64,000 bases of DNA, taken from Oscillatoria princeps RMCB-10. Its GTDB lineage: Bacteria; Cyanobacteriota; Cyanobacteriia; Cyanobacteriales; Oscillatoriaceae. The first letter of the stretch is position 1. Each line of letters opens with the position of its first letter. The stretch covers positions 1 through 64,000 of the forward strand of contig JAHHHT010000005.1 in assembly GCA_019359235.1 (NCBI GenBank), in the 5' to 3' direction. The translations under genes and the position numbers were made by a program. This document shows, in pieces, positions 1 to 64,000 of this stretch. The notes under the pieces were generated by a model. It searched no databases. It was not told where the DNA came from and saw nothing but the letters and a program-made list of their open reading frames with translations.

Positions 1-147
1 ACCTCTAATTGTTTTGACGAGGTTTTTGATGCTTTCTGGCTTTCAAACTATTCTTTTATCTTGGTTCGGTGCTGTGAGGGCCGTCGGGTCGCTCGCGCTT
101 CCCCTTTCCTCACCGCGCTTTACTACTCTAACAGCCCTATCTGAGTT

Positions 148-314
148 TGTCAAGCCTTTTCGAGAAATTTTTTGAAAAAGTTTTCGGAAAACCTGAAGTT
201 CCCTACCGGCAAGGGTTTGAGCTAGATTTTCCCTGGTGGGGCACTGAGTGGGGGAGAAAGTTGGGTGAGGGCCACCGCTGTCTGGCCACCGCCGGCCCGC
301 CCCACCCGTGGCCC
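148..314. repeat. Direct repeat copy A, left of glycosyltransferase
   Basis: About 165 bp that align with 1055-1221 in the same orientation. Shared landmarks in order are GAAATTTTTTGAAAAA, a TTTTC/GGA segment, CTACCGGCAAGGGTTTGAG followed by CTAGA, and a GCCGGCCCGCC...GTGGCC end. The two copies have diverged by substitutions and small indels. I do not recognise the element, and no credible ORF spans it. The two copies bracket only the glycosyltransferase gene. Confidence 0.75.
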
Positions 315-339
315 TTCCCGCGTTCATTATTTAGCCAGC

Positions 340-993
340 TCAGGAGTTTCTCTCTAAAAAGGTTTTGGTCACACTCGTTTCCGCTCTTGTATAAACATAG
401 GTTTCCGGCTCCCTGATTTTTTGAGTTTTGAAGAGCTTTTCCGCCCGCTCCCAGAAGTCCGTATCCTCGCCATATGAGATTTGATTGAAACCATTTAATT
501 CAAAAAAAACTTGCCTTTTGCCAAAAAAAGTTGCGCCCTGAACGCATTCTCGTACATTAATTGTTTTGGATTGCTGAAAATAATCCACAACTAAAAAATC
601 TGATTCGCTGAAAAATCCGCCTTCAATTAAGTCCACATCAGGATTGTCTTGCATATATGTGAGGCGGGATTCTAAATGATTTATTTTATAGGTGTCATCA
701 CTATCTAGAAAAGTTATATACTTGCCTAATGATGCCTGAATCCCTACATTTCTTGACAGTGCCTGCTTTCTATTTTGATGCTTGAAATACCGGATATTTG
801 GATATTTTTCTATATAGAAATTAAGAATTTCAAAAGTATTATCATTACTGCCATCATCAACTACTAAAAGCTCCCAATCTTGAAATGTTTGATTTATCAC
901 ACTATCAAGACAATCGTTAAGATATTTGGCTCGATTGTAAGTACATAAAACAATGCTGATTTCTGGATTAATGTCAAAATTAACAGTCGTCAT
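340..993 (-). CDS. Family 2 glycosyltransferase
   Basis: This 217-aa protein has a GT-A nucleotide-sugar-binding fold. The first strand and turn (residues 11-20) read ISIVLCTYNR, followed by LLVVDDGSNDNT near residue 45 and the metal-binding FLDSDD near residue 95, all hallmarks of glycosyltransferase family 2. It probably transfers a sugar to a polysaccharide or cell-surface acceptor; the substrate cannot be told. The domain is complete but short, with no membrane anchor. No strong Shine-Dalgarno precedes the ATG. The gene is visibly AT-rich against its GC-rich neighbours and lies between two copies of a 165-bp direct repeat, which suggests acquisition by transfer or duplication-mediated insertion. 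Confidence 0.85.
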   Translation of the reverse strand: MTTVNFDINPEISIVLCTYNRAKYLNDCLDSVINQTFQDWELLVVDDGSNDNTFEILNFYIEKYPNIRYFKHQNRKQALSRNVGIQASLGKYITFLDSDDTYKINHLESRLTYMQDNPDVDLIEGGFFSESDFLVVDYFQQSKTINVRECVQGATFFGKRQVFFELNGFNQISYGEDTDFWERAEKLFKTQKIREPETYVYTRAETSVTKTFLERNS

Positions 994-1474
994 ATTGGAT
1001 TTTTCCCGAACTTAGGTATTGAACATTACTAATATAACCAGCCTCTCTCGGGCTGTCAATACCTTTGAGGAAATTTTTTGAAAAATTTTCCGGATGCCCG
1101 CAAGTTCTCTACCGGCAAGGGTTTGAGCTAGATGGCGGCAAAGGGTGACACCGGCAAAAGCAGAAAGTTTAGTGAGAGCCACTGCTGTAATGCCCCCGCC
1201 GGCCCGCCCACCTGTGGCCATCACCAGCCGGCCTCCCCAACGGGTTGTGGGGGGGAGTGGGTGGCGCGTTCCGCACTCTAATACTGACAGGAGCGGTCGA
1301 GCCCAGCAGCGCTAGAGCATTGGACGTGCTGCCGCCACCGGCACGCCAAGAGCGTTGTGGGCGATGATAGATTTACCCCCTCTGAGCCTCTCGCCCGGAA
1401 ACCAGAAAATCGAGACGCTGCCTTTGTTTGAGGCAAGATATCCCTTAAAGTCAAATCGGATATCCAGAGCTTTC
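994..1474. other. Gene-free stretch with repeat copy B
   Basis: The first half is the second copy of the direct repeat (1055-1221). From 1222 to 1474 there are only short ORFs without family resemblance and no clear hairpin terminator. I see nothing codable here. Confidence 0.5.
1055..1221. repeat. Direct repeat copy B, right of glycosyltransferase
   Basis: Second copy of the element at 148-314, in the same orientation and at the upstream side of the minus-strand glycosyltransferase gene. It shares the GAAATTTTTTGAAAAA block and the CTACCGGCAAGGGTTTGAG block, and ends GCCGGCCCGCCCACCTGTGGCC. Confidence 0.75.
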
Positions 1475-2461
1475 TCAATCAATCACCAACACAGCAGCCC
1501 CCTGAATTTTGCCCGCCCGCAGCGCCTCCAGAGCTTCGTTGGCGGCGCTCAGGGGGAAGGGCTGCACTTCCGTGCGCACCGGCACTAAAGGCGCTAAAGC
1601 GAGAAACTCTTCCCCATCCTCGCGAGTCAAATTGGCAACAGATCTCAACACCCTTTCTCCCCACAGAATTTCATAGGGAAACGAAGGGATATCGCTCATG
1701 TGAATGCCGGCACAGACCACCGCCCCTCCCTTGGAAACAGCCCGCAGCGCCGCCGGCACCAGTTGCCCTGCCGGTGCGAAAATAATCGCCGCATCCAACT
1801 CTTCTGGCGGCAACTCGTCAGCCCCGCCGGCCCAAACCGCTCCCAACTGACGCGCAAACGCCTGTCCCTCAACATCCCCAGGGCGAGTGAAAGCAAACAC
1901 TTGCCGCCCAAGATAGCCGGCGACTTGCACCAGAATGTGCGCCGCTGCGCCAAATCCGTAAAAACCAATGCGCTCCGCATCACCGGCCATCTTCAAAGAG
2001 CGATAGCCAATCAATCCCGCACACAAAAGAGGAGCCGCTTGCAAATCCGGGTAGCCGGCAGGAATGCGAAAGCAAAAGCGCTCGTCCGCCACCGCACACT
2101 CCGCATAACCCCCATCTATTTGATAGCCGGTAAACGCCGCACAATCGCAAAGATTCTCCCGCCCTGACCGGCAGTAGCGGCAGCGGTTGCAAGTATAACC
2201 CAGCCAGGGAACCCCCACCCGGTCGCCGGCAGCAAATTTCTCAACCCCCTCACCCGTCTGCACCACTGTCCCGACAATTTGGTGCCCCGGCACTAAAGGC
2301 AGTTTGGGACTCGCCAGCTCTCCATCGACGATATGCAAATCCGTCCGGCACACCGCACAGGCGTGAACCCGGAGCAAAACTTGCCCATCACCCGGCACTG
2401 GCACTGGCAAATCAGCAAAGCGCAGGGGTTGACCGGGCGTTTCCAAAAACATTGCACGCAT
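1475..2461 (-). CDS. Zinc-dependent alcohol dehydrogenase family protein
   Basis: A medium-chain dehydrogenase of 328 aa from the preferred start. Catalytic-zinc ligands are recognisable as Cys38 (CAVCRTDLH) and His60 (PGHQIVGT; the family usually has GHE). Four structural-zinc cysteines lie in CNRCRYCRSGRENLC (residues 91-105). The Rossmann part begins at GFYGFGAAAH. It should oxidise or reduce an alcohol/aldehyde pair with NAD(P); the substrate is unknown. An ATG 24 bases upstream (2485) gives eight extra residues not expected at the family N-terminus, so MRAMFLETPG is preferred. It lies downstream of the transketolase on the same strand, separated by about 225 bp holding a palindromic repeat. 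Confidence 0.88.
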   Translation of the reverse strand: MRAMFLETPGQPLRFADLPVPVPGDGQVLLRVHACAVCRTDLHIVDGELASPKLPLVPGHQIVGTVVQTGEGVEKFAAGDRVGVPWLGYTCNRCRYCRSGRENLCDCAAFTGYQIDGGYAECAVADERFCFRIPAGYPDLQAAPLLCAGLIGYRSLKMAGDAERIGFYGFGAAAHILVQVAGYLGRQVFAFTRPGDVEGQAFARQLGAVWAGGADELPPEELDAAIIFAPAGQLVPAALRAVSKGGAVVCAGIHMSDIPSFPYEILWGERVLRSVANLTREDGEEFLALAPLVPVRTEVQPFPLSAANEALEALRAGKIQGAAVLVID

Positions 2462-2601
2462 GACCGCAAACACCAATAGCCGCACAGGACATCTTTGATT
2501 ATACGGTCAGCTTTTACGCCCAGCTGTGGGGCAGGGGTATCCCCTCGCCCTACAGTCCCGCCAGATGAATGACCGGCACACAACCGATTTAATATTCCCC
2601 T

Positions 2602-2626
2602 CGTTCCCAGGCTCTGCCTGGGAACG
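2602..2626. repeat. CGTTCCCAGGC palindrome
   Basis: Perfect 11-bp inverted repeat, CGTTCCCAGGC-TCT-GCCTGGGAACG, followed by a smaller one (GAGGCTCTGCCTC, near 2636-2648). Partial relatives occur near 8150 (CTGGGAACGAGG), 29725 and 52020, so this is a dispersed intergenic palindrome. It lies between the transketolase stop and the dehydrogenase start. Confidence 0.6.
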
Positions 2627-2685
2627 CAGCTCTGGAGGCTCTGCCTCCTTTCTACAACAAGCAGCATTATTAGCCTAACAGCTTA

Positions 2686-4585
2686 TTACTCCGCCGGCAC
2701 CCAAACCGCCTGCAAGACTTGCGACCGCACCGCTTCAAAAATAGCGTCGGCATCAATTTTAGCGGCGTGGAGCAGTTCCTCAGGCGTGCCCGAACCGGGC
2801 ATGTCCCGCACTGCCAGCTTAATCAGGGACAGGTTCGCAGGGCCATAGCTAGGAGCGGCACCGGCACCGGCAAAGGCATCCAGCACAGCGTCACCCAGCC
2901 CCCCCTGACTCCAGTGATCTTCCACAACCACAAAATTGCCATTCGTATCGTGCGCCGCCTGATGCAGCGTCTGCGCGTCAATCGGCTTAACCGAATACGC
3001 ATCGATCACCCGCGCCGTGATGCCTTCCTTTTTCAGCCGGTCGTAAGCCTTGAGCGCTTCGCCCACAGTGATGCCGGCAGCGACAATCGTCACCGCATCC
3101 CGGTCAGAGATGCGGACAGCCTTGCTCCCGCCGATGGGAAAATCTTCATCCGCCCCATAAATAACCGGCGTGCTTTCGCGGGTGGTGCGCAGGTAAACAA
3201 TCCCTTCCCTGTCCGCCATCTGAGCGACCAGTTTAGCCGTCTGGTTGGCGTCGCAGGGATAGAGCACCGTGCTGCCCCACACCGCCCGAAACGCCGCCAA
3301 ATCTTCCAGCGCCATCTGCTCGGGGCCATCCTGACCGATGGACACACCGGCATGAGAGCCAACCAGTTTGATGCTAGCGCGGGAGACAGCAGCCATGCGG
3401 ATAAAATCGTAAGCTCTCGTCAAGAAAGCCGCGAAAGTTGAGGCAAATGGTTTATAATTACGAACCTGCTTGCCCAACCGCTGCAGCCACCATTTGCTGC
3501 TCCGCAATGTACATTTCAAAGTAGCGCTCTGGATATTCCTTAGCAAAATCCTCCGCATAGGTTGAGTTGCTCACCTCCGCATCGAGAGCGACCACATCGG
3601 GTCGGGCGGCTCCCAAAGCTTTCAAGGCGTCACCGTAAGCCCGGCGCGTTGCCACTTGCGAGCCTTCCTGGTAAGTGGGAAGCTGTAGCGGTTCAGCCTG
3701 TGCTGTTGGTGCCGGTTGCGCTCGCTCTTCCGGCTTGTTTACTTCAACAATAATATTCCGCTCCCCGCCGAGTTCCGCCAGCGCTCCCTTTGCCTGGTCG
3801 GGTTTGAGCGCTTTGCCGTGCCAGCCGTTGATATCCTCCACAGAAGCAACACCCTTCCCTTTCACGGTTCGAGCCACAATTAATGTGGGGTGGTCAATGA
3901 CGCTCACCGCTTCGCCATACGCCCGGTCAATCTCCTCAATATTGTGACCGTCGATTTCAATAACCTTCCACCCAAATGCCTTCGCCCGATCGCAGTAACA
4001 GGAGGTTTTCCACCCCAGCATCGTCTGTCCGCGCTGCCCCAGCCGGTTGACATCTACGATCGCGATCAGGTTGTCCAGGCTGTAGTGCGCGGCGAGCTCG
4101 AAGGCTTCCCAAACAGAGCCCTCAGCCATCTCGCTGTCGCCGAGCAGCACCCAGACGTGGTAGGGGAGCTTGTCCAGATACTCGCCGGCGAGAGCCAGCC
4201 CCACCGCCACTGGCAGTCCCTGTCCCAGAGAGCCGGTGGCCACATCCACCCAAGGCAGCACCGGCACGGGATGCCCCTCCAAGCGGCTGCCAAATTTCCG
4301 CAGCGACATCAACTCCTCATCCGAGATAGCGCCGGCTGCCCTGTACATCGCATAGAGCAGCGGTGCGGCGTGCCCTTTAGAGAGGACAAAGCGGTCGTTA
4401 CTGGGGCTGTCCGGATCGCTGAAGTCGTAGCGCAGGTATTTAGCCAGCAACACCGCCATCAAGTCAGCAGCGGACATCGACGAGGTGGGGTGTCCTGAAC
4501 CGGCGGCGGTTGTAGCGCGAATGCTGTCCGCTCGCAACTGTTGGGCTAGTTCGTGCCATTCGTGCGGTTGAGTCAATGTTGCCAT
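2686..4585 (-). pseudogene. tkt: Transketolase, interrupted by a one-base frameshift
   Basis: Transketolase moves two-carbon ketol units between sugar phosphates in the Calvin-Benson and pentose phosphate pathways with thiamine diphosphate. The first part (from MATLTQPHEW at 4585, AAGGAG six bases upstream) has GSGHPTSSMS, the TPP motif GDSEMAEG and YIAEQQMVAAAVG. It stops after VGQAGS. The second part resumes in the next frame with GKQVRNYKPFASTFAAF and runs to the normal C-terminus. Removing one base from the CCC run at 3473-3475 restores VGKQVRNYKPF and a protein of 632 aa, slightly shorter than typical 660-670 aa enzymes. Everything else looks intact, so the lesion is either very recent or a homopolymer sequencing error. 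Extra in-frame codons upstream of 4585 come from a dispersed repeat, not from the gene. Confidence 0.9.
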
Positions 4586-4691
4586 CGCCATCTCCTTTGC
4601 ATCTTGAACCGGTGATATCAAATCCTGTCGCTCGCTCTCGGTTTTGCGCTCGCCGCTAACCATCCTGTTTTTGGTAAAACTTCCTTCTTGG

Positions 4692-4735
4692 CCTCCTTGG
4701 CGTATTTGGCGTCTTGGCGGTTCATTATTAAGATT
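4692..4735. repeat. CCAAGACGCCAAG-type dispersed repeat
   Basis: On the minus strand this reads AACCGCCAAGACGCCAAATACGCCAAGGAGGCCAAGAAGG in phased pieces. Close relatives lie at 26391-26425, 27905-27940, 29582-29620, 31795-31820 and (weaker) 57840-57905. It is non-coding filler upstream of the transketolase start. Confidence 0.65.
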
Positions 4736-4792
4736 CATCAACCAGACGCAATCTTAAACCGGCAGACCGGCAGCCCACATCCCAAATAGCTC

Positions 4793-5485
4793 TTAGATTG
4801 CCACCGGCTGCTTGACGCGCACCAAATAGTGCGCGAACCAATCGCGCGCCAGTTGCGCCACTTCTTCGAGGGCACCAGGCTCTTCAAAAAGGTGAGTCGC
4901 TCCGGGAACAATTTCCAGCTTCTTTTCCGCGCCCAGCTTCTCCAGCGCCCCCCGATTCATGTCAATCACCGGCAAGTCATTCCCGCCCACAATCAGCAGT
5001 GTCGGTGCCTTGACGTTCGGCAAGGCTGTCCCCGCCAAGTCAGGCCGGCCCCCCCGCGAGACAACCGCGCTAATGGCTTCTCCGAGTTCCGCAGCTGCAA
5101 CCAAGGCGGCTGCAGCGCCGGTGCTGGCACCGAAGTAACCGATGTTCAGGTGGTCAATATCCTGGCTTTGGGCGATCCATTCCGTGGCGTCAGTCAGCCG
5201 CTCTGCCAAAAAGTCGATATTGAAGCGCAGGTGTCCAAGCCGGCTGTCTTCCGCCTCTTCATCTCGGGTGAGCAAGTCAATCAGCAGGGTGGCAAACCCC
5301 CCTTCGCTGAGCGTTTGAGCCACATAGCGATTGCGGGGGCTGTGCCGGCTGCTGCCGCTGCCGTGGGCGAACAGCACAACCCCACGGGCGTTTTCCGGCA
5401 CGCTCAAATGGCCTTCCAGGCTGATTGGGCCTGATGGCACCTGGACTGAGCGATGTTCAACCTTTATTTTTGATGTTCTATCCAT
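4793..5485 (-). CDS. Dienelactone hydrolase-like alpha/beta hydrolase
   Basis: A 230-aa cytoplasmic alpha/beta hydrolase. The oxyanion region is VLFAHGSGSSRHSPRN (residues 38-52). The nucleophile elbow GASTG places Ser121, the acid is Asp170 in VGGNDLPV, and the base is His198 in GATHLFEEPG, so the triad is complete. The arrangement and length match the dienelactone-hydrolase branch often seen fused or adjacent to phosphoribosyltransferase-like domains in cyanobacteria; no such partner is present here. It lies about 200 bp upstream of the transketolase in the same direction. The substrate is unknown. Confidence 0.82.
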   Translation of the reverse strand: MDRTSKIKVEHRSVQVPSGPISLEGHLSVPENARGVVLFAHGSGSSRHSPRNRYVAQTLSEGGFATLLIDLLTRDEEAEDSRLGHLRFNIDFLAERLTDATEWIAQSQDIDHLNIGYFGASTGAAAALVAAAELGEAISAVVSRGGRPDLAGTALPNVKAPTLLIVGGNDLPVIDMNRGALEKLGAEKKLEIVPGATHLFEEPGALEEVAQLARDWFAHYLVRVKQPVAI

Positions 5486-6300
5486 TGCTCTATTCCTATC
5501 CTGTTATGAATTTTTCACATTCACCGGCGATAGCTGTAGAGGTGCCGGAAGGGCGTGAGCCACAGCTGGTTCTGCCGGCAGCTGCCCAACACATTTGGGC
5601 CAAATCTCTCTCAAGGCCGGCACGCACCGGCATGCTGCCCAGATATTGATCCAATTCACCCATCACAGCCGCGCCGGCGCATTTAATTGCGCCCTGTGTG
5701 GCCCTATCTCAACTCCACGGGTGTTGGTGGTGCCCCCTCGGTCTTTTCCTCAGAGAAATTCCTGGGTATTCTATCTGACAGTCAAGTTTAGCAAAAGCCT
5801 CTTGCAGCTTCATCCTTCTTTGGGAATAGATTCCCACCGGCAAGCGCGAAAAATTTCTCTAACTAAGGCGGATAGGGCTCCCCGAACCGCCCCTGAATTT
5901 ATGTTTGCATCTCTTATAAAGCCCTTACTCCTTAAAGCTCTTTATGGCCACCTTAACGAGCATTGGCTGGCGAGCGTTCGACGGGAAGCGAACCCTAAAC
6001 TCCTCTGGCATTTGAGCCAGCAGTCTGGGCTGCGTAAATGCTTATTTATTAATTGTCTTCACTCCCGCTTGCAGAGAGAGCCGGTTTACAGGAGATAGCG
6101 CAGTCCGGGGCTAATTTCGTCTTTTAAATACGCCTAAAGGTCGATGTAACTAGGGGCGAAATTGTGCCAATAATTGAATAATTTGGTAAAAAAAGGAATG
6201 GTCAGGCCGGTCAAAACTCTCCTGCCTGAGGGTAGTGCCATGAATCTATTCAAGCAAATTTCACGCTCGATTAAAATATTTTCTGGGCTCACTCTTCTAT
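5486..6300. other. Gene-free, apparently decayed stretch
   Basis: About 815 bp with ORFs up to 167 codons, none resembling a known family, and no ribosome-binding site that stands out. Because remnants of a glucosidase begin directly after it, this is probably old coding sequence eroded past recognition. Confidence 0.45.
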
Positions 6301-6780
6301 TTGGGCTACGCCCCACACGCACTCGTCTACTCGCGCAAGCGCGACCGCATAGAGCGCCAGTTTCTCACTCCGCAGACCGGGGAAGCTGTGGACAGTCCCG
6401 GCAAACTGCTCCAGGCTGAGCCGGCAGTCAGAGGCGCTCACTTCTATTTCGAGCGAGCCGAGCTTGAAGTCAGTTTTCTGGCTGCCGATTTCGTCCGAGT
6501 TGACTGGTTTCCTGGCATTCCTCCCGTTCCCTACGGCATCTCCCGCCACGATTGGCCCGAAGTAGAAAAGGCGCTGGAAAAGACGGATGAGGGCTGGAGC
6601 GTGTCGAGCGAGAGCCTGAAAGTTACCGTGGGAGTAGATGGCCGCCTGAAATGGAGTGACTCAGCTGGAGTTCCCCTGCGGGAAGAATTGCCCCCAAGGC
6701 GAAAAAACGAGGGGTGGGTTCATCAAGCGCGACTGCGAAAAGAAGAAAGCCTCTACGGATTGGGAGAGCGAGCAGATTTA
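6301..6780 (+). pseudogene. GH31 alpha-glucosidase, N-terminal fragment
   Basis: About 160 codons match the N-terminal galactose-mutarotase-like beta domain of cyanobacterial family-31 alpha-glucosidases: ELEVSFLAADFVRVDWFPG, PPVPYGISRHDWPEVE, GVPLREELPPRR and the domain-ending SLYGLGERADL. A full enzyme is near 780-800 aa; here the catalytic barrel with its two aspartates is absent. Homology ends abruptly at about 6780 and the frame runs on as low-complexity arginine-rich sequence. No proper start is visible (TTG at 6301), so the extreme N-terminus is lost too. The fragment joins a piece of an unrelated hydrolase, indicating a deletion junction. Confidence 0.7.
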
Positions 6781-6799
6781 CCAATAGTTCGCTTTGTAA

Positions 6800-6922
6800 T
6801 GGCTAGAAATTGCAGGAAAAATGGGGAAAGAAGCCGTCGCCGGCGGGCTGTCCAGCGGCGGCACGCTGGCCGCTTGGCTGGCGCAGCAACGCCCCCATTC
6901 CGAGCTGCCGGCTTGCGTTTAG
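6800..6922 (+). pseudogene. Alpha/beta hydrolase fragment (nucleophile-elbow segment)
   Basis: A 40-codon open stretch between stops at 6797 and 6920 reads WLEIAGKMGKEAVAGGLSSG and then GTLAAWLAQQRPHSEL. This is the nucleophile-elbow region (G-L-S-S-G) of a cyanobacterial alpha/beta hydrolase. Nothing of the rest of the fold is found either side. It is fused directly behind the GH31 remnant in another frame, so both are leftovers of a deletion that joined two genes. Confidence 0.55.
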
Positions 6923-6964
6923 AAAACTTGACCGGCACTCTCGGTCAAAACTAAATATTGAGCG

Positions 6965-7663
6965 TCATCCTTGCTTAAACCTGATGTCTTCAGTTTCCAG
7001 GTAGAGCGCTTCGCCGTTCAGTTCTTGAGCCTCAGCGTCGCTCAAATCCCACTGTTTCTGGGCTTGCTGTGGGTTTGGCATGACTTTTAGCACGCCGGTT
7101 AGATCGAGCGTCTGCCCCTCCCGAACAACGATCCGATCCTCCGCACTCCCTTCATCCAGTGGCGGTGAGAGAACAACGAACAGCTGTTGGGTATTGTTTG
7201 GCCCCACCCAGAAGGTTCTGTCCCCGACTACACTCCCAACCTTGACGTTGGTAAATTGCACTCGCTTGCCGGCAAGCAACTGCTGGTTGGGCGCGGCGGT
7301 AATAGCCACAACATCGCTGATTGGCTCGCGAGGAACAGCAGCGGTGGTGGGTGCCGGTTGCGGTGCGGGACTTATGACCACCGTCCGAGTGGGGGCGGGT
7401 TGCGGTGCGGGACTTATGACCACCGTCCGAGTGGGGGCGGGTTGCGGGGGAGGGGTGATGACCACCGTCCGAGTGGGTGCCGGTTGCGGTGCGGGAGTGA
7501 TGACAACCGTCCGAGTGGACGGAGGTGGCGGCGGAGGGGGGACGGCGACATCGCGGTTGTCTGGCGATCTTTGGCAAGCGGCGACCGAACCCGCCAGAAG
7601 TGCCAGGACGGTTGCCCTGCTCAGCCACATCCGTGTGGCAACAAAATTGTTATTGCGTGTCAT
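6965..7663 (-). CDS. Proline-rich repeat lipoprotein
   Basis: A 232-aa protein with an N-terminal hydrophobic signal (residues 12-26) and lipobox VAAC with Cys30, so it is probably an envelope lipoprotein. A run of eight prolines follows, then four copies of a repeat close to TRTVVI-S/T-PAPQPAP (protein positions about 48-110, DNA 7365-7520, highly conserved at base level). The C-terminal ~115 residues (VVAITAAPNQQLLAGKRVQF ... RTFWVGPN ... LDLTGVLKVMP) look like a small OB-type beta domain. Function is unknown; the proline-rich part may span the cell wall. The start at 7663 is preferred over an ATG eight codons upstream because AAGGAGG lies between them. Confidence 0.75.
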   Translation of the reverse strand: MTRNNNFVATRMWLSRATVLALLAGSVAACQRSPDNRDVAVPPPPPPPSTRTVVITPAPQPAPTRTVVITPPPQPAPTRTVVISPAPQPAPTRTVVISPAPQPAPTTAAVPREPISDVVAITAAPNQQLLAGKRVQFTNVKVGSVVGDRTFWVGPNNTQQLFVVLSPPLDEGSAEDRIVVREGQTLDLTGVLKVMPNPQQAQKQWDLSDAEAQELNGEALYLETEDIRFKQG

Positions 7664-8115
7664 TGTTGTTTTAAGCCTCCTTGTCATCCAGCGGTTTTCT
7701 GTTTAGTAAGTCCGGCAAATCCCTTTTTTTTGGCACTTGGGGATTCCCTTAATAGGCTTACCTTAACCACTGATTAAGCTGTTGCGCTACTATCTGCAGA
7801 AATACTAAATTAGGCAGAGGAAGGCAGAAAAAAATACGCTATAATCCACCTGAAGAGAGGGGGCGGCACAGCTGTTCAAGCCGGCAGCCAGTTTTAAGAA
7901 GCCGGCAGAAGAGTGTTAAGGGCTTTCAGAGCGGCGACCGGGGGAGAGCAACTGTCCCTGCGGGGAATCCCCAGAGGTTGCCGGCATGGCAAGCGCAGAA
8001 ATTGAAGCGATAAGGCGGGGCGCGTACTGCCGGCTTCGCCCGCTCGCGAGTTGCCACACACTCCAGAAGTATCAGGAAAACATTAATCGCCCGGTTAATA
8101 CTTTCTTTATTCTCG
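7664..8115. other. Gene-free stretch
   Basis: About 450 bp between two minus-strand genes. It has several GCCGGCAG/GCCGGCTT strings, a TTCTCGTTATTCTCG direct duplication near 8109-8130 and part of a CTGGGAACGAGG palindrome at the right edge. No gene is seen. Confidence 0.4.
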
Positions 8116-8619
8116 TTATTCTCGTTTATTCTCATTTCCAGTCTCAGGCTGGGAACGAGGATTGAAAAACACATTGCGATTCGGCAGGCGAGAGTGTCTG
8201 CCGCTTCTGGGAGAAGGGGGTGTGCGGGGAGCCGGCGGTCGCTGCCAGAGGACAAAGGGAATGCTGAGAAGGCCGAAGATGGCGACCGACGCAGCTGTTA
8301 TCCAGATTATCAAGCGATTGGGGCGGTAGTCTCCCCGCTCAATTTGCCAGAAAACCCGGTTGTAGCGCCAAGCAGATAAGCCTATCAGGAAAATGCCCAG
8401 AATCACCAAACCCACGCCCAGGGTTTGGGAGTTGATGACAGGTTGGCCCCTGACGTATTGGCCGGTGACAGCGGATTCCAGTTCGCGCAGGAACAGACCG
8501 AACCGAGCGATAGCAAACCCAAACCCAATCAGGGCAATGGAGGTGCGCAGCCAAGCCAGAAAGGTGCGCTCGTTAGCTTGGTGTTCTCGCTGCCGGTCTA
8601 TTTGTGGGGGATTGCTCAT
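8116..8619 (-). CDS. DUF202 family (YidH-like) inner-membrane protein
   Basis: This 167-aa protein opens with the family signature ANERTFLAWLRTSIALIGFG (residues 15-34). Three predicted membrane segments follow: around 25-45, 70-92 (LGVGLVILGIFLIGLSAW) and 108-128 (IIWITAASVAIFGLLSIPFV). The ~40-residue hydrophilic, basic tail is longer than usual and partly encoded by a dispersed palindromic repeat. Function of the family is unknown. The gene starts inside the tail of a truncated DUF1206 fragment, which lies directly upstream on the same strand. Confidence 0.85.
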   Translation of the reverse strand: MSNPPQIDRQREHQANERTFLAWLRTSIALIGFGFAIARFGLFLRELESAVTGQYVRGQPVINSQTLGVGLVILGIFLIGLSAWRYNRVFWQIERGDYRPNRLIIWITAASVAIFGLLSIPFVLWQRPPAPRTPPSPRSGRHSRLPNRNVFFNPRSQPETGNENKRE

Positions 8620-8668
8620 TTTTCTGCCAGTGCCGGTAGAACTTTCTCGGCGAAAACGCCGGTGAAAT

Positions 8669-8845
8669 CGCTAGCAAGCCAGCTGTGGCGCAGACTGCCC
8701 CCTTTGCCGCATAGCCAAATCGCGCCCGTCGTTCCACCCACGGGTGAGCCGCCGCCTGGGAGGCTGCGCGTTCTGCGCGAGTCTGAAGATTCTCGTTGGG
8801 TAGATGGTGGCGTGTCATATTGATATGTCCTTTTCTGTTCGGCAA
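8669..8845 (-). pseudogene. DUF1206 protein, N-terminal fragment
   Basis: The reading frame contains AAHPWVERRARFGYAAKGAV and then CATAGLLA, the first amphipathic segment and first half of a membrane helix of DUF1206 proteins. These normally continue with several more repeats of this unit to about 270 aa. Here homology stops at about 8669 and the frame runs into the DUF202 gene. I read it as a remnant left by a deletion. Confidence 0.6.
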
Positions 8846-8864
8846 TCTTTGCTGGAATCAGCAA

Positions 8865-9341
8865 TCCTGCTCAGCAGCGCATTTTCCAACTGGCGGCAAT
8901 CCAGCGAGAGTGTCCCGCACCGCAACCGGCACGTCCGACTGGAAAACACCGGCGCTCTCGGTGTGGGGAATCGGCTCACTATGTTCTCACTATGTTTCGG
9001 TCGCAAGCGAGTGTTTTTTTATTTTGCCAAGTTGATAAACTTTATACATCTCCCCTCAGATAGAGGTTTGAGCTGCATAAATTCATGGCTAAATTTGCTT
9101 TATTTTCACAGATAATTTCCTCAGAGAGCCCCCAACGGATCTCACCGGCACCGGCAGCCTCTCTCTCGCTCGCCGGCGCTTCCAGCCCACTCCTGAGCGC
9201 ACTTCAACCCTAAAACCGCAACGGTGCCAGTGGCTGCCGGTGCAGCCACAAATAGTTCTACTTCGCCCCGATTAGCTTTCCTTATTTACCGCTAAATTTT
9301 TACTCAACAAATCCGCTTTTAGGGTTCGTTAAGAGCGCTCC
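8865..9341. other. Gene-free stretch
   Basis: About 475 bp between the DUF1206 remnant and the MarC gene. It has no credible ORF and no rho-independent terminator that I can point to. It contains a run GTGTTTTTTTATTTTGCC near 9010 and clustered CACCGGCA strings near 9145. Confidence 0.4.
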
Positions 9342-9974
9342 CTACAGCCCAACAGGGGCGTTTTTAAGTAGAACTACAGCTCCATTGGCAATGTATTGCA
9401 CTGCCATAGCGGAAAGTAGCACCCCCAGTACCCGCGTCACCACATTGATTCCCGTCTGGCCTAAAAGCTGAGCTAAGCGTCCAGACAGACACATTAGCAC
9501 GTAGGCAATCAACAGCACAACAAGCGCACCCGCTAAAATCATCACCTGACCGAAATAATAGGCCGCCGCCTCATTGTCCAATATGATAATGCTCGCTAGC
9601 GTACCTGGCCCTGCAATCAGAGGAATCGCCAGCGGAAATACACTGACATCGCCCTGTTTTTCAGCTTCTTTTTCTTCCGCTTCTGTTTGCGGTTCTGGAG
9701 CATTGAATACCATATCTACCGCCAATTTAAATAGCAACACACCGCCCGCGACTTGGAAAGCTTCTATGCTAATATTTAAATAGCGCAGCAGGAAGTTTCC
9801 TCCCAGAATAAATCCTAACAGAATACTGGCAGCTACCAAGACAGAACGGCCAGCAATACGGCTTTGTTCTTCTAAAGAATGGTGACCAGCTATAGTGATG
9901 AATAAGGGGGCCAATCCTATCGGGTCGATGACTGCAAACAGGGCGAGAAAGTCTTTTAGCAATAAGGAAATCAC
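9342..9974 (-). CDS. MarC family integral membrane protein
   Basis: A 210-aa protein of the UPF0056/MarC family, once linked to multiple antibiotic resistance but of unproven function. Family signatures are LFAVIDPIGLAPLFI (residues 12-26), a second VFPLAIPLIAGPGTLASII near 110-128 and a C-terminal GVLLSAMAVQYIANG. Six membrane helices are expected. A charged loop, EPQTEAEEKEAEKQG, separates the two halves, each of which repeats a P-x-x-x-P motif. The length is normal for the family. Confidence 0.9.
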   Translation of the reverse strand: MISLLLKDFLALFAVIDPIGLAPLFITIAGHHSLEEQSRIAGRSVLVAASILLGFILGGNFLLRYLNISIEAFQVAGGVLLFKLAVDMVFNAPEPQTEAEEKEAEKQGDVSVFPLAIPLIAGPGTLASIIILDNEAAAYYFGQVMILAGALVVLLIAYVLMCLSGRLAQLLGQTGINVVTRVLGVLLSAMAVQYIANGAVVLLKNAPVGL

Positions 9975-10541
9975 AGCAAGTGTACCTCATATCATGTCCG
10001 GTAGCGCCGGCACCGCTCCATTGGCGCTCTATCGCCAATGGACAAGTTCCATTTTCTACTCTGCAATAACGATGCTACCAGACTTGATATCGCGCCACAA
10101 CCGCACTGATATAGCAGCAGTCATATTGCTTAGGACATCAGTGGCCTAGGGATAAAAGGCGTAGGACAGGCGTCTCGCCTGTCCTTTGTGTCCTAATCTA
10201 AGTGGCTAGTGCTATACCTGCTTGCCCAAACAGCGGGACTGCAACCTGACAAGCGCCCCGGAGGAACAGGTGTGGGACATGGCCCCCTGCTAAGGCCATC
10301 ATCACATTGGGCATTGGGGAAAAGCCGCTATATGTAGGGTGGGGAACGCGTGCTTCGTACCCTGCCCTACGCCTATACTTTGTATCAAGCGTGTCCTAAA
10401 CTGACTGTCTATTGCTGTATTTAGCGGTTTCCAGAGCCTCTTGGCTCGCTTCTGCTCACTCAGCATCTCAAAATAAAAATTCTGAGTCATCCATCTAAAG
10501 GATGATATTCTGAATGGCTCGGGGCTCCAGAGGCTGATTGA
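9975..10541. other. Gene-free stretch with hairpins
   Basis: About 570 bp. A perfect 9-bp inverted repeat CCATTGGCG/CGCCAATGG lies at 10018-10041, 44 bp upstream of the MarC start, and a 10-bp one (AGGACAGGCG/CGCCTGTCCT) at 10163-10185. A degenerate GTAGGGTGGGG...CCCTGCCCTAC hairpin lies near 10335-10372. No ORF is convincing. Confidence 0.5.
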
Positions 10542-10658
10542 CTATTTGAGAGCGCCGATGGCTTTGCTCACCTCAGATGGGGTTTGATACTGCCGGTCTG
10601 GCAACTGTTCGAGTGCCGAGCGAACGTTCTCGCCGGCACCGTGCTTTGGCTGTGTTCA
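10542..10658 (-). pseudogene. DUF2795-like small protein, C-terminal remnant
   Basis: Between an in-frame TGA near 10659 and the TAG at 10542-10544 the frame reads KHGAGENVRSALEQLPDRQY followed by QTPSEVSKAIGALK. This resembles the end of DUF2795 small proteins, in which a short hinge is followed by a leucine-rich LEQLPDRxYxxPxEVxxA segment. No start codon precedes it and the N-terminal half is missing, so it is a remnant. The resemblance is from memory and the segment is short. Confidence 0.4.
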
Positions 10659-10720
10659 AGCAAAAATGCCTTATCTAACAAACAGAAAACTTGCGTTTAA
10701 AAATTTGGACTTGTAAATTT

Positions 10721-11617
10721 TTAACGCACCGGCTCTACCGGCACAACGTCGTGGAAGTGGGAGTAGTCGATGCTCATCGGCCCATCCGCCCTCCTGGACA
10801 AGACATCGACAAACCGCATATTCCAGAGGATTTCGGACGCGATAAAGGAGTGACGGGCGTGGACAGTCTGGGAAACGGTTTCGTCGAGGCCGGTCATCGT
10901 GACCACGATTTCGATTTCCTGCTGGGCCAGCAATTCGGGCGTGACTCCATAAAGGGGGCTCGTCTCGTCCATCGCGTGCATCACCGTCCAGCTGAGCGCA
11001 AAAATTGGCGTCCGGCTGCGCACCAGCTTCAGGTCGTAGAACCGGCGCATGAATTCCCCCTCTGGGCTGAGTTCGTTGCGCACCAGCGTCACCCACAGCT
11101 GCGCTTCCAGAATCTGGTTGTAACGCAAGTTAGCTGTGCGGAACATCAAGGTAGGCACGCCATTATACGGTCTGATCGCCGCCACGCGGCTGAAAAGCAC
11201 TCTCGCTGTGGGGCGGGAAAACCGGGCGAAGGCCAGCCCTGTGACCATCGCCACCCCCAACAAACCCACCATCGCTTCCAGCGTCACCACCCAATTCGCA
11301 TAAGCCGTGGAGGGATACATCGCCCCGTAACCGATGGTGGCCATCGTCTGGACGCTGAAGAAGAAAGCGTCTTGGAACGACCCCGGGTCAGCATTCTTGA
11401 TGCAATTCCCTCCCGCCAGGTAGGCGAGGGCAAACAGAGCGTTGGAAACTGCATACAGCACCCAAATCAGGCCCAAGAACGCTGGCCAGGACATGGTGAG
11501 CAGCAAATGGTACAAGTCGTGCCAGTGGAAGTGCCAAGCTCCTTTGCGGATGACGTTGAACTGTCCAGCTCGTCTTACAATGCGTGCCAGTGAGTTGCCC
11601 GGATACTTTGTGGCCAT
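10721..11617 (-). CDS. KirBac-type inward rectifier potassium channel
   Basis: A 298-aa channel subunit. An amphipathic slide helix (WHDLYHLLL, around 32-40) is followed by outer helix TM1 (45-68), a pore helix and the selectivity filter TIGYG (residues 94-98), then inner helix TM2 (VTLEAMVGLLGVAMVTGLAF). The cytoplasmic beta-rich Kir domain follows (FSRPTARVLFS, RTANLRYNQI, LSWTVMHAMDETSPL). Both the pore and the gating domain are complete, so it should form a tetrameric K+ channel in the cytoplasmic membrane. The ATG giving MATKYPGN is preferred over one eight codons upstream, which would add an untypical tail. Confidence 0.93.
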   Translation of the reverse strand: MATKYPGNSLARIVRRAGQFNVIRKGAWHFHWHDLYHLLLTMSWPAFLGLIWVLYAVSNALFALAYLAGGNCIKNADPGSFQDAFFFSVQTMATIGYGAMYPSTAYANWVVTLEAMVGLLGVAMVTGLAFARFSRPTARVLFSRVAAIRPYNGVPTLMFRTANLRYNQILEAQLWVTLVRNELSPEGEFMRRFYDLKLVRSRTPIFALSWTVMHAMDETSPLYGVTPELLAQQEIEIVVTMTGLDETVSQTVHARHSFIASEILWNMRFVDVLSRRADGPMSIDYSHFHDVVPVEPVR

Positions 11618-11859
11618 CGATGGAGCGCTTTTGTGCTGCAAATCTCATCGATCTTAGCGAAAGTGCGCGTTATTAACCGGCGCGTGGCCGGGATTGGGAC
11701 GCGAGGATGGCCATTGTGGTGCGTCGAGTGCCTGAAGGAGGTGCGATCGCGTTCCTCGTCGCCGGTTTGAACTTCTACCCTTGATTGCGGCAGATTTGCA
11801 TAATCGGGATGCTCCCGCCCTGACTGAGTAAAATTGCTCAAAGTGAGAGGTAAGGAAAA

Positions 11860-11970
11860 ATGCCCACCGGCCTGTCCCCGGTACAGCTCAGTAAAATCAC
11901 CAAGATTCTGAGACTTCAGTCACAGCGCCTGGAACGAAAAAATGTGATAATGAAGCAAAGGTTAAGTTGA
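11860..11970 (+). CDS. Candidate small basic protein, 36 aa
   Basis: The ATG is preceded by GAGAGG (11845-11850) and AAGGA (11852-11856). The peptide begins MPTGLSPVQLSKITKILRLQ and continues SQRLERKNVIMKQRLS, predicted as one amphipathic basic helix. About 37 bp after the stop lies a strong hairpin that could terminate transcription, so the unit looks like a short independent transcript. I do not recognise the family. It could alternatively be a leader peptide or a small RNA with an incidental ORF. Confidence 0.4.
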   Translation: MPTGLSPVQLSKITKILRLQSQRLERKNVIMKQRLS

Positions 11971-11979
11971 GGCCAGGAG

Positions 11980-12045
11980 CCCTAAACTTTAACCGGCTCA
12001 AGATTAAAAGGCTCTTTGAAATAACAAAGAGCCTTATGTTTAGGG
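11980..12045 (+). terminator. Nested stem-loop, candidate terminator
   Basis: A perfect 11-bp inner stem AAGGCTCTTTG/CAAAGAGCCTT (12008-12035, six-base loop) sits inside an outer pair CCCTAAAC (11980-11987) and GTTTAGGG (12038-12045). Read on the minus strand, the inner stem is followed by TTTTAATC, a better U-tract than on the plus strand. It lies in a divergent region, so it does not serve either flanking large gene. Confidence 0.55.
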
Positions 12046-12197
12046 GGATTGGGTCGCATTCAAAAAGAGACAAGCCTAATGATTCGGGTGCTGGACAGGG
12101 GCACTCAGTCAGTGGCTGATATTAAAGTCTTGGAGCGGCTTACCTTGCTGATAAACGGCTTTTTCAGATCCAATTTACAATCGAGGTGCACCAAATA

Positions 12198-14249
12198 ATG
12201 GCCACATATAATGGAACGACCGGCAACGATAGTTACAATTACTTGGGCAGTGAGACGCTGACGGCCTACGGCAACACCGGCAACGATACCATTTCTGGCA
12301 ATACTAACAGCGATACGCTGTATGGGCAAGACGGCAACGACTTTCTCGCAGGTCGCAGCAACACCGACTATCTGTACGGGGGGAACGGCAATGACACCCT
12401 CAGTGGCGGAGACGGCAACGACTACCTCGATGGCGGTGCCGGCAACGACTCAATGGCGGGCGGTCTGGGCAACGACCGCTACGTGGTAAACAGCACCGGC
12501 GACACAGTAACAGAAGCCGCCAGTGCCGGCACCGACCTGGTATACTCCACAGTCAGCTACACCCTGGGAGCGAACCTGGAAAACCTGACACTCCAAAATA
12601 TCTTATTCACCGCAACGAATATCAACGGCACCGGCAACTCGCTCAACAACGCGATCACCGGCAGCAGTGGCAACAACAGCCTCAATGGTGCCGGCGGCAC
12701 GGACACGCTCATTGGTGGGCTGGGCAATGACACCTACAGCGTGGACACCACCACCGACACCATCACCGAAAATGCCAGTCAGGGCACGGATTGGGTTCAG
12801 TCTTCGGTCACCTACACCCTGGGTGCCAACCTGGAAAACCTCACCCTCACCGGCACCAGCGCCATCAACGGCTACGGCAACACCCTCAACAACCAAATCA
12901 ATGGCAATAGCGCCAGCAACTTCCTTCGCGGTTATGCCGGCAATGACTCCCTCGACGGCTACGGTGGCAATGACTACCTGTACGGTGGGGATGGGGATGA
13001 CAATCTTGATGGCTGGTCTGGCAATGACTATATGAGTGGCGATGCCGGCAACGACTACATGTATGGCGACGACGGCAACGACTCAGCCTATGGCGGTACC
13101 GGCAATGACGTGATTGTAGGGGATGGCAACACCCCCGTCGAGTTTCCCCCGACTGGCGACGACTATCTCGATGGCGGCGACGGTAACGACAATTTGCAGG
13201 GTACTGCGGGTAATGACACCCTTGTTGGCGGCACCGGCAATGACTCCCTCGATGGCGGCACCGGCAGTGACTCAATGGCCGGTGGGCTGGGCAATGACAC
13301 TTACTACGCCTACTACGGTGCTGACACCATCACTGAGAATGCCAATGAAGGCACGGATACTGCTGTCACCATTGCCACCTACACCTTGGGTGCCAACCTG
13401 GAAAACCTCACCCTCACCGGCACCACCGCCATCAGCGGCACCGGCAACACCCTGGACAACACCCTGACCGGCAATTCCGCCAACAACACCCTCAGCGGTG
13501 GCGCGGGGAATGACTACCTGAATGGGGGTGCCGGTACGGACTCCCTGGTTGGCGGCGCAGGCAATGACTCCTACTATTACGACGGCGGCGACACCATCGT
13601 TGAATCTGCCAACAGCATCTTCTTTAATGGCGGCGTGGATACCGTCATCTCCACCGTCAGCTACACTCTGGGTGCCAACCTGGAAAACCTCTCCCTCACA
13701 GGCAGCACCGCGATCAACGGCTACGGCAACACCCTGAACAACCTAATTAGCGGCAACAGCGGCAACAACTGGCTCAGCGGTTCCGATGGCAATGACTCGC
13801 TCTACGGCAATGCCGGCAATGATACCGTGACAGGCGGCAATGGCAGCGACTTGCTGGCTGGCGGTCTCGGTAATGACAGCCTGATTGGCAGTGCCGGCAA
13901 CGATCAGTTCCTCTTCGACACCGGCACAGTCTTTACTGCCGCCAGTATTGGTGTGGATACCATCACTGACTTCACGCCGACGGTTGACAAAATTATCCTC
14001 GACAAGACGACTTTCATCGGCCTCACCAGTGTTGCCGGCAGTGGGTTTAGCGTTGCAGGAGAATTCGCCACCGTCACCACGAATGCCGCCGCCGAAACCA
14101 GCGCCGCACTGATTGTTTACAACACTGCCACTGGCAGCTTGTCCTACAACCAGAATGGAGCGGTGGCTGGCTTTGGCACCGGCGCTCAATTTGCCACCTT
14201 CACCGACACTCCCGGACTCACTGCCTCCGACTTCACGCTTCAGGCATAG
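12198..14249 (+). CDS. RTX (haemolysin-type) calcium-binding repeat protein
   Basis: A 683-aa acidic protein built almost entirely of glycine/aspartate-rich nonapeptides (GGxGNDxLx), which bind calcium between parallel beta-rolls. Interspersed four times is a longer module with YTLGANLENLTL and a GNTLNN-I-xGN motif, near 12560, 12815, 13380 and 13665. The C-terminus (GVDTITDFTPTVDKIILD to the end) is the domain usually recognised by type I secretion. No enzymatic domain is visible, so it is probably a secreted surface-layer, adhesion or motility-type protein. No T1SS genes are nearby. GAGGTG nine bases before the ATG supports this start. Confidence 0.9.
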   Translation: MATYNGTTGNDSYNYLGSETLTAYGNTGNDTISGNTNSDTLYGQDGNDFLAGRSNTDYLYGGNGNDTLSGGDGNDYLDGGAGNDSMAGGLGNDRYVVNSTGDTVTEAASAGTDLVYSTVSYTLGANLENLTLQNILFTATNINGTGNSLNNAITGSSGNNSLNGAGGTDTLIGGLGNDTYSVDTTTDTITENASQGTDWVQSSVTYTLGANLENLTLTGTSAINGYGNTLNNQINGNSASNFLRGYAGNDSLDGYGGNDYLYGGDGDDNLDGWSGNDYMSGDAGNDYMYGDDGNDSAYGGTGNDVIVGDGNTPVEFPPTGDDYLDGGDGNDNLQGTAGNDTLVGGTGNDSLDGGTGSDSMAGGLGNDTYYAYYGADTITENANEGTDTAVTIATYTLGANLENLTLTGTTAISGTGNTLDNTLTGNSANNTLSGGAGNDYLNGGAGTDSLVGGAGNDSYYYDGGDTIVESANSIFFNGGVDTVISTVSYTLGANLENLSLTGSTAINGYGNTLNNLISGNSGNNWLSGSDGNDSLYGNAGNDTVTGGNGSDLLAGGLGNDSLIGSAGNDQFLFDTGTVFTAASIGVDTITDFTPTVDKIILDKTTFIGLTSVAGSGFSVAGEFATVTTNAAAETSAALIVYNTATGSLSYNQNGAVAGFGTGAQFATFTDTPGLTASDFTLQA

Positions 14250-14292
14250 GCTGGGAAATCTAGCAATCTTAAATCCTTCATAAAATTCCCCT

Positions 14293-14334
14293 GTGGGGTG
14301 CGTTATCGCTCGTAACGGCACCCCACTTTTCTTT
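14293..14334 (+). terminator. Rho-independent terminator after the RTX gene
   Basis: GTGGGGTGC pairs with GCACCCCAC around a 15-base loop that itself contains CGTTA/TAACG. TTTTCTTTT follows. It lies 44 bp after the RTX stop, on the same strand. Confidence 0.7.
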
Positions 14335-14387
14335 TGTAGCAATTTTGGATTTGGGATTTGGGATTTTGGATTGAAAAAGGCGGCAGC

Positions 14388-14424
14388 AGTAGGGTGCGTT
14401 CCGCTTTGCGGAACGCACCCTACT
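14388..14424. repeat. AGTAGGGTGCGTTCCGC hairpin
   Basis: Perfect 17-bp inverted repeat with a 3-base loop (TTT). It is a member of the GTAGGGTGCGTT family, also found at 33411-33445 and 51241-51271 and in degenerate form near 10335 and 54222. It sits between convergent genes. Confidence 0.75.
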
Positions 14425-14448
14425 TAATTCCTGGGCAGAGTATAAGGA

Positions 14449-15897
14449 TTATTTTTTGCCAGTTTTTCTGTTGAGGATACACTTGGTGATTAACCAACCT
14501 AAAACACTCACAACAGCGCCAGCGACGACGCTCAATCCGACAGCAGCGACAAAGGGATGAAGGGGCAGGGAAAAAGAGGGTGGCCATTGCCAGGGTTTCT
14601 GCTCTATTAATTGATAGCTGCTGGCGATGATTCCCGCAACACCCACACCGGCACCGATGCCAACCCCTAGGGATTGGATCGTTTTCTCTAACTGGCGATC
14701 TCGCTCTGCTTCGTCAATCTCTACTATCCCTCGAATGCTAGCAATCGCTTTGTCTAGCAAATCTGAGCCGTGGCCCAAATAGTTTAAGTAGGCTTGCAGT
14801 TGCTCCTTTAATTTCCGGCAGTCCAGCTGGCTGAACCTTTCTAAATATTCCAATTCTCCCCCACCTATATCATACTTCTTTCTCAGCTGGCTGGCAAGGC
14901 TCTTTAACTTTTCTTCAAAATTATCGCCGTTAATCTCAACCGTCGTGCGGTGATATTCCAGGTTGCGCAAGAGTTGGGAATACTCCAAGGCGATTTGCAG
15001 CAAGGTTTTCAGCTTCTGTTTCAGAGCGGTGAGCTCGGCTGAGCCCAATGCCGGCTGAGCGGGACTTTGTTTCAGGTTGGCAATTTCTCGCTCTATGTCT
15101 TGGCACTTCTTCCGGGCGGTTTCATAGTCGGCTTTGCCGCTATAATAAGAGTATAGCACTTTACGCCGGTAGAAGAACAGGTCGGCAAACTCCCGATAGC
15201 GATCGGCGAATTTTTCACTGGCGAGTTCGGTGAGGAAGAACCAGACTGTCACCTCGCACTCCCCTGGCTCTCCGGGGATGCTATACTCAAACATTGGACT
15301 GCCAAATAGCTGTGCCTTTTGCTTGAAGGGGAGGGGATCGGATGGGATGCCGGTGAAACTGCGATAGCACTCGTCGGCGAGCTGTCGCAGGTTTTTGCTA
15401 TATTTCTCCTGCTGATCTTGGCTCAAAAATGCGGTGAGCAGCAGGTGCTGTCCCAAATTGCTCCCGATGAAACTTGGCAGGAAGCACCCATCTGGGTTAA
15501 AATCTTTGAGGCGGGGAATTTCTACGGCGTCGTTGCCTTTCTCTTGCGGGCGGCGGATGTTGAGCGCCAGGAGATAGCTGTCGTAGATCCAAACGGGATA
15601 GGCGAATCCTTTAATGGCTAGGGGTTGGTTGCTGTTGGGGTCAATTTTTCCCGCGAAGTGTTGCAAAACTTTACCTGGGGTGGCTAGCAAATCCGCGCGG
15701 GTGGCGGGTAAGTCGCCGGTTTTGATGGGGATATCCGCCGGCTGGATCTGCAATTTTTGCGCGATGGCGCGGTATTTCTCCCAGAGCAAATCTTTCGCTA
15801 AGTTGATGGGTTTGGCGTCGGCGGTAAAGGCGGTAAATATTTTTTGGGCGTGACAGGCGAATAGATGGATATTGGGGGCGTATATTTCCTCAGCCAT
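14449..15897 (-). CDS. Unknown coiled-coil protein with two C-terminal membrane helices
   Basis: I do not recognise this 482-aa protein. The N-terminal half (1-230) is mixed alpha/beta with motifs such as NIHLFACHAQKIFTAFT and GFAYPVWIYDSYLLALNIRR. Residues about 245-400 are strongly helical and charged (REIANLKQS, LKQKLKTLLQIALEYSQLLR, LKEQLQAYLNYL), consistent with coiled coils. The C-terminus has two glycine-rich membrane helices, SLGVGIGAGVGVAGIIASSY and PFVAAVGLSVVAGAVVSVLG, then a short basic tail. It is the last gene of a minus-strand series after a TPR-CHAT protease and a 120-aa helical protein. That order suggests a membrane effector controlled by the CHAT protein; this is inference from context only. 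Confidence 0.75.
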   Translation of the reverse strand: MAEEIYAPNIHLFACHAQKIFTAFTADAKPINLAKDLLWEKYRAIAQKLQIQPADIPIKTGDLPATRADLLATPGKVLQHFAGKIDPNSNQPLAIKGFAYPVWIYDSYLLALNIRRPQEKGNDAVEIPRLKDFNPDGCFLPSFIGSNLGQHLLLTAFLSQDQQEKYSKNLRQLADECYRSFTGIPSDPLPFKQKAQLFGSPMFEYSIPGEPGECEVTVWFFLTELASEKFADRYREFADLFFYRRKVLYSYYSGKADYETARKKCQDIEREIANLKQSPAQPALGSAELTALKQKLKTLLQIALEYSQLLRNLEYHRTTVEINGDNFEEKLKSLASQLRKKYDIGGGELEYLERFSQLDCRKLKEQLQAYLNYLGHGSDLLDKAIASIRGIVEIDEAERDRQLEKTIQSLGVGIGAGVGVAGIIASSYQLIEQKPWQWPPSFSLPLHPFVAAVGLSVVAGAVVSVLGWLITKCILNRKTGKK

Positions 15898-15990
15898 TTG
15901 ACTCTTTTTCCTTGATGTCGGTTTGCGCTCTGGGGGCGGGGTTTCGCCCGCTTTTACGGAAGCATCCCGTTTTTGAAACTACCCTGGTGA

Positions 15991-16057
15991 GGGCGAAGCA
16001 TTCGGATTATCAATTGCTGGGTTTAACCGAGAGATTACTCGCCCGAATGCTTCGCCC
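15991..16057. repeat. GGGCGAAGCATTCGG inverted repeat
   Basis: GGGCGAAGCATTCGG (15991-16005) is inverted at 16042-16057 (CCCGAATGCTTCGCCC) around a 36-base centre. A related element with the same outer GGGCGAAGCAT lies at 49753-49818, and a partial one follows at about 49838. It sits between two genes of the CHAT cassette. Confidence 0.7.
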
Positions 16058-16082
16058 CTACATAATCGGGATGCTCACGCTT

Positions 16083-16445
16083 TTAGGGCTGCCCACTTGC
16101 AGGGGTTGCAGGATTTATGGCGTTTTGCAGGGTGTTTTTGACGAGAAGGACGTTTTCTTTTATGGTTCTTTCCTGTTCTGGATCGGTTGGCTTTATATCT
16201 TCTACTTCTTTTCGCGTTGCAGCGCTTTCCAGGGCGTCTCGAAGGGGGACATGTTTTTGCTCTCTGCACCAAGCGTTAATCGCTCTGGCTGCTTCGACGG
16301 CGCTGTCATCTGGCATTGGGGCGATTTCTTGATAAAGTTTGGGCAAGTTTTGCCAAGCGGTTTCGGAAAAGGCTGCGCGGTTGTTTTGCAGCAAGTCCAC
16401 AAATGTTTTCAGGGTTTTAAGAGATTGTTGGATGCGTTTGTTCAT
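16083..16445 (-). CDS. Small helical protein of the CHAT cassette
   Basis: A 120-aa hydrophilic protein predicted to be all-helical. It opens MNKRIQQSLKTLKTFVDLLQ and ends with a charged helix (KPTDPEQERTIKENVLLVKN) and a short tail. There is no signal peptide or membrane segment, and I do not recognise a family. It starts 55 bp after the TPR-CHAT stop and precedes the two-TM protein, so the three are probably co-transcribed; an adaptor or regulator role is inference. Upstream in-frame codons as far as 16511 would overlap the TPR-CHAT stop. The ATG at 16445 matches a natural helical N-terminus. Confidence 0.6.
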   Translation of the reverse strand: MNKRIQQSLKTLKTFVDLLQNNRAAFSETAWQNLPKLYQEIAPMPDDSAVEAARAINAWCREQKHVPLRDALESAATRKEVEDIKPTDPEQERTIKENVLLVKNTLQNAINPATPASGQP

Positions 16446-16500
16446 GGGTTTCGGGTTGGTTGGGTACGGAGCAAGGATAGCACAGAATGGGAGAATAAGT

Positions 16501-19500
16501 TTATTGCCCAATCGCGCAAAAAACTGCCCAGTGTGTGGGGTTGGAGAAAGGTGGCTCCTCGCTGTTAAATAGCTCTAGCCAATCTTCAACCGCACCGGCA
16601 TCATCTGGATCTAAGTTCTGGGATTGCATCCAAAGGATAAAGTTGGCTTTGGTTACGGTTCGCAACCAGATTTGCGCCTGATTCAGCGCTCTGGCGACGG
16701 ATGGCTCGCTGTTGCGTATCTCATAAAATTTTACCATCAATAAGGCAGTTGACAAGTCACTCACCCGCCACAGACTGCAAACGACACTCACCGCACCGGC
16801 ATACAGGAAGCCGGTGGATAAGCCAATCGGTTCGTCAATCACTTGCGCGGTTTGTGTCAAGCCGGTTTCGCAGGCGGAAAGGGTGACTAGCCGGCATTGC
16901 GGTAAATCGACATCCGTAAACACATCTAGCAAGGTGAGGCATTTTTCTGGGTTGGCTGTGCTACCATCTCTTAAGGTGAGACACCGGCTCGCTTTTTTTG
17001 TGTCTTTCTCCCCCTCTCCGTCTTTGGCGGAGGGGGTGGGGGGATGAGGGCTGGAAGATTCTACTGCGCCGGCTAGAATCAGGGAGGAGATCAGGGGAAA
17101 CTCAAAGTTAAATAGCCCGTGACAGGCAAAGTGGGCGCAACCGGCACGGCTGAGGGCGGGTAGCTTTTTCGTGAGGGCGTCTTTGGTGGCGGCGGCTTTT
17201 CTCAGGATGTCGGTGTGGGGGTTAAAGAGGGTTTCAATTTTCTGCACTTCACTATCACTATAGAGCAGATCGTCTGTGGGATTCTGGATGGCAAACAGAC
17301 GGCGAGTATTTGGGATCGCCGGCACCGTGGCACTCCTCGCTTCAGAGCGGGCTTGCACGCGCTGCAGCAGCCCGCAACTGGGGGCGTAGCGCACGCCGTC
17401 GGGGAACCTGTCGAGGAGATAGGATACAGGAGAGGATTCCCCCCTATTTACCGGCAAGGCGTGCAGGGGGAAAAGGTGCAGGTAGCGGTGGGGAATCACG
17501 ATCAGCTGCCGGCAAGTTTTGGGAATTTTGTCAAGAATCCGATCCAGGTGAAGAATGCCGGCAAGCTTGCTGAGACGGGGTTCTAACTGGTTTATCCAGT
17601 TTGCCAGTTTCTGCTGTTTTCGCTTTTCCCAGTCTTCCTTCAATTCGCCTTCCTCTTGAGGCGGGTTGTAGTCGCCCAGATATTCATCCTTCCAGGTTTC
17701 TAACTCTTGCCACTCTTGCTGGGTGAATTCCTCGACATAGATCCGATCGCGGGTGAGGGTGAATGCCTGAAAGCTAGAAGTGCCGATGTGCCAGTCCAAA
17801 ATCGCAGTGCCGGCGTCAGTCAGCCGCCAGATGTCCTCAAAGGTGATGGGTTCGACTCGCTGGGTGAGGGTGAATTCGGGATCGTATTCCTTAATCCGGT
17901 TGAGGAGTTCGTCGAGTTTGCGCCGGTCGTTTTCCAACTCCTGGCGCTGTTTTTCGATATACTCGAAGTTGGGATTGCCAGATGCGCCGGCAACTTGTGC
18001 CCGACTGCCCCCTCCCTCCCCGCCGGTTGCTTCTAACAGCTGCTGTTTGGCGGAGATGCTGTTGCGCAGCTGTTTCAACGTCTGCTTGTCTTCCTCGGAT
18101 GCGCCTTTGGGGTAGAGTTCTTGATTTTCCAGGAGTTCCACTAAGTTGCGGGATTTGCTGCGCTCAACGGTTTCTAGGGCTTTGGGGCGATTGCCGGTGT
18201 TGATGCAGGCTTGTACCATGTTCTGGTAAACATCGACAGCCTCTTCTCGCAGTTTTTGCTTGCCGGTGGGCGAACTCTCCCACTCGCACCGCTGCTCAAC
18301 TGCTTCCAGGGCTTTTTCGTAAGCAGAGATGGCTTGTTCCCACTGTTGCGCCTCGAAGTGGGTGTCGCCGAGATTGCGCCCCAATTTGACGCATTCTACG
18401 GGAAAGCCGGTGGGGGTGCAGATGGCTAGGGCGGATTGGTACATCTGAATCGCTTCGGGAATTTGTTGCAATCTGCGGTAAGCATTCCCCAGACTCCCCA
18501 GGGATATGGCTTCCCCACTCCTGTCGCCAATTTCCCGCGCAATCTCTAACGTCTGCCGGTGATACTCTATCGCCTCTGTGTACCGCCCCAGGGAGTCGTA
18601 AGCATTCCCCAGATTCCCCAGGGATGCTGCTTCCCCACGCCTGTGGCCTATTTCCCGCGCAATCTCTAACGACTGCCGGTGATACTCTATCGCCTCAGTG
18701 TACTGCCCCAGGGAGTAGTAAGCAATTCCCAGACTCCCCAGGGATGCGGCTTCCCCACTCCTGTCGCCTATTTCCCGCGCAATCTCTAACCACTGTCGGT
18801 GATAGTCTATGGCCAGAGTGTACCGCCCCGGGGAGTGGTAAGCAATTCCCAGATTCCCCAGAGAATAGGCTTCCTGACGCCTGTCGCCTATTTCCCGCGC
18901 AATCTCTAACCACTGTCGGTGATAGTCTATCGCCTCTGTGTACCGCCCCAGGGAGCGGTAAGCAATTCCCAGATTCCCCAGGGAATAGGCTTCCCCACCC
19001 CTGTCGCCAATTTCCCGCGCAATCTCTAACGACTGCCGGAGAGAGTCTATCGCCTCAGTGTACCGCCCCAGGGAGTTGTAAGTATTCCCCAGATTTCCCA
19101 GGGAATTGGTTTCCCCACGCCTGTCGCCTATTTCCCGCGCCATCTCTAACGACTGCCGGTGATAGTCTATCGCCAGAGTGTATTGCCCCAGGGAGTGGTA
19201 AGCATTCCCCAGATTCCCCAGGGAATTGGCTTCCCCACGCCTGTCGCCTATTTCCCGCGCCATCTCTAACGACTGCCGGTGATAGTCTATCGCCAGAGTG
19301 TACCGCCCCAGGGAATAGTAAGCATTCCCCAGACTCCCCAGGGATGCGGCTTCCTCACGCCGGTTGCCAATTTCCCGCTCAATCTCTAACGACTGCCGGT
19401 GATAGTCTATCGCCAGAGTGTACCGCCCCAGGGAGTGGTAAGCAATTCCCAGATTCTCCAGGGATGCGGCTTCCCCATCCCTGTCGCCAATTTCCCGGTA

Positions 19501-19848
19501 GAGTGTCAGTGCTTGCTGCAAAGACTGCCATGCCTCTCGAAACTTGCTGGTATAATACTGGTCAGCCCCTTGCTGCAGCAACCTGTCGGCTTCCGCTTTT
19601 TTGGTTTGCGCCACCGGCGACACGCCGCGCATGATTGCCGCCAAATCCGAAGCCAGATATTTTAACCAGTTCGCCGGCTCGCTGTCGCCCGCGATTTCCA
19701 GCTTTACAGCCAAGTAACCCATCAGCTTCACCAACTGGGTGTCTAGCAATTCTGGGCGGTTGCTCAATATCTCCCCCGCTCGCTCCTTAGGGCTGGCCAG
19801 CAGTTCGTATATTAGCTGATAATAGTCTTGGTTCTCCTGTCCTTCCAT
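16501..19848 (-). CDS. TPR-CHAT caspase-like protease
   Basis: A 1115-aa cytoplasmic protein. Residues 1-100 form a helical N-terminal region. About 105-480 hold tandem tetratricopeptide repeats, eight of them near-identical 40-residue units (RYTxAIDYHRQSLEIAREIG, then DRRGEAxSLGNLGNAYxSLG). More diverged TPRs and a coiled region follow to about 720. The C-terminal CHAT domain has the catalytic His910 (FACHGLFNF) and Cys993 (LSACETG), so it should be an active caspase/separase-clan peptidase. Known TPR-CHAT proteins (Csx29 of type III-E CRISPR, and CHAT proteases paired with gasdermins) act in defence or cell death. Here it heads a cassette with a small helical protein and a two-TM protein. 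A dispersed repeat has inserted in frame between the catalytic residues (about 934-950). Confidence 0.92.
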   Translation of the reverse strand: MEGQENQDYYQLIYELLASPKERAGEILSNRPELLDTQLVKLMGYLAVKLEIAGDSEPANWLKYLASDLAAIMRGVSPVAQTKKAEADRLLQQGADQYYTSKFREAWQSLQQALTLYREIGDRDGEAASLENLGIAYHSLGRYTLAIDYHRQSLEIEREIGNRREEAASLGSLGNAYYSLGRYTLAIDYHRQSLEMAREIGDRRGEANSLGNLGNAYHSLGQYTLAIDYHRQSLEMAREIGDRRGETNSLGNLGNTYNSLGRYTEAIDSLRQSLEIAREIGDRGGEAYSLGNLGIAYRSLGRYTEAIDYHRQWLEIAREIGDRRQEAYSLGNLGIAYHSPGRYTLAIDYHRQWLEIAREIGDRSGEAASLGSLGIAYYSLGQYTEAIEYHRQSLEIAREIGHRRGEAASLGNLGNAYDSLGRYTEAIEYHRQTLEIAREIGDRSGEAISLGSLGNAYRRLQQIPEAIQMYQSALAICTPTGFPVECVKLGRNLGDTHFEAQQWEQAISAYEKALEAVEQRCEWESSPTGKQKLREEAVDVYQNMVQACINTGNRPKALETVERSKSRNLVELLENQELYPKGASEEDKQTLKQLRNSISAKQQLLEATGGEGGGSRAQVAGASGNPNFEYIEKQRQELENDRRKLDELLNRIKEYDPEFTLTQRVEPITFEDIWRLTDAGTAILDWHIGTSSFQAFTLTRDRIYVEEFTQQEWQELETWKDEYLGDYNPPQEEGELKEDWEKRKQQKLANWINQLEPRLSKLAGILHLDRILDKIPKTCRQLIVIPHRYLHLFPLHALPVNRGESSPVSYLLDRFPDGVRYAPSCGLLQRVQARSEARSATVPAIPNTRRLFAIQNPTDDLLYSDSEVQKIETLFNPHTDILRKAAATKDALTKKLPALSRAGCAHFACHGLFNFEFPLISSLILAGAVESSSPHPPTPSAKDGEGEKDTKKASRCLTLRDGSTANPEKCLTLLDVFTDVDLPQCRLVTLSACETGLTQTAQVIDEPIGLSTGFLYAGAVSVVCSLWRVSDLSTALLMVKFYEIRNSEPSVARALNQAQIWLRTVTKANFILWMQSQNLDPDDAGAVEDWLELFNSEEPPFSNPTHWAVFCAIGQ
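18480..19440 (-). repeat. Eight 120-bp tandem DNA repeats encoding TPRs
   Basis: Units of exactly 120 bp repeat inside the TPR-CHAT gene. Each carries, on the plus strand, a CATCTCTAACGACTGCCGGTG-like block (CAATCTCTAAC in most units) and ATTCCCCAGACTCCCCAGGG-like blocks. Base-level similarity is far higher than needed to keep TPRs, so the array expanded recently or is being homogenised by recombination. Confidence 0.85.
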
Positions 19849-20623
19849 CCCTCACCCCGAAATTATCCCACTCACCGTTCACCGGCACCCAATTCGCCTC
19901 GCCCCAGCCCCCACCACTCTATATATATAATGTGCTCTCTCACCGGCACTCCCCCCAACCGGCATCCCCGTGGCGCATTCAGTCGCGAGAGGGCTGATGT
20001 CCTTCCCTATTGGGCTAATGCCCCACAGACGCTAGGGGAGTCCCCTGTTTATTTTCACCGGCACTTAACCGATGCCGGGGATGCCGGCTTCTCCTTATTA
20101 TATAGGTGTCGCATGACTCAGGGGAACCCGCCACCCAATCCCCTCCCCGCATGAGGCGAGGCGTACAGGGTGCCGGTGCTATCCTACAGGGTGCCGGTGC
20201 GTTGTTTGTAGTTGGGCTTTAGCCCCACCGGCGCATCGGATTGCCGATGCTTGCAATTGGATTGCCGGTGCTTACAATACGATTGCCGGTGCGTCGTTTG
20301 TAGTTGGGCTTTAGCCCCACCGGCGCATCGGATTGCCGGTGCGTCGTTTGTAGTTGGGCTTTAGCCCCACCAGCGCATCGGATTGCCGACGCGTGCAATT
20401 GGATTGGAGTTAGAGAGGGTTTATAAAGAAAACGTGAAAAAGCCAGAAACCGGGTTTCTTGTGGTGCCATTACATATAAGCTTCCCCAGTCAAAAAAACT
20501 CGGTTTCTTACCGATTGCCGGTGCTTGCAACTTCCCCCTCTCCCCCTCTTCTCTTGGCGAGGGCACCCACAAGGGGTGCCCCTGCGGCGTCTTGCCGCCA
20601 ATATAATAAAATCAGCGAATCTA
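19849..20623. other. Gene-free, repeat-rich stretch
   Basis: About 775 bp between the TPR-CHAT start and the baeRF stop. It has an alternating TATATATATAAT near 19920, three copies of a GCTTTAGCCCCAC repeat (20193-20400), a half unit of the AGAAACCGGGTTTCT repeat (20445-20459) and a pyrimidine-rich CCCCCTCTCCCC block near 20530. No gene is seen. Confidence 0.5.
20193..20400. repeat. Three direct copies of a ~50-bp repeat
   Basis: Copies start at 20193, 20285 and 20335. Each has GCCGGTGCGTYGTTTGTAG, TTGGGCTTTAGCCCCAC and CGCATCGGATTGCC in order. The last two are in exact 50-bp tandem. The core TGGGCTTTAGCCC is itself nearly palindromic, and shorter GATTGCCGGTGCTT-like pieces fill the gaps. 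Confidence 0.8.
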
Positions 20624-21793
20624 TCAATAGCGGAACACAGCTGCTAGCGGTGCCTCATCGGGCACTTTGTCTGGAGCGACCGCATAAACTGTGCCGCCGT
20701 GCAAGATGGTTTCAATCGCCACGGTATCCAATAAATCCTCGTCACCGGCTTCAGGATCGGGGTGGAGCTGAAGGGTGCTATCTTCGGGATTATAGACGCC
20801 CCACTTGTGAGCGCCAACGCCAACAAACAATTGCTCGACTCGCCCGTAATGAGCTGCAGGTAAAGCCTCTTTAACGTCGGTGGAAGTCAGGCCGGTGCCG
20901 GCAAGTTGCTTGTAGCGTTCAATGGCTTTTTGCTGCGCCTCCATAAACAGGGGTTCCACAAGCGGCCACGCTTGGGCGTGCAATTCTTCATTATTCAGGA
21001 TTTCAGCGTTTCCCGCCATCCCTTCGCTGACTAAATGCTGGTAAGTATTTGCCTCTCGGTAAATCGGCAAGACATACTCGACACCGGCTAACACCATAGG
21101 GGCTTTGTCTTGCCGCAGATATTTGTCGTGAACTCCCTTATTAATGATGTGAAAATATTGCAGGATATTCCGCTTAATATCGTCGCTGTCAGGGCTTCCC
21201 TGTCCGTGAAAAGTGCCGGGCTGCTGAAAAGCATTGGCTGTTCCCCCTTTGGAGGTTCCCATTCGGAACTGCGAATCTTTAGCCGTCTCGTCATACAGGA
21301 GGGCTGACTCCATACTCTTTGGCAAATTTTCCAATTCTACTTCCCTGACGCTATAGCGCGTGCATTCCAGCAGCCTGACTTGCTTTTGGCTCAAAGCCAG
21401 AATATAAAACCGGCCATCGCTCGTCAGGAGGGGCAGGAGCGGTTTGAGATGGAAATGGTTGCTGAGTGCAACTAATTCTTCAAAATTTAGCGGCATGCGG
21501 TAGGAATGGAATGTGCCGTCAGCCAGGAAGATTGCCAGTCCGTCGCTCTGGCGTTCCCAGAAAAGTGATTCATCGAGTTTTTCTGCTGCCGGCTGCAAAA
21601 ATTCTCGGGCCTCCTGCTCGCTCATCCCCGTCTCCTGCAAGCGCTCTTCAGCCTCTCGCAGCAAATTTTTGTACCGAATTGGGTTCTGCTGAACTTCTGC
21701 CCCTGTTCGGTAGGTGGGCATATAAATTGAGACGCACAATCCCTGAGGCTGTTCTACCAGTGTTTTGAGTTCTTCTGCGGACAATAAGCTCAT
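20624..21793 (-). CDS. baeRF-family (archaeo-eukaryotic release factor-like) protein
   Basis: A 389-aa protein with the layout of bacterial archaeo-eukaryotic release factor-like proteins. It has an N-terminal domain (LCVSIYMPTYRTG; LFWERQSDGLAIFLADG) and a middle domain (FYILALSQKQVRLLECTRYS, with a loop containing GTSKGGTANAFQQPGTFHGQ). A C-terminal L7Ae-like domain follows (VEQLFVGVGAHKWGVYNPED; DEDLLDTVAIETILHGGTVY). The class is thought to act on ribosomes or stress responses, but its members are poorly characterised. AAGGGAG lies seven bases before the ATG. It appears monocistronic, with no functional clue from neighbours. Confidence 0.78.
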   Translation of the reverse strand: MSLLSAEELKTLVEQPQGLCVSIYMPTYRTGAEVQQNPIRYKNLLREAEERLQETGMSEQEAREFLQPAAEKLDESLFWERQSDGLAIFLADGTFHSYRMPLNFEELVALSNHFHLKPLLPLLTSDGRFYILALSQKQVRLLECTRYSVREVELENLPKSMESALLYDETAKDSQFRMGTSKGGTANAFQQPGTFHGQGSPDSDDIKRNILQYFHIINKGVHDKYLRQDKAPMVLAGVEYVLPIYREANTYQHLVSEGMAGNAEILNNEELHAQAWPLVEPLFMEAQQKAIERYKQLAGTGLTSTDVKEALPAAHYGRVEQLFVGVGAHKWGVYNPEDSTLQLHPDPEAGDEDLLDTVAIETILHGGTVYAVAPDKVPDEAPLAAVFRY

Positions 21794-22250
21794 ATTTTAC
21801 TCCCTTTTAACTGCCAACAGCTTTACCTGATGGTGAAGGCGCTGGTTCCCCGAGCGCTTTAGCTGACTTGTGCTTGATTCCAGTTGGCTGCAACAGCAAG
21901 TCCGCGAGGAGAATGGTTCCTCGCCTCGCCAATAACTAGATATTTGAAGGGTCATTACTTCTAGATTAACTGCTACTCCGTTTTCTCACTTATACCGAAA
22001 GGCATAGTTTTATGTTAAGTTTCATGTAAATTGAGGGGGCGAGCCTTGAGATAAAAAACAGAAGATCGGGCGGTTGGCGGCGGGAGGGAAAGGATGACTC
22101 AATTCATTCCGCCTTCCCCCCTTCCGGCTTCCACTCTTTGGCATGCGGGCGGGCACCCGGAAACGAGAAATAATCTGCGGTTGACAGAAAGCCGCTTTTA
22201 TGGTATAAGGGAAAAATTACGGTCAGGCGGCTGTTGGGGTCGTTCAATCC
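21794..22250. other. Divergent intergenic region
   Basis: This stretch lies between the divergent baeRF and DegT-like genes and must hold both promoters. It includes an AT-rich piece (TTATGTTAAGTTTCATGTAAATTGAG, near 22010 in parts). I see no defined operator, RNA or ORF of note. Confidence 0.4.
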
Positions 22251-23474
22251 ATGTGGGCACGCAAACGCTTGGATATCGATGGGCTGGATTTGGCCTGTGG
22301 CCTGGGCGCTGCCCTCACCTGCCGGCAATCTGAGCGTCAGGCCATCCAAGAACAGCTGGAGCGCTGGTGGCTGGGAAGTTCGCCGGGAGTGGCTGTGGCC
22401 TGTCTGTCGGTGCGTTCTGGCTTTGACTTGCTGCTGCAAGCGCTGCAACTGCCGGCTCTCAGTGAGGTGGCGGTGAGCGCTCTCACTATCCCGGATATGG
22501 TTCGCATTGTCCGCTATCACGGGCTGACGCCGGTGCCGGTTGACCTGGACCCGGCGACTCTGGCACCAGAGCCGGCTTTTCTGGAGCGAGCCATCACTCC
22601 TTCTACTCGGCTAGTCGTGGTGGCGCACCTGTTTGGGACTCGCGCTCCTTTGGAGCCGGTGCTGGAAAAAGCCCGCCGCTGCGGTGCGCTGGTGGTGGAG
22701 GACTGCGCCCAAGCTTACGCACCGGGCTTCACCGGCCACCCGGAAGCGGATGTCAGCTGTTTTAGTTTTGGCAGCATCAAGCGGGCTACTGCCCTGGGCG
22801 GCGCTTTGCTGCGCGTGCGAGATCCGGCGCTGGCAGAGCGAATGCGCCTTCTTCAAGCCGGCTACCCGCTGCAAAGCCGCTCCGCCTACGCCCGCCGGCT
22901 GCTGAAATATGCCGGCCTCAAGGCTCTGGAAAGCCGGCCCGCTTTTGCCGCTCTGGTGGCCACCTGCAAGCTGTTGGGCGCTGACCCGGACAGGCTGCTC
23001 AACCAAGCGGTAAAGGGTTTTGCCGGCGGCGAACTCTTCCCCCGCCTGCGCCAGCAGCCCTGCACTGCCCTGCTGGCCCTGCTGGCGCGCCGGCTGCGCC
23101 GCTACACCCCTGCCCGCATGGCGGCGCAGGTTGAGTGCGGCGAAACTCTGCTGCGCCTGTTGCGCGAGCGCTGTCCCGGGGTGACGGTTCCGGGATCTGC
23201 GGCTCCATACCGCTCCCACTGGGTCATGCCGGTGCTGGCTGAACACCGGCAAGCCCTGATTGCCGCCCTCGCCGCTGCCGGTTTTGACGCCACCTCTGGC
23301 AGCAGCATGTGCGTGGCCGACGCCCCTGATGGCCAGCCGGCTCTGGCGGCCACTACGACTCGCCAAGTTTTTGAGCGCCTCGTCTACCTGCCTTGCTATC
23401 CAGCTATGAGCGAGGCGGCACTCGTGAGGATGACTGCGGTACTAACCGCACAGCAGGGAAGTATGGAGCGCTGA
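22251..23474 (+). CDS. DegT/DnrJ/EryC1-type PLP-dependent aminotransferase
   Basis: A 407-aa fold-type I enzyme. The cofactor aspartate is Asp151 in VVEDCAQAY and the Schiff-base lysine is Lys177 in CFSFGSIKRATALGG, the layout of sugar aminotransferases that make amino sugars for surface glycans. The middle and C-terminal parts are unusually rich in arginine and leucine (ALLARRLRRYTPARMAAQVE), and GC content at third positions is very high. It stands alone, with no nucleotide-sugar genes beside it. The start is the first ATG; no strong ribosome-binding site is visible. Confidence 0.82.
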   Translation: MWARKRLDIDGLDLACGLGAALTCRQSERQAIQEQLERWWLGSSPGVAVACLSVRSGFDLLLQALQLPALSEVAVSALTIPDMVRIVRYHGLTPVPVDLDPATLAPEPAFLERAITPSTRLVVVAHLFGTRAPLEPVLEKARRCGALVVEDCAQAYAPGFTGHPEADVSCFSFGSIKRATALGGALLRVRDPALAERMRLLQAGYPLQSRSAYARRLLKYAGLKALESRPAFAALVATCKLLGADPDRLLNQAVKGFAGGELFPRLRQQPCTALLALLARRLRRYTPARMAAQVECGETLLRLLRERCPGVTVPGSAAPYRSHWVMPVLAEHRQALIAALAAAGFDATSGSSMCVADAPDGQPALAATTTRQVFERLVYLPCYPAMSEAALVRMTAVLTAQQGSMER

Positions 23475-23752
23475 GCGTGCCTTGAGCGCCAGCGCCGGTT
23501 TGGGCAAGAAATCCCCGACAGTCGGCTGACTAAAGACGTCCACCTGACCGAGGCTCCAGTCGGAGAGGGGGAGCGGGGTTTAATGCTTGCCGGTCTGGCA
23601 AATTGGCATAAATCCTCTTTCCTAATGTGATTTAATAGAAGAATAAAGTCTCTCTCTAAAGAGAGATGCGAGTCAGACATAAGTCCTGTACATTTACAAA
23701 TTAATTCCACTCACAAGGAACTTCACACAACTCGTCTAAAGGCTTAAATTCC
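23475..23752. other. Gene-free stretch
   Basis: About 280 bp. A short hairpin CTCTCTCTAAAGAGAGA lies near 23651-23667. A 17-codon ORF beginning MEFKPLDELCEVPCEWN runs leftward from 23754 and may be the tip of a lost gene, but it is too short to call. Confidence 0.35.
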
Positions 23753-23959
23753 ATGATGGCAAATTTCAGTAATATTTCATTTTCAAAATCCCATATAAGT
23801 CTGATAATTATCTGGGCTATATCTTACAGTTTTGGGTGGATTATGCTGGGGGCAGCTATTTTGTTAGGAGCTTATTATTCTTGGAAAGATCCGAGTAATT
23901 ATGACAGGTTATTCAAGTCCTTACCCAAAAATTACGGCTCGGGTTTCCCGTGCTTTTAA
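23753..23959 (+). CDS. Hypothetical small membrane protein, 68 aa
   Basis: An AT-rich ORF with one long hydrophobic segment (ISLIIIWAISYSFGWIMLGA then AILLGAYYSW), flanked by polar ends. The second half (DPSNYDRLFKSLPKNYGSG) is soluble. AAGG lies nine bases upstream of the ATG. I do not recognise it. The base composition differs from its neighbours, and it may be a fragment of a larger transferred gene. Confidence 0.35.
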   Translation: MMANFSNISFSKSHISLIIIWAISYSFGWIMLGAAILLGAYYSWKDPSNYDRLFKSLPKNYGSGFPCF

Positions 23960-24188
23960 ATACCTGTCAGCGAGTGAAACCTAAACCTGAAGCAGAGGCT
24001 GCGTTTTCTCTAGCGGCAAGACATGTAGTAGCGTAAAGTGAGGTAGGGCAGCCCGAAAACATTAGCCAGCAGAAAGTTGGGCGCAATTTAAAACTCTGGT
24101 TTTCAGGTTAGGTAAGATTCTGCCTGTGGGGCTTCTTTTTATAAAAAAAAGTTTTTATGGATTGAAGAGAGCGGGGAGACGCCCAGTT

Positions 24189-24383
24189 TTAATCGACGAC
24201 TTTCAGCAATCCTCTTTGGAGAAAATCAAACACTTTTTGAACTTGGGTTTCTTCTTCGGGGCTGATTGCATCTTTGGATAGCAAGACCGTCATCAGCAGA
24301 TGCTGGTCCATGCGAGAGATGCGGCGGCGGGTAAATATCTGGCAAATCACTTGTTCGACTGTGAAAGGTAAGCTGGCTTGCAT
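24189..24383 (-). CDS. Conserved small cyanobacterial protein, 64 aa
   Basis: A 64-residue helical protein. The pattern PFTVEQVICQIFTRRRISRM, LLMTVLLSKDAISPEEE and VFDFLQRGLLKVVD at the very end matches a small family I know as widespread and uncharacterised in cyanobacteria. It has no membrane segment. The size and closing LKVVD are typical. It stands alone. Confidence 0.7.
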   Translation of the reverse strand: MQASLPFTVEQVICQIFTRRRISRMDQHLLMTVLLSKDAISPEEETQVQKVFDFLQRGLLKVVD

Positions 24384-24627
24384 CGGGGTGGCTTGAACTC
24401 GACCTTCTTACTATGCAGCATTCCTTGCGCTCGTTAGGTGATGGCAGGCTTTGGCCAGATGTGATTTTTTTTTCTGGACACTGTGATGGCGATCGCCGGT
24501 GAAGGAGGGAGGGGGGAAAGGGGGACAGGGGGAGATGGGGAGAGGTTTGCGGTTTCACCTAGGAGGTAGGGGCTGATACCCCACACCGTCCCCTCACCCC
24601 TGACACCTCACCCCTGACCTCTAACCC

Positions 24628-24738
24628 CTAGCCGGTGAAGCCCAGGATCAGGACGGCTAGGGCACCGGCACCCGCCAGGACGGTCAGCACCAGTCCCGCA
24701 TTCGGGCTGCCCTTCCAAGAATAGTTTTTCTCGCTCAT
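24628..24738 (-). CDS. Small single-pass membrane protein, 36 aa
   Basis: AAGGAG sits six bases before the ATG, an excellent ribosome-binding site. The peptide begins MSEKNYSWKGSPNAGLVLTV and continues as a hydrophobic helix (LAGAGALAVLILGF) ending TG. Length and topology (short polar N-terminus, one helix) are like the small subunits of cyanobacterial photosynthetic or respiratory membrane complexes. It does not match any subunit I can name. Confidence 0.6.
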   Translation of the reverse strand: MSEKNYSWKGSPNAGLVLTVLAGAGALAVLILGFTG

Positions 24739-25055
24739 AGCAACTCCTTGTTGATGAGACTGTTTTATTTATTGTTACACTTTATTAAGAAAAAGGTAAA
24801 GCGATGCCGCAGGAGGCGGGGTTAGAGGCCTTTGGGTTTGTGACATCTTCCCCACCGGCCTCTGGTTGGCCCACTGGGCGGGTGTCCTGACGCCCGAGGG
24901 GGTGCTGGAAACAGTCTCGTAAGGTACAAGCAATTCTGGAGCGTGGGATACTTCTTTATGAAAATCCTATTGCTAGGATACGGCTTTGCTTCAACTCAAC
25001 CGGCTGACCGCACGCTCAAAAACGGCAATCTCCCGCTAATTTACAGGAATTATAT
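24739..25055. other. Intergenic region upstream of urc1
   Basis: About 315 bp in the divergent space before the uracil-catabolism genes. It holds ATTGTTACACTTTATTAAG near 24770 and TCCTATTGCTAGGATA near 24966 (inverted TCCTA...TAGGA). No defined regulator site or riboswitch is recognised. Confidence 0.4.
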
Positions 25056-26318
25056 ATGCAAGACCACACCAAGAGTCCAAAGCCCAAGCATATTGTTTTA
25101 ACCTCGCACCCAACGCGATTCGGCCCGAAACCGATTGCGATTCACTGGGGGGAAAAAGACCCGCTCAAACGAGGCCCAGTCATCGCCACTGTGACGAATT
25201 CCGCTCACCGAAATGTGATTGGCACTCACTCAGGCTCTTATGCGGTTTATCGCGCCCTCGCCGTAGCCCGAGGCAAACTGCAATCCAATCACCGGCCAGA
25301 TCTTACCAATACCTCTCCCGCTGATCATATTGGCCCCCACCCCAGCTGGGCTGACCCCGATAAGATTGTCTCCCTCGATCCGTTTGGCGCTTTAGTGGGT
25401 GAAGTTTATGCGACCTTTTTCGAGGGTGGATACGATATTCGCCCCACTATTGCTGTCACGAAAGCTCACATTAATATGCCGGAACTTCAAACGGCAATTC
25501 AAGAGGGGCGCTTGCAGGTAGACGGCAAGATTGTCAAGGAGGGTGGGGATTTAGTTGTCACCAAAGCCGCCATTGAGCCGGTTTGGTATTTGCCCGGAAT
25601 AGCCAAGCGCTTCGAGGTAGAAGAAAGCGCTCTGCGCCGCACTCTGTTTGAGCAGACGGGGGGGATGTTTCCCGAACTGGTGACTCGCCCGGATTTGAAT
25701 GTGTTTTTGCCTCCGATTGGGGGCTTGACACTTTACATTCTTGGTGATATTGCAGCCATAACCGACCCCGATAAACCCCTGGCGGTTCGGGTGCACGACG
25801 AGTGCAACGGTTCGGATGTGTTTGGTTCCGATATTTGCACCTGCCGGCCTTATTTGGTGCACGGGATTGAGGTTTGCGTGGGGATGGCTCAAGAAGGCGG
25901 TGCCGGCGTAATTGCCTATTTTCGCAAGGAAGGCCGCGCTCTGGGTGAGGTGACGAAGTTTTTGGTGTATAATGCGCGGAAGCGTCAGGAAGGCGGCGAC
26001 CGGGCGGAGTCCTATTTTACCCGCACGGAATGCGTGGCTGGGGTTCAGGATATGCGGTTTCAAGAACTGATGCCGGATGTTCTGCACTGGCTGGGGATTT
26101 CCAAGATTGACCGGCTGGTTTCGATGAGCGATATGAAGTATAACGCTATCGTGCAGTCGGGGATTGAGGTGGTTCAGCGAGTCGCGATTCCAGAGGGGTT
26201 GATTCCGCCTGACGCGCAGGTGGAAATCGCTGCGAAGAAGGCGGCTGGTTACTACACTGAAGGGGAGGTGCCCAACCGAGTGGCGCTTGCCGAAATTCAG
26301 GGGCGCGGGTTAGAGTAA
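25056..26318 (+). CDS. urc1: Urc1: GTP cyclohydrolase II-like uracil catabolism protein
   Basis: A 420-aa relative of GTP cyclohydrolase II (RibA), but with the long N-terminal extension (TSHPTRFGPKPIAIHWGEKD, SAHRNVIGTHSGSYAVYRAL) typical of the URC1 branch rather than of riboflavin enzymes. The zinc/catalytic region reads VRVHDECNGSDVFGSDICTC, followed by FRKEGRALGEVTKFLVYNAR where RibA has GRGIGLxNK. In Lachancea kluyveri, URC1 is required for uracil degradation by the URC route. Here it is the first of four co-directional genes, with a DUF1688 (Urc4) gene and a uracil phosphoribosyltransferase next. That triad makes the URC assignment much safer than the family call alone. Confidence 0.88.
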   Translation: MQDHTKSPKPKHIVLTSHPTRFGPKPIAIHWGEKDPLKRGPVIATVTNSAHRNVIGTHSGSYAVYRALAVARGKLQSNHRPDLTNTSPADHIGPHPSWADPDKIVSLDPFGALVGEVYATFFEGGYDIRPTIAVTKAHINMPELQTAIQEGRLQVDGKIVKEGGDLVVTKAAIEPVWYLPGIAKRFEVEESALRRTLFEQTGGMFPELVTRPDLNVFLPPIGGLTLYILGDIAAITDPDKPLAVRVHDECNGSDVFGSDICTCRPYLVHGIEVCVGMAQEGGAGVIAYFRKEGRALGEVTKFLVYNARKRQEGGDRAESYFTRTECVAGVQDMRFQELMPDVLHWLGISKIDRLVSMSDMKYNAIVQSGIEVVQRVAIPEGLIPPDAQVEIAAKKAAGYYTEGEVPNRVALAEIQGRGLE

Positions 26319-26329
26319 ATAGGTGCTGA

Positions 26330-26425
26330 AGAAACCTGGTTTGTTAAAGGAACCAGGTTTCTTTAGCGGTTATAAGGGAGTTTTTTTATTAACCGCCAAG
26401 ACGCCAAGAGCGCCAAGGGAAGAGA
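26330..26425. repeat. Dispersed repeats between urc1 and urc4
   Basis: 26330-26363 is an AGAAACCTGGTTT...AACCAGGTTTCTT palindrome. 26391-26425 is AACCGCCAAGACGCCAAG followed by AGCGCCAAGG, a member of the CCAAGACGCCAAG family. Both families recur across the window. Confidence 0.7.
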
Positions 26426-26450
26426 GGAGGGAGGGGCTCACAATTACTGA

Positions 26451-27683
26451 ATGAAAGAAAATTACGAGGCTATTGCTTATTTGCGCTCGCCGGCAGCCAT
26501 TCGAGAGCGCTGCGAGCGAATCTTTACTCTAGCATGTGAGGATAAACTCCGCTATTTTCGCCCTCGTTTGAGCCGGTTGGAAGAAGTGGCGGGTTGGGTC
26601 ATTCAAGTGATTTACGGACAGTATCCGGATTTGAATATTCCCTTCCATTCGCGCTGGCGGCATTTCGAGGTTGGGGATGTGCCGCGCACAGCTCAGCTGG
26701 ATGGGGCGCTAGCCGGACTGAGTGCGGTTGAGCGGGCGCAAGTTAAGTTTGACTTGGCAATTGTCAGCGTGCTTCTGGATGCCGGTGCGGGCGCTGACTG
26801 GCAGTATTGCGAACAGGAATCAGGGCAGGTTTACCGGCGCTCGGAAGGGCTGGCTGTGGCGAGTTTCCGGATGTTTTGCAATGGCAGTTTTTCCAGCAAT
26901 ACTGAGCTGCCGGTGCGAGCGGATGCCGGCGGACTTCAGGGGTTAACTGAGTCAGCGCTGGCGCAGGGATTTCAAGTGAGTCAGTCAAATCCTCTGGTCG
27001 GTGTTGCCGGCAGGCTGGAATTGCTGCAGCGATTGGGGAAGGCGCTGCAACGCCAGCCCGAATTATTTGGGTATGATAACCCGCGTCCGGGCAATATGGT
27101 AAATTATCTTTTGGGGAAGGCGCGTGAGCGCCGGCTGGAAGCGAGTGCTGTGTTAAAGGCTGTTTTGGAGGGGCTGGGCGAAATATGGCCGGGAAGATTT
27201 GCGATTGCCGGTGTTAATCTGGGTGATGTGTGGCCTCATCCCGCTTTGCGAGGAGAGAACCCCGGCGCTGAGTATGTCCCGTTTCACAAACTTTCCCAGT
27301 GGCTGACTTACTCGCTGTTGGAACCACTTGAGGAACTCGGTTTGGAAATCACTGGGCTGGATGAGCTGACGGGTTTGCCGGAATATCGCAACGGCGGGCT
27401 GTGCCTGGATTTAGGATTGCTGGAAGTGAAAGAACCGGCAGTTTTGCAAGCGCGTCACTTGCCCGGATCTGAGATAATTGTGGAGTGGAGGGCGCTGACG
27501 GTGAGTTTGCTAGACCGGCTTGCTGAGGCAATTCGGAAACAGCTGGGCGCGAGCGCTGTTGAACTGCCGCTGGTTAAGATATTGCAAGGGGGAACCTGGA
27601 GTGCCGGTCGGAAAATTGCCGGTGAGTTAAGATATGGGGGCGCACCCCCGATTCAGATTGAGAGCGATGGGACGGTATTTTAG
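26451..27683 (+). CDS. urc4: Urc4: DUF1688 family uracil catabolism protein
   Basis: A 410-aa soluble protein of the DUF1688 family. Recognisable blocks are LRSPAAIRERCERIF at the N-terminus, IPFHSRWRHFEVG, PRPGNMVNYLLG and the C-terminal VEWRALTVSLLDRLA with PLVKILQGGTWSAGRKIA. URC4 of yeast is essential for uracil degradation, although its exact reaction is not settled. Its position 130 bp after urc1 and before a uracil phosphoribosyltransferase gene repeats the clustering known in URC-type bacteria and fungi. The length is normal and nothing is truncated. Confidence 0.88.
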   Translation: MKENYEAIAYLRSPAAIRERCERIFTLACEDKLRYFRPRLSRLEEVAGWVIQVIYGQYPDLNIPFHSRWRHFEVGDVPRTAQLDGALAGLSAVERAQVKFDLAIVSVLLDAGAGADWQYCEQESGQVYRRSEGLAVASFRMFCNGSFSSNTELPVRADAGGLQGLTESALAQGFQVSQSNPLVGVAGRLELLQRLGKALQRQPELFGYDNPRPGNMVNYLLGKARERRLEASAVLKAVLEGLGEIWPGRFAIAGVNLGDVWPHPALRGENPGAEYVPFHKLSQWLTYSLLEPLEELGLEITGLDELTGLPEYRNGGLCLDLGLLEVKEPAVLQARHLPGSEIIVEWRALTVSLLDRLAEAIRKQLGASAVELPLVKILQGGTWSAGRKIAGELRYGGAPPIQIESDGTVF

Positions 27684-27756
27684 AGGGGTTTGTGCCCCGA
27701 CACGAGAAAGGAGGCGGAGCCTCTGGGAGCATCCAATTTTTGCAAAGATTGTCACC

Positions 27757-27940
27757 CCCTCACCCCCCAAGGCACCCCTCTCCCATGAAGGGAGAGGGGG
27801 GAAAAATAAAGAATTCTCCCCTCTCCCCTTGTGGGAGAGGGGTTGGGGGTGAGGGGGATTACAAAAATGGGATGCTTCCGATCCTCTGTATCTGCGTAAT
27901 CTTCATTCTTGGCGTCCTTGGCGTCTTGGCGGTTCATTAA
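27757..27940. repeat. Pyrimidine-rich palindromes and CCAAGACGCCAAG repeat
   Basis: CACCCCCTCACCCCCCAAGG ... CCCCTCTCCCATGAAGGGAG and a second CCCCTCTCCCCTTGTGGGAG ... GGGTGAGGG palindrome lie at 27757-27860. A reversed CCAAGACGCCAAG element (CTTGGCGTCCTTGGCGTCTT) lies at 27909-27928. All belong to families repeated elsewhere. There is no gene between urc4 and upp. Confidence 0.65.
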
Positions 27941-27959
27941 TTAATTGGAAAAATTGTAA

Positions 27960-28595
27960 ATGACAGCCCAACTAACTGTAATTAGCCATCCTTTAATCCT
28001 GCACAAGCTGACGCTGATGCGGAAAGCGGACACCAGCACGGCGAAATTCCGCACGCTTTTGAAAGAAATAGGCATGCTGCTGGCTTACGAGGTAACGCGA
28101 GACTTGCCGGTCAAGTACGAGACGATTCAAACCCCAATGGCAGAGATGAGTGCTCCCGTGCTGGCGGCGGAAAAGAAGCTGGTAATTATCTCAATTATGC
28201 GGGCGGGACAGGGGATTTTGGACGGGATGCTGGAGCTGATTCCTTCGGCGCGAGTGGGGCATATTGGGCTGTACCGCGACCCCAACACACTGGTGGTGAT
28301 TGAGTATTATTTTAAGGTGCCTCAGGATATCGAGGAGCGGGATGTGTTGGTGGTCGATCCGATGATGGCCACCGGCAATTCTGCGGTGGCGGCGGTTCAG
28401 CGGCTGAAAGAGACAAACCCCCGCTCAATTAAGTTTGTCTGTTTGCTAGCTGCGCCGGAAGGAATTGAGCATTTTCACGAGCAGCACCCGGATGTGCCGG
28501 TGTACACGGCGGCGATTGACGAGCGTTTGGATGAACACGGTTACATTATTCCCGGACTTGGGGATGCCGGCGACCGGCTGTACGGGACGAAGTGA
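27960..28595 (+). CDS. upp: Uracil phosphoribosyltransferase
   Basis: A 211-aa enzyme that joins uracil to PRPP to give UMP. Family blocks are complete: the N-terminal [36 protein letters not shown], the PRPP loop [17 protein letters not shown] and the uracil-binding [17 protein letters not shown] at the C-terminus. In the URC pathway this step (URC6) activates uracil before ring opening, so the gene may serve catabolism here rather than, or besides, salvage. It follows urc4 on the same strand. Confidence 0.95.
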
Positions 28596-28649
28596 TACCA
28601 ATTTTGGATGCAAGGATTTTGGATTTTGGTGCAAAATTTAATGCAATTA

Positions 28650-29501
28650 ATGCAAAGTTTAAAAGGCAAAGTGGCTGCTGTCACCGGCGCGAGTCGCGGC
28701 GCGGGGCGCGGTATCGCCCTGGCGCTGGGTGAAGCGGGAGCAACGGTTTACGTGACGGGACGCAGTGTCAGGGGCGGGCCAACAACAGAGAGCCGGCCAG
28801 AAACCATCGACGAGACGGCGGAGGGCGTCACGGCGCGGGGGGGCGCAGGCATCCCGGTGCGCTGCGACCACACGGTAGATGCAGAGGTGGAAGCCCTGTT
28901 TGAGCGCGTGAAAGCGGAGTGCGGTCGCCTGGACATTCTGGTCAACAATGCCTGGGGCGGCTACGAACGCTACAATGGGGAGCGCTTTGAGGATGGGACA
29001 GCGTTTGCCGCCCCGTTTTGGGAGCAATCGCTGCAGCGCTGGGAGGGGATGTTCGCCGCCGGCGTGCGGGCGCATCTGGTGGCTAGCCGCTTCGCCGTCC
29101 CGCTGATGCTGCCCCACCGGCAGGGGCTAATCGTCAGCACCACGGCGTGGGATCGGGACAAATATCTCGGCAATTTGTTCTACGATTTGGCAAAGAACGC
29201 AGTCAACCGCATGGCGTATGGGATGGCGCGGGATCTGCGCGATCACGGCATCGCCGCCGTAGCCCTCGCTCCCGGATTCATGCGCACCGAAAGGGTGCTG
29301 GCGGCGCATGAGGAGCAAGGTTTCGACCTCAGCATTACGGAGTCGCCGGAGTACATTGGGCGGGCGATCGCCGCTCTCGCCGCCGATCCAAATGTGATGC
29401 AAAAGTCGGGAAGGGTGCTGGCGGTGGGCGATCTGGCGCGAGAGTATGGCTTTGCGGATATCGATGGCAGGCAATTGCCGGCGTTCAAAATCGAGGACTG
29501 A
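28650..29501 (+). CDS. DHRS1-like short-chain dehydrogenase
   Basis: A 283-aa SDR. The cofactor loop is VTGASRGAGRGIALALGEAG, the NAG-type motif is ILVNNAWGG, and the active-site region has STTAWDRD with YDLAKNAV (Tyr/Lys) downstream. The ending GRVLAVGDLAREYGFADIDG is characteristic of the DHRS1 branch. It reduces a carbonyl with NAD(P)H. In uracil catabolism an SDR (YdfG in the Rut route) reduces malonate semialdehyde, so such a role is possible here but unproven. Upstream in-frame codons derive from a TTTTGGATTTTGGAT repeat, so MQSLKGKVAAVTG is preferred; MQLMQSLKG (28641) is equally possible. Confidence 0.85.
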   Translation: MQSLKGKVAAVTGASRGAGRGIALALGEAGATVYVTGRSVRGGPTTESRPETIDETAEGVTARGGAGIPVRCDHTVDAEVEALFERVKAECGRLDILVNNAWGGYERYNGERFEDGTAFAAPFWEQSLQRWEGMFAAGVRAHLVASRFAVPLMLPHRQGLIVSTTAWDRDKYLGNLFYDLAKNAVNRMAYGMARDLRDHGIAAVALAPGFMRTERVLAAHEEQGFDLSITESPEYIGRAIAALAADPNVMQKSGRVLAVGDLAREYGFADIDGRQLPAFKIED

Positions 29502-29789
29502 TGCCTATGCAAGGATTTTGGATTTTGGATGCAAGGATTTTGGATGTGCCGGTGTTGCCAGAGGAGTAGATTGAGCTTAATAATGAACCGCTCCTGAGCC
29601 AAGGACGCCAAGAAGGAAGAAGAAAGAGGAAGAGGGAGATAAAAAGTCTTGCTTTTTTCCGGGCGATTTCTAATCGCCAGGAGCCCAAAGGACAAAGGGA
29701 CAACTTATTCGTCGATCCAGCTCAAGCTGGGAACGCCTGTTTGTCGGCTCCGCCGGCTTCTCTCCAACCAATTAAGCGATATTCCGCGC
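29502..29789. other. Intergenic region between convergent operons
   Basis: It contains two TGCAAGGATTTTGGATT copies (29507 and 29529), a degenerate CCAAGGACGCCAAGAAGG repeat (29599-29616) and a CTGGGAACGCC palindrome half (29728). There is no gene and no clear terminator. Confidence 0.45.
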
Positions 29790-30722
29790 TCAATTGTCGC
29801 GGCTTTCTTTAATATAAGCAATGCCAAGGGCAGCTGGGGGGGTGGATTTGCCGGCTAATCCCACGAGAGCTAGGAGCGCGACGCAATAGGGCAGCATGAC
29901 TAATAACTGATAGGGGATGTTGAGATTGAAGGCTTGAATGCGCAGCTGCAGGGCTTCTGTGGCTCCGAATAGCAAGCTGGCAAGGGCGGCACCGGCAGGG
30001 TGCCACCGGCCAAAAATGAGCGCCGCCAGTGCGATGAAGCCTTTGCCGGCGCTCATTTCTTCTGTAAAGAATCTAACGTGAACTAAGGCTAAATATGCGC
30101 CTCCCAAACCGGAAAGACAGCCGCTGAGGGTGACGCTGAGATAGCGCACAGCGGCGACTGGCACTCCAGCGGTGTCAGCAGCGCGGGGGTACTCGCCAAC
30201 GGCTCTGAGGGACAAACCGATGCCGGTGCGAAATAGAATGTAGGTGCTGAGGGGAACCAGCAGAAAGAGACAGTAAACAAGCGGATCTTGATTGAAGAGT
30301 AGGGCACCGATAATAGGGATATCTTTGAGTGCGGGAATGCCGGCGGTCGGAATGGCAGGCAGTTGCTGGGTGCTGCCACTGCTAAACACGAGTCTTGCCA
30401 AGAAGGAAGTTAAGCCGGCAGATGCCAGATTGAGAGCCAATCCTGAGACTAATTGGTCAACTCGCAGCGTCACGCAGAGATAGGCGTGGAGCAATCCAAC
30501 TATTCCCCCCGCAGCGAGGGCGGCTAGAATGCCCAGCCAGACACTGCCGGTGTAAAATGCTGCAGCCGCGCTGGCAAAAGCACCGGCTAGCATCATTCCT
30601 TCCAGCCCAATATTGAGGACGCCGGATCGTTCTGAGAAAAGCCCGCCCAAGGCGGCAAAGGCTAGGGGCACAGAGAGGCGCAGGCTGGCTGCGAGATAAT
30701 CGGTGAAAAAGGTGATATCCAT
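29790..30722 (-). CDS. Nucleoside-type ABC transporter permease 2
   Basis: A 310-aa polytopic permease of the branched-chain/BmpA-associated class. It opens with ASLRLSVPLAFAALGGLFSE and the family motif RSGVLNIGLEGMMLAGAF. FRAVGEYPRAAD is matched here as LRAVGEYPRAADTAGV, the cytoplasmic loop contacting the ATPase. About eight to nine hydrophobic segments are visible. It is the last gene of a four-gene minus-strand operon (BmpA, ATPase, two permeases) and lies eight bases after the first permease. The C-terminal tail AYIKESRDN runs into repeat-rich DNA. Confidence 0.9.
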   Translation of the reverse strand: MDITFFTDYLAASLRLSVPLAFAALGGLFSERSGVLNIGLEGMMLAGAFASAAAAFYTGSVWLGILAALAAGGIVGLLHAYLCVTLRVDQLVSGLALNLASAGLTSFLARLVFSSGSTQQLPAIPTAGIPALKDIPIIGALLFNQDPLVYCLFLLVPLSTYILFRTGIGLSLRAVGEYPRAADTAGVPVAAVRYLSVTLSGCLSGLGGAYLALVHVRFFTEEMSAGKGFIALAALIFGRWHPAGAALASLLFGATEALQLRIQAFNLNIPYQLLVMLPYCVALLALVGLAGKSTPPAALGIAYIKESRDN

Positions 30723-30730
30723 TTTAGATT

Positions 30731-31792
30731 TTACCCTTTAGCTTCTAGATTGGCTGTTGCCTGCTGTCTCTTGCCTTCGAGTGCTAAACTAATAGCAATG
30801 AAGAGAACAGCCAGCCCCTGAATGGCATAGACCACAGTCACCGGCACGCCGGCACTGCGCTGCATGACATTCGCGCCGCTGCGGAGGGCACCAAAGAAGA
30901 GGGAAGTGAGGACAGCACCTGCAATATTGCCGCGACTGAGAAAAGCAATCCCCAGCGCATCAAAGCCGTAACCGCCAGAGAATTTCTCGAACAGCCTGTA
31001 TTTTAAACCCATCACCTCACCGGCACCCGCCAGCCCAGCCAACCCGCCCGCCAGCGCCATCACTAACATTATAGTGCGCTCCACAGAAATGCCGGCATAT
31101 CGCGCCGCAACTGGATTAAGTCCCACCGCTGCGATTTGATAGCCCAGAGGCGTTTGCTGCAGTATCGCCCACAAAATCGCCGCCGCCACTAGGGCAATTA
31201 AAATGCCGGCGTGAGCGAGACTGTTAGGCAGAATAACCGGCAGCTTTGCCGATTCAGAAATCAGCGGCGTGTAGGGGCTGGGCGCTCCTTTTTCCATCAT
31301 TGGCCCATCCACGAGATAGCCCACAAAGTTGAGGGCGATGTAATTCATCAGCAGAGTAGAAATCACCTCATTGACACCTCGCACCGCTTTGAGATATCCT
31401 GGAATTAACCCCCATATACCTCCCAGAACAAACCCGCCCAGCAGCGCCAGCGGCACATGAATAAATGCCGGCAAACCCTGCAGGTACAGTCCCACCAGCG
31501 CACTCCCCAAACCGCCCATATAAATCTGCCCTTCGCCGCCGATATTGAGCTGACTCGCTCGCAAAGCAACCAGCACCCCCAGCGCAGCTAATAGCAGCGG
31601 AGCCATCTTAGTCAGCGTATTGCCAAATCCGAAATAAGTAGCCAGCGATTCTTGAAACAGGGCGACATAAGCCGTCACCGGATTCGCCCCAGCCAGCACA
31701 ATCAATCCAGCCCCAACTAGCAGCGCAGCCGCAATCGCCACCACCGGCGATAAAAATGGCACAACATTTGGTACAATCCGAGCAATTTTCAC
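30731..31792 (-). CDS. Nucleoside-type ABC transporter permease 1
   Basis: A permease of about 353 aa with the paired motif ASQLNIGGEGQIYMGGLGSA, the loop QIAAVGLNPVAARYAGI and roughly ten hydrophobic segments. With the second permease it should form the membrane channel of a BmpA-type nucleoside importer. I prefer the GTG at 31792 (VKIARIVPN, with AAGGGA just before it). An alternative TTG at 31825 adds MSQDAKDAKGR, which is translated from a CCAAGACGCCAAG dispersed repeat. It begins close to the ATPase stop, and the space between is made of repeats. Confidence 0.88.
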   Translation of the reverse strand: MKIARIVPNVVPFLSPVVAIAAALLVGAGLIVLAGANPVTAYVALFQESLATYFGFGNTLTKMAPLLLAALGVLVALRASQLNIGGEGQIYMGGLGSALVGLYLQGLPAFIHVPLALLGGFVLGGIWGLIPGYLKAVRGVNEVISTLLMNYIALNFVGYLVDGPMMEKGAPSPYTPLISESAKLPVILPNSLAHAGILIALVAAAILWAILQQTPLGYQIAAVGLNPVAARYAGISVERTIMLVMALAGGLAGLAGAGEVMGLKYRLFEKFSGGYGFDALGIAFLSRGNIAGAVLTSLFFGALRSGANVMQRSAGVPVTVVYAIQGLAVLFIAISLALEGKRQQATANLEAKG

Positions 31793-31794
31793 TC

Positions 31795-31858
31795 TTCCCT
31801 TGGCGTCCTTGGCGTCTTGGCTCAAGAAACCCGGTTTCTTTAAGAAACCGGGTTTCTC
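31795..31858. repeat. AGAAACCCGGTTTCT doublet plus CCAAGACGCCAAG unit
   Basis: AAGAAACCCGGTTTCTT (31824-31840) and AAGAAACCGGGTTTCT (31842-31857) are two palindromes in tandem, and a CTTGGCGTCCTTGGCGTCTT unit abuts at 31798. The element encodes the last residues of the ATPase gene (RNPVS and stop), and possibly the first codons of permease 1 if the upstream start is used. Confidence 0.8.
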
Positions 31859-33369
31859 TTATTTCTCTGAGAAACTTTCCCACCCCCCATCAGCAACCCC
31901 ACCCGCTCCACACTAGCACCCTCCGCCTCCAAAATATCCACAAACTTTCCCTCATACATTACAGCAATGCGGTCACTCACCGCCATAACCTCCTCCAACT
32001 CCGCTGAAATATACAGAATAGCCGCCCCGCGCTCCCGTTCCGCCAGCAACCGCTGCTGCACCGATGCAGTCGCCCCGACATCTAAACCCCGCGTCGGCTG
32101 CATTGCCACAATCAGCACCGGCTCGCCGTCGAGTTCCCGCGCCAGCACCACTTTTTGCTGATTCCCGCCCGACAGCTGGCTCACCCTCACTTGTGGGTGA
32201 GACGCCCGAATGTCATATTGTTGCATAGCGCGAGCGGCGCGGTCAAGAATGGCTAACTCTTGCAAGAAAAAGTGCCGGCAAAATGGCAAGCGCCTGAAAG
32301 CTTTGAGAATCAGGTTTTTGGCGATACTGAAGCCCAACACCAGACCCATTTTTTGCCGGTCTTCTGGAATGTAACCCACTTTCAGCTGCTTCAAGTGCTG
32401 GGGGGACAAATGGGTGACATCCTCGCCGCACAGGTGAATTTTGCCGGCTGTGACTGGGCGCAAGCCGGCGATCGCATCCGCCAATTCTCGCTGACCGCTG
32501 CCATCCACACCGGCAATTCCTAATATCTCACCGGCACGCAGTTGAAACGACACATCCCGAACGGCTGCGAGATGCCGGTCATCTCTGACCGTTAAGTCCT
32601 GAACTTCCAGCACCACAGCCCCCTCTTTTCGCGGGGGTTTATTCAGCTGCAAAGAAACCTCACGCCCAACCATTAATTGCGCTAAATTTTGCGAGGTTGT
32701 CTCTTGAGTTGCTGTCGTTGCTACCACCTGACCCCGCCGCAGCACTGTCACCGTGTCGCAGAGGCTGATCACTTCTTCTAGCTTGTGGCTGATGAAGATA
32801 ATTGTGTGTTCATTTGCTGCTAGCCGGCGCAGGATATGGAAGAAGGAATCGACTTCCTTAGGTGCCAGCACGGCTGTGGGCTCGTCAAGAATCAGCAGCT
32901 TGGCTTGGCGGTAAAGAACCTTGAGTATTTCGACTCGCTGCTGGGCTCCCACCGGCAAATCCCCCACCCTGGCGCTGGGGTCAACTTCCAAGCCGTAAGA
33001 CTGGGAGAGGGCTGCGATTTCCTGCTGTTTTGCTGGCAGGTTCAGACGCCAGCTTGAGCCGGTTCCCAGGATAATATTTTCTGTTACTGTCAGTTGCGGA
33101 ACCAGCATGAAGTGCTGGTGAATCATGCCGATACCGAGTTCAATGGCTGCTTTGGGGGAAGGGATCTGCGCCGGCACGTCTTGCAGGTAAATCTGGCCGG
33201 CATCGGGGTGGTAAAGGCCAGAAAGGATGTTCATTAAAGTGGTCTTGCCTGCTCCGTTTTCTCCCAGGAGGGCGTGAATCGAGCCGGTGGCGACACTCAG
33301 GTTGATGCTGTCGTTGGCGACAAAGGTGCCAAAGCGTTTGGTAATTCCCTCTAGGCGCAGGTATGACAT
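31840..33369 (-). CDS. Nucleoside-type ABC transporter ATPase
   Basis: A 509-aa protein with two fused nucleotide-binding domains. Domain 1 has Walker A LLGENGAGKTTLMN, Q-loop MIHQHFML and Walker B LLILDEPTAVL. Its signature is the degenerate VGAQQRVEIL rather than LSGGQ. Domain 2 starts near 255 with a divergent Walker A (IAGVDGSGQREL), a proper signature LSGGNQQKVVLAREL and Walker B VLIVAMQPTRGLD (Asp/Glu replaced). This asymmetry is normal for NupO/YufO-type ATPases. It powers uptake with the BmpA lipoprotein encoded upstream and the two permeases downstream. Its final residues come from a dispersed palindrome. Confidence 0.92.
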   Translation of the reverse strand: MSYLRLEGITKRFGTFVANDSINLSVATGSIHALLGENGAGKTTLMNILSGLYHPDAGQIYLQDVPAQIPSPKAAIELGIGMIHQHFMLVPQLTVTENIILGTGSSWRLNLPAKQQEIAALSQSYGLEVDPSARVGDLPVGAQQRVEILKVLYRQAKLLILDEPTAVLAPKEVDSFFHILRRLAANEHTIIFISHKLEEVISLCDTVTVLRRGQVVATTATQETTSQNLAQLMVGREVSLQLNKPPRKEGAVVLEVQDLTVRDDRHLAAVRDVSFQLRAGEILGIAGVDGSGQRELADAIAGLRPVTAGKIHLCGEDVTHLSPQHLKQLKVGYIPEDRQKMGLVLGFSIAKNLILKAFRRLPFCRHFFLQELAILDRAARAMQQYDIRASHPQVRVSQLSGGNQQKVVLARELDGEPVLIVAMQPTRGLDVGATASVQQRLLAERERGAAILYISAELEEVMAVSDRIAVMYEGKFVDILEAEGASVERVGLLMGGGKVSQRNKRNPVS

Positions 33370-33410
33370 CTTTGGATTTTGGATTTGGGATTTTGGATTT
33401 TTAAATAGGG

Positions 33411-33445
33411 GTAGGGTGCGTTCCCTCTTAGGGAACGCACCCTAC
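33411..33445. repeat. GTAGGGTGCGTTCCCT hairpin
   Basis: Perfect 16-bp inverted repeat with the 3-base loop CTT, in the gap between bmpA and the ATPase gene. It is the same family as 14388-14424 and 51241-51271. Directly before it is a TTTGGATTTTGGATTTGGGA string that also recurs at 14345 and 28612. The hairpin could attenuate read-through from bmpA. Confidence 0.75.
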
Positions 33446-33558
33446 GAGTTACTAGGAGTTACACGCTGTCGCCCGTGCCCAAGATGTGTATAAACGGTAG
33501 GGCTGTAGGGGCGGGCCACTCACGGAGACCGCCCTGGGAACGAAGAAACGAGGAAGTT

Positions 33559-34608
33559 TTAAACCTTCTTAACGCACCAAGTATCTTTGCCGGCATCTTT
33601 GCACGGTTCAAAAACAATCTTCTTGGAAAGGATAGCCTGTTTGGCATCGAGTGCCTTTTTCTGTACAGCTTCCGGCACCATTGCGCCAAAGCGTCCCAAA
33701 GTCACGATTTCCGGTTTTTCCAGCCCGATGATATATTTTTCCCCCTTCAGCTGACCCTTTGAAGCCAATTCTGCCAGATAAGCGATGGCTAAGTCAATCC
33801 GCTTGACGGCACTGGTTAAAACCGCCTTGGGAGCGGCATCCAGCTGGTCTGTGGTGTTGCCAAAGGCATAGGCTCCCTTTTCTGCCGCCGTTTGCAGCAC
33901 CGCCGCCGAGGCAATATCCAGCCACTGGTAAACCACATCCGCACCGGAGGAAATTAAAGCCACTGCGGCTTCTTTTGCCTTGGCGACATCATTCCAGTCT
34001 CCCGTATAGGTGGAGCTGATTTTGATATCGGGTTTGACGGACTTGGCTCCCAATTCAAAGCCGCGCAACTCTTGCTGGGTCGCTTCAAAAGACTGGCCGC
34101 CGAGATAAGCCATGTGGTTGGATTTGGTCAGGGAAGCGCCTATTATACCGCAAAGGTAGCTCAGGTGCATGTTATTGATGCGGAGGGAGGCAATATTCTT
34201 GCCGGTGGCGGCACCATTAACGACGACAAAAAAAGTGTTGGGAAACTGCGCGGCGACCTGCCCGACCGCCGCATCAAATTGTCCTCCGTGAGCGAAAACC
34301 AGGCTGTAGCCCCGGCGGGCGAAGTCCGAAAGCGCCTCTACTTGATCGGGTTGCGCTACCTTTTCTACATAGGCAATTTCCGCGCCCAGCTGTTTTTTGA
34401 CTTGGGTTATGCCCTCGAATCCCGTCTGGTTCCAAGCTTGGTCGGTAATGCTTCCCGGGATGACGATTGCGGCTTTAAAATTGGGGGTGCCGGTGGAAGT
34501 GGTTTGTGTGGGTGCTGGACTGCTGCCGCAAGCTTTCAGCAGCACGCTGGTGCCAAGGGCTGCTGAACCGTACCAGAGAAATTGACGCCGACTGTATTTT
34601 CCCGCCAT
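33559..34608 (-). CDS. BmpA-family substrate-binding lipoprotein
   Basis: A 349-aa periplasmic-binding protein of the BMP (PnrA-like) family, which captures nucleosides. The N-terminus has a twin-arginine-like SRRQFLWYGSAALG and lipobox LKAC with Cys27, then a Ser/Thr/Pro linker. The mature fold begins KAAIVIPGSITDQAWNQTGF, with AHGGQFD, NGAATGKNIASLR and GADVVYQWLD as family blocks. It is the first gene of the transporter operon. The ligand is inferred to be a nucleoside or nucleobase from the family and from the adjacent uracil-catabolism genes. Confidence 0.92.
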   Translation of the reverse strand: MAGKYSRRQFLWYGSAALGTSVLLKACGSSPAPTQTTSTGTPNFKAAIVIPGSITDQAWNQTGFEGITQVKKQLGAEIAYVEKVAQPDQVEALSDFARRGYSLVFAHGGQFDAAVGQVAAQFPNTFFVVVNGAATGKNIASLRINNMHLSYLCGIIGASLTKSNHMAYLGGQSFEATQQELRGFELGAKSVKPDIKISSTYTGDWNDVAKAKEAAVALISSGADVVYQWLDIASAAVLQTAAEKGAYAFGNTTDQLDAAPKAVLTSAVKRIDLAIAYLAELASKGQLKGEKYIIGLEKPEIVTLGRFGAMVPEAVQKKALDAKQAILSKKIVFEPCKDAGKDTWCVKKV

Positions 34609-34686
34609 GCGAACTCCTAGAACATTACCGATTTAGAAACAGTCCCCAAATGGAGAAACTTAGTACAGCTGGGTTTTTACTCTTTT

Positions 34687-34760
34687 TCACGCCTCCCCCT
34701 CTCCCCTTGTGGGAGAGGGGGCTGGGGGGGATCGGGGCCCCCTCTGGGGATGGGGGGAAG
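34687..34760. repeat. CCCCCTCTCCCC palindrome
   Basis: CTCCCCCTCTCCCCTTGTGG and GAGAGGGGGCTGGGGGGG form a pyrimidine/purine palindrome of the family also at 27757-27860 and 46869-46970. It occupies the divergent space between bmpA and the ureidoglycolate-lyase-like gene. Confidence 0.6.
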
Positions 34761-34832
34761 AGGGGCAAGCCGCTGGATCGCTCCTACTAATACAATAATT
34801 TAGTACCATAAAACTGTCCTTTGAGCTACTTT

Positions 34833-35324
34833 ATGCCCCCAGCCCAAGCGGTCAGACAACTGCTGGCCCAGCCGATAGCGCCAGAAGGCTTCCAGCGGTA
34901 CGGTCAGGTCATCTATCCCAGTCAAGACGGCAAGCGCTACGATTCCGAGGACGCCCAGCTGGAGCTCAGCAAGGGCATTCCCCGATTTTACATTATGCGC
35001 CTCACCGACAGAGGCCGAAGATTTCGCCACATTACTCGCCACGTCAAGTGCACGCAGTGTTTGGGATCTCTGGAAGGGAAGGAGTGGTTTATTGCGGTCG
35101 CCCCACCGTCCGAGTCGCCGGTGCCGGTGCTGGAGGAAATCTCGGCTTTTCGGATTCCGGGCAATTGCTTTATCAAGTTGGAAGTTGGCACCTGGCATGC
35201 CGGTCCCTATTTCGACCACGACTTTGTAGATTTCTATAACCTGGAGCTATCGGACACGAATATCACTGACCACGAAACCTATAATTTCCGGAAGGAGCTG
35301 GATTTGGAATTTGAAATTGTTTAG
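34833..35324 (+). CDS. Ureidoglycolate lyase (AllA) family protein
   Basis: A 163-aa cupin-like protein. The N-terminal APEGFQRYGQVIYPS, the conserved HVKCTQCLGSLEGKEWFIAV region, a central PSESPVP...ISAFRIPGNCFIKL and GTWHAGPYF followed by DHDFVDFYNLELSDTN match the ureidoglycolate lyase family, which splits ureidoglycolate to urea and glyoxylate in purine breakdown. The family also contains members of unknown substrate. It is divergent from the nucleoside transporter and next to the URC genes, so a role in releasing nitrogen from nucleobases is plausible. ATG at 34833 is preferred over the TTG at 34821. Confidence 0.78.
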   Translation: MPPAQAVRQLLAQPIAPEGFQRYGQVIYPSQDGKRYDSEDAQLELSKGIPRFYIMRLTDRGRRFRHITRHVKCTQCLGSLEGKEWFIAVAPPSESPVPVLEEISAFRIPGNCFIKLEVGTWHAGPYFDHDFVDFYNLELSDTNITDHETYNFRKELDLEFEIV

Positions 35325-35378
35325 GGAGGGCTTCTTCTTTCTAAACAGAAGTAAGCGGGCCTAACTTAACGGAACATC

Positions 35379-35412
35379 AAGAAACCAGGTTTCTTCAAGA
35401 AATCTGGTTTCT
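35379..35412. repeat. AGAAACCAGGTTTCT doublet
   Basis: AAGAAACCAGGTTTCTT and AAGAAATCTGGTTTCT in tandem, separated by one base. It is a member of the AGAAACCnGGTTTCT family and lies between convergent genes. Confidence 0.75.
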
Positions 35413-35435
35413 GCCCAAGATGTGAGTCAGCCGGC

Positions 35436-35732
35436 TTAATCGCCCCAAGTTGAGATGGGTCGGAGGACTTGTGGAATTTCTGCATCCGGCGAAAACTCAA
35501 GTTGCGTCTCGCTCAGGGGGAGATAGCCAGAGTAGGTAAAAAATAAAAGCATCCTGCACAGCGCTATCCAGACCTCAGAATCGTATTCCCAGTCCTGATT
35601 TAAACTAGATTTGCACGCGATGGAGCGCAGAGCCCAAAAGTAATTATTGCGGACAGTGCCACCGCCTTTTTTGTACTGGGGCACGTCCTCCCGGTGGATG
35701 AAGATAATTTCGTCTTTGATGAACGCTCTCAT
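35436..35732 (-). CDS. Hypothetical protein, 98 aa
   Basis: A soluble protein of unknown family with a natural-looking sequence. It begins MRAFIKDEIIFIHREDVPQY, has a charged, aromatic-rich centre (NYFWALRSIACKSS; DWEYDSEVWIALCRMLLFF) and ends in LRPISTWGD. The start ATG is preceded by GGAACTTT-like sequence, not a strong site. It is shorter than most domains and could be an eroded copy of something larger. It is slightly AT-rich against its neighbours. Confidence 0.45.
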   Translation of the reverse strand: MRAFIKDEIIFIHREDVPQYKKGGGTVRNNYFWALRSIACKSSLNQDWEYDSEVWIALCRMLLFFTYSGYLPLSETQLEFSPDAEIPQVLRPISTWGD

Positions 35733-35867
35733 AGGTGAAAGTTCCTAACTCAACGTCAAGTATGAAGAAAAACTGTATGGACGGTTTCTCTGACAGCAGG
35801 CAATTCCGATCCTAGCAGGCTGGAGCGCCGGCTGGAGGGCGTGGTATGATGTTCGGTAGCGATGGAA

Positions 35868-35899
35868 TTGTAGAGACGCGGTTAATCGCGCCTCTGCAA
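35868..35899. repeat. TTGTAGAGACGCG inverted repeat
   Basis: TTGTAGAGACGCG pairs with CGCGCCTCTGCAA (one or two mismatches) around GTTAAT. It is related to the palindrome at 44004-44035. It lies 76 bp upstream of the response regulator start. Confidence 0.6.
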
Positions 35900-35975
35900 G
35901 AGATATAATGCCAAACCAAGCTGTGATTTAGCCCAAGCCAGTTTCTTTAATACCCCCTAATAGTGGATTCTTCCT

Positions 35976-36653
35976 ATGGCTCCCGAAACTGTATTCCCCC
36001 TGAATTTACCCCCAAATTCTCCCCCCGTGCGAGTTTTGATTGTGGAAGACGATCCGGTGATGCAGCTGGGATTGGAGCAGTCGCTAGCGGCTCACCCCCA
36101 GCTAGCCATCGTGGGACAAGCTGAAGATGGTTACTTGGGACTGCGAGCGGCGCTGGAGCTGAAGCCGGATGTGGTGGTGATGGATATTGGTTTACCGCGT
36201 CTGGATGGGATTGCGGCGACGGCGGAAATCAAAAAGGCGCTTCCCAATGTCCGGGTGGTGATGCTGACATCCCACACTGCGGACACGGAAATTATTGCGG
36301 CGCTTTCTAGCGGTGCGGACGCCTACTGCATCAAGGGAGCCAACGTAGACCGGCTGCTGGTGGCGATCGCGGCTGTTGCTGAGGGAGCTGCCTACCTCGA
36401 TCCGCTAATCGCCCGCAAAGTTATCGCTCGCCTCAAACCACCGGCACCCGCCGGCAATTTCGCCCACCTGTCGCAGCGGGAGTTAGAAGTGCTGAAACTG
36501 ATGGTAGACGGCTACAGCAATCCGGAAATTGCTTCCAGACTTTACCTGAGTGCCAACACGGTCAAAACTCACGTCCGCAACATTATGAATAAATTGTCGG
36601 TGGACGACCGGGTTCAGGCGGCTGTGGTGGCGCTCCGCTCTGGACTGGTCTGA
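35976..36653 (+). CDS. NarL/LuxR-family response regulator
   Basis: A 225-aa two-component regulator. The receiver domain (19-135) has acidic residues in LIVEDDPVM, the phosphoacceptor Asp70 in VVVMDIGLPR, Thr/Ser in MLTSHT and Lys in YCIKG. The DNA-binding domain has the classic LSQRELEVLKLMVDGYSNPE, then IASRLYLSANTVKTHVRNIM. The first 17 residues are a proline-rich extension. There is no histidine kinase next to it, so its partner is unknown; it is divergent from nothing obvious and precedes the CRISPR regulator by 150 bp, tail to tail. Confidence 0.93.
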   Translation: MAPETVFPLNLPPNSPPVRVLIVEDDPVMQLGLEQSLAAHPQLAIVGQAEDGYLGLRAALELKPDVVVMDIGLPRLDGIAATAEIKKALPNVRVVMLTSHTADTEIIAALSSGADAYCIKGANVDRLLVAIAAVAEGAAYLDPLIARKVIARLKPPAPAGNFAHLSQRELEVLKLMVDGYSNPEIASRLYLSANTVKTHVRNIMNKLSVDDRVQAAVVALRSGLV

Positions 36654-36804
36654 GAGCGGTTTTCCATCTCCTGTATTTTTGGGTATTGGGAGGGAATTTG
36701 TCTGCCAGCACCGGCATCTGAAGAGCGCTCCTCGTCATGGGGGCGTTTCAATCCCGCTGTTTGAATTTAACAACGGCAAATTTTTGAACGCCCTTGGTTT
36801 AATT

Positions 36805-37662
36805 TTAGCTCGAAAAATACTGGCTGTAAAGTGCCTGGATTTGTTGCTTGAAGAACTCGCGCACGTTTGCCGGTGACACGACCTCACAGTTTTCTGCATA
36901 GGCTAACACTTCGCGCCGCAACCAGAATATATTCGATTCCATTCGCCTGACTTGCTTTACTGGAGGGTCGCTGTCCAGCCAGTTCACCTCCAGATCCTCA
37001 GGCTTGCGTTCGTAACTAAAAGCCAGTCCGCCTTGCAGGTGCAGGACAACTTCGAGCCGGTCTAGGTCAGGAAGCCAAGCTTTGTCTGCAGAAACTACAG
37101 CTGCTTCTGTAATTCTGTCCAGTCGCAAGCTCCAGTTGTGAGCCAACTCCAGCACTTCCTGATTGCTGCGAGATTCTTCACACCGGCACTCCAGGTACTG
37201 TCGCTTCTCTCTAAAAGCGATCTTGGCGTGCAGCACAGTATAGTTCCACTCGCGGTCGGCAGCATCGCGATAGGAGAGCCGAAAAGGCTGCTGCTGGAGA
37301 ATCCGGCGGTTGATTTCCAAAGCCCAAGCCGGCGGCGGATCGCCCAGGAAGCGCTCGACTTCCGCTCTAAAAGGTATCGATAATTCGCTGCGCTCTATTA
37401 ATAGTTGAGCGATCTCTCTGGCTATGTCTACCTGACCGGTATCCACTAAGGCTTTAAGTGCCTGGTTTAAGGCTGCAATGCGGGTTTGCGACCAGTCGTG
37501 GTTGGGGGCAACTAACAGCTTGTGCCTAGCAATGGCTTCTACCAGCTTGGAGATATTGGGGCGATCGCCCCACGTCATGCCCAGCTCAAGGGCGATCGCT
37601 TCCAGCTGGGCTTTGTCCCGCTCAGAAATCGACAGGGTGATTGACTGGCCTTTGCGACTCAT
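36805..37662 (-). CDS. WYL-domain regulator of the type I-D CRISPR locus
   Basis: A 285-aa transcription factor. The N-terminus (1-50, ITLSISERDKAQLEAIALEL then SKLVEAIARHKL) resembles a ribbon-helix-helix DNA-binding domain. The C-terminal half holds a WYL-type ligand-sensing domain (PFRLSYRDAADREWNYTVLH; LAHNWSLRLDRI) and a trailing WCX-like part (VVLHLQGGLAFSYERK). In Synechocystis 6803 the WYL protein Sll7009 controls the type I-D CRISPR locus, and this gene is likewise divergent from cas3. The 112-bp gap contains two ACGGACACT copies, likely its operators. Confidence 0.85.
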   Translation of the reverse strand: MSRKGQSITLSISERDKAQLEAIALELGMTWGDRPNISKLVEAIARHKLLVAPNHDWSQTRIAALNQALKALVDTGQVDIAREIAQLLIERSELSIPFRAEVERFLGDPPPAWALEINRRILQQQPFRLSYRDAADREWNYTVLHAKIAFREKRQYLECRCEESRSNQEVLELAHNWSLRLDRITEAAVVSADKAWLPDLDRLEVVLHLQGGLAFSYERKPEDLEVNWLDSDPPVKQVRRMESNIFWLRREVLAYAENCEVVSPANVREFFKQQIQALYSQYFSS

Positions 37663-37668
37663 ATTTGT

Positions 37669-37749
37669 ACGGACACTTTATAGTGTAAGTTTGTTGTCAA
37701 TTTCTATTTTGCCTGCCACAATCGACTGTAGCAACAGTTTACGGACACT
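37669..37749. promoter_or_regulatory. Candidate operator of the WYL regulator and cas promoter
   Basis: ACGGACACT occurs at 37669-37677 and again at 37741-37749. The first copy extends into the inverted repeat ACACT-TTAT-AGTGT (37673-37686). One copy lies seven bases upstream of the regulator's ATG and the other 26 bases before the cas3 ATG. Occupancy of both could control both directions. The nine-base motif is exact in both. Confidence 0.55.
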
Positions 37750-37774
37750 AGATCAGCATCTATCCCGCTCGCCC

Positions 37775-39930
37775 ATGAAAATTTCCCTGCTCCCCCTCCA
37801 CTCGCAGCTGAACCCTGGCCCTGGCCACTGTCCCCTGGGCTGCAGCTCCTACGGAGCCGGTACGCTAACGCTGAGCTGCCTCGCGGACGAGAAGGCTCCT
37901 CAGCTCAAGCAGGACCCAACCCACAGATGTCCGCTCTCCTCGCACCAGGCTGAGACTTGCGCTCAGATTGACCTGGGCGGTGCGGATATCGTGTTTAACA
38001 CTTCCGCCACGGGGGACGGGAAATCTCTGGCCGGTTATTTGCCGGCGCTGCTCAACCCTGACTTCCGCATTATGGGGCTGTATCCGACGATTGAATTGGT
38101 GGAAGACCAGACCCAACAGCAGCATCGCTACCACTCACTATTTGGTTTAGAGGCAAAAGAGCGAGTTGACTGCCTGTTTGGGGCTGAGCTGAGCCGGCGG
38201 GTGAGCGCTGCCAAAAGCAATAAGTTTCAGGAGTTGCTCTTTGCTATCCAAACTAAGCCGGTTATCCTGACGAATCCAGATATTTTTCACCTCATTTGCC
38301 ATTTTAAGTACCGAGATCCGGCTTACGGCAATGACTTGCTCCCAGTTACGCTTGCCGGCTGGCCTGATTTGTGGGTTTTTGATGAATTTCATATCTTTGG
38401 CCCCATCAGGAAGCGGCGGCTCTTAACAGCTTGACCCTCATCCGCCGCACCCAACAGCAGCCGAAGCGGTTTCTCTTTACTTCCGCCACTCCCAAGCCAG
38501 ACTTTATCGAGCAATTGCGGCAGGCGGATTACCAAGTTGCAGAGGTCAAAGGGGTTTATGCGAGTGCGCCGGCACCTGGCTTTCGCCCTATCTTGCAGCC
38601 GGTGGAATTGGAGTTTGTCGATTTAAAGGATACAGACTCTCTAACTTGGCTAACTTCCCAGGCGCATGCGATTCGAGAGATTATTTTGGCCGAAACTCAA
38701 GGCAGGGGGTTAATCATTCTCAATTCTGTGGCGTTAGCCGGTCGGGCGGTTCGCGAACTGCAAGCCTTGCTGCCAGAGGTAATGGTTAGAGAAGTGAGCG
38801 GGCGAATTGACCGGCAGGAACGCGCTCTCACCCAAGCCGCGCTCAAAAATGCCCCGCAGCCGGTGTTAGTTGTCGGTACTTCAGCGGTGGATGTGGGGGT
38901 GGATTTCCGGATTCACTTGCTGATTTTTGAGGGGAGCGATTCAGCAACCGTCGTGCAGCGTTTGGGCCGGCTGGGCCGGCATCCTGGGTTTTCTGCTTAC
39001 AGAGCTTTTATCCTGCTGCCGGCTCGCACTCCTTGGATTGGCTCTCGGTTGCGGGAAAAGTTAGAACCAGGGCAGGTTTGCGACCGCAACCAGTTGCAAG
39101 AAGCGATTGTTCATGCCTTTGAACCACCTCAAAACTTTCAGGAATATTTCAACTGCTGGGGCGCTTTGCAGGCGCAGGGAATGTTCTGGCAGATGAGCGA
39201 GGGCAATGCGGCGGTGATGCAGCCGGTGCGCGAGCGCATGGCGAGTGACCTGCAAAGAGTTTACGGCAAGAAATTAGAGTCAGCCCAGAAACGCTGGTTT
39301 GCTTTGGGCAAGGATACCAGAGAGCCGGTGGCTACTAGAAATGCTATCCACGAGCAACTCCTGAGGTTTCGCGGCGACTCCAGCCTGCAGGCGGCTGTTT
39401 GGGATGGAAAGCGCTTCTATCTTTATGACTTGCTGCGACTGCTGCCTTATGCCAGAGTTGAAATCATCGAGCGCGAGAGGTTTTTGAGTGAAGCCACTGC
39501 TGCTGGACATGCGGAAGAAGCTTTTCCTGAGCGGCACACCCACGTCTACTTGCAGTTGCGGGAATGGGTGGATGAGCGGTTTGAACTTACCCTTAACTGC
39601 AACCGCAACAGTGATGAATTGGAGCCTTGCCAGCTGTCTCTCATCAGCCGCCTCAGCATCGCAGGACATCCGCAGGCTGAGGTGAAAACTTGCTTGCGAC
39701 AGAAGAAACTGCTGGCATTTTTGGTGCCGGTGAGTCGCGACCGCCTCAACAGCCACTGGGATGTGAGCCGCACGCTCCATCTCAGCCCTCTGTTTGGGCT
39801 GTACCGGCTGACAGACGGAGCGGGCTTTGCTTATGCCTGCGCTTTCAACCAAGATGCGCTGCTGCTGGAGGCGATGAAGTGGAAGCTGAAAAAGTTCTGC
39901 CAGAGCCAACCTAAATCCCTAATTTTTTAA
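37775..39930 (+). pseudogene. cas3: cas3 helicase of type I-D, interrupted by a frameshift
   Basis: Cas3 of type I-D unwinds target DNA and lacks the HD nuclease, which resides on Cas10d. The N-terminal part (MKISLLPLHSQLNPGPGHCP) has Walker A NTSATGDGKSLAGYLPALL and the DEFH box WVFDEFHIFG. It then shifts frame and ends at RKRRLLTA. The remaining frame carries LFTSATPK (motif III), GTSAVDVGVDF and QRLGRLGRHPG (motif VI). Adding one C to the run at 38401-38404 restores GPHQEAAALNSLTLIRR and a protein of 718 aa. The lesion sits in a homopolymer, so it may be a sequencing error or a recent mutation. The stop overlaps the cas10d start (TAATG). Confidence 0.9.
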
Positions 39931-42872
39931 TGGCCATGAAAACTCTCTTGCAAACTCTACTAATTGAAACCCTGAAAGGGGATGACCCGATTTTGCGAGC
40001 TTATATCGAGACAGTCCTGCCGGCAATGGAGCGGGAGTTTGCTTTCATTCACGCTTTGGGGGGTTCCGAAGCCGAACACTACAAACTTTTGTCCCGGCTT
40101 GGCGACCCCAACGCCGCCGAGAAGGCGCAGCGGTGGGCGCGTAATGCCGACCAAAGTTTGCTGGTTCACGTCCTGAATGGGCTGCTGACGGCTTGGAATT
40201 TGACTCCCTATTTAAATAAGCCGCTGTCCGATGTGGAAAAGTATCTCCTCTGTCTGGGGTTTACGTTGCATGATTACAATAAATATTCCCACGGACAGGG
40301 AGAGGGAGCGCCCCGCGCTTGGGAAATCCCAGCCATTCTTGAGCTGTGCCAAGAGTTAGGAGAAAAACTGGAGTTTGGCGCATTTTGGCCGGCTTGGCTG
40401 CAGTACCTGCCTGAGATTGGGTACTTAGCTCAAAACACTCAAGGCAAGGTGGGTACGCATCTCCCGGACGGCAACTGGCCTAAATTTACTGCCGATCGCC
40501 GCCGGCTACATTTGCCCCTGCGCCGGCTGTTGCTTTTTGGGGATGTGGCGGTACACCTGCGCGATCCGGCGGATGTGGAGACGGAAACGGCGGGCGACCG
40601 GCTGCGCCAGCACCTGCGATTTCTGGGCATTCGCAAAAAACTCGTCTATCACCGGCTGCGCGACTGTCGCGGTTTGCTGACAAATGGCATTCACAACGCT
40701 GTGGTGCGATTTGCCGGCCCGCTCGACTGGCAACCTATCCTTTATTTTGCACAAGGTGCTGTCTATCTTGCGCCGGAAACTGGCGAGACGCTAAACTTAA
40801 CGGAATTGCAGGAGTTTGTTTGGGAGCAAATTAGCAGTCTGCTCGGCAGTAAAATGCTGGGTGGGGATATTGGTTCTAAACGGGATGGCAAGGGGCTGAA
40901 GGTGGCACCTCTGACTCAGGAACTGTTCAGCCCAGCTGATTTGATTCGCCAGCTTCCAGATGTGATAGTGTCGCGCGTGGGGAATGTCAAAGATCCCGCG
41001 ACGCCGAAGCGGCTGGAAAAGTTAACGCTCGGGGATGAGGAGAGAGAGAAACTTGCCGGGGTTGCGGACATTCGGGCTGACCTCGTTGCCGAATTTCTTA
41101 TCCTGGCACAAAGGAAATTTTTCAAGGGGTGCGCGGAGTATGCGCCCTGGGTTTTAGAAGCTTTGGGACTGAAGGATGAAATGTCGCCGGCGCAGACTCA
41201 AATTCAGTCGGGCGGTGTCAACTACGGCTGGTATCATGCGGCGGCGCGTTACATTGCCGGTCATCCCAGCTGGAGTGATGAGGATGTGTCAGCGCAACTG
41301 GATGATTTAGCCGACCGGCTGGCTAGCTGGGCTGAGGAGAATGCTTTGCTGCCGGTGCCAGATAGCCTTACTCGCGAGGTTTTCTTCAGCTATCTGGAGC
41401 AATATCTGGAAGTAGCCGGTTGGGAAAACCGTGCGCCGTCGTTTTCCGGCGAACTGGCCGCATACACGGCGGCGAAAGCCAGAAATCAGCCGATTTGCTC
41501 TTTGAGTTCTGGGGAATTTCCGGCAGAAGAACAGCTGGAAGCTGTGGTCCTTTTCAAACAGCAGCAGTACAGCAATAAAAATGCGCTCGGTGGCAGTAAG
41601 ATTAAGCGGGGAATCTCGAAAATTTGGTCGCTGGAGATGCTGCTGCGGCAGGCGCTGTGGGCGGCACCGGCAGGCAAGTTATTTGAGGAGCAGCAGCCGG
41701 TTTTTCTCTATATCTTCCCCGCCTACGTGTATTCGCCCCAGACGGCGGCTGCTCTCAGGTTGCTGGTGAGTGAGCTGAAAGACGTCAGCCTCTGGAAAGT
41801 GCGGGACTGCTGGCGAGATGCCGGCATGAAGTGCGGCGGGCTGCAAAATTTACCCTGGCGCGAGGATGGGGAAGTGAAAGCGGGGCGGTTTCCAGAGAGG
41901 TATTCGGGTGAGGATTTGCCGTTCATGGCTGTATGCCACACCACGACTCAAGGGAAAACTGCTGCTGAAGCTTGGGTGGCACCGGCATTCCTGGCACTGG
42001 CGCTACCAATGCTTCTTGGCGTGAAAGTAGTTGCCACCGGCAGTTTTGAAACGCTCTACACGAGTGATAAGGAATTCGTTGAGTCGGTGATTCTAGATGG
42101 ACCTGCCGGCTTCTGGAATCTGCTGGATTTGCCGGCATCCCTGAGGTTGCAGGAGTTGCCGGCTGCTTTAGAGCGTTTGCTTGTCACTTACTGTTTGCAT
42201 TTAGACACTCGCAGCAAGCATAATGACGCTCGCTGGCAGGCTTTTAGTGGGACGGTGAGGGAGGTGGCCACCGATGTGCTGAATGTTTTTAGTTTGGCTC
42301 AGGAGGGGTTGCGCCGCGACAAGTGCGAGGGCCCCACACCAGAAGAAGTGCAGCGTTTTTGGAAGTATGCCGAAATTTTGGCAAATTTGGCAAAAGGAGA
42401 GTCGTGTATGAGTTTGTATGAGAAACTGGTTGATGAGTACCGCCGGTTTTACCGGGTGTCGGGCAGTGAGTCCAGCCATGCGATTTTGCTGCCGCTTTCA
42501 ATTGTTCTGGAGACGATTCTCAGCCCGCAACCGAATGAGATATCGGCTGAGGATTTAATTTTGCAAGGTGCCGGCAGCATTCAGAAAGCTCTGGAGCGCC
42601 GCGATATCTACCGGCCTCTTCTGATGGACAAATCTGCCGGTTTGGATTATCCCGCTCGTAAAGCGCAGGAATTAGCGGCGATTGAGACATTTACCACCAC
42701 CTGCGTCAGGGAGTTATTCTTGGGGCTGTATAAGGGCGACCGCGCTTTCCTCCAAGAAAACCGCAACCGCATTAAAGCCGCCGCTGAATTTGCCTACCAC
42801 CGGCTGGCTTTGCAAGACAAATCATCCCCACCGCCATCCCAGGATGAGTCTGGGAGCGAGGAAGTCCCTTAA
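39930..42872 (+). CDS. cas10d: Cas10d (Csc3), type I-D large subunit with HD nuclease
   Basis: A 980-aa protein, the signature large subunit of type I-D. An HD nuclease is near the N-terminus (His80 in LLVHVLNGLL and His114-Asp115 in GFTLHDYNKYSHG). A degenerate palm-like middle follows, then a helical C-terminal domain that corresponds to the small subunit Cas11d. It recruits Cas3 and cuts DNA in Cascade-d. The start overlaps the cas3 stop by one base, so translation is coupled. An internal Shine-Dalgarno and ATG at 42408 would release the C-terminal domain separately. The sequence reads through without lesion. Confidence 0.93.
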   Translation: MAMKTLLQTLLIETLKGDDPILRAYIETVLPAMEREFAFIHALGGSEAEHYKLLSRLGDPNAAEKAQRWARNADQSLLVHVLNGLLTAWNLTPYLNKPLSDVEKYLLCLGFTLHDYNKYSHGQGEGAPRAWEIPAILELCQELGEKLEFGAFWPAWLQYLPEIGYLAQNTQGKVGTHLPDGNWPKFTADRRRLHLPLRRLLLFGDVAVHLRDPADVETETAGDRLRQHLRFLGIRKKLVYHRLRDCRGLLTNGIHNAVVRFAGPLDWQPILYFAQGAVYLAPETGETLNLTELQEFVWEQISSLLGSKMLGGDIGSKRDGKGLKVAPLTQELFSPADLIRQLPDVIVSRVGNVKDPATPKRLEKLTLGDEEREKLAGVADIRADLVAEFLILAQRKFFKGCAEYAPWVLEALGLKDEMSPAQTQIQSGGVNYGWYHAAARYIAGHPSWSDEDVSAQLDDLADRLASWAEENALLPVPDSLTREVFFSYLEQYLEVAGWENRAPSFSGELAAYTAAKARNQPICSLSSGEFPAEEQLEAVVLFKQQQYSNKNALGGSKIKRGISKIWSLEMLLRQALWAAPAGKLFEEQQPVFLYIFPAYVYSPQTAAALRLLVSELKDVSLWKVRDCWRDAGMKCGGLQNLPWREDGEVKAGRFPERYSGEDLPFMAVCHTTTQGKTAAEAWVAPAFLALALPMLLGVKVVATGSFETLYTSDKEFVESVILDGPAGFWNLLDLPASLRLQELPAALERLLVTYCLHLDTRSKHNDARWQAFSGTVREVATDVLNVFSLAQEGLRRDKCEGPTPEEVQRFWKYAEILANLAKGESCMSLYEKLVDEYRRFYRVSGSESSHAILLPLSIVLETILSPQPNEISAEDLILQGAGSIQKALERRDIYRPLLMDKSAGLDYPARKAQELAAIETFTTTCVRELFLGLYKGDRAFLQENRNRIKAAAEFAYHRLALQDKSSPPPSQDESGSEEVP
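42408..42872 (+). CDS. cas11d: Cas11d small subunit from an internal start within cas10d
   Basis: AAGGAG at 42394-42399 sits eight bases before an in-frame ATG (codon 827 of cas10d), and the resulting peptide begins MSLYEKLVDEYRRFYRVSGS. It is 154 aa and all-helical, the size and position of Cas11d. That type I-D small subunit is made from an internal start inside cas10d is established for cyanobacterial systems. The strong ribosome-binding site here is direct sequence support. It would coat the non-target strand side of Cascade-d in several copies. Confidence 0.75.
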   Translation: MSLYEKLVDEYRRFYRVSGSESSHAILLPLSIVLETILSPQPNEISAEDLILQGAGSIQKALERRDIYRPLLMDKSAGLDYPARKAQELAAIETFTTTCVRELFLGLYKGDRAFLQENRNRIKAAAEFAYHRLALQDKSSPPPSQDESGSEEVP

Positions 42873-42886
42873 AGCCGTGAAAGCGC

Positions 42887-42919
42887 AGAAACTGGGTTTC
42901 TGGAAGAAACCCGGTTTCT
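42887..42919. repeat. AGAAACTGGGTTTCT doublet inside the cas operon
   Basis: AGAAACTGGGTTTCT and AGAAACCCGGTTTCT lie in tandem, separated by three bases, in the 95-bp gap between cas10d and csc2. It is a dispersed-family member inserted within an operon. Confidence 0.75.
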
Positions 42920-42967
42920 CACCCCTGAGAAACGAGTTAAACACTGACAATCTGATGGAGAATCAAA

Positions 42968-43978
42968 ATGAGCGTTCTTGAAACCTTGAAGTCGGAATTT
43001 CATACTGCCTTTCCCCGCTTGGCGTCTGGCAAGTATGTTCACTTTATCATGGTGCGCCACAGCCAGTCGTTCCCGGTATTCCAGACTGACGGGGTGCTGA
43101 ACACGGTGCCAACTCAAGCCGGTGTGCGGGAGCACAAGCGGATTAACCGGCTCGTCATGTTCAAGCGCAAGCAGACAACGCCTGAACGTCTGGCGGGGCG
43201 GGAACTGCTGCGCTCCTTAAGTCTCACCAGCGCTGACAAAAATGCCGGGAACTTTTGCGAGTACAGTGGGGACAAATCTTGCGGTCAGTGCCCTGACTGT
43301 GTTATCTACGGGTTTGCAGTTGGAGAGAAGGGTTCCGAACGTTCCAAAGTTTACTCCGATTCGGCATTTTCGCTCAGCGCCTATGAAACCTCTCACCGCA
43401 GCTTTACTTTTAACGCTCCGTTTGAGGGGGGGACGATGAGCGAAGCCGGCACAATGCGCTCGTCGATTAACGAGCAAGACCACGTTTTGCCTGAAGTGAC
43501 GTTTCCCACGGTTGAAACTCTGCGCGATCCAACCTGTGAGGGGTTCCTCTATGTGATGGGGAACTTGCTGCGGGCGCGGCGCTACGGGGCGCAAGAAACC
43601 CGCACGGGCACGATGGAAAACCACATTCTCGGCATTGTCTTTTGCGATGGTTAAATTTTCAGCAATCTCAAGTTTACCCAGGCTGTTTATGATGCGGTGG
43701 AGGGGGATATGACTAAGCCTCTGAGTGAGATTCGGACTCTGGCGAGTCAGGTGGCGGAAAGCTTGCTCAGTGAGGAGCCGGTGCGCAAAAGCCAAGTGAT
43801 CGTCGGGCTGCAGCTGGCGGAGTTGCGGGGTGAGGTGAGGGCGATTTACCAGGATGAGGCGCGTTTGCGGGAAACTATTGGCGCTCTCTACGAGCAAACC
43901 CAGAAATATGCCGGCGATTTCGGGGCGAATGCCGGTGGGGGTAAGAAAAGCACAGGTAAACGGAAGTCAGCCTCATAG
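42968..43978 (+). pseudogene. csc2: csc2 (Cas7d) with an in-frame stop codon
   Basis: Csc2 is the Cas7 backbone subunit of Cascade-d that binds the crRNA spacer. The first 228 codons carry KYVHFIMVRHSQSFPVFQTD, a zinc-binding cluster (Cys97, 105, 108, 111 in CEYSGDKSCGQCPDC) and ARRYGAQETRTGTMENHILG. After IVFCDG a TAA (43652-43654) interrupts. The same frame continues IFSNLKFTQAVYDAVEGDMT and ARLRETIGALYEQTQKYAGD to a lysine-rich end, exactly the expected C-terminus. The family usually has GEIFSN here, so TAA probably replaced GAA. Full length would be 336 aa. A truncated product lacks the C-terminal third. Confidence 0.88.
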
Positions 43979-44003
43979 CCACCGGCTGGGGAATTAATTC
44001 CCT

Positions 44004-44035
44004 TTGTAGGGACGCGACATGTCGCGTCTCTACAA
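44004..44035. repeat. TTGTAGGGACGCGAC palindrome
   Basis: A 32-bp near-perfect palindrome (TTGTAGGGACGCGACATGTC / GCGTCTCTACAA) lies between csc2 and csc1, with one mismatch per arm. It is related to 35868-35899. It could form a hairpin in the cas mRNA. Confidence 0.7.
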
Positions 44036-44097
44036 CCGGGTGACGCACCCGGCTCGTGCCGGCGACTGATGAGAATAGCAATTTCAGGAGATGAATT

Positions 44098-44823
44098 ATG
44101 CCTGTCTACAAATGTACTTTAACCTTGCACGACAATGTATTTTACGCTACGCGGGAGATGGGGGTTCTCTATGAAACTGAGAAATATTTGCACAACTGGG
44201 CGCTCAGTTTTGCTCTGTTCAATGTTCAGTACATCCCGCAACCATACCGGCTGCAGGGACAAGCGGCGCAAACACCGGGATATTTAGATGCCGGTTGCGA
44301 GCAAAATCTGCTGCACCTGAATCAGGCTGGTATCTATGTGTTTCCAGCCGTGCCGCTTTCTTGGTCTTATCAAGTGAATACGTTTAAAGCGGCTCAGGTT
44401 CCCTATTACGGCAAATCCAAGCAGTTTGGAGAGGAAGGGGCGCGGCGCAACTACCCCATTAATTTTGGGCGGGCTAAAGAACTGGCGGTTGGCAGTCAGT
44501 ACGAAACCTATATCGTTGCTGCTGAGGGGGTAAAAATTCCCCGCTGGATTCGGTTGGGGAAATGGGCGGCAAAGACTTATGTTGAGGCTACCCGGATTTC
44601 GCAGGTTGAAGAGAAATCGGGGAAATATACTTGCGCCCATCCCCTGAATCCGCTAGACTTGCCGAGTTCATGCCGGTTGGTATTGTATAATCGGATTGTT
44701 ATGCCGCCTGTGAGTCTGGTCAGCCAAGCTCAACTGATAGGCGACTTTTGGCAATTGCCAAACCGGATTTGTTTGCCGCGAGGGTTGTATTATGGAGCCG
44801 GCTATGTCCCTACAGTATCCTAG
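44098..44823 (+). CDS. csc1: Csc1 (Cas5d of type I-D)
   Basis: A 241-aa RAMP protein that caps the 5' handle of the crRNA in Cascade-d. Family features are the N-terminal strand YKCTLTLHDNVFYATREMGV, a central YGKSKQFGEEGARRNYPINF and the C-terminal PNRICLPRGLYYGAGY. AGGAG five bases upstream of AATT-ATG is a strong site. Its 3' end overlaps the cas6 start. No lesion is visible. Confidence 0.92.
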   Translation: MPVYKCTLTLHDNVFYATREMGVLYETEKYLHNWALSFALFNVQYIPQPYRLQGQAAQTPGYLDAGCEQNLLHLNQAGIYVFPAVPLSWSYQVNTFKAAQVPYYGKSKQFGEEGARRNYPINFGRAKELAVGSQYETYIVAAEGVKIPRWIRLGKWAAKTYVEATRISQVEEKSGKYTCAHPLNPLDLPSSCRLVLYNRIVMPPVSLVSQAQLIGDFWQLPNRICLPRGLYYGAGYVPTVS

Positions 44824-45613
44824 ATATAGTTTGCAGTCACTGGTTGTTGAGCTGGGGGCGGCTAATCAAGGAATGCCGCCGTATACTTTGGGGCGGGCGC
44901 TGCACGCTCTGGTGCTCAACTGGCTGCAGCGGGGCAACCCGGAACTGGCGGAGGCGGTTCACGACAGCCAGGAGTCTCCTTTAAGTATATCAGGTTTAGT
45001 GGGGGAGCGCCGCCCGAAGGGAACCCAAGCGGGCGATGAGTTTTTTTTCCGCATTGGGGTTTTGGATGGGCGGCTGATTTCGCCCCTGCTGATCGGTTTG
45101 GAAGGCTGGGGCGCGTCTCCTATTTCTTTGGGTAAATTTCCTTTTGCGATTCGCTCTGTTTATGCAATGCCTGGGACGCACCCTTGGGCCGGTTCTTCTG
45201 ATTATTACGCGCTGGCGAACGCACCGGCTCTCACTAATGACGTGACGCTTTCTTTTCTGTCGCCGACGAGTTTTAAGCAGAAGCAAGGGGTGCAGCCTTT
45301 TCCTCTGACGGAATTGGTGTTCGATGGGTTGCGCCGGCGCTGGAATGCTTTTGCTCCTGAAGAGCTGCTCTTTCCTGCTGTTGAGTGGAATGGGTTAGTT
45401 TCGGCTTTTGAGCTGCAAACCCACGCGCTGAAGATGAAGGGCGGAGCGGAAATTGGCGCTCAGGGGTGGGTGCGCTACCGGTTCCCGGATGCTGAGCAAG
45501 CAAAAGTTGCTGCGGTTCTGGCTCATTTCGCTTTCTTTTCGGGTGTGGGGCGCAAGACGGCGATGGGAATGGGGCAAGTGAAGTTATTGGCTGAATCTTC
45601 GTCAGGGGGTTGA
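44804..45613 (+). CDS. cas6: Cas6 crRNA-processing endoribonuclease
   Basis: A 269-aa RAMP endonuclease that cuts the CRISPR transcript at the base of the repeat hairpin. It has an N-terminal ferredoxin-like fold (YSLQSLVVELGAANQGMPPY; LHALVLNWLQ) with candidate catalytic His near LGRALHAL. The glycine-rich loop near the C-terminus, FFSGVGRKTAMGMGQVKLL, is the family hallmark. The ATG at 44804 overlaps csc1 by 20 bases; an upstream ATG (44792) is possible. It is the last cas gene, and no cas4, cas1 or cas2 follows. Confidence 0.92.
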   Translation: MSLQYPRYSLQSLVVELGAANQGMPPYTLGRALHALVLNWLQRGNPELAEAVHDSQESPLSISGLVGERRPKGTQAGDEFFFRIGVLDGRLISPLLIGLEGWGASPISLGKFPFAIRSVYAMPGTHPWAGSSDYYALANAPALTNDVTLSFLSPTSFKQKQGVQPFPLTELVFDGLRRRWNAFAPEELLFPAVEWNGLVSAFELQTHALKMKGGAEIGAQGWVRYRFPDAEQAKVAAVLAHFAFFSGVGRKTAMGMGQVKLLAESSSGG

Positions 45614-45865
45614 TGATCTGCTATGCTGGAGAGTGGGAAATACCACCCCCCTCTTGGCTGGCGGGGAGAAGGAGTGGGAAGCGAATTTGTCAGACTTATG
45701 GGTCGGAAAAGCCTAGACAAGAGGAGGCGATTGCATTATGATGGAGAGGAAGCGATGAATTTGGCAGGCCGTAGCGGAGCCGAAAACCCCGGAGGGTTGC
45801 CAAAACGCCCGGAACCTTGAAAATTGAATAGTTTTGGCCTATGGCCACGCTGGCAGCGGGGGGGA
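45614..45865 (+). promoter_or_regulatory. CRISPR leader region
   Basis: About 250 bp between cas6 and the first repeat remnant without a credible gene. The GGAACCTTGAAAATTGAATAG string near 45808-45829 is typical of cyanobacterial CRISPR leaders just upstream of arrays ending GATTGAAAC. It should contain the array promoter. Confidence 0.55.
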
Positions 45866-46619
45866 GACAAGCCCGGCAACGGGATTGAAACCCTCCCCGC
45901 TGCGGATTCATCGGCGCTTTCCTATAGCTGAATCCCGGCAACGGGATTGAAACCAAGCACCCGACTTTGGAATATCGCTGCACCTACTGGCGCTTTCCTA
46001 TAGCTGAATCCCGGCAACGGGATTGAAACTTATTGATGCTTTCCTATAGCTTCATCCCGGCAACGGGATTGAAACTAACTCCCTTTTGGTGGAATTCTGA
46101 CTTGGGTTGGGCTTTCCTATAGCTGAATCCCGGCAACGGGATTGAAACGACGGCCTAATCACCGCCATCTCGACAAACTTGAACTTTCCTATAGCTGAAT
46201 CCCGGCAACGGGATTGAAACTGCGCTCGACCGGCACTGCCAAGATACCTGGGGCACTTTCTTATAGCTGAATCCCGGCAACGGGATTGAAACAAGCTCGG
46301 CGACGCCTGCTGGCAGGAGGGGATCTTTCCTATAGCTGAATCCCGGCAACGGGATTGAAACTAAGCCTTAACTTGGAAACCGTGTAAGTTTTGCTAGAAC
46401 TTTCCTATAGCTGAATCCCGGCAACGGGATTGAAACAAGAATCCAAAAGATATCTGAGAAAACTAATCGACTTTCCTATAGCTGAATCCCGGCAACGGGA
46501 TTGAAACAAACCACCTATCCGACAGCTCCCGACACCTGTCCCACTCCACCGGCAACGAAGAGCCTAGCCAATCTGAAACATCGACAGCCCTGGCTGAATC
46601 CCGGCAACGGGATTGAAAC
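45866..46619 (+). CRISPR. Type I-D CRISPR array, nine full repeats plus two truncated ends
   Basis: The 37-nt repeat starts CTTTCCTATAGCTGAATCCC and ends GGCAACGGGATTGAAAC. ATCCCG-GCAA-CGGGAT forms the Cas6 stem-loop, and the last eight bases ATTGAAAC give the 5' handle. Full repeats start at 45917, 45993, 46039, 46112, 46184, 46256, 46325, 46400 and 46471. The one at 46039 has TTCATC for TGAATC, and the one at 46256 has TTTCTTA. Truncated copies are 45866-45891 and 46593-46619. Spacers between full repeats are 39, 9, 36, 35, 35, 32, 38 and 34 nt. Flanking intervals are 25 and 85 nt. The transcript should run plus-strand, from the cas6 side. Confidence 0.95.
46508..46557 (+). repeat. 50-nt segment duplicated on both sides of the last repeat remnant
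   Basis: 46508-46557 recurs at 46620-46669 with one or two mismatches; both begin AAACCACCTATCCGACAGCT directly after a GATTGAAAC end. The duplication of repeat end plus spacer start, at a period of 112 bp, shows a recombination event at the trailing end of the array. Confidence 0.85.
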
Positions 46620-46647
46620 AAACCACCTATCCGACAGCTCCCGACAC

Positions 46648-46815
46648 CTGTCCGACTCCACCGGCAACCCTTCCGACTCAACCGGCAACCCTTCCGACAT
46701 AGCCGGCAATCCTTCCGACATAGCCGGCAACCCTTCCGACTCAACCGGCAACCCTTCCGACTCAACCGGCAACCCTTCCGACTCAACCGGCAATCGTTCC
46801 GACTCAGCCGGCAAC
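46648..46815. repeat. 21-bp minisatellite, eight units, next to the CRISPR array
   Basis: Eight consecutive 21-bp units of the form CCTTCCGACTCAACCGGCAAC. Variants have GACATAGCC in units 3 and 4, and the end units start CTGT and CGTT. The unit is a multiple of three, so both strands stay open (STGNPSD or VESEGLP repeats), but no start or function is credible. It grows directly out of the duplicated array-trailer segment. Confidence 0.9.
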
Positions 46816-46868
46816 CCACAACTCAAAATTCAAAATGGGAGCATCCCGTTTTTGCCGTGCGGATAAAA

Positions 46869-46990
46869 AAGCCCTCACCCCCTGCCCCTTTCCCAAGGAG
46901 AGAGAGGGGAAAATTATTTATTTTTCCCCCCCTCTCCCTTAATGGGAGAGGGGGGTTAGGGGGGTGAGGGTGAGAATCTTTGCACAAATG
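46869..46990. repeat. CCCTCACCCC / CCCCTCTCCC palindromic block
   Basis: Pyrimidine-rich CCCTCACCCCCTGCCCCTTT with GGAGAGAGAGGGG, then CCCCCTCTCCCTTAATGGGA with GAGGGGGG...GGGTGAGGG. It is the same family as 27757-27860 and 34687-34760. It fills the gap between the minisatellite and the histidine kinase. Confidence 0.6.
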
Positions 46991-47001
46991 GGATGCTCCC
47001 T

Positions 47002-49656
47002 TCAAAATTCCCCCACCGGCAGCGTAAACCAAAACGTCGCCCCCGCACCTGGCGAGCTAATCACCCCAATCTTCCCCCCGTGCGCCGCAATAATTTGCCG
47101 GCACAAATACAGCCCCAAACCCAAGCCGGTGGAGCGGCGTGTCTGGGAACCGCGTGCGTAAAGTTCAAACAGCTCCTCGCACTGCGCTTCACTCATCCCC
47201 ACCCCATTATCCTGCAGGGCGCAGCGAATCATCTGGGAATCCGATTGCTCCCCCTCTCCGCCCTCAACCGCAGCAGAAACAGTCAAACTCAATCCCGGCG
47301 GATTGTGATGCAAAGCATTGGCAATCAAATTTTCAAACACCCGCCACAGCTGCCCCGAATCCGCACTCACCACAGGCAAATCAGCCGGCACCCTATTCCT
47401 GAGAGTCGCTTGATTTTTTGCCAGCAGAGGCTGGAAATCTTCCACAATCGATTCAATCAGCTCGCCCAGGCGCACCGGCTCCCGCTGCAGCGCAATCCCC
47501 CGCACCTCGCTGGCGTGAACATCCAGCAGCGAATTAATCAATTTCAGCTGGCGCTCGCTCCCCTGAACCATCCGCTCCAGAATCGAGCGAGCGACGGGAA
47601 TCGCTGGCGGCTGACTCCCCCCAGCACCCGGCGCAGAACTGTTCAGCAAATTCTTCCACACCAGCAAGGAACCCATCACCGGCGTCCGCAAATCGTGCGT
47701 CACCGCGTGCAAAAACAAATCCTTCATCTGGTTGAGTTCCTGCAGTTCCCGATTGCGCTGCTGCAGCTGAGCCGTGCGCTCCTCGACTTGCTTTTCCAAA
47801 TTCGCATTCAGTGCCGCCAGCCGCTGGTAGAGCTGACCTTGCTTAATCGCAATCGCCACTTGAGTCGCCAGTCGCTCCAGCAATTCTATTTCAAAAGGCT
47901 GCCAGCAACGCGCCCCGCCGCACTGGTGAGCCACCAACAAACCAAACGGCTCCTCATCCACCACAATCCTCACCGCCAAGCTCGCCTTAATCTGATACTC
48001 CGCATAGTGCCGCGCCAGATAGGGCGGCACCGGCACCGCAGAAGTATCCCCAACAGCGCCAACCGAATGCCCGTCAAACAGCGCCTTAACTTTCCTAAAA
48101 TACATGTCGCGCTTTAGCGCGTATCCCAGCATCGGCGGAAAGCCAGCAGCCACCGATTCCGCCACCACCAAAGCGTCAGAATTATCATCTAGGTAGCCAA
48201 TATAAACCCGGTCAGCTTTCAGGACTTGACGAATCTCACAAACTGTGCTATTAAGAATTTGGTGCAAATCGAGCGACTGGCGAATGCGCAGGGCAATTTC
48301 TGCCAGCAAGCGGTCGCGCTCTTGCGCCGCCCGCAGCTTTTCCTCCGCCCGCACTCGCTCGGTAATATCATTCGTCGCCGCCAGCAAACAGCGCTCACCG
48401 GCAATCTCGACAATCTCAGCCGAAAGCAAACCCACCCGCACATCCCCCGTCTTCGTGCGGATTTTAACTTCCATATTGTCAACCGCACCCTGCTCTTGCA
48501 GCGCCTGTTTCATGAGCTCGCGCTCTTGCGGAGCGACCCAAATATTCAGATCCATAACCGTTCGACCAATTACTTGCTCGCGCCGGTATCCTAAAATGCG
48601 CAAGCAAGTCTCATTGACATCAATGTAGCGCCCCTCCTTGAGAGTGCTGATGCTAATCGCATTCGGGCTGCAGCGAAAAGCTTTTGAGAACTTCTCCTCC
48701 GACAGCTGCAGCGCCTGCTGAGCTTCTTTGAGTTCCGTAATGTCAACGCCGACACACACAGCCGCCTCACCTTGAAGGTACTTCTGAGCGACTACGATGT
48801 GATGTCTTTTCCCCCCCACAGCAGCGCCGGCATCTAGCCGGTGCGCGAAAGCCATTTCTTGCGAGGCTTCCCGTGCCGGTGAGGCGAAAAATTCCGACAA
48901 AAATTCCTTCAGCCCACCGGCTGACTGCATAAACCCCAATTCCTTTCCGACAAAATCTGCCGGTGTCCGCCCGAAAGTCTTCGCCAAATACCGGTTCACG
49001 CCCAGATACTTCAAATCCGAACCAATCCAAGAAACGCACCCCGGCACCGCATCCAGAACCGCTTGCAGCTGGTCTTTTGCCTCCTGCAGCGCTTTTTCTG
49101 CCAGCATGCGGTGGGTGATATCCAGAACATATCCTTCATAGTGAGTAACTTCCCCCCGCTCGTTGCGGAGAGCCGCCGTGAAATCGCAAACCCACCGCAC
49201 CTCCCCACTGGCGCGGAAAATGCGATAGTCCTGCTCAAAGGAGTCCAAAACCGCCGCATTATGCGCTTGCAGTTCAGCCACAATTCTCGGCACATCATCC
49301 GGATGCACGATGCTGGCGTAGGGCAATCTGCCACTGGTAAAATCATCAGGATTGAACCCCCACTGAGTCACATTGGGAGACACATAGTCTACCGGCCAAT
49401 TTTCTTCCGACCGCCACCGGAAGATGATCACCGGCCCTCCCGCAAACAGCCGGCGCTCTCGCTGCAGCGCTTCTTCCGCCTGTTGGCAGCGGATTCTCTC
49501 CGCTTGCAGCCGGTCATTTGCTGCGCTTAAAGCCGCTTTTTGTTCCTCAACTTTGCGCTTAAGATCCGCATTTTCCTGCTGCAGTTTACGGATGGCTTCT
49601 ACTATTTCTGACTCCGAAACATCCGCTTGTATAATTTCGTTTAATTTTTCTTCCAC
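47002..49656 (-). CDS. Multi-PAS/GAF sensor histidine kinase
   Basis: An 884-aa soluble kinase with no membrane segments. An N-terminal coiled coil (1-70) is followed by three PAS/PAC units (about 72-190 with YEGYVLDITHR, 195-315 with VCVGVDITELK, 325-440 with LLAATNDITERV) and a GAF domain (about 460-620, ending LLVAHQCGGARCWQPFEIEL). Then come a coiled linker, the DHp domain with His654 in HAVTHDLRTPVMG, and a HATPase with NALHHNP, DNGVGM and GLGLGLYLC boxes. The GAF lacks a clear bilin-cysteine motif, so a light-sensing role is not supported. No receiver or regulator is adjacent. Confidence 0.93.
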   Translation of the reverse strand: MEEKLNEIIQADVSESEIVEAIRKLQQENADLKRKVEEQKAALSAANDRLQAERIRCQQAEEALQRERRLFAGGPVIIFRWRSEENWPVDYVSPNVTQWGFNPDDFTSGRLPYASIVHPDDVPRIVAELQAHNAAVLDSFEQDYRIFRASGEVRWVCDFTAALRNERGEVTHYEGYVLDITHRMLAEKALQEAKDQLQAVLDAVPGCVSWIGSDLKYLGVNRYLAKTFGRTPADFVGKELGFMQSAGGLKEFLSEFFASPAREASQEMAFAHRLDAGAAVGGKRHHIVVAQKYLQGEAAVCVGVDITELKEAQQALQLSEEKFSKAFRCSPNAISISTLKEGRYIDVNETCLRILGYRREQVIGRTVMDLNIWVAPQERELMKQALQEQGAVDNMEVKIRTKTGDVRVGLLSAEIVEIAGERCLLAATNDITERVRAEEKLRAAQERDRLLAEIALRIRQSLDLHQILNSTVCEIRQVLKADRVYIGYLDDNSDALVVAESVAAGFPPMLGYALKRDMYFRKVKALFDGHSVGAVGDTSAVPVPPYLARHYAEYQIKASLAVRIVVDEEPFGLLVAHQCGGARCWQPFEIELLERLATQVAIAIKQGQLYQRLAALNANLEKQVEERTAQLQQRNRELQELNQMKDLFLHAVTHDLRTPVMGSLLVWKNLLNSSAPGAGGSQPPAIPVARSILERMVQGSERQLKLINSLLDVHASEVRGIALQREPVRLGELIESIVEDFQPLLAKNQATLRNRVPADLPVVSADSGQLWRVFENLIANALHHNPPGLSLTVSAAVEGGEGEQSDSQMIRCALQDNGVGMSEAQCEELFELYARGSQTRRSTGLGLGLYLCRQIIAAHGGKIGVISSPGAGATFWFTLPVGEF

Positions 49657-50211
49657 GTTTTTGCCCCCAGCAGTAGGTCAGCATAAATAAACGTAATAAC
49701 CCCACCCCCCAACCCCTTACAAGGGTAGGTTTTTCTCTTTCCCGCATCGGAAGGGCGAAGCATGAGCGTTGTTAAATCCTGGTTAAGTAGCAAAGATCCT
49801 CACGCTCATGCTTCGCCCCTACATTGGATCTGGTGTGGGGGCGAAGCATTGGCGCGGGTATCTTTACGACTCCGCCCGATATTGCCGTTCGCCAATGCTA
49901 GCTGCTGACGCAGCCGCTTCGCTAACGCCCTCAACGCTAACCAACGAAAAAACCCACCCCCGAAGCCCCCCAACCCCCTTTCCGCTAGGGGGGAGGGGGA
50001 GTCTGACTCCCCTCCCCGGTTACGGCGCAGGCACAAGAGTGTCGCCGGCGCACACCACGGAAGTTGCAGGGGGTGGAGTTTAGGCATTTCACGTTTAATT
50101 TTGCCCAGCTATTTCACAAAGAGAATCCCCCGATAGGATGATTTGGATTCGGGAAATCGAGAGCCGGTGAAAAGTGGGGTAGCGTCCACCGGCACCCTAC
50201 CGGGAGGGGAT
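49657..50211. other. Gene-free, repeat-rich stretch
   Basis: About 555 bp. It holds the GGGCGAAGCATGAGCGT inverted repeat (49753-49818), a second partial element beginning GGGGCGAAGCATTGGCG (about 49837) with CGCCAATGC at 49890, and a CCCCTTTCCGCTAGGGGGGA block near 49975. No gene is seen. Confidence 0.5.
49753..49818. repeat. GGGCGAAGCATGAGCGT inverted repeat
   Basis: GGGCGAAGCATGAGCGT (49753-49769) is inverted at 49802-49818 around a 32-base centre. The outer 11 bases are identical to those of 15991-16057 while the inner arms differ, as if only the tips are conserved. The whole is about 66 bp, like the other copy. Confidence 0.7.
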
Positions 50212-51201
50212 TCACTGCTCAGTTTCCAGCTCAGCCACAAACGCGGCAACCGTAGCGACAAATTCCGGGGTAGACTCATAAGGCAAAACATTTCGGCCCT
50301 TTATTTGAAGCCCCCGCCCCTGCGGCAGACAGTCCAAGTAGTCAGCCAAACGTTGCGCCGGCAGCTCTTGCTTGCCTTCCCGACTGATGCTGGATGCCTT
50401 TTCCTCCAGAACCACAAGCGCTGGTTGGGCGATGCCAGCCACTGCCGGTTTGTAGTCCTTTCGCCAAAACCCAGCCAGGAAAGAAAAAACAGCATGCCGG
50501 CTGGCTGGATTTGTCGCACCTGCTTCCAGAGTGTCGAGCCACTCAGCGTCAACCGAACTGGCATCACCGAACAGCTGTTTGGTGGAAAACGATTGCAGAA
50601 ACTGCCGGCGGCGGGCGTAGCGGTAAAAAGCGCTGCCTGCCGGTGAGTCTAGCAGATTCCAAATCAATTTTTGCTGCCAAGCCGGCGCATTTTTTGTCAT
50701 AATTGCCCAAGCCGGCGGGCCGGCGAGCACCAGCCCGCGAATCAAATTCGGCTGCAATTGCGCCAGTTCAATCGCCACCGGCAGCAGCGCCCCTTGCACC
50801 ACAACAATCGCCGGTTTTCCCACCACGGTCTGCAAAAAGTGCTGCAACTGATCAGCCCAATCTGCCGGCGTGTAAGCCGCACGCGGCATGTCACTTTCCC
50901 CACATCCGAGTAAATCCGGATTGTAAATCGGATTCCGGCGACCGGTTTGATACCACTCTTTGCAGAAGCGGTGCCAAAACCGGCGCGACAGCCCCACACC
51001 AATCGGGTGTACCAGCAGGAGGGGGAGGCTGCTGCCGGCATCTGAATGTGCCGGTGTGTGGAGTTCGTAGGAAGCGCGGTAATCCCGCCAAGTGTAAAAC
51101 AGTGTTTGCGGGAGAGATTCGGTTCCCCCTTCAGTGGGTTGTGCTGCAGTAGATTTTGCTTGCATAGTTGCTGGTGTTTGCGGCTGTAGTGATTGTGCCA
51201 A
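50212..51201 (-). CDS. Alpha/beta hydrolase-fold protein with degenerate triad
   Basis: A 329-aa protein with a clear alpha/beta hydrolase core: LPLLLVHPIGVGLSRRFWHR (oxyanion region), NPDLLGCGESDMP and PADWADQLQHFLQTVVGKPA. The nucleophile elbow, normally GxSxG, reads VVVQGALLP with glycine in the serine position. The usual histidine region reads IKGRNVLPYESTPEF, with no histidine. It is therefore probably not a hydrolase; binding or structural roles are possible. The family seems conserved in cyanobacteria, so this is unlikely to be local decay. An internal ATG (13 codons in) is an alternative start. Confidence 0.75.
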   Translation of the reverse strand: MAQSLQPQTPATMQAKSTAAQPTEGGTESLPQTLFYTWRDYRASYELHTPAHSDAGSSLPLLLVHPIGVGLSRRFWHRFCKEWYQTGRRNPIYNPDLLGCGESDMPRAAYTPADWADQLQHFLQTVVGKPAIVVVQGALLPVAIELAQLQPNLIRGLVLAGPPAWAIMTKNAPAWQQKLIWNLLDSPAGSAFYRYARRRQFLQSFSTKQLFGDASSVDAEWLDTLEAGATNPASRHAVFSFLAGFWRKDYKPAVAGIAQPALVVLEEKASSISREGKQELPAQRLADYLDCLPQGRGLQIKGRNVLPYESTPEFVATVAAFVAELETEQ

Positions 51202-51240
51202 AAATTAGCGGATAGCGCAACGCGCCTGGGGAACCGACTT

Positions 51241-51271
51241 GTAGGGTGCGTTCCTCCGGAACGCACCCTAC
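51241..51271. repeat. GTAGGGTGCGTTCC hairpin
   Basis: Perfect 14-bp inverted repeat with a TCC loop, between the methyltransferase stop and the start of the hydrolase-fold gene (both minus strand). It is the third full member of the GTAGGGTGCGTT family. Confidence 0.75.
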
Positions 51272-51290
51272 TGGGATCACCTGTGGAGTT

Positions 51291-51917
51291 CTAGACAGTT
51301 TTTTTAGTAAAAATGGAAAGCAAAACCGGCCCGAGCAGAGCGTAATGCCCCGCGCAATCCAATCCCGCTTGCACGCCTAACTGTTCCCGCACCTGAGGGC
51401 TGTAGAATCTCATTCCACCCGGTGAAATATTGAGAAACTGCGGAGTTGGTGGCCACCGAAATGCGGAATCTGCTAAGTAAAAGCGCCCGCCCGGAACGAG
51501 CACCCGGCTGACCTCAGAAAATACCTGTTCGGGGTTCTGGTAGTGCAGGAAACTGATGGTGTTAAAAACCGCATCAAACTGCCCGTCAGCGAAAGGAAGT
51601 GACTCAGCATTACCCCGCACGTAGATGAGACGGGGGCGAACGCTATCGGGCTTGCGCCGGCGGGCCTGACGGATCATCTCAGCAGAGAAATCTAAACCCG
51701 TTCCTTGCAGATTGGGGAACTCCGTGGCGAGGCGAGTCAGCAGGCGTCCGGTGCCGCATCCGATGTCGAGCACATTCGGCTTTTCTGGCAAATCCACACA
51801 CTCAAGCAGCCGGTGGTGAATAGCTTGATAGAATACTGAGGTAAACACCCAGTCGTAGTTGGGTGCCCAGCGGTCGAATAATTTCTGTTTGCTGTTTATA
51901 GCCTTAGGTTGCATCAT
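51291..51917 (-). CDS. Class I SAM-dependent methyltransferase
   Basis: A 208-aa enzyme of the Methyltransf_11/UbiE-like group. The N-terminal FDRWAPNYDWVFTSVFYQ is typical. Motif I is VLDIGCGTGRLL (residues 49-60), motif II gives the acidic GTGLDFSAEM, and motif IV is FDAVFNTISFLHY. SRVLVPGGRFYLAD closes the core. The substrate is probably a quinone, lipid or small metabolite and cannot be assigned. An ATG one codon downstream is equally plausible. Confidence 0.85.
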   Translation of the reverse strand: MMQPKAINSKQKLFDRWAPNYDWVFTSVFYQAIHHRLLECVDLPEKPNVLDIGCGTGRLLTRLATEFPNLQGTGLDFSAEMIRQARRRKPDSVRPRLIYVRGNAESLPFADGQFDAVFNTISFLHYQNPEQVFSEVSRVLVPGGRFYLADSAFRWPPTPQFLNISPGGMRFYSPQVREQLGVQAGLDCAGHYALLGPVLLSIFTKKTV

Positions 51918-52101
51918 CTACCATTTCGGTGTAATATTGCTAGATATTGGAGTGAGTTTCACCACTATTGAAACGAGGCAGAACGAGGCAAACCAGACAG
52001 ACGACGCGGAGCCTCACTCCTCTCGTTCCCAGGCCGAGCCGGGGAACGAGGTGTATTGTCGCCCGCGCCCTGGGAAGGAGGGGATTTATTCCGCGCCGGC
52101 G

Positions 52102-53568
52102 TTACTTGCGCGACAGAGCCGCATTGTAAACCTTTTCATTCGCCTCAGCCGACTTAAATAAGTCTACCACAGGATTGGGGTAATCAACACCTATGCGCAC
52201 CTCGAAACGCTGCTGCTCAACCGGCAATAATTTCCAGGGTTCGTGAAGTTTGCCAGCCGGCACCTTTGCCAGTTCGGGAAGCCAGTGTTTGACGTATTCG
52301 CCCTGGGGGTCGTAATCTTTGGATTGCTTGAGGATGTTGAAGAAGCGGAAGCCCCGCGCGTCATTGCCCACACCGGCAGTGTAGTTCCAGTTGCCCCAAT
52401 TGCTGCAAACATCACAGTCAATCAGCAGAGACTCAAACCACTCAGCCCCCATTTGCCAGTTGATGCCTAAGTTCTTCGTCAGGAAACTGGCGACATTTTG
52501 CCGGCCTCGATTGGACATAAAGCCGGTGGCGGCCAGTTCACGCATGTTAGCATCAACCAGGGGGAAGCCGGTTTTCCCCTCTTTCCAGAGCGCGAATCGC
52601 TGCCAGTCTTCTTGCCAGGGAATCGGCACCCCCTGCAGACCTGACAGGTGAAAAATGCGGTTCCCGTGCTTGGCGCAGATAAAGCGGAAATAATCCCGCC
52701 ACAGCAACTCGAAGATTAGCCAGTAGGTGGAATCGTTTTTAACCCGCTGCTCTTCGTATTTTTGGACTTGCTCGAAGATATAGCGCGGCGACAGGCAACC
52801 CAGTGCCAGCCAGGGCGAAAATTTCGAGGAGTAATCCGCGCCGAGCATGCCATTTCTGGTGTCTTTGTAGACTCTCAGCCGGTCTTGTTTCCAGAAGTAT
52901 TGCTCGACTCTTTCCAGTCCAGCCGTTTCCCCGCCTTTAAATTGTAAGGTGGCTCGCTTGTCGGGCGCGGGTGGCTGAAGTCCGAAATCTGCCAGTTGGG
53001 GGAGGGTGCCGGTGTCAATTTCGGGCAGGGGGGGGAGACGTTTGGGGGTTGGGAAAGTTGGATCGACCTGTGAGGATTGCTCGACTCGCTTGCGAAAGTT
53101 GGTGAAGACTTCCGGGATATTGCTGATGTCGAAAGGCAAATTGTCTGGATGGTAGAGGGTGTGACCCCAGAAAGATTTGAGCGCCACCCCCAGCGGTTTC
53201 AGCGCTTTGCTGAGAGCCTTTTCTACCGCCAACTCTTCTGAGGTGACTTCCTCATGGAAATAGACAGCCTCAGCGCCCAATTCTTTGGCGATCTGTGGTA
53301 TAATGGCTTCAGGCCGGCCTTGGCGAATGACCATATCGCTCCCCAGTTTTTGCAGAGATTGGCGCAGGTCAGCAACACTTTCCAGCAAGAATTGGGCGCG
53401 AAAGTTGCCGGTTTTGGGGAACCCAAAGGAGGTTTGGCCAAATTGCCTGGGGTCAAAGCAGTAAACTGGGATGATTTGGGCTTTTGCTTTGATCGCTTCG
53501 TGGAGCGGCTCGTGGTCGTGGAGCCGCAGGTCATTGCGATACCAGAGGAGAATTCGCTTGGCAGTCAC
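52102..53568 (-). CDS. cry: DASH-type cryptochrome/photolyase
   Basis: A flavoprotein of about 488 aa. The N-terminal antenna domain starts LLWYRNDLRLHDHEPLHEAI. The FAD domain has YSSKFSPWLALGCLSPRYIF, WRDYFRFICAKHGNRIF and TGFMSNRGRQNVASFLTKNL. The DASH-type C-terminal block is CDVCSNWGNWNYTAGVGNDA with SKDYDPQGEYVKHWLPEL. DASH cryptochromes repair cyclobutane dimers in single-stranded DNA and may signal. The GTG at 53568 matches the usual M-T-AK-ILLWYRND start; an ATG 17 codons upstream (53619) adds an atypical tail. Confidence 0.93.
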   Translation of the reverse strand: MTAKRILLWYRNDLRLHDHEPLHEAIKAKAQIIPVYCFDPRQFGQTSFGFPKTGNFRAQFLLESVADLRQSLQKLGSDMVIRQGRPEAIIPQIAKELGAEAVYFHEEVTSEELAVEKALSKALKPLGVALKSFWGHTLYHPDNLPFDISNIPEVFTNFRKRVEQSSQVDPTFPTPKRLPPLPEIDTGTLPQLADFGLQPPAPDKRATLQFKGGETAGLERVEQYFWKQDRLRVYKDTRNGMLGADYSSKFSPWLALGCLSPRYIFEQVQKYEEQRVKNDSTYWLIFELLWRDYFRFICAKHGNRIFHLSGLQGVPIPWQEDWQRFALWKEGKTGFPLVDANMRELAATGFMSNRGRQNVASFLTKNLGINWQMGAEWFESLLIDCDVCSNWGNWNYTAGVGNDARGFRFFNILKQSKDYDPQGEYVKHWLPELAKVPAGKLHEPWKLLPVEQQRFEVRIGVDYPNPVVDLFKSAEANEKVYNAALSRK

Positions 53569-53651
53569 GGCGGATTGTTCGAGTGAATGGGTTTTTCTGG
53601 CATTCTTACAGTTTGCCACAAACCGGAGCCGGTGTCATCGGGTTTAAAATT

Positions 53652-53685
53652 GAGAAACCCGGTTTCTCTAAGAAACCGGGTTTCT
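53652..53685. repeat. AGAAACCCGGTTTCT doublet
   Basis: GAGAAACCCGGTTTCTC and AAGAAACCGGGTTTCT in tandem, separated by one base. It lies between the VOC gene stop and the cryptochrome start. Confidence 0.8.
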
Positions 53686-53698
53686 GGATGGTTGCCGG

Positions 53699-54163
53699 TC
53701 AAGTTTCCAGGGGATCGCAGCGAATCTCGATGATAAAACCATCGGGGTCGTAGACGTAGATTCCCCGTCCGGTGGGGCGCGTCACTGGGCCATGATCCAG
53801 GGGCACTTGATGCGATCGCAGCACCTCAACAGCGCGGTCAAATAAGTGCGGGTCGATGTCGAATGCCAGGTGATTCGCGCGGGTAAAGGCGCGTTTGGGG
53901 TCTGGATCTGCCGGTGCGAGATCCGGTTCGTAAAACAAATCGATAACCGTGCCATCTGGGGTGACGAAGTTGCTGACTTTGCCGGCGGCGACCAATTCTC
54001 GCAGGGTTGTGGGAACCTCGTCGCCGGTGAGTTCGTGCAGCCCCAGGATATTGCCGTAAAAGTTGCGGGATGCCTGGAGATCGCGCACGTTGAAGGCGAT
54101 GTGGTGCACGCGGCGCAGACTCCCCGGAGCGATGCCGGTGGTTGGGTTTTGGGTAGATAGCAT
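53699..54163 (-). CDS. VOC (glyoxalase/dioxygenase) superfamily protein
   Basis: A 154-aa protein with two beta-alpha-beta-beta-beta modules. Metal-ligand candidates are His20 or His21 in RRVHHIAFNVRDL, His in RANHLAFDID and Glu in GFIIEIRCDP. SRNFYGNILGL and GIYVYDPDGFIIEI are characteristic. This is the arrangement of glyoxalase I, fosfomycin-resistance and extradiol dioxygenase relatives; the reaction is not determined. It has normal length and stands alone. Confidence 0.88.
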   Translation of the reverse strand: MLSTQNPTTGIAPGSLRRVHHIAFNVRDLQASRNFYGNILGLHELTGDEVPTTLRELVAAGKVSNFVTPDGTVIDLFYEPDLAPADPDPKRAFTRANHLAFDIDPHLFDRAVEVLRSHQVPLDHGPVTRPTGRGIYVYDPDGFIIEIRCDPLET

Positions 54164-54298
54164 GATTTTAAACCAATAACTTCTGTTAGTGCGATATTGC
54201 CTATCGCAAGGGTACTGCAGTGGGGTGCGTTACTTCGTAACGCTACAATTCAGCTGGAGGGGCGAAATCAAAAAAAGCGATTGCCTTGCTATGAGAAG

Positions 54299-54529
54299 TC
54301 ATCCAAAAGCAAAAACATCCATGTTAATCGACCTCAAAGGTTTGGCCTCACCATGCACCATCAGCCGTACTTTTTCCGCTGTTTCGCGACTGAATGTGAC
54401 TTCGCCGCACCGGCAACAAATTTTGGCGGGAATCCGCTCAACCAGAACAGGCTTGCCATCAATATGAAAAACTTCGCTCACCAAATCTTCGCTTGCTTGG
54501 GTTGAGCCACACACTTGGCATCTGAACAT
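54299..54529 (-). CDS. YgiT-type zinc-finger antitoxin
   Basis: A 76-aa protein with two CxxC knuckles, CQVCGST (residues 4-7) and CCRCGEVTFS (38-41), and the connecting VLVERIPAKI typical of the MqsA/YgiT N-terminal zinc domain. The tail is short, so the helix-turn-helix half of full MqsA is absent. It starts two bases after the stop of a DUF4258 gene, the usual toxin-first order for this pair, and probably binds and neutralises that protein. Confidence 0.85.
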   Translation of the reverse strand: MFRCQVCGSTQASEDLVSEVFHIDGKPVLVERIPAKICCRCGEVTFSRETAEKVRLMVHGEAKPLRSINMDVFAFG

Positions 54530-54531
54530 AC

Positions 54532-54840
54532 TTACCTCCGCTGATAATAGTTAATCCATTGCCCACCATCTGGTTCGTAGATGGTAATGATTTTAGTGAC
54601 TTCCGAATCCATCAAGGAGACTTGCAAATGTAAAGGTCGTCCCGCACTTGTAAAACCCAATAGCAAAAAACTCGGCGAGTATTTGTCCTCGGGATAGTCT
54701 TCAATAACGATTGCATTTTCTCCCGGTTCTCTGATTTCTCGCTCACTGATATTGCGCTCAACAGCCCTTTTGAAGGCGTGTTGGCTAAATTCAAACTGAC
54801 CTAAGTATAGTTGCCTGCGAACATCTTCCAGTGTTTTCAT
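54532..54840 (-). CDS. DUF4258 toxin-like protein
   Basis: A 102-aa protein of the DUF4258 family. The signature FSQHAFKRAVERNISEREIR carries the conserved His and Arg, followed by IVIEDYPEDKYSPSFLLLG and a C-terminal ITIYEPDGGQW. Relatives are RelE/BrnT-like putative RNases paired with YgiT-type antitoxins, and the next gene is exactly that, two bases away. No direct evidence of toxicity. Length and motifs are intact. Confidence 0.85.
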   Translation of the reverse strand: MKTLEDVRRQLYLGQFEFSQHAFKRAVERNISEREIREPGENAIVIEDYPEDKYSPSFLLLGFTSAGRPLHLQVSLMDSEVTKIITIYEPDGGQWINYYQRR

Positions 54841-55015
54841 TCATCTGAACGGTTTGAGTGGCCAGCGGGTCGAGAAGCGCAATAGCTTGACTTCACGCAC
54901 CGCGTGTTCGCCGAAAGCAGTGATGTCTCTATTATACGACATCTGGGTGTGGGGGCCGGCTTCCCGTGCAGTCCACAGCACTCAGAAGTGGGTGCGCAGT
55001 GCGGCACCCCGCACT

Positions 55016-55630
55016 TCAGAACGGAATCTCGTCGTCATCAGGGTCGGAAACCGGCTCAGCCGGCTGAGCGTTGGCTAGAGCTTCATTCGCCTCCTTAATC
55101 TTATCAAACAGAGATGACCTCGACGTTCGCTGCTGCATCAGTTTGTCAATGCCGTATTTAGCTTTGATGGCATTTATCACTTCCGGTGGGGTAGCTTCTT
55201 GAGGCCACTTCAAATCAGCAGCAGTGACAACCGGCACTATTGGCCCCAACTTTTCAACCGGCATATCCGGAAGCCGCACCAGGAAATATTCGCGCCGCCG
55301 CTTGATGTTAGCAGCCCGACTTTCGATTTCCTGCAGAACACCCGCCAGCTGGCTCGGGTGGTGAGAAGCAATGGCCACCCGAACTTCCATATCTTCTAGC
55401 GGAATTCCTAGCGCTTCAGCTTTATCCAGCAACTCCTGAGGAATCTGAGTGGTCATGGGAGGATTAACAGCAGCTGACATTTCTGCCAGAGCCTTTTTCA
55501 CAGTTTCCATCGCCTCCGCGACAGTCAGATTGCTCGCTCTCTCTGCTGGAGTTGTTTCAACCATCCTTTGCAGGCGGGTAGCCGCCTCCCGCAACAAATC
55601 TATTGCCGCCTTTATGCGGTCGTATTCCAT
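55016..55630 (-). CDS. Helical protein ending in an SSB-like acidic tip
   Basis: A 204-aa protein I do not recognise. It is mostly helical (MEYDRIKAAIDLLREAATRL; KALAEMSAAVN; LLDKAEALGIPLEDMEVRVA), with a predicted structured middle (YFLVRLPDMPVEKLGPIVPV) and a linker rich in Ala, Pro and Glu. It finishes PVSDPDDDEIPF. That ending closely matches the C-terminal tip of single-stranded DNA-binding proteins (consensus DDDIPF), which docks DNA-repair and replication enzymes. There is no OB-fold here. AAGGAA seven bases before the ATG supports the start. It may mimic SSB or recruit its partners; this is inference. Confidence 0.65.
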   Translation of the reverse strand: MEYDRIKAAIDLLREAATRLQRMVETTPAERASNLTVAEAMETVKKALAEMSAAVNPPMTTQIPQELLDKAEALGIPLEDMEVRVAIASHHPSQLAGVLQEIESRAANIKRRREYFLVRLPDMPVEKLGPIVPVVTAADLKWPQEATPPEVINAIKAKYGIDKLMQQRTSRSSLFDKIKEANEALANAQPAEPVSDPDDDEIPF

Positions 55631-55685
55631 CTGTAAATTCCTTTACGATAGTGTGAGGTGGATAACAGTGACTTCCCATCGAGCC

Positions 55686-55718
55686 AGAAACCTGGTTTCT
55701 TTAATAAACCAGGTTTCT
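55686..55718. repeat. AGAAACCTGGTTTCT doublet
   Basis: AGAAACCTGGTTTCT and ATAAACCAGGTTTCT in tandem. A member of the dispersed family, downstream of the MDR oxidoreductase. Confidence 0.75.
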
Positions 55719-55762
55719 CAGTTATTAACGCAACCCGCGATGCTTCCCCAAAAGCAAACTTT

Positions 55763-56794
55763 TTAGCTCGGTTCCTCTGACACTTTAACGATCAGTTTGC
55801 CCTGATTGCTCCCGTCGAAAAGCTTTCGCAGCGCCTTGGGTGCGTTTTCCAAGCCCTCCACAATGTCTTCAGCATATTTAATTTTCCCCTCTCCGAGCCA
55901 CTGCCCAAGTTGACTTACAGCCGCCGGCCACCGGCTAAAATAATCGCTGACAATGAATCCCTGCACGCGAGCCCGCTTCATCAGAATCATGCCCAAATTA
56001 TACGGCCCTGGCACTGGCTCTTTTGCATTGTAAGCTGAAATAAAACCGCACAGGGGAATCCGGGCGTACAGATTAAGATTGGCCAGCACGGCATCAAGGA
56101 TAGCGCCGCCAACATTCTCGAAATACACGTCAATGCCATTCGGACAAGTTTCAGCGAGAGCTTGCGCAACGTCGGCTGTTTTATAGTTTATCGCCGCATC
56201 AAAGCCCAGTTCTTCGACTATCCACCGGCATTTTTCATCCGAGCCGGCTATCCCCACTGCACGGCAGCCTTTAATCTTGGCAATTTGCCCCGCAATCGAA
56301 CCAACCGCACCGGCAGCCGCCGACACGACAACAGTTTCCCCTTGCTTGGGCTGTCCGATGTCCAGAAGCCCAAAATACGCCGTGCAACCCGTCAGTCCCA
56401 GCACTCCCAGATAGGCGCTGAGCGGTGCGGACAGGGGCTGCGGCAGTCGCGTGATGGACACGCCGGTGTTCCCTTCGGCGAGCGCGTAATCTTGCCAGCC
56501 AAGCAAACCCGAAACCAGATCCCCCTGTTTAAAGTTTGGATTTTTGGACTCTTCCACCACACCTAAATTGATGCCGCGCATGACATCCCCAACTTCAACG
56601 GGAGGCATATACTGCGGCATATCGCTCATCCAAATGCGATTGGTAGGGTCGAGCGACAGATAGATAGTGCGTACCAGCACCTCCCCATCTTTAGGGGTTG
56701 GAACCGGCACCTCCCGGTACTCCAAATCGCTGTCCTTTATCTCCCCTACAGGACGCGAAGCTAAACGAAACTGCCGGTTTATCGTTCTTGTCAT
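55763..56794 (-). CDS. MDR-family NADP-dependent oxidoreductase
   Basis: A 343-aa zinc-free medium-chain reductase of the leukotriene B4 dehydrogenase/CurA type. Landmarks are RQFRLASRPVGEIKDSDLEY at the N-terminus, LSLDPTNRIWMSD, the cofactor motif VVVSAAAGAVGSIAGQIAKI, AVGIAGSDEKC and YFENVGGAILDAVL. It probably reduces conjugated double bonds of enones with NADPH. It stands alone, with a gap of about 200 bp to the next gene upstream. Confidence 0.92.
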   Translation of the reverse strand: MTRTINRQFRLASRPVGEIKDSDLEYREVPVPTPKDGEVLVRTIYLSLDPTNRIWMSDMPQYMPPVEVGDVMRGINLGVVEESKNPNFKQGDLVSGLLGWQDYALAEGNTGVSITRLPQPLSAPLSAYLGVLGLTGCTAYFGLLDIGQPKQGETVVVSAAAGAVGSIAGQIAKIKGCRAVGIAGSDEKCRWIVEELGFDAAINYKTADVAQALAETCPNGIDVYFENVGGAILDAVLANLNLYARIPLCGFISAYNAKEPVPGPYNLGMILMKRARVQGFIVSDYFSRWPAAVSQLGQWLGEGKIKYAEDIVEGLENAPKALRKLFDGSNQGKLIVKVSEEPS

Positions 56795-57000
56795 GGGTTT
56801 CTCCTTTGCGCGTAATTTTCTCCAGGAGAGCGACTTCGCTCATTCCAAGTGCCTGTCTCGAAGGCTGGCCCGGAGGTGGGCTCTCTCAATGCCGGCTGCA
56901 ACAGCCTTCACATTCAGCAATTTTAGCACAAGCCAGACAATTATTTGACGAGAATTTATTTCAGGAAATAGCTACATCCAGGAAAACAGCAGGGGACTTC

Positions 57001-57603
57001 TCAATCCGTATCCGTGGCGCATAAAACCCATATTTGGCTGTTGCGTTTGTCAACCCCAAACCATGTAACATCCCAAGCAACGTTACCAAACCAAGGCGAC
57101 CAAGCCTCACGAGAAATATACATCTGGATTTCGTCGTAACGCTGCCCAAAAAGAGCCTCACAAAATCGCACTCCAATAGCCTTCGCCTCGCTCGCAGTAC
57201 CTTGGAAGCTCATATAAGCTCCGCCCCGCACCAGAACCTTTGCCAATTCACCGTCAAAGGTAAAGGCGCTAGTATCTTCTTTAAAATTGAGCGGGGAAGC
57301 GAGCGGATTTTGAATTGACAGTGAAGGCAAAGCGCTGACCGCTGCCGGTGCGGTTAGGAAGCACTCAAAAAAGCTAATTTCATGCAGCCTGTTACGAGAG
57401 CAGAACCAGTGTAAAACAGGGTGTTCTGACAGCTGAAAACGTGCGAACTCCGCACCGCCATTAACGTAAATTGCTCGCAACCGCTCCAAAAGTTCGTCAA
57501 GGGCTGGATGTTGGAATGGGACAGGTGTTACCTGCAATTCGCTCCACATCTGCTGCACATCCTCCTCGGAAGGACGCTTTTGTTCTAAATCTAGCGCAAG
57601 CAT
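57001..57603 (-). CDS. Hypothetical cyanobacterial protein, 200 aa
   Basis: A soluble protein of unknown family. It has an acidic helical N-terminus (LEQKRPSEEDVQQMWSELQV), an aromatic centre (FSRNRLHEISFFECFLTAPA in the form CSRNRLHEISFFECFL) and a mixed beta C-terminus (GVRFCEALFGQRYDEIQMYI; NVAWDVTWFGVDKRNSQIWV). AGGAGG lies 11 bases upstream of the ATG. It has no signal or membrane helix. The composition is normal for the window, and I cannot propose a role. Confidence 0.6.
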   Translation of the reverse strand: MLALDLEQKRPSEEDVQQMWSELQVTPVPFQHPALDELLERLRAIYVNGGAEFARFQLSEHPVLHWFCSRNRLHEISFFECFLTAPAAVSALPSLSIQNPLASPLNFKEDTSAFTFDGELAKVLVRGGAYMSFQGTASEAKAIGVRFCEALFGQRYDEIQMYISREAWSPWFGNVAWDVTWFGVDKRNSQIWVLCATDTD

Positions 57604-57982
57604 CAACAGTCATTCCTCCTAAAGTTATTCCTCTGCAATCGCCGGCCCGCACAGCACCAGGCGTTGAAATAAGACGCTCTGGCTCTCACTCCTGTAGTCT
57701 ACCCCAGACGGGTTGCGCGGCGCAAGTGCAATGTTTTTTGGGCGCAGGGCATGGGGCGCAGGGCATGGGTAATGCCTTATCCGGCAAGCATTTGAGACAT
57801 TTTTAAATAAATATTATTTAGCTAAATAACTCTTTTCTCTTTCCTTGGCGCTCTACCCTGCGGGAAGCCGCTGGCGCGTCTATGGCGTATTGGCGGTTTA
57901 TTTATTTTTAAATCTCAATTTAAGCGAGAAAAACCCGGCTTTTCAAAAAACCGGGTTTCTGCTACTGGAGTTTCCTATCGCC
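57604..57982. other. Intergenic stretch with repeats
   Basis: About 380 bp. It contains a GGCGCAGGGCATGG direct duplication (57741-57768), a degenerate CTTGGCGCTCTACCC...GGCGTATTGGCGGTTTATTT element of the CCAAGACGCCAAG family (about 57843-57905) and an AGAAAAACCCGGCTTTTC / AAACCGGGTTTCT doublet (57927-57960). No gene is seen. Confidence 0.5.
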
Positions 57983-60900
57983 TCACTCTTTCACCACCAA
58001 AGTAGTGGAAGCAGAGCGCCCAAACTCCTCAGGAGCGTACTGTAAATGCACGTCCGCACCTGGCCACAGGAATGTTCCAGGCGTAACCGAACGCACGAGA
58101 TAGTGCAGAGTATAAACTCCCGGTTCCAAACGGTCGGCATACGCTACCACGCGATCGCGATAAATCGTTTGATAGCCAATTTGCCAGCTATTTGCCTGCG
58201 CCCGCACTGCCGGTGTGGAGGTTTGGAAACTCCCATCCACCGCCTCAAAACCTGCCGGCAGCGGGTCAGCAATCACCACCCGATCCACAGGACGGTCGGT
58301 GACAATTTCCAAACCAATATCAAACACCTGTCCGCTGCCCACAGTCAGGGGCTGTTCGGGAGCGCGAAGCTCTTGCCGGCCCAGGACTTTTTCCTCATTC
58401 GCAGGGCGAATTTCTCGCGACACCCGCAACCCATTAAACCGGCCCGGCTGATTTCCCTGCAAGCGATAGCGATACGCCACCAGATAGTGCAGCGTGCCCT
58501 TACCGGATTTCTGGAGGATTAAGTCACTGCTGCCGCGAGGCAACTGCGTCATCCCCACATTCAGAGACAGGCTGGGGTTTTCGTACCCCTTAAACTGAGC
58601 TGACTCTAACTGCTTGCCGGCAAGTTTCACCGCAGCAGTAAAGTTCGGCGGCGCTGACTCCGTTTTGCTGTATTCCACCAGAGCGTTGAGCGCTTCGGCG
58701 TTATCGTAAGTGCTGCCCCAAGTGCCCTTCCGCCGCAGATTTAGCAGTCCTTGCAACAGCCGGTCGGTGACTTCCGGTTTGCTCTTTTGCGCGAGCGCCA
58801 GACGCAGCACTTGAGCTTGAGCCGTCGTGCGCGAGCTTATCCACCGCCAGCCTTGCGGCAGACTCACCGCAGCAGAGCGCCCCGTCTCATTTACAGTCTC
58901 CTGCAGCTGCTTGAACAGCGTTTTCGACTCATCCTGCCACTCTGGGAACTGAGATAAGTAACGCGCCAATTTAATCTGAGTTACCGCATCGAATTGCTCC
59001 CGCTGCGCGTAAATGTCTGCCAGGAAATCATTGCGCTTCTCTCCGAGTTCTGCCAGCGCCATCAGCGCCCCCAGCCGCACCTGAGTCTTGCACAGTTGGT
59101 CGCAAAACTCATATTTTCCGGGGTCAGCCAGAATGTTCTTCAAGTAAGCCGTCACGCGAGAAACCATCCCAGAATCAACTGCAAAACCGGCAGCCTTAGC
59201 TTTGGCAAGACTTTCCGCCGCGTAGGGAGTGACAAACGGGTCAGATTTCTCTTGCCCTGGCCATGCGGCAAAACCGCCGTCCGGCAGCTGGAGTTTTTGC
59301 AGCCAATTGAAAGACTGGTCAGCCTGTCCGGTGGTGTTAAAATCTGCAAATGTCTGCTTGTACTGTTTGCCCAGAATTTGCAGGTTGGCTGCGATTGCCA
59401 GCTGGCTCGCTGCCGGTTCTAGGAAAGGCAAGTCATCCTCTTCAAACACCTGCCGTGCCGGTGCCGCAATCTCCGGAATTAACGTGCTCGCGAGAGAAAC
59501 CTCCAACCCGCCGGTGTCTGGCACCACATTTTTGCTCACATTCAGGGGAATCTTCACCTGACTGTCAGTTGTGCCGGTTTCGACGACTTGTTCCGCAACA
59601 TCTAGCGGCTTCACCGGCAGAGTCACTTCAAAAGCGTCAGCTGTTCCATTCAGTTGGGTGACAAACCGCACCTTACCCTCACCCTTGCTAGCAGCCACCA
59701 TTGGAAAGCGATAAGCGCGAGTGCCTGCTTCCGCCTGCGTTTGCAAATTCTGGCGGTTCTGGTTCTTTTCAAACTTCACCGCACCGCTAACCTCGCCATT
59801 AATCGCCAGATTTCCTTTTTGCCCGGTAGTGTTCGTTACAGACAAACCTGCTTCCAGACGATCGCCAAGACGAGCGAACTGCGGCAGCACCGGATTAGAC
59901 ATCAAAGGTTTAGTGGCGATCAATGTCGCATCCCCATTTCCAAACCGCATATCCCCACTCGCCGCAACCGCCATCACCCGCCAAGTCGTCAAATCGTCAG
60001 GCAGCTTAAAGCGAACACTAGCCCGCCCCTTAGCATCGGCAATCACACCTCCCTTATAGTAAGCCAAAGCTTGAAAATCCTTGCGGATGCGAGTGTTGGC
60101 AGCGCCGGATGAAAGCCCGCCGTCATAACCCCAACCTTTTTGCACCGGCGAGGCGAGGGGTTGCAGCACCACATCAGCGCGGTTATCGCCGAAACGAGTA
60201 GAAATCGACTGCTCGGCATAAACCGTTTTTACCAAATCCGGCGGGCGATAGCCACTCAGTTGCAGCACCGCCTCATTCACCACCATAACGGTGAACTGTC
60301 CCTTGATTGGATTCCCGCGTTCGTCCTTCAATTCTAGCTGCACCGTCTCCTCAGCACCCGGCTGCAATTCTGTTTGCCCGGGCGTGACTTTGACGTTTAA
60401 ATACTTCTCGTCCAAACTGGTTTTGAAAGGAGCAAAGCCAATCCGCACCAGGTTTTCCAGACTTCCCGGCTCCACCTTAGCCAAAGGAGCGCCCTGTCGC
60501 ACCAATACAGCCTCCACAGCTGCGTTCGGCAGCATTTCTGGGGTGACTTGGAACTGAATCTGAGGCGCACCTCCCTTAACTTTGGCAATCGTCCGGTAGA
60601 GAGGTTTGTCGCGCACAACTGCAAAGTACAGCTCCGCTTCTGGGTAGGGCGATTGAATCAGCGCGGTGGCAGTTTCGCCCGGTTTGTAGGTGTCTTTGTC
60701 TAGCTTGATTTCCAGGCGCTCGCTGTCGCCCCGACGCCCCCAAAAAACCGCACTTTCGCCCGTCGCCCAGATTTGCAAATCAGTGGCGCTTATCTCATCT
60801 TTAGCACCGGCAAAGTTTGCCCGGATGCGGTAGGAACCGGCTTCCGACGGATTGAGCGAGACAGTTTGCGGACTCTTGCCCGATTTCACTTCAGCTTGCG

Positions 60901-63718
60901 CCACGGTCTTGTATTCGACCTGATTTCGAGGATTTCGGCTCCCTTCCACCACCTGCGTGACGCGGCTGTAATCCATCTTTTGCAGTTCCACGCGCACCCG
61001 CTCACCTTCTATCACCTTTCCTGCCGGATCGGTGACAATTACTTGGATGGGAAAAGGTTTGCCGGCATCGGCGACAAAATTGCTTTGCAACCCAATCAGG
61101 CGATCGCTAGGCAGTGCCGTAAACGTCTGGGAATTAGCCACCGACAGATTAGACACATCTGAGACTTCCGCATCCACCCGATACACCATCGGGTAGGGCA
61201 AATCCTTGCCGGCGGTCAGGGTTAGACTGTCCTGACCGCTGGCGTCCAGCACCTGATTCTGCTGCAGGACATCGCTGGAAACGGAAGGTTCTTCATCTGG
61301 CCAAAACCACTGCCGGCCAAAGGAGAATTTCTCCCACCCCTTCGGGGTGAATTGAGTCTTGTTGCGGGTGACGTAGTATTTAACTTTTCCTCCTTCCACC
61401 GGCGCTCCAAACAGGTAAGTGCTTTTGGCTTTAGCCTCAACTTTATCATCGCGCAGGGCGAATTCTTTGTCAAGGCTTAACTCAACCTTGAAATTGGGCG
61501 GCTTGAACTCAGCAACGCGGAATTGCCCTGTAATTTCGGCTCCGCTATCTCCCTTTGCCCGGACAGAATAGTAGCCGAGCGGCTGGTTGGGTTTCACCGG
61601 CACTTCTAGGGAAAAGGTGCCAAAGTCGTTCGTCGTCTGAGCGCCCAAATTAGTTTTGCTGCCATCTGGGCTTTCCAGAGTGACTGTGTAGCGGACATTT
61701 TTGTCCTGCTTGAGGGTGGCATTTTGCAGGTAGTAAGCAGCGCCGGTGAGCCAGGCTGTTTCTCCTGGCTGGTAAAGCTGCCGGTCGGAGAAAATTGTGC
61801 CCCGCGATTGTGGTTTGCCACCATCCCAGCCGGCATAGATGCCGTAGCCATAAGCGCCGCTGTACTCCTGAGTGCGGGCGAATGCCCAATCTTTGTTCTC
61901 ACGGGCAATGACTAGCAATTCAGGGGGTTTTTCTGCACTCTGATTGTTCAGACACTGCTGCAAATCCTGGCGGCTGAGCAGCAGGGTGCCGGTTTTGTCG
62001 GTTTTGCCGGTGGCGCAAGGGGCGGGTTTGGGTTGAGATTTCGCCTCCAGTTGCGATTGATAAATCTCCACCGGCGCACCGGCTGCAGCCGAACCGTCGG
62101 AGAGGTGGTGCACTCGAACCAGCCCCGACTCTGGAAACCACTGGGCGAACACTCCCAAATTAGTTAACTGCACCATCCCGTAAAATGCCGGTTCGCGCCA
62201 CTTCTCCAGCCCATTCTCCTGGTAGCGATTGGTTCGCGCCCGCACGCCATAAGCGAGCAGCCCAGTGGGGGAATTCAGCTTTTCCCGCAAGGGGACTGCA
62301 ATTTCCGCAGACTGATTTTTCTTGCCCGATACCCGGACAGATTGCCAGTCAGCGGGATTGGGCAGTAAATTATACCCCCCTTCTCTGGGATAGGCGGAGC
62401 TGGTATAGACTAAATCTGCGGGCTGCACAACCTTGAAGCCGGCTTTATACTGGGAGTCCGGCAGATTGACCGCCGAAATATTCAGCTGCAAGTCGTCTTT
62501 GCCGGCGGGGAAAATATTCAAGCTTTCGGGTGCCCAGATGTCCGCCGCAACATCGCCGGTTTCGTACTTCACCGTGACCGGCTTGCCCAAGGTTTGCCCG
62601 AACTTGTCTTTCAGGTTGGCACCGATGGTAATGGTGTAAGTGGTTGCCGGTTCCAACGCCCAAGGGTTGAGACTGACAGCGCTTTGGTTTTCAACAGCTT
62701 GGACAAGTCGGGGCTCCTTTTTTGGCGCAGGGGTAACCGCAATATTCTGAAGTGCGGAATCCGCTACCAGCCCGTTATTAAATTGCAGCAGGGCGCTGCC
62801 TTTAACAAACCGTCCGTAGACTCCCCCCGCATCGGGCTGTCCGGCATACTTGATCTCCTTGAAGGCCAGCGGCGCATAAGTTTCCACCTCGCTGGCAAAA
62901 GTATTTTCAGTTGGCAGATTGCCACGGGCGGGACGCAAACCGGGGGAAAATTCCAAGCGGTAACGAGTCCCTTTTTCTAGACTCTGCCGGGGAACTATGG
63001 TATAATTCCAGGGGCGAGCGGAAGGGTCAAATTTTGACTCCGGGTCAGACGCGGTTTCCCCGCCTTTACGGTTCTGTTCCTCTGCTTTTTCCGGGGCGAC
63101 ATCCAGCCCCACTGCCGAAGTCCCGCCCGCCGGCACTAGCTTCAAATGCTCCGCCACCGAAGCCAGATCCAGCTCGACATTGGAGGTGAATTTCAGTGTT
63201 GGCTTTAGGTCGATGGGTTCTGGGTCAGCATAGGGACTTTTCTTAGTGGACGGCAAATTGGTCAGCTTGATGGGTTCAGTGTTGAATGTCCACGCCAAAT
63301 CCTGGGCGAGCCGGTGTTTTTTCAGGTCTTCTAAACCGGCTTTCAGGGTGATTTGGATTCGGGTGGCTTTAGGCAGCGCTCTTTCCGGTTGAAAGCCCAC
63401 CATGCGCGGGGTCAAAAATCGAAATTGACCGGGAAGTGCCGGTTGAATCTCAAACTGCTTTAATTTGGCCTGCTGCTCCGGACTGTCCAGACTCTCCACC
63501 GGAATTAGAGCGTCTTTAAAGCGAATCCGGATCTGGGCAAGAGGTTCCGCAGAGCCGGTGGGACTGATTTGCTCAATCCAGTCTGGCATTTGCGGCGTAG
63601 CGAGAGGCGCAACCGGCGGCAATTGTTCCACTTTGTTAAGCGAACCGCAGCCGGCTATCCCCCATACGAGTGTCAGGATGAGCAGGAACCTCATCCAACT
63701 TTTGACGATTAGACCCAT
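57983..63718 (-). CDS. Alpha-2-macroglobulin-like envelope lipoprotein
   Basis: A 1911-aa protein with signal MRFLLILTLVWG and lipobox IAGC (Cys24), so it is a lipoprotein of the periplasm or outer membrane. It has the long series of beta-sandwich MG domains of bacterial alpha-2-macroglobulins, including RGTIFSDRQLYQPGETAWLT (a bait-region-neighbour MG motif) and LEIKLDKDTYKPGETATALI. The A2M domain has RVRFKLPDDLTTWRVMAVAA in the form ASVRFKLPDDLTTWRVM, and an alpha/alpha toroid near 1440-1750. The thioester site, usually CxEQ, reads EDDLPFLEPAASQLA, so the reactive cysteine is missing. Family members trap proteases to protect the envelope. An upstream ATG (63769) adds 17 atypical residues. 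Confidence 0.9.
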   Translation of the reverse strand: MGLIVKSWMRFLLILTLVWGIAGCGSLNKVEQLPPVAPLATPQMPDWIEQISPTGSAEPLAQIRIRFKDALIPVESLDSPEQQAKLKQFEIQPALPGQFRFLTPRMVGFQPERALPKATRIQITLKAGLEDLKKHRLAQDLAWTFNTEPIKLTNLPSTKKSPYADPEPIDLKPTLKFTSNVELDLASVAEHLKLVPAGGTSAVGLDVAPEKAEEQNRKGGETASDPESKFDPSARPWNYTIVPRQSLEKGTRYRLEFSPGLRPARGNLPTENTFASEVETYAPLAFKEIKYAGQPDAGGVYGRFVKGSALLQFNNGLVADSALQNIAVTPAPKKEPRLVQAVENQSAVSLNPWALEPATTYTITIGANLKDKFGQTLGKPVTVKYETGDVAADIWAPESLNIFPAGKDDLQLNISAVNLPDSQYKAGFKVVQPADLVYTSSAYPREGGYNLLPNPADWQSVRVSGKKNQSAEIAVPLREKLNSPTGLLAYGVRARTNRYQENGLEKWREPAFYGMVQLTNLGVFAQWFPESGLVRVHHLSDGSAAAGAPVEIYQSQLEAKSQPKPAPCATGKTDKTGTLLLSRQDLQQCLNNQSAEKPPELLVIARENKDWAFARTQEYSGAYGYGIYAGWDGGKPQSRGTIFSDRQLYQPGETAWLTGAAYYLQNATLKQDKNVRYTVTLESPDGSKTNLGAQTTNDFGTFSLEVPVKPNQPLGYYSVRAKGDSGAEITGQFRVAEFKPPNFKVELSLDKEFALRDDKVEAKAKSTYLFGAPVEGGKVKYYVTRNKTQFTPKGWEKFSFGRQWFWPDEEPSVSSDVLQQNQVLDASGQDSLTLTAGKDLPYPMVYRVDAEVSDVSNLSVANSQTFTALPSDRLIGLQSNFVADAGKPFPIQVIVTDPAGKVIEGERVRVELQKMDYSRVTQVVEGSRNPRNQVEYKTVAQAEVKSGKSPQTVSLNPSEAGSYRIRANFAGAKDEISATDLQIWATGESAVFWGRRGDSERLEIKLDKDTYKPGETATALIQSPYPEAELYFAVVRDKPLYRTIAKVKGGAPQIQFQVTPEMLPNAAVEAVLVRQGAPLAKVEPGSLENLVRIGFAPFKTSLDEKYLNVKVTPGQTELQPGAEETVQLELKDERGNPIKGQFTVMVVNEAVLQLSGYRPPDLVKTVYAEQSISTRFGDNRADVVLQPLASPVQKGWGYDGGLSSGAANTRIRKDFQALAYYKGGVIADAKGRASVRFKLPDDLTTWRVMAVAASGDMRFGNGDATLIATKPLMSNPVLPQFARLGDRLEAGLSVTNTTGQKGNLAINGEVSGAVKFEKNQNRQNLQTQAEAGTRAYRFPMVAASKGEGKVRFVTQLNGTADAFEVTLPVKPLDVAEQVVETGTTDSQVKIPLNVSKNVVPDTGGLEVSLASTLIPEIAAPARQVFEEDDLPFLEPAASQLAIAANLQILGKQYKQTFADFNTTGQADQSFNWLQKLQLPDGGFAAWPGQEKSDPFVTPYAAESLAKAKAAGFAVDSGMVSRVTAYLKNILADPGKYEFCDQLCKTQVRLGALMALAELGEKRNDFLADIYAQREQFDAVTQIKLARYLSQFPEWQDESKTLFKQLQETVNETGRSAAVSLPQGWRWISSRTTAQAQVLRLALAQKSKPEVTDRLLQGLLNLRRKGTWGSTYDNAEALNALVEYSKTESAPPNFTAAVKLAGKQLESAQFKGYENPSLSLNVGMTQLPRGSSDLILQKSGKGTLHYLVAYRYRLQGNQPGRFNGLRVSREIRPANEEKVLGRQELRAPEQPLTVGSGQVFDIGLEIVTDRPVDRVVIADPLPAGFEAVDGSFQTSTPAVRAQANSWQIGYQTIYRDRVVAYADRLEPGVYTLHYLVRSVTPGTFLWPGADVHLQYAPEEFGRSASTTLVVKE

Positions 63719-63978
63719 GTCTTTCCTCACAGCTAATTTACCGGGGCGGTTGCTTGCGTCCCGCCCCACACGCAGCCCGATCGGAGTGACACAACTCCTC
63801 TACTATGTCTCCCGCCATCTGAGACGGGCATATCTTTATTAAAGCGCAGATTTTTCAGGCTGCAAGTGGTTTTAATTTTTCTTAATGTTTGAGAGGGACT
63901 CCCCCCCACAGTCCCCCCATATTTTGCCAGTACAATAATAAGGAAACCCCGCGCTAGAGCCGGCAAGTCCAAGAGTCT

Positions 63979-64000
63979 ATGACCAATCAACCCCCTGCAG
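63979..64000 (+). CDS. Possible gene start at the window edge
   Basis: An ATG followed by TNQPPA remains open to the last base, divergent from the macroglobulin gene and 260 bp from its start. No clear Shine-Dalgarno is seen. In many bacteria alpha-2-macroglobulin genes neighbour penicillin-binding protein 1C, but too little is visible to say what this is. Confidence 0.25.

Follow-up and report, generated by a model that had tools for sequence, protein, structure and literature searches.

Here, we report that an island in the window, i.e., the whole 64,000-nucleotide stretch of DNA analyzed, is quite probably a URC-type pyrimidine-catabolic locus recovering the nitrogen of uracil. This reading takes in the full pathway, with Urc1, Urc4, urease, methylmalonate-semialdehyde dehydrogenase (MMSDH), and an accessory role for an AllA-like protein, and is built on gene identities, conservation, co-occurrence, and predicted folds. 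It would mean a cyanobacterium with a probable uracil-breakdown cluster for nitrogen release beside a possible nucleoside importer. In the island, urc1 is followed by urc4 (DUF1688) and upp, and this row is opposed by a four-gene BMP-type ABC transporter, followed by the gene of an AllA-fold protein. Judged by its protein families, the core is known URC machinery. Each named gene is an open reading frame at the coordinates below with a match to a family model, and the row is as the original prediction had it; no RNA elements or tRNAs were found at threshold in the window.

24938..24979, + strand: candidate NtcA-type site 5' of urc1 (one mismatch to GTAN8TAC, TAN3T box 22 bases on)
25056..26318, + strand: urc1, GTP-cyclohydrolase-II-like with GTP_CH_N domain (NF005536, 763.3 bits, cut-off 403; PF12471, E 7.9e-89)
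26451..27683, + strand: urc4, DUF1688 (PF07958, 528 bits, whole profile covered)
27960..28595, + strand: upp, uracil phosphoribosyltransferase (TIGR01091, 274.3 bits, cut-off 208.35)
28608..29501, + strand: SDR oxidoreductase, 12 bp 3' of upp (PF00106; NF006159, 311 bits, below cut-off 364)
29790..30722, - strand: bmpD, ABC permease (PF02653, BPD_transp_2, 138 bits)
30731..31825, - strand: bmpC, ABC permease (PF02653, BPD_transp_2, 144.7 bits)
31840..33369, - strand: bmpB, two-domain ABC ATPase (PF00005, two stretches)
33559..34608, - strand: bmpA, PnrA/Bmp-type substrate-binding protein (PF02608, 204 bits)
34821..35324, + strand: AllA-fold cupin, ureidoglycolate-lyase-like, putative accessory (PF04115 only, 34.8 bits, cut-off 23)

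The urc4 gene is present in 33/386 genomes of the phylum. A neighborhood survey of urc1-urc4-upp, as proposed with the original prediction, covered 80 named loci recruited by urc4 (60 cyanobacterial and 20 other, with flanks of up to 8.6 kb, often shorter); matches below 30% identity were excluded, as were SDR, regulator, and bmpB matches below 50%. With urc1 in 72/80 and upp in 64/80 of these loci, the gene order is not due to chance. Other cyanobacteria (e.g., L094, L107, L111, L112, L114, and L118) have the whole arrangement as well, transporter and AllA-like gene included, and the closest named relatives are cyanobacteria. Please note that the two neighborhood surveys partly overlap (e.g., L045 and L087) and hence are not independent. 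In three genomes (G039, G354, and G334) the urc4 match is interrupted by stops.

Urc1, Urc4, and the proposed pathway

In the pathway we propose, the BMP transporter would import nucleosides and Upp would produce UMP. GTP cyclohydrolase II hydrolyses two C-N bonds of GTP, with formate released; like this relative, Urc1 would hydrolyse two C-N bonds, here opening the UMP ring to give ribosylurea-5'-phosphate and malonate semialdehyde. Urc4 would cut ribosylurea-5'-phosphate into urea and ribose-5-phosphate, urease would free ammonia from the urea, MMSDH would convert malonate semialdehyde to acetyl-CoA, and the AllA-fold protein would be an accessory, probably on a ureido compound. Excerpts of PMC7530994 call some of the URC steps uncharacterised.

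Urc1 had been predicted to be a homologue of non-riboflavin type, and by profile score, rather than by a tree, it is clearly not RibA: the two RibA models give 51.9 and 59.9 bits (cut-offs 205.85 and 148), i.e., at most 60 bits, versus 763 bits for its own model, which rules out the RibA assignment. Its solved relatives are 7ej3/7eev (E 6e-183), PDB entries for which our literature search found no paper. Three cysteines aligned with those of 2bz0 are kept in Urc1, presumably with a role in metal binding.

The predicted model of Urc4 has the Qng1 fold across most of the protein, at an identity of about 20%. In a weak profile-profile alignment (hhalign probability 21.8, E 0.001), Urc4 keeps the Qng1 lysine, as Lys280, and has a glutamate, Glu311, in place of the catalytic aspartate; both residues are invariant in the aligned Urc4 homologues, the alignment taking the full urc4 ORF from 14/20 non-cyanobacterial loci and leaving out the remaining six. 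The roles of Qng1 K199 and D231 are those we assume from PDB entry titles. Residues D298/W302 of Qng1 were taken from excerpts of PMC11592518. The window Urc4 has no PF10343 match at E<=10, a limit at which 14/24 Urc4 homologues do match (best E 2e-4), and a sequence-profile search of the PDB with Urc4 returned two chance-level matches only, Qng1 not among them. The Pfam entry of DUF1688 assigns no reaction, and in the one library searched, by these two family names, we found no paper naming both DUF1688 and DUF2419. From the predicted fold we infer that Urc4 would be a ribosylurea-5'-phosphate N-ribosidase. The confident match of the predicted fold to a nucleotide N-ribosidase, together with the invariant lysine and glutamate, offers a specific reaction, a substrate, and mutants that are testable; the predicted shape suggests a route to urea release, by which an unsettled URC step becomes testable.

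Nitrogen control and the products of the pathway

The original prediction held that pyrimidines serve as a nitrogen source, which is plausible in view of urease and of the promoters of urc1. Urease is found in 32/33 URC genomes, a count made in URC genomes only, so that the enzyme may simply be common. The NtcA motif is GTAN8TAC, with a -10 box about 22 bases downstream. An exact site of this type with its -10 box lies 5' of urc1 in 17/71 distinct upstreams versus 0.7 expected from shuffles, the upstreams being from related species and the shuffles preserving base composition only; an earlier pass with other limits gave 30/79, and 17/71 is the refined count. The enrichment with a -10 box is at urc1 only: the same combination occurs 5' of upp in 1/65, the AllA-like gene in 0/51, bmpA in 1/16, and urc4 in 0/86, and the palindrome by itself, irrespective of a -10 box, in 1/65, 2/51, 2/16, and 18/86 (versus 8.5 expected for urc4), respectively. 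Within 400 bases 5' of the window urc1 there is no exact site; the upstream holds only the one-mismatch candidate, which is weak alone as such a match is met in 14% of shuffles, and whose same 14 bases with the -10 box also stand 5' of urc1 in the same-genus locus L070. These observations suggest pyrimidines as a possible nitrogen source, subject to nitrogen control, for several lineages of cyanobacteria.

For the carbon product, MMSDH is above cut-off in 15/33 URC genomes, and not in the other 18/33, versus 0/33 non-URC controls of the same order (matches taken at E<=1e-90; counts uncorrected for ancestry); a weaker, sub-cut-off relative occurs in four of the controls. By this distribution, the carbon product would be malonate semialdehyde, and MMSDH and the AllA-fold cupin are the next enzymes of interest. 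In the window's own genome, urease alpha and a candidate semialdehyde dehydrogenase are both encoded outside the island. The island does pair the URC core with an adjacent BMP-type importer, as had been predicted; to call it complete is a little strong, since these two enzymes are located elsewhere and the nucleoside ligand of the importer is putative.

The same evidence bears on whether Urc4 might be a Qng1-fold N-ribosidase of some other nucleotide, e.g., a modified or damaged pyrimidine, in which case the trio would be for salvage or for clearing damage rather than for supplying nitrogen. Qng1 is itself a salvage enzyme and a fold does not reveal a substrate. However, NtcA-type promoters precede urc1, urease and MMSDH accompany the URC genes as counted above, and yeast genetics, in excerpts of PMC7530994, puts Urc4 after ribosylurea and before urea, which together make salvage improbable in our view.

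Transporter, SDR, and the AllA-like protein

The transporter consists of a Bmp substrate-binding protein, two BPD_transp_2 permeases, and an ATPase, and by analogy it may import nucleosides. The ligand is putative because the nearest NCBIfam models describe a putative vitamin B6 transporter, all of them scoring below cut-off. BmpA has 14 solved relatives, including an atrazine-binding protein and the PnrA-type 2fqw, whose ligand we take to be a purine. A bmpD homologue opposes the urc genes in 13/60 cyanobacterial and 1/20 other named loci. The close BmpA family occurs in 16/386 genomes (E<=1e-60), half of them without urc4, which rules out the transporter as an obligate part of URC.

In its full form, the original prediction had the SDR reduce a semialdehyde and the AllA-like enzyme cleave a ureido intermediate, both as fixed steps of the island; we regard this as highly improbable. 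The SDR does share the orientation of upp, close behind it, and the AllA-like gene is in 29/33 URC genomes. Against this, the SDR does not reach the cut-off of the subfamily model that it matches best, and among 38 loci a close homologue (92%) sits beside the urc genes only in same-genus L070; in same-genus L072, which lacks the SDR, only 275 bp separate upp from bmpD. Elsewhere, L036 has a 24% match 5.3 kb off, and the 80 named loci offer matches of just 22-24%. On distribution and the short gap in L072 we discount the SDR as an unsupported pathway step; it is genus-restricted and probably not part of the conserved module; MMSDH is the better candidate for the C3 product. The AllA-like gene, in turn, is missing from 4/33 URC genomes and from the examined flanks of 20/20 non-cyanobacterial URC loci.

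The AllA-like protein, with a PF04115 domain and a predicted cupin-type AllA fold, does not pass the NCBIfam AllA equivalog (33.2 bits, cut-off 230). As a missing-step candidate it fared in part as predicted: five families have its gene in the vicinity of urc genes, and the 29/33 URC genomes compare with 73/353 genomes without urc4 (22/24 versus 31/119 at genus level, genera being hand-counted from the urc4 and AllA-like genome listings); those 73 rule it out as a URC-only enzyme. Is it, then, simply a ureidoglycolate lyase that serves the breakdown of purines (allantoin), with a BMP transporter for purine nucleosides and with the URC and purine modules merely co-located? We give this a substantial chance, well short of even. 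It agrees with the predicted fold, with 2fqw among the BmpA relatives, and with eight genomes that hold AllA-like gene and transporter together without urc4. In 4/38 unlinked loci (38 of 40 stretches, chosen from 102 genomes, yielded an AllA-like ORF) the gene is near MocA/XdhC-type molybdenum-hydroxylase maturation genes, families matched below cut-off in L185 alone, with L189, L198, and L199 assigned by clustering with it. Of the 36 URC genomes tested, 17 encode OHCU decarboxylase, which marks purine breakdown, and 12 of the 17 are AllA-like holders; however, the enzyme was found neither in the own genome nor in any of 14 AllA-only genomes tested. Nor did a search limited to allantoicase and ureidoglycine aminohydrolase reveal where ureidoglycolate might come from: allantoicase is in 12/386 genomes, none with the AllA-like gene, ureidoglycine aminohydrolase is above cut-off in 0/50 genomes (36 URC and 14 AllA-only), and both are among the enzymes not found in the own genome. 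The AllA-like gene is, moreover, directly beside upp (L204 and L211), urc1 (L210), or a cytosine deaminase gene (L197), and the residues preceding the common Trp-His are unlike those of E. coli AllA.

In our view, the AllA-fold protein of cyanobacteria probably assists in breaking down nucleobases, acting on a ureido compound. More tentatively, and rather doubtfully, it might be a lyase that splits the C6 carbinolamide (3-hydroxy-3-ureidopropionate) after Urc1 into malonate semialdehyde and ribosylurea-5'-phosphate, with Urc4, a new Qng1-like N-ribosidase, cutting next. If true, cyanobacteria would have a step that is absent from the yeast URC pathway, or left to chance there, and AllA, a family of purine breakdown, would have been taken over for that of pyrimidines. 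No paper joining cyanobacteria, uracil, URC, and ureidoglycolate was found in the one library searched.

Comparison with known systems

Urc1 shares with RibA GTP cyclohydrolase II the domain and the three cysteine positions, but carries an additional GTP_CH_N domain and scores far under the RibA cut-offs. Urc4, by its predicted model, resembles the queuosine-5'-monophosphate hydrolase Qng1 (DUF2419) in fold and, going by the weak alignment, in a candidate Lys/acid pair, whereas it belongs to a different Pfam family, has Glu for Asp, and lacks a PF10343 match. The island transporter has the four-gene make-up and the Bmp substrate-binding protein of PnrA/BMP nucleoside ABC transporters, from which the atrazine-binding relative and the nearest, sub-cut-off B6-type models set it apart. 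The AllA-like protein has in common with AllA ureidoglycolate lyase (E. coli; P. putida, 2bdr) the cupin-type fold and His74, Gln79, Trp125, His126, and Asp150; it is, however, only 24% identical to E. coli AllA, differs ahead of the common Trp-His, and is not found alongside allantoicase or ureidoglycine aminohydrolase. 3-Hydroxy-3-ureidopropionate is one carbon longer than ureidoglycolate.

The GTP-cyclohydrolase-II-like, DUF1688, and UPRT families of the island also make up URC1, URC4, and URC6 of the Lachancea kluyveri pathway and urg1-urg2-urg3 of fission yeast, as far as the excerpted sources describe them. In excerpts of PMC7530994 the yeast route uses urea amidolyase (URC3 and URC5) and yields 3-hydroxypropionate as the C3 product, whereas these cyanobacteria have urease, and MMSDH suggests oxidation of the C3 product. 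Compared with yeast URC, the island adds the transporter and the AllA-like gene.

Genes of the island and the identity of Urc1

All the genes of the uracil-catabolism (URC) island that the original prediction had placed between 25056 and 35324 of the window are found there and are recognized by family models. The plus strand carries urc1, urc4 (DUF1688), upp, and an SDR gene; opposite, on the minus strand, is a four-gene BMP-type ABC transporter, and an AllA-like gene (ureidoglycolate-lyase fold) lies beyond the transporter. The island is real, and its core is a known pathway. Searches for tRNAs and Rfam families across the whole window gave nothing at threshold.

Grouping of Urc1 with the riboflavin-type RibA had been named beforehand as a result that would refute the prediction; the profile scores instead argue that Urc1 is distinct from RibA, i.e., it matches NF005536 at 763 bits (cut-off 403), whereas the RibA models give at most 60 bits. 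Two solved structures named GTP cyclohydrolase II, 7ej3 and 7eev, cover Urc1 residues 11-419 (E 6e-183), and 2bz0, which we take to be the Escherichia coli RibA, covers only residues 230-386 (E 4e-10). Urc1 keeps three cysteines that align with those of 2bz0 and presumably have a metal role. By analogy with GTP cyclohydrolase II, Urc1 would hydrolyze two bonds.

After the island, the window holds a CRISPR locus, with the following features.

Type I-D CRISPR-Cas locus beyond the island (window positions)
37478-46839: whole locus, Cas genes and then the repeat array
Within 37478-46839: Cas3', as two overlapping ORFs
Within 37478-46839: Cas10d/Csc3
Same locus: Csc2, the match spanning 3-211 of 282 profile positions
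Same locus: Csc1
Same locus: Cas6-like protein, with a score slightly below its cut-off

At the end of the array (46481-46839), a 76-base stretch is present twice, together with a run of 21-base tandem units.

Recurrence of the urc genes and their neighbors

Of 386 genomes from the phylum, 33 encode DUF1688; so do 14 of 40 close relatives, a set that overlaps the 386. The match is interrupted by internal stops in three of the 33 genomes, G039 (loci L030 and L063), G334 (L066), and G354 (L064), which suggests that some strains are losing the pathway. Named genomes yielded at least 80 loci, and those listed comprise 60 from cyanobacteria and 20 from other phyla; among these 80, urc1 is present in 72 and upp in 64 within the available flanks.

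The original prediction called for a neighborhood survey of the transporter, the SDR, and the AllA-like gene, and two of the three partners recur in cyanobacteria. Among the listed loci, the bmpD permease gene opposes the urc genes in 13 of the 60 cyanobacterial ones and, among the 20 from other phyla, in a single Rhizobiaceae locus (L144, 42% identity), and the AllA-like gene is present in 11/60 cyanobacterial versus 0/20 other loci. A second set of 38 loci, overlapping the named ones, has the AllA-like gene in six, which represent five families with the genus of the window included. For the SDR, close homologues are confined to the genus, and its proposed role as a pathway step is not supported: of the 38 loci, just the same-genus L070 carries a close homologue, the one in L036 is at 24%, and in L072, likewise of the same genus, there is no room for the gene. 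Across the 80 listed named loci, SDR matches are just 22-24% and occur in four loci. The SDR gene is probably a local insertion.

Several other genes are found repeatedly in these surroundings. A gene for a DoxX-like membrane protein sits directly before the AllA-like gene (L107:16127-16573 and eight other loci), and in several loci it lies between the AllA-like gene and bmpA. In Microcoleus and Tychonema, a guanylate/adenylate cyclase-domain protein is encoded between urc1 and urc4 (L075:5648-6730, on which the family was tested, and also L073, L074, and L080). Upstream of urc1 in L102 (2887-5625) and the loci of the same cluster is an NMT1/THI5-type ABC transporter, whose substrate-binding gene defines a cluster of 10 cyanobacterial loci; it is possibly a second pyrimidine importer. 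A cytosine deaminase gene lies near urc1 in L048 (13412-14797; 692 bits, cut-off 403), and also in L047, L056, L063, L073, and L075, a position consistent with pyrimidine catabolism. OHCU decarboxylase, of purine breakdown, is encoded in 17/36 URC genomes (i.e., those with urc4) versus 0/14 of the tested genomes with the AllA-like gene and no urc4 (p 0.002).

Proposed fate of the products and candidate NtcA-type promoters

Urease alpha is encoded in the genome of the window and in 32 of 33 URC genomes, a count made in URC genomes only, so that its frequency outside them may be similar. Methylmalonate-semialdehyde dehydrogenase (MMSDH) scores above the cut-off in 15/33 URC genomes, our own included, versus 0/33 non-URC controls (Fisher p 8e-6, kinship ignored), and a comparison within the same order gives 9/25 versus 0/33 (p 2e-4, kinship again ignored); a weaker relative, below the cut-off, is present in four of the non-URC controls. 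In L140, L141, and L152, a dehydrogenase homologue lies within 5 kb of urc4, and the best model for that of L141 is MMSDH, at 429 bits slightly below the cut-off of 448.5. Both the MMSDH of URC genomes and the dehydrogenases near urc4 are consistent with Urc1 yielding malonate semialdehyde as its C3 product.

Within 400 bases before the urc1 start region, the palindrome GTAN8TAC is present in 31 of 71 distinct loci versus 7.8 expected from shuffles, and 17 of the 71 combine it with a -10 box at the distance typical of NtcA sites (0.7 expected), the loci in both counts being from related species. We take this combination to be the NtcA-type motif, which would point to control by NtcA. The sites with a -10 box are mostly about 150-195 bases ahead of the anchor motif, and the other genes tested had no comparable excess of them. 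Before urc1 in the window there is just a candidate with one mismatch, of a kind that arises in 14% of shuffles; the same candidate recurs in L070.

To our knowledge, four points go beyond anything described: the reading of Urc4 as a putative N-ribosidase of the Qng1 (queuosine-5'-monophosphate hydrolase) fold, the repeated presence of AllA-like and BMP genes beside the urc genes of cyanobacteria, the association of URC genomes with MMSDH, and the candidate NtcA-type promoters ahead of urc1.
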